Below, in pieces: positions 1 to 40,128 of a stretch of 40,128 nt of DNA. The first letter of the stretch is position 1. Each line of letters opens with the position of its first letter. The notes below the pieces were generated by a model. That model was not told where the DNA came from and did not search any database. It was given only the letters and a program-made list of their open reading frames with translations. Made by a program: the position numbers and the translations under genes. Location of the stretch: positions 1 through 40,128 of the forward strand of contig JANJTG010000101.1 in the NCBI GenBank assembly GCA_024711265.1, in the 5' to 3' direction. This DNA comes from Bdellovibrio sp. (GTDB lineage: Bacteria > Bdellovibrionota > Bdellovibrionia > Bdellovibrionales > Bdellovibrionaceae).

Positions 1-501
1 GGCCTGGATATCCCGGAAGTGATGGAGTACGTAAAAGCACACAAATTCTTGAAGGGTTATCCTAAAGCTCAACCTATCAGCAATGAAGAATTGCTTGAGG
101 TGAAGTGTGATGCTCTTTTCCCTTGTGCTCTTGAAAACCAAATCGACACGCACAATGCGGAAAAAATCCAAGCAAAAATCATCGTTGAAGGTGCGAACGG
201 ACCTGTGACAAATGCTGCGACAAAGATTCTGACAAAACGTGGCGTTTTCATCGCTCCCGACGTTATTGCTAACGGTGGCGGCGTGATCGTGTCTTATTTC
301 GAGTGGGTTCAGGACATCATGTCCTTCTTCTGGGATGAGGATGAGGTGAATGGCCGCTTGAAAGGCATCATCACAAAAGCTTTCGATAAGGGTTATAGCC
401 TTTCTAAAGAAAAGAACGTGGATATGAGATCTGCCGCCATGGCGGTGTCCATTCAACGTCTTGAAAAGGCGATGCTTCTTAGAGGCTTGTATCCAAGATA
501 A
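1..501 (+). CDS. Glu/Leu/Phe/Val dehydrogenase (NAD(P)-specific glutamate dehydrogenase), C-terminal part, 5' truncated by window edge
   Basis: Frame 1 is open from base 1; ALENQIDTHNAEKIQAKIIVEGANGPVTNAATKILTKRGVFIAPDVIANGGGVIVSYFEWVQD is typical of the GDH C-terminal NAD domain. Confidence 0.95.
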   Translation, partial: GLDIPEVMEYVKAHKFLKGYPKAQPISNEELLEVKCDALFPCALENQIDTHNAEKIQAKIIVEGANGPVTNAATKILTKRGVFIAPDVIANGGGVIVSYFEWVQDIMSFFWDEDEVNGRLKGIITKAFDKGYSLSKEKNVDMRSAAMAVSIQRLEKAMLLRGLYPR

Positions 502-1484
502 TGAAACCTTGGCTTCTTTTACCACCCCAGTGGGCTCACGATCTGAGCCCACTGGCCTTACCTCTGTACTCTCTTATTCACGGAAGAAAAACTCCGCACT
601 GGAAAAGTTTCTCTTGGCGTGATCTTCACTTCGCGAACCCTTTGGGAATTGCGGGAGGTGTCGACAAGAATGCAGAGAACCTGAAAGACTGGTGGTCCCT
701 CGGATGCGGTTTTGTTGAAATCGGCACCGTCACTCCCCTGCCGCAGTCACCGAATCCTGGTAAAATTATGGATCGGGATCTTAAACTTCACGCGATGTGG
801 AACAAAATGGGTTTTCCCAGTGAAGGCGCTGACGAGACTTTTTATAATCTCATGTCTTATGCACCCAACTATCGCACTCCGATTTTTGTGAACATCGGAA
901 AAAACCGTCACACGCCCAACAATCAAGCCGTTCAAGATTATCTCACTTTGATTGATAAGTTTCGCCCTTTGGCGGATGCCTATGTTGTGAATATCTCAAG
1001 CCCCAACACCAAAGGGCTTCGCGATCTTCAGAATAAAGACAATTTAACTTCTCTTCTAGGTCCCCTCATTGACCGCGTCTCCCACTTTGAGCCGACTCCG
1101 GTTTTAGTAAAGCTTTCTCCCGATATGGGGGATGAGGCCTTGGCAGAAACAATTCTTCATTGCCAAGGCTTGGGAGTCCATGGGTTCGTGCTAACCAACA
1201 CGACCTTGTCTCGCCCTCCAGGCTGCCACTTCCCTGAAGAAGGAGGCCTCTCGGGCGCTCCCCTCAAGGAACTTTCGCAGCGCGCCCTAAAAATCGCTGT
1301 TGAAAGCTTAGGCAAAAAGAGGGAGGGCCTGCTTTTAGTCAGCGTTGGCGGCATTCTCACTCCAGAAGATGTCTTTGAAAGATTGCAAATGGGCGCAGAT
1401 CTTGTTCAAATTTACTCTGCCCTTGTGTTTCATGGACCGCATTTTTTCCATGACGTGGCGAGAAGGTATAATGGCGGACGATAG
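501..1484 (+). CDS. pyrD: Dihydroorotate dehydrogenase (quinone)
   Basis: 327 aa; FANPLGIAGGVDKNAE, FVEIGTVTPLPQSPNPG, VNISSPNTKGLRDLQ, VSVGGILTPEDVFERLQMGADLVQIYSALVFHGP. Confidence 0.94.
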   Translation: MKPWLLLPPQWAHDLSPLALPLYSLIHGRKTPHWKSFSWRDLHFANPLGIAGGVDKNAENLKDWWSLGCGFVEIGTVTPLPQSPNPGKIMDRDLKLHAMWNKMGFPSEGADETFYNLMSYAPNYRTPIFVNIGKNRHTPNNQAVQDYLTLIDKFRPLADAYVVNISSPNTKGLRDLQNKDNLTSLLGPLIDRVSHFEPTPVLVKLSPDMGDEALAETILHCQGLGVHGFVLTNTTLSRPPGCHFPEEGGLSGAPLKELSQRALKIAVESLGKKREGLLLVSVGGILTPEDVFERLQMGADLVQIYSALVFHGPHFFHDVARRYNGGR

Positions 1485-1932
1485 CGCAGTAGAAATAAAA
1501 CCCAAAAGATCCAAAATCCGTAAGGGACATTGGATTCCTGTCGTCGCGGGTTTTTTGCGCAAAGATGGCAAAATTTTAGTCGGCCAACGCCCCGAAAATA
1601 ATTCTTTGGCCGGCCAATGGGAATTTCCCGGTGGTAAAATTGAGACAGGAGAAACACCTGAAGAAGCCCTGGCTCGCGAGCTCAACGAAGAATTGGGCAT
1701 TGAAGCTGAAGTGGGCGAACTCAAGTTGGCCTGCACTCATTCCTACGGAGATGTAGGGATTCTCATATTATTTTATGAAATCCTATATTGGAAAGGCGAA
1801 CCTCGGGCCAAACATCATATGATGTTAGAGTGGATCCATCCGGAAGAACTCAAACATCGTAATATCCCAGAGGCCAATCGCAAGATTCTCCATCGAATCT
1901 ACAAAGCCCTAGGACTTGAATGGCGAAAATAA
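1471..1932 (+). CDS. NUDIX hydrolase (MutT-like 8-oxo-dGTP diphosphatase)
   Basis: Nudix box GGKIETGETPEEALARELNEELGIE. The longer ORF starts at 1345 inside pyrD; ATG at 1471 gives a normal MutT N-terminus. Confidence 0.9.
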   Translation: MADDSAVEIKPKRSKIRKGHWIPVVAGFLRKDGKILVGQRPENNSLAGQWEFPGGKIETGETPEEALARELNEELGIEAEVGELKLACTHSYGDVGILILFYEILYWKGEPRAKHHMMLEWIHPEELKHRNIPEANRKILHRIYKALGLEWRK

Positions 1933-3029
1933 TTCTGGTGAGCAAACATGTGAACGCAACTTCTTGGCAGCTGGCACAAGCCCTGAAAGCCCAGCAGCAC
2001 GAAGTGGTTCTGCTTACCAGTCATGGCGAGGTCCCCGAAGATACCAGCGGCATCGAGTTCATGGGGTACTTCAAACGCTGGAGTCTTCTTGAAGGTTTAC
2101 GTATCATCCCCGGCCTTTTTGGATTACAGCCGCAGATTTTGCACATCCTCTTAGAGGACGACAAAATGAATCCGGCACAAATGGTTCTATCCACTTTCGC
2201 CAAATCTCATCCTACGTGTGTCTTAACGACCTCTCTTTTAAACATTCGATATGGCCTGAGTCGCCGCAATCCGGTTCGCTATCTGATAGAAGAAAGTGAC
2301 ATCATCACCTGCCCTACAGTTGAAACATTGGGGCAACTGCGCGGTTTGAACGTACGTTCGACTCGACAAGGGCGTGGCATTTTGCCTCCTGTCTTGGATC
2401 TGAAAAATGAAGCCACGGATGTGATGAGCGATGAAGACGATGAGCGGTTTTTATTCGGTCTGGATCAAGAACCTTACGTCGTTGTTCCCTTCCGTGAAGC
2501 TTCGTTTGCGCCAGAATCAGATAGCTTTGTCCGGATTCGAACTTTAGCGCAAAAATACAAAGTCGTTCTATGGGGTTCGTACTCGCACTGGTCTTTAAGA
2601 GAACGAAAGAAATTCGCCGCTTGGATGGATGAATTCCAGTGCGGAAGTCACTGGTCCGTGACCGGCCCTCTCAGTCAGCCCTTGGGGCGTCTGCTTTTGG
2701 AAAAAAGTTCGGCCTTTGTTCTTGCCGGACAAAACCTGAGTCCTGTTGAAATGACCGAATACTATATGCGAGCTATTCAAAGCCACGCCGTTCTGGTGTT
2801 GGATTCTAAACAGACCAGCATCCACTCGGACCTTTGGAAAAATACCGTCAACTGCTGGGTGCTGAATCACCATCATTTGCAAAGAGACCTTATCAAACTT
2901 TTGGCCAAGCCTCATTTGCGCCTTCCCGAGTCTTTATCTGAACAACTGGCGGAAGATCGCCATCTCATCGATTCCTCATTGAACGAACTCAATCGCCTGT
3001 ACAATCGGGCCTTAAATCATTTAAGATAA
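1920..3029 (+). CDS. Hypothetical protein, glycosyltransferase (GT-B)-like
   Basis: 369 aa; N-terminus MAKIILVSKHVNATSWQLAQALKAQQHEVVLLTSHGE resembles a GT-B N-terminal Rossmann start; next to a clearer GT4 gene. No decisive motif. Confidence 0.55.
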   Translation: MAKIILVSKHVNATSWQLAQALKAQQHEVVLLTSHGEVPEDTSGIEFMGYFKRWSLLEGLRIIPGLFGLQPQILHILLEDDKMNPAQMVLSTFAKSHPTCVLTTSLLNIRYGLSRRNPVRYLIEESDIITCPTVETLGQLRGLNVRSTRQGRGILPPVLDLKNEATDVMSDEDDERFLFGLDQEPYVVVPFREASFAPESDSFVRIRTLAQKYKVVLWGSYSHWSLRERKKFAAWMDEFQCGSHWSVTGPLSQPLGRLLLEKSSAFVLAGQNLSPVEMTEYYMRAIQSHAVLVLDSKQTSIHSDLWKNTVNCWVLNHHHLQRDLIKLLAKPHLRLPESLSEQLAEDRHLIDSSLNELNRLYNRALNHLR

Positions 3030-3073
3030 ACCCTGGGCACTCACCAGACGCTGAAGAGGGCCCAGAAGGAATT

Positions 3074-4333
3074 ATGCTCAAAAAGTCCCGGCTTCCGGAA
3101 ACCCTTAATATCTGTCTGACGTCTTATCGTTTTCCGATTTTAAGTCGCGCGACGGATCATGGATTTCTGTGGCCGATCGCCAAGGGGCTCGCCAAGGAAG
3201 GGCACAAAGTCACGGTTTTAGCCGCAAGTTCTCCTTTGAAAAAGCCCGAAGTGACCCGCGATGGCGTGCGTGTTTTGTTTCTTCACGAAGGCGCAAAAAA
3301 TCTTTCCCACATGAACTTTCAGATAGCGGTCCGCCAGCGCTTTGCTCAACTTCACAAAGAGGATCCTTTCCATCTTGTTCACAGTATCGACAAATCAGGC
3401 TATCGCATCGGCAGCCGCAAAAAAGAGTTCAACGTGGCGATGGCCTATGACGTGGAAGCAACTCAGATGTCCCAGCTTTTTGCAATCCTCGCCATGAAAC
3501 AAGATACGCTTGGAAGCATGCTCACAACGGCCCTGGCGACGACTTATAAATTTCTCACCACTTATTACGGTGGAGACCGTCGCCTGCTTTCGACAGCCGA
3601 TGGAATTTTTGTTACCAATCCTCAGCAAAGAATTATTCTAGAGCGATACTACCTCTATCCCGATTATCACACTTACACTGTTCCTTATGGAATTGAGCTG
3701 GGGGATTTAACTCCGAAGGAGAAATCCCTTGAGCTGCGAAAAGCCCTGGGTATTCCGGAAAATGCTCACGTGGCGGTGACCATCACGGATATGACCGACG
3801 TTCAAGAACTGATGCCCCTTCTTAAAGCCTTTGAAAAGGTGGCTATCAAAAAGCCCAACAGCTATCTCATTGTAGTGGGCAATGGTCCTAAGTATAAAGA
3901 CATTGAATACCAAGTTCTGAACCTGGCTTTGGGAAATCGTGTGGTCATGACGGGCGCCGTTCCTGCCGCAGAGCTAGAAGACTACATCGTCTTGGGAGAT
4001 GTCTTCGTCAACATGGGCTCTCGCACAACGGGTTTTGAGCCCTCCACCCTGGAAGCGATGGCCCAAAAAAAGGTCGTTTTAGGTTCAGAAGTGTCCCCAA
4101 TTGCCAATATTATCGAAGATGGCCGCGACGGATTTTTGCTGCGTCCAGCGGATGTGGAGTCCATGAGCAATCTTTTGGTCGAAATATTCTCAGGAACCAT
4201 GCCTGCAGACGAGATCGGCGACCGTGCCCGCCAAAAAGTGGTTGATCTGTTCGACACCCCTAAAATGGTCCAGGCGACGCTAGAAGCCTATCGCAAAATC
4301 TTGCTCAACACCGGCCTGTATAAGAAGCATTGA
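3074..4333 (+). CDS. Glycosyltransferase family 4-like protein
   Basis: 419 aa; GLAKEGHKVTVLAA, VPYGIELGDL, YLIVVGNGPKYKDIEYQVLNLALGNRVVMTGAVPAAELEDYIVLGDVFVNMGSRTTGFEPSTLEAMAQKKVVLGSEVSPIANIIEDGRDGFLL. Confidence 0.88.
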   Translation: MLKKSRLPETLNICLTSYRFPILSRATDHGFLWPIAKGLAKEGHKVTVLAASSPLKKPEVTRDGVRVLFLHEGAKNLSHMNFQIAVRQRFAQLHKEDPFHLVHSIDKSGYRIGSRKKEFNVAMAYDVEATQMSQLFAILAMKQDTLGSMLTTALATTYKFLTTYYGGDRRLLSTADGIFVTNPQQRIILERYYLYPDYHTYTVPYGIELGDLTPKEKSLELRKALGIPENAHVAVTITDMTDVQELMPLLKAFEKVAIKKPNSYLIVVGNGPKYKDIEYQVLNLALGNRVVMTGAVPAAELEDYIVLGDVFVNMGSRTTGFEPSTLEAMAQKKVVLGSEVSPIANIIEDGRDGFLLRPADVESMSNLLVEIFSGTMPADEIGDRARQKVVDLFDTPKMVQATLEAYRKILLNTGLYKKH

Positions 4334-4349
4334 GTTAAATGCTTGAATT

Positions 4350-4381
4350 TTGATGGCCAGGCCCCCGTAGTTCTGTATAAT
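4350..4381 (+). promoter_or_regulatory. Possible sigma70-type promoter for the HU/IHF gene
   Basis: Perfect TATAAT at 4376-4381, 47 bp before the ATG at 4428; upstream TTGATG (4350-4355) is spaced 20 bp, which is long, so the -35 is weak. Confidence 0.4.
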
Positions 4382-4427
4382 CGGGAGTGTTATCAATACT
4401 TTAAGCGGAGCTTGAGGACAGCAGAAG

Positions 4428-4724
4428 ATGACAAAAGCGGATTTGATAAATTTAATCTCTGAAAAAGCCGGCATCACCCGAGTCAAAGCAGAAACTGTGG
4501 TAAACACAATTTTTGATTCAATGGTGGAAGCACTCATGCGTGATGACCGTATTGAGATCCGTGGTTTTGGTTCTTTTGTGAATCGTCAGTATGGAGCCTA
4601 CAAAGGACGCAATCCACGTACTGGTGAAATCATCAACGTTGAAGAAAAGAAATTACCGTTTTTCAAAGTGGGCAAAGAGCTCAAAGAAGATATCAACAAC
4701 GGTCCAAAGAAAAAAGAGAGTTAA
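4428..4724 (+). CDS. HU/IHF family DNA-binding protein
   Basis: 98 aa; MTKADLINLISEKAGITRVKAETVVNTIFDSMVEALMRDDRIEIRGFGSFVNRQYGAYKGRNPRTGEII. Confidence 0.95.
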   Translation: MTKADLINLISEKAGITRVKAETVVNTIFDSMVEALMRDDRIEIRGFGSFVNRQYGAYKGRNPRTGEIINVEEKKLPFFKVGKELKEDINNGPKKKES

Positions 4725-4730
4725 CAGTCC

Positions 4731-4753
4731 CCACCTCTGATCTAGAGAGGTGG
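4731..4753. terminator. Inverted repeat between convergent genes, possible bidirectional terminator
   Basis: CCACCTCT (4731-4738) / AGAGGTGG (4746-4753) with 7-nt loop; no clear T tract on the + side, overlaps the stop codon of the minus-strand gene. Confidence 0.3.
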
Positions 4754-5245
4754 CAACCAGCCTCCTCCAGCTCCTGGCGGAACCCCCGGAGTTCCTCGAG
4801 AAGGAAAATTCACCGCACTTTCAGCCGTCGGCTCCCAAGAGCCTTCCGCATCCAAACAGGCCACGGATTTTTCATAGTGCCTTTGCATTTGATAGATTAA
4901 ATCCATTTCAATTTCGCGACACAGACGTCCACTGCCATCTCGCCCTTCTCGTGTCGTCATCATGTAACCGTAAACTCTATTGCGAGAATCCGATCCTTGA
5001 AACGCATAACGCATCAACAAGGATCCTCGCAAAGCCTGACGACCCACCTCTAAAAAAGAAAGGCGATCGCGCGGCGGAAGAGAATTTATGATTTCTCGAC
5101 CGATATAACCACCGATGACTCGCCCGACTTCTCTGAAGACCGCGCCCTCGACTCTTTCGTGAGGGCCGCCATTCCATTGAGCGAAAGTTCCTTGAGAAAA
5201 ACAGACTGTGAATACAACGCCGATTGTGAGATTTCGCAACAGCAT
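4742..5245 (-). CDS. Secreted hypothetical protein
   Basis: 167 aa with signal peptide MLLRNLTIGVVFTVCFSQGTFAQ and a glycine-rich REVGRVIGGYIGREI segment. Confidence 0.65.
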   Translation of the reverse strand: MLLRNLTIGVVFTVCFSQGTFAQWNGGPHERVEGAVFREVGRVIGGYIGREIINSLPPRDRLSFLEVGRQALRGSLLMRYAFQGSDSRNRVYGYMMTTREGRDGSGRLCREIEMDLIYQMQRHYEKSVACLDAEGSWEPTAESAVNFPSRGTPGVPPGAGGGWLPPL

Positions 5246-5255
5246 ATCAGCTCCC

Positions 5256-6662
5256 TTATGGATTTAAATACCCGGGAACCTCAAGCTGTATTCCCTTTTT
5301 ACGTAATACACTTAAAGCTTCCTCCATGCTGTTCATCGGCTGAATCGTAACGAAACTTCCCTTCCAGAAAAGACTTCCAAAGGAAACATCAAAGTCACCG
5401 ATCTCGGCGCGGATTGTTTCAAGAGCTGTATACACCTTCAAGTCCACATTTCTATACTTGCGCAACAAGGTCCAAACTTTTTCATAGAGCTGAATTTCTG
5501 GCGCGGGAGTTCCTTTGACACACCAGAAAAGGCCCTTCATCGGAAGACTTCCGTCTCCCATGAAAGGTCCGCCGGTGCTGTCTCCGTTGATAGGTCGAAC
5601 CCACAAGTTATCCAAGGTAGAGCGACGATCCGCCACGGCGTACATAGCATACTGATTCAAGTTTTTAATACCGCCGTCCTTATATTCCGTACCGGACTCG
5701 GCCATCAATAATTCGCGAGAATATGGCAAACGATAACCACGAGCCTGGCAGTATGTTTTAGCTTCCGCAAATGTATACGCATCATAAACACCTGTGTCTT
5801 CCATGCGCTTTTTGCGTTCCTCATTAATAGGCATTGGCAACCACTTCAGACCTTTGTGAGGAGTGTCCCAATCTTCATAGACATTCTTCTGGAAGAAATC
5901 AAAAACCTGCTTAGCCAAATCATCCAGGGCTTCCGTCAATTTTCCCCGAGAAATAAAATTACGAGTCACGCCGTTTTTGTTTCCCTGAACGTGGAAGGTC
6001 AGTTGGAATTTTCCTTTCCCTAAGCTTGAGAAAGTTCCGTAAGCCACATAATCAATTTGATTCAGCATCTCAATGGCATATGTCACATTAAGTTCATCGG
6101 CCGTAATAGGCTTACCCAGAGGACGCTTGGTTGAAATACCGCGGATATAGGCCTGCAGAAGGTCCGGCTTGGTTCCTTCGGAGATCTGAATTTTTCGTTT
6201 ATCGTCACGAACATCATAACGAATGAAAAGGTCATCCAAGGCGCTTTTAAACTGCTGCTCTAATGAAAAATCGATACCCACAATGTCCTTGGCTTTATGG
6301 ATGTCATGAACCTGATCAAACATCATCAAAATATTTGCCATGGGTTCCAACATCACTTCGACGACAGCGCCCTTGTCCGCCATCTTTTCAAGACTGGACA
6401 TCAACGTATTCCAGAATTCATTTCGAACTGAATCACGATCTTGACTCATGGTCTTTTCGTATTGTCCCAGATCACCGCCTGGAAAAAACGGGATACTATG
6501 CCACAATGTCGCGATCTTCTTTTTGTTATTTTTGAAAGTGTCGTCTTGATACTGTGGCTTACTATCAAAGCCGGGCCCCGTTTTATCTGAGGACTTTTGC
6601 TGTGCAAAGCCCTGTGAGGCAATGATGGTCACTCCAACCAATGCCGCTAAAAACGAACGCAT
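5256..6662 (-). CDS. Secreted hypothetical protein with C-terminal C-type-lectin/formylglycine-like segment
   Basis: Likely start MRSFLAALVGVTIIASQGFAQQ at 6662 (signal peptide) rather than the ORF start at 6779; C-terminus YTFAEAKTYCQARGYRLPYSRELLMAES...LWVRP...FWCVKG. Confidence 0.7.
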   Translation of the reverse strand: MRSFLAALVGVTIIASQGFAQQKSSDKTGPGFDSKPQYQDDTFKNNKKKIATLWHSIPFFPGGDLGQYEKTMSQDRDSVRNEFWNTLMSSLEKMADKGAVVEVMLEPMANILMMFDQVHDIHKAKDIVGIDFSLEQQFKSALDDLFIRYDVRDDKRKIQISEGTKPDLLQAYIRGISTKRPLGKPITADELNVTYAIEMLNQIDYVAYGTFSSLGKGKFQLTFHVQGNKNGVTRNFISRGKLTEALDDLAKQVFDFFQKNVYEDWDTPHKGLKWLPMPINEERKKRMEDTGVYDAYTFAEAKTYCQARGYRLPYSRELLMAESGTEYKDGGIKNLNQYAMYAVADRRSTLDNLWVRPINGDSTGGPFMGDGSLPMKGLFWCVKGTPAPEIQLYEKVWTLLRKYRNVDLKVYTALETIRAEIGDFDVSFGSLFWKGSFVTIQPMNSMEEALSVLRKKGIQLEVPGYLNP

Positions 6663-6825
6663 ACAATACCTCCACAAATAATGATTCGACCGGGAAATAT
6701 AAGGGATTGTGAGGAGGACTTCACCTGTTATATTTCTAACAGGGGCCGCGAACCTCAGGGGCCACTCATTGCTTTTCAAGAGGGGATTGTTAAGTCTTTT
6801 GACAGATAAATACTACAGGGTCCCC

Positions 6826-6845
6826 AAGAAAAGCCCTCGGGGCTT
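6826..6845 (-). terminator. Probable rho-independent terminator downstream of the 6847-7566 gene
   Basis: Minus strand AAGCCC-CGA-GGGCTT followed by TTCTT, immediately after the TAA at 6847-6849. Confidence 0.55.
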
Positions 6846-6846
6846 C

Positions 6847-7566
6847 TTAGAAACACTGACAACGCCCTTGGGAGGTCGCTAGATCTGAACACTTAAAACT
6901 CTTCCCTTGGTATGAGATTTCGAACTCAGAAAGAACCCCATCTTTTTCGACATGATAAACCTCAGCCCCGCTGGAAAAAAGCCCGCGACGGGCCTCCTCC
7001 TGCAAGGTGATGCGACCTTCTTTTTCAAGACTGGAAAGGAAGGTGTCGGTCGGGTTGATGCTTTGCTCTTTGCTTAATGGCAGTGGTACCGGCAGATCGT
7101 CCGAATCCACGCCGTAATACTTCAGTCGCCGAATCGTGGATTGCTCCCCGGTGCCTTCGATCTCGAGGCGCAAACGACGTCGCTCCCCACTAGGCAAAGT
7201 GATATGTGTGTTTTTCCAGTCTAAACTATCCACTTCCAGATCGCCCAGCTCTGAACGTACAGAGGCCACAACACTTTCGAAATTATTATCCTTATCATCA
7301 CCAAGAGTGTTGTGAATAGAAAGACACGTCCCCAATTCGCGCAGATGGTTTGCCAGGGAAGTTTTGGATGTTGTCACCGAAGATTCAGCGGCCAGAGCGT
7401 CTTTGGCGGCAGACGCTTTTCCAGTCTCCTTCATTTGGATTTCGGGAGGCTCGGCGCGTATTTCATCCACCGCAGATGTTTCAACGGGAGGTCCACTACG
7501 CAAGAAAAGCACCGCCCCCGCGATGCTTCCCATAAGTAAAAGTAAAACCAAACTTCTTCTATTCAT
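6847..7566 (-). CDS. Membrane-anchored/secreted hypothetical protein
   Basis: Likely start MNRRSLVLLLLMGSIAGAVLFL at 7566, overlapping the upstream gene by 8 bp; ORF extends to 7647. Confidence 0.65.
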   Translation of the reverse strand: MNRRSLVLLLLMGSIAGAVLFLRSGPPVETSAVDEIRAEPPEIQMKETGKASAAKDALAAESSVTTSKTSLANHLRELGTCLSIHNTLGDDKDNNFESVVASVRSELGDLEVDSLDWKNTHITLPSGERRRLRLEIEGTGEQSTIRRLKYYGVDSDDLPVPLPLSKEQSINPTDTFLSSLEKEGRITLQEEARRGLFSSGAEVYHVEKDGVLSEFEISYQGKSFKCSDLATSQGRCQCF

Positions 7567-8815
7567 ATCGAGGACAGTTGTTTGAACCTGAGTCTGCCAA
7601 CCCCCAACGCGCTTCCAGACTGTCATTGGGATTTGATGAAATATCATTGGCCAACGCCTTCAAAGAATACTCATAAAGAGAGATCTTCTTACCCGGCGCA
7701 TATTCGATGTCCGCGCACTTATCCAGATAAGGCTTCAGCTTTTTTGCTCTTTGCGCCAAGCTAAAACCGAAACCTCCTCCGGAATCCACCATCTCACTTA
7801 GCGTGGCTTTAATGCGTTTATCGCGCGAGGGTGTCGAAAACGCATCATAAGCATCACGGTCCATGCAATCACCATTGAGCTTCTTACGATAGTTATTGCC
7901 CTTGGTCACCGCTTCCACACGAGCATTTACCAGATTGCAGACATTCTGAGTCTGTCGATTCAAGTTTTCTTCTTTGCTTTCCGAACGCAAAGCCAAGCGA
8001 TTTTGCACCTCTTGAGTCCAATCAGTGATATTGCGCTGGGTGTTTCTTCCCACATTGTCAGAAGAAAAGTTTTCTGCTGGTTTCCCCATAGAAAATTGTT
8101 CCAAGGAGTAACCAGGCAACTCGTCCTTCTTCAGCGAATAATGTTCTGGAGCCATCCAAGCACGCAAACCGGTGCTTTGCTCTACAGGCATGAACACCAA
8201 GCTGGAAGTCGAAATAAGCTTTCTAACCGCTTGAGGCACTGTGGAGCCAATCAAGAAGACCGCACCGGTATCCGACACATCTTTAACCAGCTCAGCATGG
8301 CCAGGATCTTCTTGGACAGTTCCTCCAAAAATACGACGGAAAACGTTGTCTTTAGTGATACGGGGACGACTCCAAATCGCACCGGGACGAACATAGTCCC
8401 GCTGAATAGAAACTGGATAAGAATCATTGGGAAGAGACTTCGTGCTGGCCACGTCAGCCAAGAAAAGCAAAAACTTGCGAACACGCTTAAATTCGTCGGC
8501 CTCAGAGTCAAAGCGGGACATTTTATTGGTCAGCTTGGAAGACCCTCCCGTAGGATCTTTGATCACAAAAGGAAGTTTGTTTTCGTAGGCGAAAATCGCA
8601 CGTGACATATAAACTGCATCGGCACAGTCCGTGGGAATACCTTGATATTTTCCCACCATAAAAAAGTCTTCATTGAATGATTGAGAAATCCATTCTGAAT
8701 ACTTTTGTTCCCAGGCAGGACTCCACGTCTCGGAATCTTCCCAGACCGATGCTGTTGCCGACAGCGACGTCACAAAGCTCACAGCAAAAATGCACCGACG
8801 CAAAGTTTTTTTCAT
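7559..8815 (-). CDS. Secreted hypothetical protein, possibly papain-fold (NlpC/P60 or transglutaminase-like)
   Basis: Signal peptide MKKTLRRCIFAVSFVTSLSATAS; YQGIPTDCADAVYMSRAIFAYENKLPFVIKD resembles a Cys-containing N-terminal helix of papain-fold domains. Fold call is weak. Confidence 0.6.
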   Translation of the reverse strand: MKKTLRRCIFAVSFVTSLSATASVWEDSETWSPAWEQKYSEWISQSFNEDFFMVGKYQGIPTDCADAVYMSRAIFAYENKLPFVIKDPTGGSSKLTNKMSRFDSEADEFKRVRKFLLFLADVASTKSLPNDSYPVSIQRDYVRPGAIWSRPRITKDNVFRRIFGGTVQEDPGHAELVKDVSDTGAVFLIGSTVPQAVRKLISTSSLVFMPVEQSTGLRAWMAPEHYSLKKDELPGYSLEQFSMGKPAENFSSDNVGRNTQRNITDWTQEVQNRLALRSESKEENLNRQTQNVCNLVNARVEAVTKGNNYRKKLNGDCMDRDAYDAFSTPSRDKRIKATLSEMVDSGGGFGFSLAQRAKKLKPYLDKCADIEYAPGKKISLYEYSLKALANDISSNPNDSLEARWGLADSGSNNCPRYE

Positions 8816-8944
8816 GGATCCTCCAAAAAGGGTTCACCTGAAGCTAAGCAGGAACAGTGCCACCCCTTGAAAGGATTTCTGGCAATAGGTTAGAGCCGTG
8901 AGGCCTCTGTCCACCGTGGCCTTGTAGAAAAGACAAAGCGGTGT

Positions 8945-10171
8945 TTAAGGATTGGGCGAACGCCATGGGAAAAGTCGCAGCTCTGAAATCTCAGAGATTC
9001 CCTCAAAAGCCATAAAAAGGCGCTCGACTCCCATCGCGATGCCGCCACTGGGAGGCATCCCCGCTTCAAGACAAATAAAAAACTCTTCATCCAGCGTGAT
9101 GGCTTCTTTACCAAGTTCGATTTTCTTTTGCAGATCCTCTGCCGAACGCAGCCTCTGAAGAGAGGGATCATTCAATTCATGAAAGGCATTGGCAAGTTCA
9201 AGCCCCTTCCAGTACGCCTCAAACCGATCGCCCCATCCATCGTCCGTCAGACGCGCCAAGGCGGCCTGATAGGGAGGATATTTTTCGACAAAAACCAGCT
9301 CATCCTGAGGCAACTGCGATTCGATCTTTTCCATGAAGATCAAAAAGAAAAGATCATCGATACTTTCAGCACTGCGCACGTCGACACCCAGCTTATGGGC
9401 TAATGCCTTTAGCTCTTCTTGAGTGGTCGTTGGAAGAAAATCAAAATCACAGTGAATTTTAAAAAGCTCGGCCACACTGAAGCTTTGCACTCTGGATGGG
9501 CCCGGTAAACCCAAAGTTCGAGCCAAATGATTTATTAAATTCTGCACATCTTGCTTGATGCTGGTCAGATTTTCATAAGCGCGATACCACTCCAACATCA
9601 AAAACTCAGGCTGATGCCTTTCGGTAACCTCACCGTTCCGATAGCAAGGGGCAATCTCAAAGATTTTTTCTGCCCCTAAGGACAGAGCTTTTTTTAAATG
9701 CAATTCCGGGCTGGTCGGTAAAAAAAGTTTTTCCTTATTCGAGCCCACCTTCAATTGAGTCGCAAAAACATCCAGGCTGGGCTCAGTGCCGGGACACTTC
9801 ACCAGGGAAGGGGTCCGCAGTTCTATAAAACCCTGTTGCTGAAAAAAGTTTCGCACGGTTTGAAGATAAAGCGCCCACTTCTCAAAAAGATCTTTCTGAA
9901 AATGCCGAGGAGGCAAGGTTTGTTTTTGCGGAGCCAACAAGCAGATCTCCGATGCCGACACAACGGCCACCAGATCCCCTTCCTGCAAAAACTCAGAATA
10001 AGGGGGGCTTTTTTCAAAATGAATTTTATGAATTTTTTGATCGCGAAGAAGAGTCAGATCTAAAGAATCCGCCTCTTTTTGGATTCGATAAATGCGCCCC
10101 GCCGCCAAAGAGGACGATGGCATTGCGGGATAGGGTTTCCAAATGTGATTTAGATATTCGTTTCGTGTCAA
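8945..10171 (-). CDS. epmA: EF-P lysine ligase EpmA/GenX/PoxA-like class II LysRS paralog
   Basis: 408 aa; FIELRTPSLVKCPGTEPSLDVFATQL, LFLPTSPELHLKKALSLGAEKIFEIAPCYRNGEVTERHQPEFLMLEWYRAY, GLELANAFHELNDP, GMPPSGGIAMGVERLFMAFEGISEISELRLFPW. Confidence 0.86.
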   Translation of the reverse strand: MTRNEYLNHIWKPYPAMPSSSLAAGRIYRIQKEADSLDLTLLRDQKIHKIHFEKSPPYSEFLQEGDLVAVVSASEICLLAPQKQTLPPRHFQKDLFEKWALYLQTVRNFFQQQGFIELRTPSLVKCPGTEPSLDVFATQLKVGSNKEKLFLPTSPELHLKKALSLGAEKIFEIAPCYRNGEVTERHQPEFLMLEWYRAYENLTSIKQDVQNLINHLARTLGLPGPSRVQSFSVAELFKIHCDFDFLPTTTQEELKALAHKLGVDVRSAESIDDLFFLIFMEKIESQLPQDELVFVEKYPPYQAALARLTDDGWGDRFEAYWKGLELANAFHELNDPSLQRLRSAEDLQKKIELGKEAITLDEEFFICLEAGMPPSGGIAMGVERLFMAFEGISEISELRLFPWRSPNP

Positions 10172-10183
10172 AGCTCTGCCACT

Positions 10184-10423
10184 TTAGCGGCAAAGCCCCT
10201 GATCACGCAAGTTTTCAAGTTGAGAGAGGATGGAATCCATGTCGTTAGCGCCAAAAACCACCTCATCGTTAACATAAATGCGATGTTTCACCCAATAACC
10301 TTGATAGATGCCTTCGCTGGCCAAAGCGCACGCGGGAAGAGCGGGGACAGCAGCCTGAGCGGCCCCTAAGTGAGTTAGCAGTGCAATAAACATTGTTGTG
10401 ATTAAAGCCAAAATGATTCTCAT
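10184..10423 (-). CDS. Small secreted hypothetical protein
   Basis: 79 aa with signal peptide MRIILALITTMFIALLTHLGAAQAA; lies just downstream (3') of nothing identifiable and upstream of epmA. Confidence 0.5.
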   Translation of the reverse strand: MRIILALITTMFIALLTHLGAAQAAVPALPACALASEGIYQGYWVKHRIYVNDEVVFGANDMDSILSQLENLRDQGLCR

Positions 10424-10634
10424 AATTCCCGCCTTTTTTGAACTGGGTCTTTATGACACCAGCCACCTCCTGCCTTCCCAATAAAGCAAAGGCCTTGCCA
10501 AGATTTTTTGCCACTACCTCACTGACAAAAATCGTCGGGTATTACTGGACGCGACTTTGGATATTTGGACGTTTCCGAGTTGTTTTTTGCAGTCGCATCC
10601 TTTAATTGAAAGGAATCCCCGAAAGGAATCTACT

Positions 10635-12059
10635 ATGTTTGATTTGCAACACTCTCTTCGTTCGTTAAAGAACCAGGCCGACTGGGTCAGTTTACGTCAC
10701 GTCGCAGAAAAAACTACATTCCGCACGATTCGCGATGAAAAGGCGGATCGCAACAGCATTTCTTTTGATCAAGGGGTCATGGTCGAGGTTTTGATCGAGG
10801 GTCATTTTGGTTTTGCGGGAACCAGCGACCTCAGTTCCTCGGGAATTCAAAGAGCCTTTGCCAAAGCGGTTTCCATGGCCAAGTCGGCGGCCGCTCATAA
10901 GGTTCATGAATTTTCCCTGGAACATCGCCCGTTGGCGCAGGGATCCTATCGTTCTCCGGTGGTTCAGCCTCTGGATTCTTTTTCCGCCAAAGAAATCACC
11001 GATATTTTCATCGATGCCACCAAGGCCATGAAGATCTCTGACAAAATCTTAAGCCGCTCGGCCTCCACGATGATCGTTGAAACCTCTTTTCACTCGATCA
11101 GTTCTTCGGGGTCTGAAGTCGACCAACATTTCTCTATCGTCAGCACAGATTTTTCCACCACGGCGGGTGCTGGCAGCGAAACCCAAACACGGTCTGACAG
11201 CGGGGGACTAGCTCGGTGTCTGCAAATCGGCGCTGAGGTTTTTAACCGCGCAAGCATCTTAGAACGCTGCCAGCGTATTGCTGAAGAAGCTTTGGAGCTT
11301 GTCTCGGCAGAGAACTGTCCTGACGCAACTATGGATCTTTTACTCGCACCAGATCAGATGACTTTGCAAGTTCATGAATCCATCGGGCACCCTCTGGAGT
11401 ATGATCGCATTTTAGGAGACGAACGAAACTATGCTGGCTGGAGTTTCGTAAAGCCCGATGATTTTGGTAAACTTCAATATGGCTCTTCTTTGATGAATGT
11501 CACTTTTGATCCAACAATTCCCGATGCCTTGGCGTCCTATGCTTTTGATGATTCCGGCCATCAAGCAACCAAAGAGTTTCTGATTCAGAACGGCCTCTTG
11601 TTAAGAGGCCTTGGCGGCCTCGAGTCGCAATCGCGCTTAGAGCTTCCTGGTGTTGCCAACTTCCGCTCCGCCTCTTGGAATCGCGCACCGATTGATCGCA
11701 TGGCGAACATCAATCTTGAACCTGGAACCTCAAAACTGGAAGATATGATTTCTTCCGTCGAACGAGGTGTCTTCATGATGGCCAATAAGTCTTGGTCCAT
11801 TGATGACTACCGCAATAAATTTCAATTCGGTTGTGAGTACGCAAAACTTATTGAAAACGGCAAACTGACTAAAACACTTAAAAATCCCAACTACCGCGGC
11901 ACCACCGTGAAGTTCTGGAACAGTCTGAAAGCTGTCAGTGAAAACCGCGAAACCTACGGCTCCCCTTACTGTGGGAAAGGCGAACCCAACCAAGTGATTC
12001 GCGTGGGACACACAACACCTTACTGCCTGTTTGCGAACGTAGAAGTTTTTGGCGCATAA
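10635..12059 (+). CDS. tldD: TldD/PmbA family metallopeptidase (TldD-like)
   Basis: ATG at 10635 with purine-rich upstream AAAGGAATC; metal site LQVHESIGHPLEYDRILGDERNYAG; partner gene follows. Confidence 0.85.
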   Translation: MFDLQHSLRSLKNQADWVSLRHVAEKTTFRTIRDEKADRNSISFDQGVMVEVLIEGHFGFAGTSDLSSSGIQRAFAKAVSMAKSAAAHKVHEFSLEHRPLAQGSYRSPVVQPLDSFSAKEITDIFIDATKAMKISDKILSRSASTMIVETSFHSISSSGSEVDQHFSIVSTDFSTTAGAGSETQTRSDSGGLARCLQIGAEVFNRASILERCQRIAEEALELVSAENCPDATMDLLLAPDQMTLQVHESIGHPLEYDRILGDERNYAGWSFVKPDDFGKLQYGSSLMNVTFDPTIPDALASYAFDDSGHQATKEFLIQNGLLLRGLGGLESQSRLELPGVANFRSASWNRAPIDRMANINLEPGTSKLEDMISSVERGVFMMANKSWSIDDYRNKFQFGCEYAKLIENGKLTKTLKNPNYRGTTVKFWNSLKAVSENRETYGSPYCGKGEPNQVIRVGHTTPYCLFANVEVFGA

Positions 12060-12074
12060 GCCCCCGGAGATTTT

Positions 12075-13412
12075 ATGAGTTTTACTGAAAATATGAAACA
12101 GTCCTTCAATCAAGTTGCCGACCATCTTTTGGGACAACTCAAAAACGGCGAACAAGCCAATGTGAATCTGAATGCGGAAGAGTCTCTTTTCGTGCGTTTT
12201 AATGGTAACAAGGTTCGCCAAAACACCCATGTCGAACAACGCACTTTGGGATTGCTTTTACAAAAAGATGGGAAGACAGCCCACGTCAGTTTTTCAATCA
12301 CGGGACAAGCCGAGGAAGATAAAAAACGCGCTGACTTCTGGCTTTCTCAAGCACGCAAAGAGTGTGATCTTCTGCCCGAAGATCCCTATCAGGTCCCAAT
12401 AAAAAATAATGGCACCAGTGACAGCACCTTCAAAGGAGCCCTTCTGCCTGACGACCAAGTGATCTCCGCCATCACAAACCCCGCGCAGGGAACGGATCTT
12501 GCGGGTCTTTACTGCGGGGGTCCGTTGATCTCTGCCAATAAGAACTCGCAAGGACAAAGTCACTGGTTTGCCACAGAGAATTTCTTTATGGACTACTCGC
12601 TTTATCATGGCGAAAAAGCGGTCAAATCCGTCTATGCCGGAACAGCGTGGAATCAAAAAGACTTCGACGCCAATCTGGCACTCAGTAAAAATCAACTCAA
12701 TCTGATGGATCGCCCGAAAGTGACTCTGAAACCCGGCGCCTACCGCACCTACCTTGCCCCGGGGGCCGTGGCCGAAATGGCTTCGATGCTTTCTTGGGGG
12801 GCGTTGAGTTTCAATGCCTACAAACAAGGAGGCAGCGCTTTACAGAAATTGGCGGAAAAAGAAAAGTCTCTTTCAAAACTGCTTTCTCTTCGTGAAAACT
12901 ACGGCCTGGGGTTGACTCACCGATTCAACTCCTTAGGGGAACTGGCCGACGACACCCTGGAGCTGATCTCTGCAGGAGAACTCAAGAATTTCATGACCAG
13001 CAGTCGATCCGCCAAAGAGTATGGAGTTCAAGGAAATGCTGCGGACTCTTATGAAGCGCCTCGCTCTTTGGAGATCCTCCCTGGAGGCCTCAAGGAACAA
13101 GATATTCTTAAAGAACTGGGCACGGGCCTTTATCTTTCCAATCTTCACTACTTGAACTGGTCCGATCGCTTGAACGCCCGCATTACGGGAATGACCCGCT
13201 ATGCCTGCTTTTGGGTGGAAAACGGCGAGATTATCGCTCCCATCGCGGATTTACGTTTTGACGAGAGCCTTTATGACTGTTGGGGGCCGAATCTTTTGGC
13301 CGTCACTGAATTCCAAGCCGTGGATCCCATGGTTTCCACCTATGAAAGCCGCTCTTTCGGTGGAAAAAAGGTCCCCGGTATGTTAATCAAGGACTTCAAA
13401 TTCACTCTGTAG
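12075..13412 (+). CDS. TldD/PmbA family protein (TldE/PmbA-like partner)
   Basis: 445 aa; FVRFNGNKVRQNTHVEQRTLGLLLQ, KPGAYRTYLAPGAVAEM, C-terminal GMTRYACFWVENGEIIAPIADLRFDESLYDCWG; immediately downstream of the TldD-like gene. Confidence 0.85.
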   Translation: MSFTENMKQSFNQVADHLLGQLKNGEQANVNLNAEESLFVRFNGNKVRQNTHVEQRTLGLLLQKDGKTAHVSFSITGQAEEDKKRADFWLSQARKECDLLPEDPYQVPIKNNGTSDSTFKGALLPDDQVISAITNPAQGTDLAGLYCGGPLISANKNSQGQSHWFATENFFMDYSLYHGEKAVKSVYAGTAWNQKDFDANLALSKNQLNLMDRPKVTLKPGAYRTYLAPGAVAEMASMLSWGALSFNAYKQGGSALQKLAEKEKSLSKLLSLRENYGLGLTHRFNSLGELADDTLELISAGELKNFMTSSRSAKEYGVQGNAADSYEAPRSLEILPGGLKEQDILKELGTGLYLSNLHYLNWSDRLNARITGMTRYACFWVENGEIIAPIADLRFDESLYDCWGPNLLAVTEFQAVDPMVSTYESRSFGGKKVPGMLIKDFKFTL

Positions 13413-13419
13413 GGGTATC

Positions 13420-13743
13420 ATGGTTACTTATATCGTCCACCTGATGGTTCGACACGAAGTTTATGCTGAGTACGTTGACTGGCTCAAAAGCGAACACATT
13501 CCCGAGATGCTGACTCTGCCGGGCTTCCTTGCTGCAGAAATGTGCCTGCGTAAAGGAGGCAGCATGGAGGCCTCGAGTAAAGACGTTAAAATCATTTATA
13601 AGTTGAAAGATGAAGAGCATATGAAGCTCTATATGACTGAGTACGCGATGAAACTTCGCGAGAAGGGGCTTGAGAAGTTCCCGGGTCAATTTTCCGCTCA
13701 GCGTGAAGTTTGGTTAGAAACTATTAATTTTGAGTCAAAATAA
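13420..13743 (+). CDS. DUF4286 family protein
   Basis: 107 aa; MVTYIVHLMVRHEVYAEYVDWLKSEHIPEMLTLPGFLAAEMCLR matches the recalled pattern of this family. Confidence 0.7.
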   Translation: MVTYIVHLMVRHEVYAEYVDWLKSEHIPEMLTLPGFLAAEMCLRKGGSMEASSKDVKIIYKLKDEEHMKLYMTEYAMKLREKGLEKFPGQFSAQREVWLETINFESK

Positions 13744-13808
13744 GTCGGGGGGCTTTCATTTCAGCCCTTCGAGGTGTATGTTAGGTTCGGTAAACAAAGG
13801 AGACTCTT

Positions 13809-14282
13809 GTGGCGACACCCGCATTTCAAAAAATCTTGGAAAATCTGTCTGAAACAAAAGGCGTTCAAAACCTTCTTGAAAATTTCCAAAAGCTCAATGA
13901 CGAGATTAAAAAGAAAGAGTCTGAACTGAAAAATCGTTTCGACAAACAAAAAGACCAAAAGATCGAATTGGCTTGGAAGAAATATCAAGAGATCGTGAAG
14001 GTTCTGGGCACTTCTGAGGCGAAACTTGAAAAAGAAGTGAACAGCACAATCGCTAAAATCAAAAAGTCTGCAGATAGCTTGGAAAAGAATATCGCCGCTT
14101 ACAAAAAGAAAGCCATCGCACAAAAAACCAAACTTGAAAAAACTCTTTTCAAGAAGACGACAAAAAAAGCGACTGTAAAAAAGGCCGTTATAAAGTCAAA
14201 ACCGACGGCAACCACAAAGAAAGCCGCGACAAAAAAGACCGTCGCTCGCAAAGCCCCCAAGAAGGCTACGAAAAAGGCTTAG
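13809..14282 (+). CDS. Histone H1-like protein: coiled-coil N-terminus plus Lys/Ala/Thr-rich tail
   Basis: GTG start at 13809; Lys-rich helical region followed by KKTTKKATVKKAVIKSKPTATTKKAATKKTVARKAPKKATKKA. Confidence 0.75.
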   Translation: MATPAFQKILENLSETKGVQNLLENFQKLNDEIKKKESELKNRFDKQKDQKIELAWKKYQEIVKVLGTSEAKLEKEVNSTIAKIKKSADSLEKNIAAYKKKAIAQKTKLEKTLFKKTTKKATVKKAVIKSKPTATTKKAATKKTVARKAPKKATKKA

Positions 14283-14318
14283 TTCCGAAATATCGATGAC
14301 CTACTTTTGAAACTCCCG

Positions 14319-14357
14319 AAGCCCACTATTCCGCGAATTGTGGGCTTATTATTTTTT
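14319..14357 (+). terminator. Rho-independent terminator after the H1-like gene
   Basis: AAGCCCAC (14319-14326) / GTGGGCTT (14340-14347) stem followed by ATTATTTTTT. Confidence 0.85.
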
Positions 14358-14400
14358 AAAAATTATCGTTTGATTCGACGAAGACTAAAAAGATCTTCCC

Positions 14401-17400
14401 TTATTGTATCTTCCTCACCAACGTTCCATTGCCGTCGATTACAAAGAAGCCCATTGGGCTATAGACCACGGAAAGAGGTTGAGAAAAGCGCGCCTGAGCG
14501 ACAGGAGCATCCGTTGAGGCAGATTCGAAAGAATTGCCCACGTAACTAGAAATGGTGGCGTCCGCCAAATTAACCCGTCTTAGAACATTCGCTTCATCAA
14601 CAATATACAAATACTTTCCATCATGGGTCACGTGAGTTGGATGCGCCAGGCGCGCCTCCGTAGAATTACCATCAGCATAATCACTTTGCCCTGCGACCCC
14701 CAAGACCGTCGCCACCGTGACACCGGTCTTTTTAAATTCAATCTTACGAAGTAAAGAATTAGCCCGTTCCACCACATAAAGATCACTTCCGAGGTACGTG
14801 ATCCCCGAGGGCTGATCGAAGGTGGCAAGACTTGCAGCTCCGTCCACAGAACCATAGGCTCCAGCGACTCCGGCCAAAGTTGTCGTTTGGTGACTGGTCA
14901 AATCGATCGCTCGGATCACGTGATTCATAGTATCTGTGATATAAAGACTTTTGCCATCCGTCGTGATGCGAGATGGATCATTAAAACGGACGACACTACC
15001 AGTACCGTCCTGATAACCACTGGTTCCAGAGTTTCCGGCAATAGTGCTCACCTCTCCGCTCTCCAGATTCAACCTTCTTACGCAATTTCCAGGAGCAGAT
15101 TCGACAACATAAAGATAAGGAGCAACATAAAGAACACCCGTTGGATTTCTAAATCTCGCAGACAAAGCCGAACCATCCGCACTGCCATGTTCATCTAGGG
15201 CCCCAGCTACAATCGTCTTTACTCCGGTTGAAGAAATTTTCCAGATCACTCCAGAAACTCCACCACTGACATACTGATCTGTTCCCACGACGGCGACATC
15301 AACAAAGCGGTTTGACTGCCAAACCGTCGTTCCATTTTTATTGCCCATCATCCGCGTAGTTCCGGCGACAGTCGAAGCGGTCTCCGAAGTCAGATCCAGT
15401 TTTCGAATCAAAGAATTCCCGGTATCAGAAACATATAAAACTCCCCCCTCAAAGAGGATCTGTGATGGAGAGTTAAAGGTTGCCACTGCGAAACTTCCAT
15501 TACTATTCCCTTCCGCACTTCCCGCCAAAGTAGTGACAACTCCGGAGTTGCCTAAATCCACCTTACGAATACGATGATTTGCGGAGTCCACCACGTAAAG
15601 TATAGAGGTTCCGTCAGAGGTGATCCCAAGTGGTGTATTAAAGCGTGCCGAAGCTCCCGTACCGTCATCGGACTCAGCTGATCCACTTTGACCGTCAACT
15701 CCAGCCACAGTGGTGACATTGCCTGAAATATCAATTTTCCGAATAGTGTGCGAAGTGGAATCCGTCACATAAAAGCCTTGATGAGCCCCCGTTGCAATAT
15801 ATGTAATTCCAGCGGGCGCCTTAAATCGCCCCGTCGAAGAGTCACCATCTGCATGACCCCACGTACTGCCCACAAATGTCGAAACCTCGGGCGCTCCGCC
15901 GACCAAGGGAGTTGCGATATCCGAGAAAGTCACTTTTCTAATTCGCGAGTTTGCAGCATCGGCAATATAGATGCTACTTCCTACGACCACAAGACCTCGA
16001 GGACCATTGAACTTGGCACCGCTTCCTGCCGCCGCCTGATTAAGAGAGCCCGCACTGCCAGCAACACCCGCAAGCAAAGTGGCCGTTCCCGCATCGTCAA
16101 TGTATCGTAAAGTATGAGCGTGGGCATCGACCGCAAACCACCCCCCAGCACCTCGCGCTAGGGCATCCACTTTTCGGTATTCGGCGGTATTAAGATCGCC
16201 ATCAAGCGTCCCATAAGCACCCACCTTTCCCGATAGAGAAGTCAGAAGATTGGTGGATAAGTCAATCTCCTTAATCTGAGTGAAGGATTCGTTAAATACT
16301 GCCAGCTTCGTACCGTTGATCCCAAGGCCTGTTGGGTTGCTCAACGTTGCTACGCTCCCCCAGTAGTCTTGAAGAATTGTCGAACTTGGTGCTAGCACGG
16401 TCACACCACTTCCAGTTCCAGTATCAATCCTGGTCAAGCGTGGAGACTGATCGCTTACATAGAGATCCGAACCATTGGCCATCAACCAACGAGGCGTACG
16501 GAACATCAGAGTAAGATCACTTCCATCCGCATGCCCATCGACACCTAACGAACCATAAACCGTTGTCACCACCGGATTTAACACATCTGTGATATCGATC
16601 TTCCTGATCACACTCGACAGACTGTCCGAGACATAGAGAGAGGTTCCGACCAAGGTTAATGAAAATGGTTGATTGAAGGTGCTTACAGCACCAAGACCAT
16701 CTCGACTTCCATAGCTAATGTGCGAACCAGCAAGCGTGGTAACTGTATATGGAGAAGCCGCCAAAACTCTTCGGATCTTTCTGTTTCCGGTGTCAGCAAC
16801 GAAAAGATTTCCGCTGCCATCTGCAACGATGTCGGTGGGACTATTAAATCTTGCTGAAGTTCCCGCCCCATCGTTAGCCCCTCTCAGCTCCGTAGAGCCA
16901 GCAATACTTGTAACAGTAGTGCCGGAAACTTTCCTAATCACAAAGTTCTCAGAGTCTACCACGTAGTAATTGGCCCCCGACTTCGCAATTCCTTTGGGCG
17001 AACTAAAATAGTTCGGATCAGAGGCAGAGCCACTGATGCCACAAGTCCCAACGAGTGTGCTTACTTCAGCCGTCAGAACATGAACCTTGCGTACGCAATG
17101 GTTATTTGTATCGACGACAATAAGATATCCCGAGTCCAGCAACATTCCGCCAATTTCATCGCTGAATCTGGCCTTATCACCAAAGTCATTATGATTCCCT
17201 GAAACATGGGGGCTCCCTGCTAAAAGAGAAATACTAGGAGCAGCCGGATTGGACATATTCATCTTATAGATTGCAGATCCTGCAGGAATATAAAGAAGCG
17301 TTCCATCCTGGACGGGTCGTCCCATGCGAGAAAGCACCCCGGAAGCACCCGCTTTAATCATCTGTGACGGATTTTCAACTCCAGAAATACGTTCGACATT

Positions 17401-17796
17401 TTTTAAAATCTGAAAAAATGATGACTTGGATTCCGTTGGACTTCCGGAGAGATCATATACAACAGCCTTAATCTGTGCTTTTTGAGTCCCCACGTCCGGA
17501 GCGGTAAACGTGTGCTGGCCAGCGCTGATCGATAACATTTGGACCAAGTCAAACGTTGTCCCATCTTGAGAAAAGTAAATCTCGATTGAAGACAGTTTGG
17601 TGTTGGTAGAAAGAGAGGAGAAGTCAACTTTAATGGAATCCGTATTAGCGCGGTAAATAGACTCTAAAGACTTGTCTATGGAGATTTCACGGGACGGCTC
17701 CACGGCAATACTTGACCCCGACTTTGCACAGGAGGTCACCAATCCCATCAAAGCGAGTAAAAGTAAAGTTCTAGGTACATTCCAAAACACTTCCAT
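14401..17796 (-). CDS. Large NHL-repeat beta-propeller lipoprotein
   Basis: Likely start MEVFWNVPRTLLLLALMGLVTSCAKS at 17796 (lipobox LVTSC). About 18 repeats of the type LYVxDxxNxxIRKI...VxTLAG...GxxDGxxxxAxFxxPxGI. Confidence 0.88.
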   Translation of the reverse strand: MEVFWNVPRTLLLLALMGLVTSCAKSGSSIAVEPSREISIDKSLESIYRANTDSIKVDFSSLSTNTKLSSIEIYFSQDGTTFDLVQMLSISAGQHTFTAPDVGTQKAQIKAVVYDLSGSPTESKSSFFQILKNVERISGVENPSQMIKAGASGVLSRMGRPVQDGTLLYIPAGSAIYKMNMSNPAAPSISLLAGSPHVSGNHNDFGDKARFSDEIGGMLLDSGYLIVVDTNNHCVRKVHVLTAEVSTLVGTCGISGSASDPNYFSSPKGIAKSGANYYVVDSENFVIRKVSGTTVTSIAGSTELRGANDGAGTSARFNSPTDIVADGSGNLFVADTGNRKIRRVLAASPYTVTTLAGSHISYGSRDGLGAVSTFNQPFSLTLVGTSLYVSDSLSSVIRKIDITDVLNPVVTTVYGSLGVDGHADGSDLTLMFRTPRWLMANGSDLYVSDQSPRLTRIDTGTGSGVTVLAPSSTILQDYWGSVATLSNPTGLGINGTKLAVFNESFTQIKEIDLSTNLLTSLSGKVGAYGTLDGDLNTAEYRKVDALARGAGGWFAVDAHAHTLRYIDDAGTATLLAGVAGSAGSLNQAAAGSGAKFNGPRGLVVVGSSIYIADAANSRIRKVTFSDIATPLVGGAPEVSTFVGSTWGHADGDSSTGRFKAPAGITYIATGAHQGFYVTDSTSHTIRKIDISGNVTTVAGVDGQSGSAESDDGTGASARFNTPLGITSDGTSILYVVDSANHRIRKVDLGNSGVVTTLAGSAEGNSNGSFAVATFNSPSQILFEGGVLYVSDTGNSLIRKLDLTSETASTVAGTTRMMGNKNGTTVWQSNRFVDVAVVGTDQYVSGGVSGVIWKISSTGVKTIVAGALDEHGSADGSALSARFRNPTGVLYVAPYLYVVESAPGNCVRRLNLESGEVSTIAGNSGTSGYQDGTGSVVRFNDPSRITTDGKSLYITDTMNHVIRAIDLTSHQTTTLAGVAGAYGSVDGAASLATFDQPSGITYLGSDLYVVERANSLLRKIEFKKTGVTVATVLGVAGQSDYADGNSTEARLAHPTHVTHDGKYLYIVDEANVLRRVNLADATISSYVGNSFESASTDAPVAQARFSQPLSVVYSPMGFFVIDGNGTLVRKIQ

Positions 17797-17904
17797 ATTT
17801 ATTTGTATTATCGGCATTTCATAAATAGACTTGAATGAAATAAGCTTAATGAGGGGGATACAAGGCCAGTCCTCCCAAACGCACCCCAACCAAGGGCTGA
17901 GAAA

Positions 17905-18144
17905 ATGATACCCCTGAAAGATCAACTCTCCCACATTCTGCAAGAACACTTTTCAGCTCTCGACACGACTCAACCTCTTTCCCACCAACTCAACAGCTTG
18001 CAAATGGTCTCACTGGTGGTTCTTATTGAAGAGTCGTTTCAGGTTAAAATTCATCCCTTAGAAATGACTTCTGAAAACTTTTCCTCGCTGGAAACGATGA
18101 GTAATCTTCTTCGCCGTAAAGGCATCAATACGGCGGAAAAATAA
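17905..18144 (+). CDS. Acyl carrier protein-like (ACP-1)
   Basis: 79 aa; HQLNSLQMVSLVVLIEESFQVKIHPLEMTSENFSSLETMSNLL, with NSL at the phosphopantetheine site (DSL in canonical ACPs). Confidence 0.75.
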   Translation: MIPLKDQLSHILQEHFSALDTTQPLSHQLNSLQMVSLVVLIEESFQVKIHPLEMTSENFSSLETMSNLLRRKGINTAEK

Positions 18145-19477
18145 ATATAAGACCCATCAAGAGATGCATTCCTAAGACTCCCCACCACCCCTTCAGCGTA
18201 GAGTCCGATGGCCAGAGTCCCGGAGCTTTTAAATAAAAATAGACCAAGATCGCCTGAAGAAGATGATGACAAACTCCCGTTAGCACTCGTCCGTGCAACC
18301 AATAATCCAGAGGTCGCTGAATTAATTCCACCAAGACCAATTCTACATGAATAAGGTAGGAAACCAAAAACGTGACTATAACGGCGATGAAGAGATTTTT
18401 CTTCCATTTGAACAATGGAAAGAAAACCAGGGTCTTCAACCACTCATAGTAGTAAGTGTTCCATCTCTTCCATCTTTCAAAGGGATTGGCCGCCAGAAGT
18501 GGCACATGGAATGGGTCAAACATATCAAATCCCAAAATCCGACAACAGCCAATCACCGTTAACAGAGCAATCATTGCATTTAGATAGGTGCTAAAATACA
18601 AGATATAGCCATGAAAGAAGTGATAGCTGAATCCCTCCCAGGGAAGAACCTTAGACATCTTCTGTCCCAGCCACATCGAAACCACTTGCAAAAGCACTGC
18701 TAGATAGAGATCTCGAAGCCCCTTCAGCAGCACCGAGCTTCGATGAGGTTGGCGGCTCAATTTCAAGAACTCACTCGATGTCAACGATGGTACTGCCGAA
18801 AAAAAATTCGCCGGGAAAAAAAGCTGTGCCCAAAAAGACCAAGATTTTAACGGCACCAAAGTCAGTGTTGAGTATCGCTCCGAGATTAATAGGATCATCG
18901 GCATCATGATCCTGAGAGGAAACCACAGAAATGGGACGGCATAAATTCGACCATCGGAGTACTCCGACGAGAACTGAGACCGTAAAAGAACTCCTCCAGC
19001 AATCAAAAAGAGAAAGAAAGTAATGGCTCGGACTGGAGGAACCTTCAAAAGAATGAGAGTCGCGGCGCACAAAGGCAATCCAATTTGAAAATAAAAAAAT
19101 GCCAAACTCCAACTTAAAGGGTGGGACACCTCCACTCTCCAAATGTGCCCCACATAAATGAATATCAAACATGCTAAGGCTGTTTTTGCTTTATCAAGGC
19201 TCAATGCGTGAGAGAAAAAACCGAAGATCAGAATGATAGAGACCAGATGAAACCGATCCGTGGGGCCAATCCAAATTCTCCACTGATTAAGAAAGTTGCC
19301 ATAAGTCTCTGGAGGAAAAATCAGTGAAAGATAAACCAAAATTCCGCATAAGAAGAAACAAAGAATCAACGACCCCAATGTGCTGGAATTATTTCTCACC
19401 ACAAAATCAACAAGCTCATTATTAAAATGAGTGATCTTATCTGTCACCCAAGAGGGAGAGCCTTTCTGGGTCGTCAT
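18125..19477 (-). CDS. Multi-pass membrane protein, divergent MBOAT-like (paralog A)
   Basis: 450 aa, hydrophobic; GFDMFDPFHVPLLAANPFERWKRWNTYYYEWLKTLVFFPLF parallels the canonical MBOAT segment in this window, GFEIPNNFSLPFFASSLSEFWRDWHSSLGRWMHDYVYRPLSF. Confidence 0.65.
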   Translation of the reverse strand: MTTQKGSPSWVTDKITHFNNELVDFVVRNNSSTLGSLILCFFLCGILVYLSLIFPPETYGNFLNQWRIWIGPTDRFHLVSIILIFGFFSHALSLDKAKTALACLIFIYVGHIWRVEVSHPLSWSLAFFYFQIGLPLCAATLILLKVPPVRAITFFLFLIAGGVLLRSQFSSEYSDGRIYAVPFLWFPLRIMMPMILLISERYSTLTLVPLKSWSFWAQLFFPANFFSAVPSLTSSEFLKLSRQPHRSSVLLKGLRDLYLAVLLQVVSMWLGQKMSKVLPWEGFSYHFFHGYILYFSTYLNAMIALLTVIGCCRILGFDMFDPFHVPLLAANPFERWKRWNTYYYEWLKTLVFFPLFKWKKNLFIAVIVTFLVSYLIHVELVLVELIQRPLDYWLHGRVLTGVCHHLLQAILVYFYLKAPGLWPSDSTLKGWWGVLGMHLLMGLIFIFPPY

Positions 19478-20980
19478 TTCCCACCAACCACCATCATTTT
19501 ACTTCAATCCCCAAATCTTTGTTGTTACGCTATTCTACAGAGGTTTTTGGTGAAATACGAGGCTATTCTTGGTGCGATAACAATCTCTCTCGCGTCCACT
19601 TTCTTACTGTGGTTTTGCGAAATTCCAGTCTTCTACATTGTGGGATTTGGAATATTTCTGCATTCCCTTCTTCCGCAACACCGCAAATCCATCATTGTTC
19701 TGATCTCATTGAGTTATCTCCTATTTGGAACGTCTTTTCTGCGGACCAATATCATTTGGTTCAGCTCAAGCCTTTCTGAGCACTTTCTTGTCCAGAATGT
19801 CTTTCGAATCCTTTTTATCCTAGGGGGCTCGTTTTTTACGATTTGGCTCACTCAAACAATCAAACATTGGGTTGCTCGCTTCAAATCTTTGACAGGCTTT
19901 GAGTTTTTCATTCTACTTTTCATGCGAATTCTATTGTTCATAGGCGTGAGCTTTATACCTGATAGGTCCTGGGCCTTCTTTTTTGTCGTCAATATTCTTT
20001 TGATGCACTCTTGGCAACTTTCCTTTGCCGGTTATGATTTTGTTTCTCCTGGGAAGTCTGCACAAAAGATCAAGGATCTGCTTTACCGTTTCAGTCCCCC
20101 CTGGGTTCTCGCCAGCTTCTTTTATGCAGCCACACCAAAAACGGAATCCTATTGGGAGCAAGTTCGGGCAAAAAACGATCAAGAACTCACGACCTGTCGT
20201 CAAAGCGCCCTGAAGCTGCTGCTGTGGGCATCCTTCCTTATGATCCTGACCAAGCTCATGTCTAATTTCTTTTATGAAGTGAACCGATATTCGAACTCGT
20301 TTTGGCATCTGCCACTTCACCACGATCTTCTGCCGTTATCTCAAGCTATTGAGCAAGTTCGATATCAAAAAGTAATTTTTGCGCCGGCAAAGGCCTGGCA
20401 GATTCTGACGACGGATTTCACTCTTCATCTATTGCAAATTTCAGTCTTTGGCCATGTCGTCATAAGTTTGGCACGCTTCTTTGGATTGAATGCCCCTAGG
20501 AATACTCAGAATCCTTTGGCCGCTGTTTCGATTTTGGATTTCTTCAGTCGTTACAATTATTATTACAAAGAATTTCTGCTGAATGTTTTCTACTATCCTC
20601 TCTTTTTTCGCTTTCATAAGCTTAAACTCAAAATTCGCATACTCATCTCGACAACACTTTCAATAGGGCTTGGCAACTACCTGTTTCTTTCTATCATGAC
20701 TCTTAGTTCACGCCCCTCCTCCAATATTCTGGCCAATGCTCAATCGACGCTACCTCTTCTTGTCTACTGCGCAGTTCTGACGATCTTCATTACCTACTCG
20801 CAGATCCTCAGTCTTCGCAACAATCCGAAAGCACAAAAGAGCTCTATTCCCAAACGACTTTTTAAGCTGAGCTATATTCTTCTATTCTACGCACTGCTAA
20901 GAGTTTTCGATCACTATTTCCTAGGGGATATTAAAGGGAATTGGGGGTTCTTTCTTATGCTATGGGGATTTCCATCATGA
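19427..20980 (+). CDS. Multi-pass membrane protein, divergent MBOAT-like (paralog B)
   Basis: SILDFFSRYNYYYKEFLLNVFYYPLFFRF is shared with paralogs A and C. GTG at 19550 after AGAGG is a possible true start, which would remove the overlap with the divergent gene. Confidence 0.65.
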   Translation: MSDLICHPRGRAFLGRHFPPTTIILLQSPNLCCYAILQRFLVKYEAILGAITISLASTFLLWFCEIPVFYIVGFGIFLHSLLPQHRKSIIVLISLSYLLFGTSFLRTNIIWFSSSLSEHFLVQNVFRILFILGGSFFTIWLTQTIKHWVARFKSLTGFEFFILLFMRILLFIGVSFIPDRSWAFFFVVNILLMHSWQLSFAGYDFVSPGKSAQKIKDLLYRFSPPWVLASFFYAATPKTESYWEQVRAKNDQELTTCRQSALKLLLWASFLMILTKLMSNFFYEVNRYSNSFWHLPLHHDLLPLSQAIEQVRYQKVIFAPAKAWQILTTDFTLHLLQISVFGHVVISLARFFGLNAPRNTQNPLAAVSILDFFSRYNYYYKEFLLNVFYYPLFFRFHKLKLKIRILISTTLSIGLGNYLFLSIMTLSSRPSSNILANAQSTLPLLVYCAVLTIFITYSQILSLRNNPKAQKSSIPKRLFKLSYILLFYALLRVFDHYFLGDIKGNWGFFLMLWGFPS

Positions 20981-21216
20981 TTGATTTTCAACCGCTGGAA
21001 CTAAAAATTTTGGAGCTGCTAAGTGAAAATGGACGCCCCGCTCACTTCGAGGCGGATCAATCTTTGTTCTTTAGTGGGCTCTTAGATTCCCTCTCGGCAA
21101 TTCGACTTTTGGTTTTTATTGAAGAGACCTATCAGTTCAATCCTCCAAGTGATTTTAATATCCGCCAGATTGATTCTTTCAATAAAATCAAAGCCCTTCT
21201 AACTCCTTCAAGTTAG
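20977..21216 (+). CDS. Acyl carrier protein-like (ACP-2)
   Basis: ATGA overlap with the upstream stop; LFFSGLLDSLSAIRLLVFIEETYQFNPPSDFNIRQIDSFNKI with canonical DSL. Confidence 0.82.
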   Translation: MIDFQPLELKILELLSENGRPAHFEADQSLFFSGLLDSLSAIRLLVFIEETYQFNPPSDFNIRQIDSFNKIKALLTPSS

Positions 21217-22736
21217 TGCAACTCCCTCAAGAACAGATTAACGCTAGCTCCAGGAGATAGCTTCAACTTTTCAGACAAAATCAGAACACCCTGCTTGTGG
21301 GATAAGGGCACTTGGGGGCTCTTGGAGTTCAACTGTTCTCCCAAGGAATCCACCCCTGCCGCATTCAAACTTAATGTCATAAACTGCGCCAGCGCCTTTC
21401 TATAATTTGAATCATTGAAGCCAGAAAGATCCTCAAGTGGAGCTAAATAGAAATAGTAAGCGCTCGGAACTCCCCCCATCCAACCAGTTCCCCACATCTG
21501 GATTTTTCCTTTTTTGATGGCCCCTAGAAGTTCCGCCGGCTCTAAAACTTCTACCTGAAGATCAAGATCTATATTTTTAAATGAGGCTTGAAACCAATCC
21601 GCCACCTTCTTCGATTCCGGGGCCGCAACTAATGCCATCTTAATCTTTTTCAGTTTGATTTTTCTTCTTAAGTTCTGAGCCCATTTTCTATCACAGGAAG
21701 GCGAGGGCGTTTCATCCCTCGGCTCAAGCCCCCTAGGAACCAAACGTCGCGCCGGTACAGCCATGGTGAGGTATAAGTTCTTAATCAACTCCTCACGATC
21801 TAAGCAAGACGAAATCAACTCTTTCAGCGGCAAGTAAGAATCTCGGATGCCCTTATCTGCAAAATTGAAGGCAAGATAGCTTGTTTCTAGCAAAGGGTAC
21901 TCATGTCGAGTGACCTTCTGCATCTCTTTCAACGTTTGCAACGCACTCTGGCTTTCGACTTGAATCCAGTCCGATTCTCCTTGTTTAAATTTTTGAACTC
22001 TTTCATCTTCTGACTTCAAAACCTCTAACTTTAAAATCTTAGGTTTCTTTCCCCTACTCGAAAACTTCAGAAAAGGATCGCCTAACGAAGAGGTCAAAAT
22101 ATAGGCTCCCGTACCAACCGGCCCCTTGCTCAGGCCCAAACTTCCCTCCACCACTTCACGCGGCACAATCGCCAATGCAATAGCACTGAAGAGCTCTGCA
22201 ACAGGGGCAAATTGATTCTTGAAATTAATACGAACAGTATAGTCCCCCTGGGCAGTCAGGCCTTCTACAGGTTCAGAATAATCCGCCTTTGGCTTGTTTT
22301 TTTGGCGATTTCGCCATTCATCTAGGCCCACAATCATATTTTCAAGATACCTAAAGCCAGGAGATGCATTTTGTGGAGCCGCGATTCGTTTGATAGAGGC
22401 AATGACGTCCGATGCGGTCATCTCACGACTTAAACCCGCCTCACCAACTGCAGATTTGAAGTGAACGCCCTTTTTTAGTGATATCTGATAGACTTTCCCG
22501 TCCTCTGTGACGGGGGGAGCCTCTGCCAAGGTCGGAACCACTTTCCAAGTCCCGTCATATACCGGAGTATAGAGAGTATCATAAACCAGTCTTAAGATTT
22601 GCTCTCCTTCGAGATCGACGATGTAAATAGGGTCAAAGCTATTGGGTTTGGCCTCAATGAATCCCCGGTAATCTATATGATCTTTTTTGGTACAACCACC
22701 GACAATCAAAAGCGCGACCAGTAATAACTTTCTCAT
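21213..22736 (-). CDS. Extracellular solute-binding protein family 5 (peptide/oligopeptide ABC) lipoprotein
   Basis: Lipobox LLIVGGCTK; ILRLVYDTLYTPVYDGTWKVVPTLAEAPPVTEDGKVYQISLKKGVHFKSA...MTASDVIASIKRI. No permease or ATPase genes nearby. Confidence 0.85.
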   Translation of the reverse strand: MRKLLLVALLIVGGCTKKDHIDYRGFIEAKPNSFDPIYIVDLEGEQILRLVYDTLYTPVYDGTWKVVPTLAEAPPVTEDGKVYQISLKKGVHFKSAVGEAGLSREMTASDVIASIKRIAAPQNASPGFRYLENMIVGLDEWRNRQKNKPKADYSEPVEGLTAQGDYTVRINFKNQFAPVAELFSAIALAIVPREVVEGSLGLSKGPVGTGAYILTSSLGDPFLKFSSRGKKPKILKLEVLKSEDERVQKFKQGESDWIQVESQSALQTLKEMQKVTRHEYPLLETSYLAFNFADKGIRDSYLPLKELISSCLDREELIKNLYLTMAVPARRLVPRGLEPRDETPSPSCDRKWAQNLRRKIKLKKIKMALVAAPESKKVADWFQASFKNIDLDLQVEVLEPAELLGAIKKGKIQMWGTGWMGGVPSAYYFYLAPLEDLSGFNDSNYRKALAQFMTLSLNAAGVDSLGEQLNSKSPQVPLSHKQGVLILSEKLKLSPGASVNLFLRELH

Positions 22737-22854
22737 GGAACCCCTTTTGGACCTTCATTTTGAAGAGGAGGCTTGATGTCATAAAAGCGTCTATGCTAAC
22801 TTAATAGACATCACTGCTTGTTTATCAACGAATTATAAATGACCGGGGGTTTCT

Positions 22855-23481
22855 TTGAAACCACAAAAATGGATCTTTATTTCTTTTCTCATCTCGAGCC
22901 TCTGGGGAAACCTCGCGGTCTTTGCACAATATCCAGCCGTTGATGGACCTCCAACTCCGGACACTCTGAAGACCTCCCTCCGTTCCATCGGCGGCTTGAG
23001 CATCTATGCGTACGTCTCGTTACCTAGCTTCATGGGACGCATCCAAAATGCACCGGCCAGTTATATCAGCGAAAAAAATCCGCTCTCAACTCATACCACC
23101 CTTCTTGGCTATCAGTGCCTTGAAGAGCAAATGAAGGCCGTTGCGGACAACTTTGGTTCATCAGGGCTGAAGGAGCAATTCAAAAAACAGGCGGTTTCCA
23201 CCGTCAACTTCATGCTCGTTGTGGTGCGAGGAAGCGTCATTGATGCCAAACTTTGCACTCCCCATATTGCAGTCTTTGAAAAAACAGCTAACATCATCAC
23301 TTGTTTTAATGGTCAACTAGCCCCAACTCCGAACCTAAAAAACAACTGCAAGCTTCTATCCAAGTCCGGTATGGCTACATATGCAAAAGCCCTCCAGGAT
23401 CTTGAGAATCAAAGAGGACCACTTAAGTCTTCTATCCTGAAAACCGCGAATGATTTGCTCGAGAAGATGAAAACCAACTAA
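22855..23481 (+). CDS. Secreted hypothetical protein
   Basis: TTG start at 22855; signal peptide KPQKWIFISFLISSLWGNLAVFAQ; 208 aa. Confidence 0.65.
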   Translation: MKPQKWIFISFLISSLWGNLAVFAQYPAVDGPPTPDTLKTSLRSIGGLSIYAYVSLPSFMGRIQNAPASYISEKNPLSTHTTLLGYQCLEEQMKAVADNFGSSGLKEQFKKQAVSTVNFMLVVVRGSVIDAKLCTPHIAVFEKTANIITCFNGQLAPTPNLKNNCKLLSKSGMATYAKALQDLENQRGPLKSSILKTANDLLEKMKTN

Positions 23482-23491
23482 AGGGATCATT

Positions 23492-24550
23492 ATGAGAATA
23501 TTCCGCCCGGTACGTTCTTTATGGAAAACAGGTCTCCCTCTTCTGGGGATGTTTCTCTTCGCGCAAAGTGGAATGGCTCACCCATATAACATTGGTGCCT
23601 TTTGGAAGTTGGGTGATGCGCAACCTCCTAGCTGCACGATCTCAACCTCAATTTCCGGCTGGAGAAATAACGCCTCTGAGACTATCAACTTCACCTGCAC
23701 GGACAATAGGCTTATCTATCAAATTCTTTGCAGCGTGAATGGAGGCGCATGGGGCACCTGCACAACGTCAACAAGTCACACGATCTCCGGCCTTACAAGC
23801 AATACAACAACAACGTTCCAGGTTAAGTCCATCGATACCTTCAACAATGAAAGCGTTGTCACCGCCGCAGAAACACGCACATGGAGCACGGATCTTCTTG
23901 CTCCGACGATTGCGACACTGACTCCCTCAGCCACAAATACCAGTGCTCCCAGCTTCACGTTTACCGGTGCCGACACGGGAGGAAGCGGCGTGGCCTCTTA
24001 TCAGTGCTCTCTGGATACCGGAACGGCAAGCTTCACTGCCTGCACAAGCCCGCGCGCCGGGGCAGGTCTTGTTGCCGGAACAACTTACTACTTCCGCGTT
24101 CGCTCCATTGACGTCGCCGGTAATGTTGGCAGCTTTTCGTTTGTCACCTGGACAAATGGCGGCTGGACAGCTTTCGGAAGCTGCTCGGTCAGTTGTGGCG
24201 GAGGACTCCAATACCGCACTTGCACCAATCCTTCACCAAGCGTCAGCCCCCCCGGAATGCCCTGTGCCGGTTCCAACAGTCAAAGCTGTAACACCTTCCC
24301 CTGCTGTACCGCCGCCCATTACACCACCAATATGTGTGCAGGATACCAATACTATCATCGCTACTCCTACGGAACTTGCGCCATGGACGGGGGACAATGT
24401 CCAGGCTCCACAAGTTACGGAGCCTCAAATCCTTACATTGGGGGCACGTCAACCATGTCCTGTAGAAGCGGTAGCGCCCATGCTGTCTCCGTCTACCAAG
24501 ACGGTTGCTCAAAAGGTTGCGCTTGCATTGTTTTATGCCAATGCAACTAG
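23492..24550 (+). CDS. Secreted multidomain protein: Ig/FN-like repeats, thrombospondin type 1-like repeat, Cys-rich C-terminus
   Basis: Signal peptide followed by repeats ending in TxFQVKSID.../TYYFRVRSIDVAGNVGSFSFVTW, then GWTAFGSCSVSCGGGLQYRTCTNPSPSVSPPGMPCAGSNSQSCNTFPCC and a further Cys-rich tail. Confidence 0.8.
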   Translation: MRIFRPVRSLWKTGLPLLGMFLFAQSGMAHPYNIGAFWKLGDAQPPSCTISTSISGWRNNASETINFTCTDNRLIYQILCSVNGGAWGTCTTSTSHTISGLTSNTTTTFQVKSIDTFNNESVVTAAETRTWSTDLLAPTIATLTPSATNTSAPSFTFTGADTGGSGVASYQCSLDTGTASFTACTSPRAGAGLVAGTTYYFRVRSIDVAGNVGSFSFVTWTNGGWTAFGSCSVSCGGGLQYRTCTNPSPSVSPPGMPCAGSNSQSCNTFPCCTAAHYTTNMCAGYQYYHRYSYGTCAMDGGQCPGSTSYGASNPYIGGTSTMSCRSGSAHAVSVYQDGCSKGCACIVLCQCN

Positions 24551-26166
24551 GACCTGACGACACCCGCTTATTTAACGATCAAATCTTCACCCTGGGAAGC
24601 CTTCGGTTCCTCAGGGGCAGTTTCGTCGCGAATTACCTCAGTTCCACGAAAGAGCATGGTCACTTACCATTTATTACCGTCTTCGAACAAAAAACGATAA
24701 TAAAGAAGACCTATCAAGAGTTTCACAAGGACGTCCTTTGCGCCGCCTCGCACATTCGCTCTCATCTCAAAGATGAAAAAACGGTCGTCCTTATTGGCGG
24801 AAACTCCTACCTGCTCAGTGTCTACATCGTTGCAACACTTCTTCTAGGAAAAACCTTGTGCCCCCTTAATCCCGCTGAGGGCTGGACAAGACTGACCAAG
24901 AAGATTCTGCAGCTGAACGAAAATACTCTGGTCTTCCATGCCCCCTCCAATACACCGCCCGAGGGACTGAAAGCTCTCCGCATGACTCTAGAGCAGAAAG
25001 TCCCTTCCTTTGATATTTCATCGCTGAACCTTGAACTGCGTGAGGACTCAAGCCCGCTGATTCTGATTTTTACCAGCGGAACCACGGGGTATTCAAAAGT
25101 TGTCATGCAAACTGAAAAGAACATTCTAAGTAATGTCGACGCACTGATAGAGCACCATGAACTTTTCAAAAAGAAAACCATCCTCACTCCCTTGCCTCTT
25201 TTCCACGTCAACGCTTTGGAGTTTTCATTCTTCTGTACTTTATTTTCCGGTGGTCAACTGATCCTTTTAGAAAATGCAGAACCTTTTTTACTCAAGGAAG
25301 CACTTCTTCACCAGAAGGTTCACATTTTAAGTATTCTGCCTCCGATCATCAAAATTCTTCATTTCATGAAAAATCAATTTCAAGAACCCCTTCGTCAGGT
25401 CGACTATGTCGTGTCGGCGGCGGCTCCCCTTTCTGTAGAGCTGGCGAAGGCCTTCTTTGCTGATTTTTCAGTACGAATTATTCAAGGTTACGGACTATCC
25501 GAAGCAGTCAACTTTTCCGCCGTTATGCCTATTCAGGTTTCCGATGTCGACTATGAAGAAATGATGTTTCATCATGGATTCCCCTCCATCGGAAAATCCC
25601 TTCGCGGCAACCATATTGATATTCTTAAAGAGGACGGTTCTTTAGCGGGAGCTCAGATCCCCGGCGAAATTTGCATTCGCGGGCACAACGTAATGAATAG
25701 CTACAAAGACATCGCTCCGGAAGTATTGTTTAAGGACGGATACCTCCACACCGGAGATCTGGGATTTTACCTGGAAAAAGAGGGTGAAAGATTCTTTTTT
25801 ATATCTGGACGACTCAAGGACGTCATCAAACGCTTCGGAGAATCTGTTTCTTTGCGTGAAGTCGACGACCTGGTGAACACATTCGCATTCCCTGATTTTG
25901 ATGCCATTGCCGTTCCTTTTGAAAATGACTATGCGGGAGAAGAGATCGGACTCGTCGTCAAAGGCAATCCTCAACTTCAGACTCAGCCAGAGACTTTTCG
26001 CGAGCACCTCCAACAAATGCCCGTCTTCCTGCGCCCTAAAATCATCATCTTTACAGACGAAAGTATACGAACTCCCAGCGGAAAACCCTGCCGATGGCAG
26101 TTCAACCATCTCTTCAAATCATTTAAGGCAAAAGCCATTGGCGTCTCCCCGTCATTTCATATATAA
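24535..26166 (+). CDS. AMP-dependent acyl/aminoacyl synthetase (ANL superfamily)
   Basis: LILIFTSGTTGYSKVVMQTEKN, LPLFHVNALEF, QGYGLSEAVNFS, GEICIRGHNVMNSYKD, DGYLHTGDLGF, ISGRLKDVIKRFGESVSLREVD, TPSGKPCRWQF. Start 24535 or 24541. Confidence 0.93.
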   Translation: MPMQLGPDDTRLFNDQIFTLGSLRFLRGSFVANYLSSTKEHGHLPFITVFEQKTIIKKTYQEFHKDVLCAASHIRSHLKDEKTVVLIGGNSYLLSVYIVATLLLGKTLCPLNPAEGWTRLTKKILQLNENTLVFHAPSNTPPEGLKALRMTLEQKVPSFDISSLNLELREDSSPLILIFTSGTTGYSKVVMQTEKNILSNVDALIEHHELFKKKTILTPLPLFHVNALEFSFFCTLFSGGQLILLENAEPFLLKEALLHQKVHILSILPPIIKILHFMKNQFQEPLRQVDYVVSAAAPLSVELAKAFFADFSVRIIQGYGLSEAVNFSAVMPIQVSDVDYEEMMFHHGFPSIGKSLRGNHIDILKEDGSLAGAQIPGEICIRGHNVMNSYKDIAPEVLFKDGYLHTGDLGFYLEKEGERFFFISGRLKDVIKRFGESVSLREVDDLVNTFAFPDFDAIAVPFENDYAGEEIGLVVKGNPQLQTQPETFREHLQQMPVFLRPKIIIFTDESIRTPSGKPCRWQFNHLFKSFKAKAIGVSPSFHI

Positions 26167-26174
26167 AAAAGGAG

Positions 26175-27641
26175 ATGACGGTGATTCCGAAGCTAGAGAC
26201 AAACCAACGCCTTATCGAGTTCAGCCAGACCGTCGTCGGACAAGCGGGGCTCTTGGGACTCTTTGCCGTCGGACTATTTCTTATGAAGGTGCCCAGTTGG
26301 ATCTTCATCACAATAGTGCTCTTGGCACTTCAATTCGGCGCAAATTATAAGAAGTGGATCTTGCTTCTTGCCTCTTTCAGTGCCGCCATCTTCTATATGC
26401 GACTTGATTTTGAACTTATCAGTTCATTTGCAAGCAAAGTTCACGCTTCTTTACCCATCGGATTCACTCCATATCGTATTGTCATCCTCATCTTAGTTAT
26501 TTTCACTGGTCTTTTGATCCTAAAGCCCAAGGATCGACGCTGGCCCTTTCGTAGCAAGCATCCCGTTTTAGCACTCGCCATCTTCTTTAACCTGTCGGTC
26601 CTCGCAGCCATCTCACTTCCCCTCGAGGCACACTCCGCCACCTTTTATTGGTCTTTCCTTTTGGTTTTCGGGAATTACTTTTGGTTTTTTGCCTACGCCC
26701 TGAAGGATCAACTTCATCACCGGCGGGAATTTGATTTTTTTGATTTCAGTTTTGCCCGGGCGTACTGGTCTGGTTCTTATCGGATTCCACTTCATACGGG
26801 GCCTCAGGCATTGGCAACGAATGAAGCCCATGACACTCAGACCTACACCATCCTGAAGATCAAAGCCCTGAAGCTTCTATACTGGTCATTTATTTTAAAG
26901 CATGTCGCAGATCTTTTTCATTATTTCCTATTTGGAAAGTTTGAATGGTTGCCTTGGGACATCACACTTCCCACCCTGGCGGTCAACAAAGACCAACTCA
27001 GTCTTTCACATATCAATCAGCTTGATTGGAAGGTTTGGCAATATTGGGCTTTTATGCTTTGCACCTATGTACTCTATCAGATGAAAATTACCTACATCGG
27101 AAATACCCTGATTTCCGTTGCACGAATGTCGGGCTTCTACCTTTATCGCGTGTCCCATAGGCCTTTGAAAGCTCGTTCCTTGGCTGACTTCTTTCGTCGC
27201 ATTCACTACTACTACTATGAAGTCATAAAAACATTTTTCTTCTATCCCACCCTTTCCCGATTTTTTAAAAAACAGCGCCGGTTGCGACTTTTTTTCGCAA
27301 CGTTCATCGCCATTTTTGTTGGCGGCGGAATTCAAGTTCACTTTTTTTCTCATCCCGAAGTCTATGTGGGATACAGCCTTTATGAGGCCCTCCTGCGATG
27401 GCTGCCCGCCGGGATCTATCATATTTTATTTGGCTTATTTCTAGGCTTTTCAATGGTCCACGAAATTGATCTCCAAAATAAGAACACACCACTCCTTTTG
27501 GAAAAACTGCGCCTCGTCGTCATTGCTGTGATTTATATCTGGCTGCTGAGCTGGATCATTACCTGGGGACCGGAATGGCCTAAGGCCTCCATCTCCGAAC
27601 ACCTCACTTATTCAGGTCGCCTTCTTGGGTTGAATCTATGA
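26175..27641 (+). CDS. Multi-pass membrane protein, divergent MBOAT-like (paralog C)
   Basis: SLADFFRRIHYYYYEVIKTFFFYPTLSRFFKKQRRLRLFFATFIAIFVGGGIQVHFF is shared with paralogs A and B. Confidence 0.65.
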   Translation: MTVIPKLETNQRLIEFSQTVVGQAGLLGLFAVGLFLMKVPSWIFITIVLLALQFGANYKKWILLLASFSAAIFYMRLDFELISSFASKVHASLPIGFTPYRIVILILVIFTGLLILKPKDRRWPFRSKHPVLALAIFFNLSVLAAISLPLEAHSATFYWSFLLVFGNYFWFFAYALKDQLHHRREFDFFDFSFARAYWSGSYRIPLHTGPQALATNEAHDTQTYTILKIKALKLLYWSFILKHVADLFHYFLFGKFEWLPWDITLPTLAVNKDQLSLSHINQLDWKVWQYWAFMLCTYVLYQMKITYIGNTLISVARMSGFYLYRVSHRPLKARSLADFFRRIHYYYYEVIKTFFFYPTLSRFFKKQRRLRLFFATFIAIFVGGGIQVHFFSHPEVYVGYSLYEALLRWLPAGIYHILFGLFLGFSMVHEIDLQNKNTPLLLEKLRLVVIAVIYIWLLSWIITWGPEWPKASISEHLTYSGRLLGLNL

Positions 27642-27649
27642 AAGGTTAG

Positions 27650-29704
27650 ATGAATAAAGGCACACGGCACCCACTCTTATTTCAACCCCTTCAGGTAGGT
27701 TCGCACACCCTGCGAAATCGCTTCGTTATGGGGTCCATGCATACAGGTCTCGAAGATCTAAATGATTGTTTTGAGCGTCTCACAGAGTTTTACCGCCTCC
27801 GCGCCGAAGAAGGCGCCTCCTTGATTGTCACAGGGGGTATTTCTCCCAATATAACGGGAACGTATACGGGAGCCGCAACGCTCAATGATGAATCTCAAAT
27901 AGCCTCCCACCGAAAGCTCACGACTTCGATCCGAAAACACGGCAGCCTTATCTGCATGCAAATTCTTCATTTAGGAAGATACGCAAACCACAATCAAGCC
28001 GTTGCTCCCTCGGCCTTACGCTCGCCCATTTCCCCGGTGCGCCCCCATGCTATGACTGAGTCCGAAATATTAGAAACCATATCGGATTACGTTCACTGTT
28101 CTGAACTTGCACGACGCGCCGGATATCATGGTGTTGAGATAAATGGTGCCGAAGGATTTCTTATAAGTCTGTTTTTTAGCCCCGCAACCAATCTCCGCGT
28201 CGACAAGTGGGGCGGTTCCTTAGCAAACCGACTGCGCTTCGCAAAGCAGATCGTGGAGGGCATTCGAAGACAGAACGGCCCGGATTTCCTGATCATCTTT
28301 CGACTTTCTATTGTGGACTTTATCGAAAGTGGAATGCGTTGGGAGGAAGTCGTTGGGATCGCTCAAGATCTGGAGAAGAATGGAGTTGATATATTTAGTA
28401 CGGCTATTGGCTGGAATGAATCAAAAATTCCTACGGTATCGTCGCTAGTTCCTCCGGCCGTCTTCGCTGGTATTGTGGGAGCATTTAAAAAGCAGGTCTC
28501 CATCCCAGTCATTGCGAACCATCGTATCCATCATCCCAACGAGGCCGAACACATTCTTCAAGCTGGACAAGCGGATCTTATTTCAATGTCACGCCCCTTC
28601 CTGGCAGATCCCTATTTCGTCAAGAAGACACAAGAAGGACGCTCTGACGAAATCAACCTCTGCATTGCCTGCAACCAATCTTGTCTTGATAGGGCCTTTG
28701 CTTACTCGACTTCTCAAGATAATATTGTTTCGTGCCTGGTAAATCCGTTCGCTTGCCATGAAACACTATGGACTTGGGAGACCCATCCGCAACACGGCAA
28801 AATTGCCGTCGTCGGGGCCGGCCCTGCAGGATTGGTCGCCGCTCGAATTCTGGCCCAACGAGGGTTTTACGTCACTCTTTTTGAGGCTTCGCCAAATGTA
28901 GGCGGCCACTTTCGATTGGCGCAAAAGATTCCGTCAAAGTTCGACTATCAAAAAACCATTGCATACTTTGAAGCCGAACTTCATCGGTGCGGAGTTAAAG
29001 TCATCACAAGCAAATGTCCCAGTGCCGAAGACCTGCTGATCTATGATCATGTTTTTGTCGCAACGGGGGTTCATCCTGCAAAATCTCCTTTTGTCCAATC
29101 TCCCGATGCCCGCGTGATGTCATACGCGGATCTACTTCTAAATGAGCCACTGCTGGGAAATAATATTGTTGTCATCGGCGGCGGAGGCATTGGAATGGAT
29201 GTCGCTGAGTACTTAACCTGCAATCAGCATCTAGACCAAAAAACAAGGTTTTTCAAAACCTGGGGCATTGATGAAAGCTTGAAAGCTCCGGGAGCTTTAA
29301 TACCACCACAGCCTCCCTCCTCTCCTCGCAAAGTGTGGATTCTAGAAAAAGAAAAAGGACTGATTGGTCGGGGCCTCGGACGCACCACCGTGGCCCATCG
29401 CCGAGACCTCCTTCAGCGAAATGGCGTCGTCGTATTAACGGGCGTTCAAGACCTCATGCTGACGGATCGAGGTGTCAGCTTTTATGTCGAGGGGCAACTC
29501 AAAGAGTTAACCGCCGATCAGGTGATTCTTTGCAATGGCGTCGAAAGAGATTCCGAGACCCCAAGACTGCTTCTTCAAGATCAGATTCCGTTCTCGTTGA
29601 TCGGCTCAGTCTCTGGGACAGAAATAAGAAATGCCGCAGATTCAATCCGACATGCAATGGAAGTGGCAATTCAGTTTAAATTAGATAGAAAAAAGGTAAA
29701 GTAA
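27650..29704 (+). CDS. NADH:flavin oxidoreductase / 2,4-dienoyl-CoA reductase-like (FMN barrel, Fe-S cysteines, FAD/NAD domain)
   Basis: N-terminus LFQPLQVGSHTLRNRFVMGSMHTGLED; Cys cluster CIACNQSCLDRAF...VSCLVNPF; IAVVGAGPAGLVAARILAQRGFYVTLFEA and NIVVIGGGGIGMDVAEYL. Confidence 0.92.
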   Translation: MNKGTRHPLLFQPLQVGSHTLRNRFVMGSMHTGLEDLNDCFERLTEFYRLRAEEGASLIVTGGISPNITGTYTGAATLNDESQIASHRKLTTSIRKHGSLICMQILHLGRYANHNQAVAPSALRSPISPVRPHAMTESEILETISDYVHCSELARRAGYHGVEINGAEGFLISLFFSPATNLRVDKWGGSLANRLRFAKQIVEGIRRQNGPDFLIIFRLSIVDFIESGMRWEEVVGIAQDLEKNGVDIFSTAIGWNESKIPTVSSLVPPAVFAGIVGAFKKQVSIPVIANHRIHHPNEAEHILQAGQADLISMSRPFLADPYFVKKTQEGRSDEINLCIACNQSCLDRAFAYSTSQDNIVSCLVNPFACHETLWTWETHPQHGKIAVVGAGPAGLVAARILAQRGFYVTLFEASPNVGGHFRLAQKIPSKFDYQKTIAYFEAELHRCGVKVITSKCPSAEDLLIYDHVFVATGVHPAKSPFVQSPDARVMSYADLLLNEPLLGNNIVVIGGGGIGMDVAEYLTCNQHLDQKTRFFKTWGIDESLKAPGALIPPQPPSSPRKVWILEKEKGLIGRGLGRTTVAHRRDLLQRNGVVVLTGVQDLMLTDRGVSFYVEGQLKELTADQVILCNGVERDSETPRLLLQDQIPFSLIGSVSGTEIRNAADSIRHAMEVAIQFKLDRKKVK

Positions 29705-29708
29705 TTCT

Positions 29709-30926
29709 ATGGAAACACGCAGAGTCGTCATAACAGGAATCGGATCAATTTCGGCAATTGGTCTGAATACAAAAGAATTTTGGCACTCCGTCTGCAACGG
29801 ACAAGGTGGAATAGCCCCCATGACAACTCTACCTCATGATCAAATAAAATGCCGCTACGGAGCTGAGATCAAAGGCTATGATCCACAACAACACTTTACA
29901 GCTTCGCAACTGACAGTTTACTGGCGCAACTCCCAACTTCCTATCATCGCGGCTCGTGAGGCCATTGCCGATTCGGGCATCGACTTTAAAACCAAAGATC
30001 CCTTTGAATCCGGCATCCTCATGGGGTCAACGAGCACGCAAGGCGTGGAAGAAGAAGATTTTTTTAAACGCTATTATGAGACCGGCAGCAAGCGAGTTCA
30101 TCCTCTCACATTAGTTCACCACATGCGCGGAGGCCTTATCCATGAGATCGCTTCCGAGTATAATATCCACGGCCCCGGATTTATCATGGATAGCGCCTGC
30201 TCCAGTGCACTTTTGGCAATCGGAGAAGCCTTTCAGATGATTCGTTATGGTCGACTCAATTATGCCATTGCCGGCGGAGGAGAATGCCCCTTCGGAATCA
30301 CCCACTGGAAAGCCTGGGAACAGATTGGCGCACTTTCTCCTGACATGTGTCGTCCCTTTAGCAAAGAACGAAACGGAACGATCTTAGGCGAAGGCGCAGG
30401 GGTTTTTGTCTTAGAGTCCCTGGACTCCGCCAAAAAAAGATCTGCAAAAATTTATGCGGAGGTTCTCGGTTTTGCCAGTAGCCGTGATGCGGAAGATCTC
30501 ACCAGGCCTTCGTTGGAGCGAATTACTCAAACCATTGAACTCTGCCTGAAAGATGCCAAGCTGAGTAAGGCCGAATATGACTACATCAGCGCCCACGGCT
30601 CCGGAACTCTCTTAAATGACGTGGTGGAGACCAAGGCGATTAAAAGAGTGTTTGGGTCTCATGCTGAAAATCTTGCCATTTCGTCCACCAAAGCAATGCA
30701 TGGACATTTAGAGTTCGCGACCGGAGCCCTAGAGCTTGTAGGAGCCGTCTTGGCCATAAAAGAAGGGGTTCTGCCTCCTACTCTCAACTATCTCTCTGCG
30801 GATCCTGATTGCGATCTTGATTATGTTCCCAATCACGCGCGCGAAAAGAAAATCAAAGCCGTATTGAAAAATTCATTTGGCTTTGGCGGGGCTAATGCTG
30901 TTTTATCTTTGAAGAACTACTCTTAA
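29709..30926 (+). CDS. Beta-ketoacyl-ACP synthase (KAS II/FabF-like)
   Basis: C-H-H triad visible: DSACSSALLAIGEAF, ISAHGSGTLLNDVVETKAIKRVFG, SSTKAMHGHLEFATGALELV; C-terminal NSFGFGGANAVLSL. Confidence 0.94.
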   Translation: METRRVVITGIGSISAIGLNTKEFWHSVCNGQGGIAPMTTLPHDQIKCRYGAEIKGYDPQQHFTASQLTVYWRNSQLPIIAAREAIADSGIDFKTKDPFESGILMGSTSTQGVEEEDFFKRYYETGSKRVHPLTLVHHMRGGLIHEIASEYNIHGPGFIMDSACSSALLAIGEAFQMIRYGRLNYAIAGGGECPFGITHWKAWEQIGALSPDMCRPFSKERNGTILGEGAGVFVLESLDSAKKRSAKIYAEVLGFASSRDAEDLTRPSLERITQTIELCLKDAKLSKAEYDYISAHGSGTLLNDVVETKAIKRVFGSHAENLAISSTKAMHGHLEFATGALELVGAVLAIKEGVLPPTLNYLSADPDCDLDYVPNHAREKKIKAVLKNSFGFGGANAVLSLKNYS

Positions 30927-30940
30927 GACGTCCGATATCT

Positions 30941-31198
30941 CTAGCCAGTCTTTAATTCCCGAATTCTTTTTTCGGTCAGTTGAATGAGTTCCCCGAAATT
31001 ATTTAATGCTTCAATCTCCGCCAAACTAAAGCGAATCTGAAATTCTTTTTCAATCGAAGTAATCAAAACAACATGCATCAACGAGTCCCATCCCGGAACA
31101 TCCATGGCGGTCATTTCATTTCGAAGAACTAATTTCGGATCCGCAAACAGACTGCGAAATATCCGCTCAATCTTCAAACGAATTTCTGGGGAAGCCAC
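30941..31198 (-). CDS. Acyl carrier protein-like (ACP-3)
   Basis: 85 aa; MDVPGWDSLMHVVLITSIEKEFQIRFSLAEIEALNNFGELIQL with DSL. Confidence 0.86.
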   Translation of the reverse strand: MASPEIRLKIERIFRSLFADPKLVLRNEMTAMDVPGWDSLMHVVLITSIEKEFQIRFSLAEIEALNNFGELIQLTEKRIRELKTG

Positions 31199-31645
31199 TC
31201 AAACACCTCCCGTATTGGCTTCTACGTAGGCTCGGACAAAATCATCCTGATTTCCATTTTTCACAATAAATCGGACCTGACAAGCCAACTCCTCACCAAC
31301 GTAAATAGAACCCGAAAACTCAAAGGCTTGGAGAACCTCAGATTCTTTCTGGATCTTCAAAAGGCAGACGTCTGTTGGTTTTATCATTCTATAGAAATTT
31401 GCCGATCGAATCGAAAGCAGAACAGGAAAAATCTTGGCATCTTTACTGCGAAGGCAATGCGTCGCCAATTGCGCTAAAAGCTCAACCTGGATAACTCCCG
31501 GCAAAACGGGATAGTTTTCAAAGTGATCCCTAAAGAAAAACTCCGTTCCCGTGAAGCGATACTCGCTCTGAGCCAAAACTCCGGGTTCACAGAATAGAAT
31601 CTTTCCTTCAAATTTAAACGACATCAGATTCCTTTGTCCCTTCAT
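31199..31645 (-). CDS. FabZ-like 3-hydroxyacyl-ACP dehydratase
   Basis: FFFRDHFENYPVLPGVIQVELLAQLATHCL (catalytic His and Glu positions of the FabZ/FabA motif). Alternative start 31624. Confidence 0.85.
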   Translation of the reverse strand: MKGQRNLMSFKFEGKILFCEPGVLAQSEYRFTGTEFFFRDHFENYPVLPGVIQVELLAQLATHCLRSKDAKIFPVLLSIRSANFYRMIKPTDVCLLKIQKESEVLQAFEFSGSIYVGEELACQVRFIVKNGNQDDFVRAYVEANTGGV

Positions 31646-32802
31646 TCATTCAAAGCCGACTGAACTTTTTGAGCAAGCAAAATGTTAAACCTCTGCCGAG
31701 CCTCTTCCCTCAGATGCAAGATGTCGATGAAATCATCCTTTCCAAAACCGGAATCCCCCGAGAAATCCCAAATGGGGGCCGGGGCCTGCGCCCTGATTTC
31801 ATCAAAGGCCGCCTCATAACGAGCACGCGCCGCCATGGTTCTTCCTCCCGATAACGGAAACTCCGGCGGAACTATATAGATCATTTTTTTAGAAATTCGC
31901 TGAAGAATTTTCGCAATCTCGATATTTTCTTGAATCATTTTTTGACTGAATCTCAACTCCGAAAAGTCGTACATTTCATTGTGCCAATCCAGACTGCTAG
32001 AGTAGAAATCAAACCCGCCCCGACGCCCCCACTCAATCAAGCGCTGAAACTCCTTTTTTCCATCCGGGAAGTTGAAATAGAATTCACCTCTCTTTTCCTT
32101 ATCCCAGGCCGGAAATGTATTGAGCGTGTGATTAATCCAAAGTCGTCGGTAGTAATTTAAAGAAATACGCCGTTCAACTGGATAGATCTTTCTTTTGAAG
32201 ATCGCAGAAGAAAACGAAGTCGAATACCCCGTCAACGCCACCTTGGACAAGAGAGCCTCAGTCAGAACTTCCGGGTGCGGCCACAATTCTTTCATCAGGG
32301 TCCCGGCATCGATAAGATCGGAGATTGTATCCAGACGGAGCTTTTCACTTTGGCTTTCATACTTCAAGGTTGCAAAGTACGGCGTAAAGCGAAACAGCAC
32401 CAGATCCAACTTCTTTCCATTTCTTTGCATCTCTGTCTCTAAACGCTTCGCCAACAGATGCAAAACGTCAGGTCCCAAAAATCGAAAACCAAAATTGTAG
32501 GCTTTCACGGTCGTCCCCTGTCGTTGCAGTTCCGATTCAAGGAGCGTTGGTGCAAAGTCCACCTCCAGATCCGAGTTTCCAAAGGCAAGAACAGCCGGTG
32601 TCGGATCGCGAGCAATGTCAGGAATAGCTTGAACCGCCGAATCCAATCGGACTTTGACCCAAGGTTCCTGTCCCTCCAAAACAATCTTCGATACAAGGAC
32701 CTTGCTCAAAAGAAAAAAGCCCAATAAGGCGAAGGCCCAAAGAATATATTTTTTAGAACTGTAGGTAGACAAAAGCAGCCCCCGGTTCCGTAAAGAGAAC
32801 AT
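31642..32802 (-). CDS. Membrane-anchored SGNH/DltD-like protein
   Basis: N-terminal TM; AVLAFGNSDLEVDFAPTLLESELQ (GxS block), YNFGFRFLGPD, C-terminal DFIDILHLREEARQRF (DxxHL block); adjacent to an MBOAT gene as in DltB/DltD and AlgI/AlgJ systems. Start may be internal to 32802. Confidence 0.68.
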   Translation of the reverse strand: MFSLRNRGLLLSTYSSKKYILWAFALLGFFLLSKVLVSKIVLEGQEPWVKVRLDSAVQAIPDIARDPTPAVLAFGNSDLEVDFAPTLLESELQRQGTTVKAYNFGFRFLGPDVLHLLAKRLETEMQRNGKKLDLVLFRFTPYFATLKYESQSEKLRLDTISDLIDAGTLMKELWPHPEVLTEALLSKVALTGYSTSFSSAIFKRKIYPVERRISLNYYRRLWINHTLNTFPAWDKEKRGEFYFNFPDGKKEFQRLIEWGRRGGFDFYSSSLDWHNEMYDFSELRFSQKMIQENIEIAKILQRISKKMIYIVPPEFPLSGGRTMAARARYEAAFDEIRAQAPAPIWDFSGDSGFGKDDFIDILHLREEARQRFNILLAQKVQSALNE

Positions 32803-34147
32803 AGAAAATAAAAAAGAAAATCATCTCGCAAAAAAGAAGGCCCTTCAGCCAGAAGGATTTCTTCTTGATGTTCTGGAGTTTCAAAAACTGCGCATCAAGA
32901 AGATGAGGCACAAGAATTCCCAATCCCAAGGGAACGCACAAAAGAAGCTGATCTTTTGTCACTTCCAGAGACAGAATCTGCCACATCTTCACAAAGGACT
33001 GCTGCCACTCGCTAACAGAGTTATGAGCTAAAAAAGAAAAACCGATTAATACCAAATACTGAGTAATCAGAATTCGGCCCCATTTAAAAGAAATCTTCAA
33101 CGAGGGATAATGACTCTTTAGGAAGGTCTCCAAGACCAAAAGGATTCCATGATAGACACCCCAAACCACAAAGATAGGGGTCAAACCGTGCCAAGCTCCC
33201 ATTGCAACCATTGTCACCAGGATCGCAACGTACACCCTGGAATGGAAGATTCGCTCCCCAATTAGGGGAATCCAGCGCAAGAATGACAAAGCATTGGAAA
33301 ACGACAAGGGACGATAAACATAATCATGCATCCAGCGCCCCAGACTAGAGTGCCAGTCCCTCCAAAATTCACTCAAAGAAGATGCAAAGAACGGTAAGGA
33401 AAAGTTATTCGGAATCTCAAACCCCAACAATCGACCCGTGCCCATGGCAATATCCGAATATCCGGAGAAATCGGCATAAAAACGAAGGGCCACGCAAAGG
33501 GATCTCAACCACAGATCGGTTCCATCAGCGGTGGTCGCAAATATCTGAGCGTCTATACAGATAGAATAAACAAGATCGGCCAAGGTTTTCTTAAATAGTC
33601 CCAGGGAGATCTGATACAAAGAAAGCCCGAAACTCTCAATGGATAGAACTGTCGGCCACTTTGCCTCTTGTCCAAGCCATTCCTTGACTCGAAACAGTGG
33701 ACCCGAGCGGAAGGTTGGGAAAAATACGAAAGCCGACATTGTCTTTATAAAAGGAGCTCCCTCTTCCGGCTTGCGATAACTATCGACAAGAAAGGAAATC
33801 AAAACAAAAATAAAGAACGAGCGCCCTCCAGGCTGACTTGCCTGATAAAAATCCACGACAAAACCCGACTTACTTATGATCAAAACACTTAAGTTCAGAG
33901 CAATCCCCAAAAAGAGGGCCGACTTCCGAACGACGGGGGCAACGCTCTTCTGCAATAAAAATCTTACCAGCCCAAAGTTTATAAGACTCAAAGCCACTAC
34001 GATGAGCACATCGTTCGAACTTCCCAAAAGAAAATAAACAATAGAGGCCGCGAGCAGAATCCACAATCGTCGATTACCCTGGAACGACCAATACAAAGGA
34101 AATAGCACGACAATAAAAATGAGATATAAAGAAGAGTGAAAGCTCAT
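32753..34147 (-). CDS. MBOAT family O-acyltransferase (DltB/AlgI-like)
   Basis: FYADFSGYSDIAMGTGRLLGFEIPNNFSLPFFASSLSEFWRDWHSSLGRWMHDYVYRPLS and MVAMGAWHGLTPIFVVWGVYHG. Confidence 0.93.
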   Translation of the reverse strand: MSFHSSLYLIFIVVLFPLYWSFQGNRRLWILLAASIVYFLLGSSNDVLIVVALSLINFGLVRFLLQKSVAPVVRKSALFLGIALNLSVLIISKSGFVVDFYQASQPGGRSFFIFVLISFLVDSYRKPEEGAPFIKTMSAFVFFPTFRSGPLFRVKEWLGQEAKWPTVLSIESFGLSLYQISLGLFKKTLADLVYSICIDAQIFATTADGTDLWLRSLCVALRFYADFSGYSDIAMGTGRLLGFEIPNNFSLPFFASSLSEFWRDWHSSLGRWMHDYVYRPLSFSNALSFLRWIPLIGERIFHSRVYVAILVTMVAMGAWHGLTPIFVVWGVYHGILLVLETFLKSHYPSLKISFKWGRILITQYLVLIGFSFLAHNSVSEWQQSFVKMWQILSLEVTKDQLLLCVPLGLGILVPHLLDAQFLKLQNIKKKSFWLKGLLFCEMIFFFIFYVLFTEPGAAFVYLQF

Positions 34148-35478
34148 AATGCCTCGTCCTTATATCCCGCATGACGAGATCTCTTAGCCATCGCAACAAT
34201 GTGCTTCACCACAACTTCCACCTCAAGACCCTCTTCCTGCATTCCAATGCGTTCGCGGTTATTCAACGGTGGAAGCTTCAAACTTATATATTCTCGCTCC
34301 GGATACGTGTGCGAGTCCCTCTTTAAAAACTCGTCCACAGAACTCTTGGCTTGGGAATAGTGCAGAAAGTGTGGTTGAGGCTTCTGACAGTAAATGGATG
34401 AAAGATGAAGAATGCGAGCATCGTCCTTTATCCGGGAAGACATAGAACGCATAGGGATTTCGACCAGTTCATGGGCGATTTGAGCATAGGCCGCCACCTG
34501 CGAATGATCCTGCTCTAAAAAAGAAGACGATATGATCTGAGGAAAGGCGTTAAGTATCACCTGACTGATTTTACCTTTCTGGAGGGTCTTTGCCCAGGTC
34601 TCGGTCTTTGTTCCGTCACCAATAAGAATCTCATAAGTCGCCCCTATCTTCTGTAAGTCATCGAGAAGCATTTGGGATTCTTCGTCCATGCGGTGAATAT
34701 TCAATATAAGTTTGGCCCCATGCAGAGCTAACCCTCGAGCAAGAGCCGCTCCCAGCCCTCGCCCTGCGCCGGTAATAAGAATATCCTCATTCTGCAAATC
34801 TCTTGAAGAACCCAACTCTCCCCGAAGCTTCTCAAAGTCAAATTTTGATGGGGGCCTTCTTTCAAAAGCGCTGATAGTGAACTTGAGAACACCGGGACCG
34901 TCTCCCACCAAGTCAACTTTGTGAAAACGCGCGTCCACTTTAGCTGCAAGTGTATTCGGATTGAAATCATCCGGGCATCCGCTTGCATCTTTATCAAACT
35001 CTATTTCTATTTGTGAAAGCAAAGCCTGTCGCCCTGGATTTACCATTCCCACATAGCGGCTAATCCAGAGCAAGACTTGCAGTTGTGGTGATTTAAGAAG
35101 ATTGATGGACAACCCTAACAAACCCAATCTTGGTTCTTGGACTTCATCCGTTTCAACAACATCCGCTCGGAACTGCATGCGTAGAACAGGAACTGGACCC
35201 GACTTTAGTGTCAGGGCGACAAGTCCTTCTTGTTCTTCTGTGGTCACTTCGTAGGTGCAGCCCAAGAACACTGGGCGCAAAAAATCCACCTTCAAGTAAG
35301 ACAAAAGAAGGGATTTACCTCGTGCCCATTCATTTAAGCAAAACAAAGATGTGGCTATCCCAAAAAATATCGGCCGCCCAAAGGAAGTTCGTCGAGCGTA
35401 CTGAGCATCACAATGAAGTGGATTTCTATCTCCAGAAAGTTGAGAAAAGACTTCGACTTGTTGTTTAGAAAAGCGCAT
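34144..35478 (-). CDS. MaoC-like hot-dog dehydratase fused to a short-chain dehydrogenase/reductase
   Basis: N-terminus FSQLSGDRNPLHCDAQYARRTSFGRPIFFG (MaoC); C-terminus ILITGAGRGLGAALARGLALHGAKLIL plus LSSIYCQKPQPHFLHYSQAKSSV (SDR TGxxxGxG and S/YxxxK). Confidence 0.85.
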   Translation of the reverse strand: MRFSKQQVEVFSQLSGDRNPLHCDAQYARRTSFGRPIFFGIATSLFCLNEWARGKSLLLSYLKVDFLRPVFLGCTYEVTTEEQEGLVALTLKSGPVPVLRMQFRADVVETDEVQEPRLGLLGLSINLLKSPQLQVLLWISRYVGMVNPGRQALLSQIEIEFDKDASGCPDDFNPNTLAAKVDARFHKVDLVGDGPGVLKFTISAFERRPPSKFDFEKLRGELGSSRDLQNEDILITGAGRGLGAALARGLALHGAKLILNIHRMDEESQMLLDDLQKIGATYEILIGDGTKTETWAKTLQKGKISQVILNAFPQIISSSFLEQDHSQVAAYAQIAHELVEIPMRSMSSRIKDDARILHLSSIYCQKPQPHFLHYSQAKSSVDEFLKRDSHTYPEREYISLKLPPLNNRERIGMQEEGLEVEVVVKHIVAMAKRSRHAGYKDEAL

Positions 35479-35626
35479 AGCTCTATTCTGTAACTTTGAA
35501 TATTGATTGGCAAATGCTCTCCCTTAAGATACCCTGTACAAGCTAAAAGACCTGCCTATTTCATCACCCGTTCACCCAGGGAGCGTTGCGAGAGTCATGA
35601 CAAGAACATAAATAGAACAATCCGTC

Positions 35627-35845
35627 TTGAATGCCTTCAAAAAAGAGTTTCCCAACATTCCCGAGATTCAACTTGAAGATAACTTCAAAGATTTAAACTT
35701 TGATTCTCTTTTGCGCGTTCGCCTTCTTTTTATGTTGGAAGAAACATTCAACGCGGACTTCTCCGCACTGAATCTTCACGAATGCAACTCCCTTGCTGAA
35801 GTCATAGATCGTGTATTAACTCAAATCGGTAAAGCAGAGGGCTAA
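35627..35845 (+). CDS. Acyl carrier protein-like (ACP-4)
   Basis: TTG start; LEDNFKDLNFDSLLRVRLLFMLEETFNADFSALNLHECNSLAEVIDRVL; stop/start overlap TAATG with the FkbH gene. Confidence 0.85.
   Translation: MNAFKKEFPNIPEIQLEDNFKDLNFDSLLRVRLLFMLEETFNADFSALNLHECNSLAEVIDRVLTQIGKAEG

Positions 35846-40128: not shown

Follow-up and report, generated by a model that had tools for sequence, protein, structure and literature searches.

Two divergent MBOAT-derived protein families in Bdellovibrionota, with candidate membrane acyltransferases that lack the bacterial tyrosine shuttle

In a 40,128-nt stretch of Bdellovibrio sp. DNA (the window; contig C131 of a 3.36-Mb assembly in 552 contigs), three genes, A, B, and C, encode membrane proteins that almost certainly descend from MBOAT acyltransferases. 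Judged by their sequences, B and C are one family and A is a member of a second. We propose, with a probability of roughly 0.55 for the scheme as a whole, that C and probably A are membrane acyltransferases fed by carrier proteins and that B is a non-catalytic paralogue. The novelty lies in two MBOAT-derived families without the bacterial shuttle and is not categorical. Overlooked by standard libraries, the two families are additions at the edge of the MBOAT superfamily, in which the MBOAT core is separated from the tyrosine shuttle and SGNH relay known for bacterial MBOAT pathways. Relatives with and without the invariant histidine are natural material for probing its role, and a candidate new kind of terminal membrane transferase marks a fatty-acid-synthase-like cluster of Bdellovibrio-like bacteria.

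Table 1. Features of the window, in order of position
Feature	Position	Strand	Remarks
Protein built of NHL-like repeats	14401-17949		1182 aa
Weak ACP-like ORF	17905-18144	+	79 aa with an NSL motif; converges on A; PF00550 E=0.004, under the Pfam threshold
A, divergent MBOAT-derived membrane protein (A family)	18125-19477	-	450 aa; His377 at 18347-18349
B, divergent MBOAT-derived membrane protein (B/C family)	19550-20980	+	476 aa; Leu at the catalytic histidine position
Secreted protein with thrombospondin type 1 domain	23492-24550		PF00090
AMP-binding acyl ligase	24505-26166	+	8-bp gap to C
C, divergent MBOAT-derived membrane protein (B/C family)	26175-27641	+	488 aa; His389 at 27339-27341
OYE-type flavin enoate reductase	27650-29704	+	8 bp downstream of C
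FabF-like ketosynthase	29709-30926	+	4-bp gap after the OYE gene
Acyl carrier protein (ACP)	30941-31198	-	PF00550
FabZ/FabA-like dehydratase	31199-31645	-	L061 counterpart (42% identity) adjoins the C-type gene
SGNH/DltD-like protein	31642-32802	-	Unmatched in the libraries; assigned by its sequence and its place beside M1; homologue by a canonical MBOAT in L162
M1, canonical MBOAT (in-window comparison)	32753-34147	-	WH, GAWHG, C-terminal FVYLQF
MaoC-like dehydratase fused to SDR ketoreductase	34144-35478	-	
FkbH-type enzyme, ACP, amino acid--[ACP] ligase-like protein, DltB-like MBOAT	35845-40128		MBOAT truncated by the contig end

All three ORFs are intact, and the places that an earlier note had given them (18125-19477, 19427-20980, and 26175-27641) are borne out with one correction. 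The ORF of B listed from 19427 (517 aa) probably starts at GTG 19550, 6 nt upstream of which lies AGAGG. With this start, the 51-bp overlap of A and B would be an annotation artefact, and the two genes would be divergent with ~70 bp between them. GC content over A and B (18001-22000) falls to 42-44% from ~47%, for which membrane-protein composition or horizontal transfer is possible. A simple scan found 7-10 hydrophobic segments in A, B, and C, the MBOAT fold having 8-12 transmembrane helices round a funnel. In Pfam and NCBIfam scans, no model matched the three proteins; among 20 aligned family members, none passed the Pfam MBOAT cut-off and NCBIfam likewise made no MBOAT call. Searching PDB sequences with the B/C and A profiles returned matches at chance level only.

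BLASTP aligned B with C over 174 residues (E=1.6e-17) and, over the segment quoted in the earlier note, A with C (1.6e-6), with M1 (3.7e-6), and with B (5e-5). M1 carries LSEFWRDWHSSLGRWMHDYVYRPL and GAWHG; the aligned segments and the replacements of GAWHG (VSYLIHVEL, GLGNYLFLS, and GGGIQVHFF) stand in the translations as that note quoted them. In profile-profile comparisons with 14 canonical MBOATs, the B/C profile (18 members) scored 98.8% probability (P=4e-17, 204 columns) and the A profile (11 members) 96.0% (176 columns), while the two family profiles matched each other at 97.7%. These alignments superpose motif on motif and histidine on histidine over the canonical MBOAT core. Controls, run with earlier, smaller profiles, gave <1% for reversed canonical profiles; with block-permuted ones, A reached at most 6%, while for B/C one of 20 came to 90% and the next to 35%. 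In this profile test, unrelated membrane proteins scored at most ~20 bits, far below MBOATs. The BLASTP values, together with profile scores above the reversed and permuted controls, uphold the proposed relatedness of A, B, C, and canonical MBOATs over this segment, extreme as their overall divergence from MBOATs is. When 369 genomes of the phylum were scanned with the B/C profile, strong or fair family members appeared in 13, and canonical MBOATs were next best in more than 100 further genomes, mostly at the shared segment, which is the behavior expected of a divergent MBOAT branch. The suggestion of an unrecognized MBOAT-derived subfamily therefore holds as to its being unrecognized and MBOAT-derived, but there are two families rather than one of three.

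An AlphaFold model of C with three homologues reached pLDDT 44; a second, for which C was aligned with A and B, two relatives, and the canonical MBOATs of the window, reached pLDDT 54. In fold searches, the latter, biased by the canonical MBOATs in its alignment, had DltB (E=0.055), DltB again, and HHAT as its top PDB matches, none significant; for the former, free of canonical MBOATs in its alignment, DltB ranked second and its TM-score was close to the highest listed, again not significant. These weak models agree with the sequence result without proving an MBOAT fold. A convergent hydrophobic sequence on another fold would explain the absence of Pfam and PDB sequence matches and of significance in the fold search. 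Such convergence is nevertheless very improbable given a match that spans 176-204 columns and sets histidine on histidine, the low scores of unrelated membrane proteins and of all but one of the reversed and permuted controls, and the place of DltB and HHAT at the top for the better model, biased though its alignment is.

An invariant histidine is common to MBOATs, together with a second residue that can be His, Asn, or Asp (PMC12979248); this second active-centre residue lies 30-50 residues upstream of the first (PMC5831804). In the B/C family, histidine is best conserved in the column that matches the histidine of GxWHG; this column is occupied by histidine in 9 of the 18 members, His389 of C among them, and by Arg in the members from genomes G279 and G309. 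His377 of A aligns with the same histidine, and the column is kept in 7/11 A-family members, the four exceptions being one group. A six-member alignment had placed A among proteins without a conserved histidine, a result overturned by the 11-member alignment. B has Leu at this position, and its two nearest relatives have Thr and Asn. B and two proteins from G092 cluster with moderate support; all three of these B-type proteins lack the histidine and have in common an Asn four residues before it. As to the upstream residue, C has His344 (45 upstream of His389), A has Asn340 (37 upstream of His377), and B has Asn377; the column is variable across both the B/C and A families. The catalytic histidine, which the earlier note supposed to be shifted or missing in at least one protein, is missing in B, while in A and C it is aligned rather than shifted, and the homologue alignment that the note had called for gives the conservation counted above. 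By sequence, B is an MBOAT homologue but is not classed as an MBOAT enzyme, since it has no invariant histidine; its best reading is a paralogue that has lost the histidine and would be a pseudoenzyme or have altered chemistry.

In bacterial MBOAT-SGNH systems, the acyl group passes to the tyrosine of a C-terminal FxYxxF motif or of DltX, and then to an SGNH protein (PMC12148441). M1 has this arrangement of C-terminal motif and neighboring SGNH-like gene along with WH and GAWHG, and most complete canonical MBOAT neighbors end in a similar FxYxxF motif. None of the A- and B/C-family relatives listed has a C-terminal FxYxxF, a search for a DltX-like ORF beside C found none, and the SGNH-like gene, both in the window and in locus L061, is the neighbor of the canonical MBOAT rather than of A, B, or C. 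With DltB-DltX-DltD, PatA-PatB, and AlgI, the three proteins share the core R..GF..P..A.S..F..R, A and C also share the histidine at the GxWHG place, and the carrier-protein genes near A, B, and C recall DltC. Unlike MBOAT-SGNH systems, they have neither the FxYxxF tail nor a direct SGNH partner gene; a YYY-rich stretch replaces WH, the first motif of canonical MBOATs; and, unlike canonical bacterial MBOATs, they are invisible to the Pfam MBOAT model.

We found 18 B/C-type and at least 11 A-type members, and the taxonomic survey that the note had suggested shows a patchy spread within Bdellovibrionota. No relatives of C were found in the viral contigs and plasmids searched, and literature searches on MBOATs with ketosynthase clusters, or with Bdellovibrio, returned nothing relevant.

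C-type genes are found within clusters of the type-II fatty-acid/polyketide-like kind. In the window, the run of ligase, C, OYE, and ketosynthase genes faces, convergently, the genes for the ACP, the FabZ-like, SGNH-like, and M1 proteins, and the MaoC-SDR fusion. In L061, from a different family of the same order, a single tightly packed run contains the genes for the ligase, the C-type protein, the FabZ-like and SGNH-like proteins, and a canonical MBOAT, and so links the window's two convergent runs. Other C-type loci (L053, L056, L058, L059, L062, L063, and L064) hold ketosynthase, chain-length-factor-like, SDR, ACP, or ligase genes in varying sets. All nine His-bearing B/C members lie near ketosynthase, KSIII, or ligase genes, as against 2/8 His-less members with readable context (one-sided Fisher p ~0.002, calculated by hand and ignoring shared ancestry). 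Next to M1's run, the last part of the window (35845-40128) looks like a Dlt-like system in which an aminoacyl-tRNA-synthetase-like loading enzyme replaces DltA.

The window's ligase has close homologues in 6/369 genomes. Five of these genomes also have the B/C family (p=1.4e-7), four of them with the ligase and B/C genes within one cluster. In the sixth (G123, locus L162), which has no B/C family, an acyltransferase-3 gene (PF01757, 1.9e-18) overlaps the ligase gene by 28 bp, in a slot equivalent to that of the C-type gene of L061, which overlaps its ligase by 25 bp. This acyltransferase is unrelated to C in sequence family and, from its position, plausibly does the same job. G123 also carries a canonical MBOAT and SGNH-like pair, so the swap suggests that the C-type gene has a separate enzymatic job. 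We consider this exchange for an unrelated membrane acyltransferase the best functional hint.

A-family genes have neighbors of their own: ACP genes beside or near them in L139, L142, L161, and L165, fatty-acid desaturase genes in L055, L067, L141, L161, and L165, and PLP decarboxylase genes in L067, L140, L141, L142, L164, and L165. A-type genes adjoin B-type genes at two loci, the window and L055; in G229, ~12 kb separate an A-type gene from a remote B/C-type one. The A and B/C families co-occur beyond chance (p=2.6e-5).

From these arrangements we infer acyl transfer from ACP to a lipid by C, and a partnership of B with A. The ligase, ACP, and fatty-acid-synthase-like enzymes would build an acyl thioester on the carrier protein, and C would accept the acyl group where an MBOAT-like pore opens to the cytoplasm. 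By means of His389, C could then pass it straight to an acceptor in the membrane, probably a lipid, working without the C-terminal tyrosine shuttle or SGNH relay of canonical bacterial MBOATs. A would act likewise with its own carrier protein, and B, its histidine lost, is most likely non-catalytic, a paralogue retained as A's partner. Several points count against this scheme: the structure models are poor, sequence divergence is extreme, the histidine is absent in half of the B/C family, the second active-centre residue varies, and the A-B pairing comes from two adjacent loci. Like the lipid-acylating MBOATs DGAT1, ACAT, and MBOAT7, C is proposed to acylate its membrane acceptor directly, with no tyrosine shuttle; these enzymes use acyl-CoA, whereas the donor proposed for C is acyl-ACP, and no sequence similarity to them was detected.

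We also weighed other functional readings. Both families may be MBOAT-fold pseudoenzymes, acting as scaffolds, channels, or regulators of the cluster's canonical MBOAT-SGNH pair, much as HHATL has been proposed to do for HHAT, with their histidines as remnants. Canonical MBOAT and SGNH-like genes are indeed present in the window and L061 clusters, the histidine is gone in 9/18 B/C and 4/11 A members, and HHATL, a mammalian MBOAT-like protein, has the same His-to-Leu change as B, which likewise stands alongside His-bearing relatives. B, however, is bacterial and from another family, and an HHATL-like regulatory role for it would be an analogy. Moreover, the stretch read of several C-type clusters (L053, L058, L059, L062, and L063 among them) shows no canonical MBOAT, every His-bearing B/C member lies near FAS-type genes, and G123 has the acyltransferase-3 in place of a C-type gene despite its own MBOAT and SGNH-like pair. 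We therefore regard pseudoenzymes throughout as unlikely.

About equally doubtful is a reading in which the histidine has been lost repeatedly and His-less B would work together with His-bearing A, the pair acting as a transferase or a flippase. Such a bacterial pseudo-MBOAT system may use a different reaction, for instance one based on Asn, in view of the Asn that the three B-type proteins share. Less probable still is that C exports or flips the cluster's lipid-like product instead of acylating; a polytopic membrane protein within a biosynthetic cluster, from a family that has lost active-centre residues and has no Tyr shuttle, could do so, but the acyltransferase-3 replacement in G123 and the retention of the histidine in members from FAS-type clusters argue against this.

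Several further groups came to light in these loci. Remote B/C relatives in L060 (8551-9606), L135 (8751-9902), and L138 (1309-2397) adjoin a single-span protein that is conserved, and some also have a radical-SAM-like gene nearby; L135 and L138 represent a second neighborhood type without FAS genes. HTTM-type (vitamin K carboxylase-like) and small membrane proteins occur in L054 (2201-3528), L056 (15371-16822), and L162 (10282-11711), where the HTTM-type proteins adjoin C-type genes or the ligase. In L015 and L043, and also in L071 (2683-3942), MBOATs with otherwise canonical motifs have GLWNG or GCWNG for GxWHG, the catalytic His being replaced by Asn. A third divergent MBOAT-like group (L065, 8354-10912; L070, 8706-18194; L072, 8066-14042) matches canonical MBOATs at 96.2% and has ACP, ligase, PLP decarboxylase-like, and canonical MBOAT genes as neighbors, sometimes with two copies per cluster.
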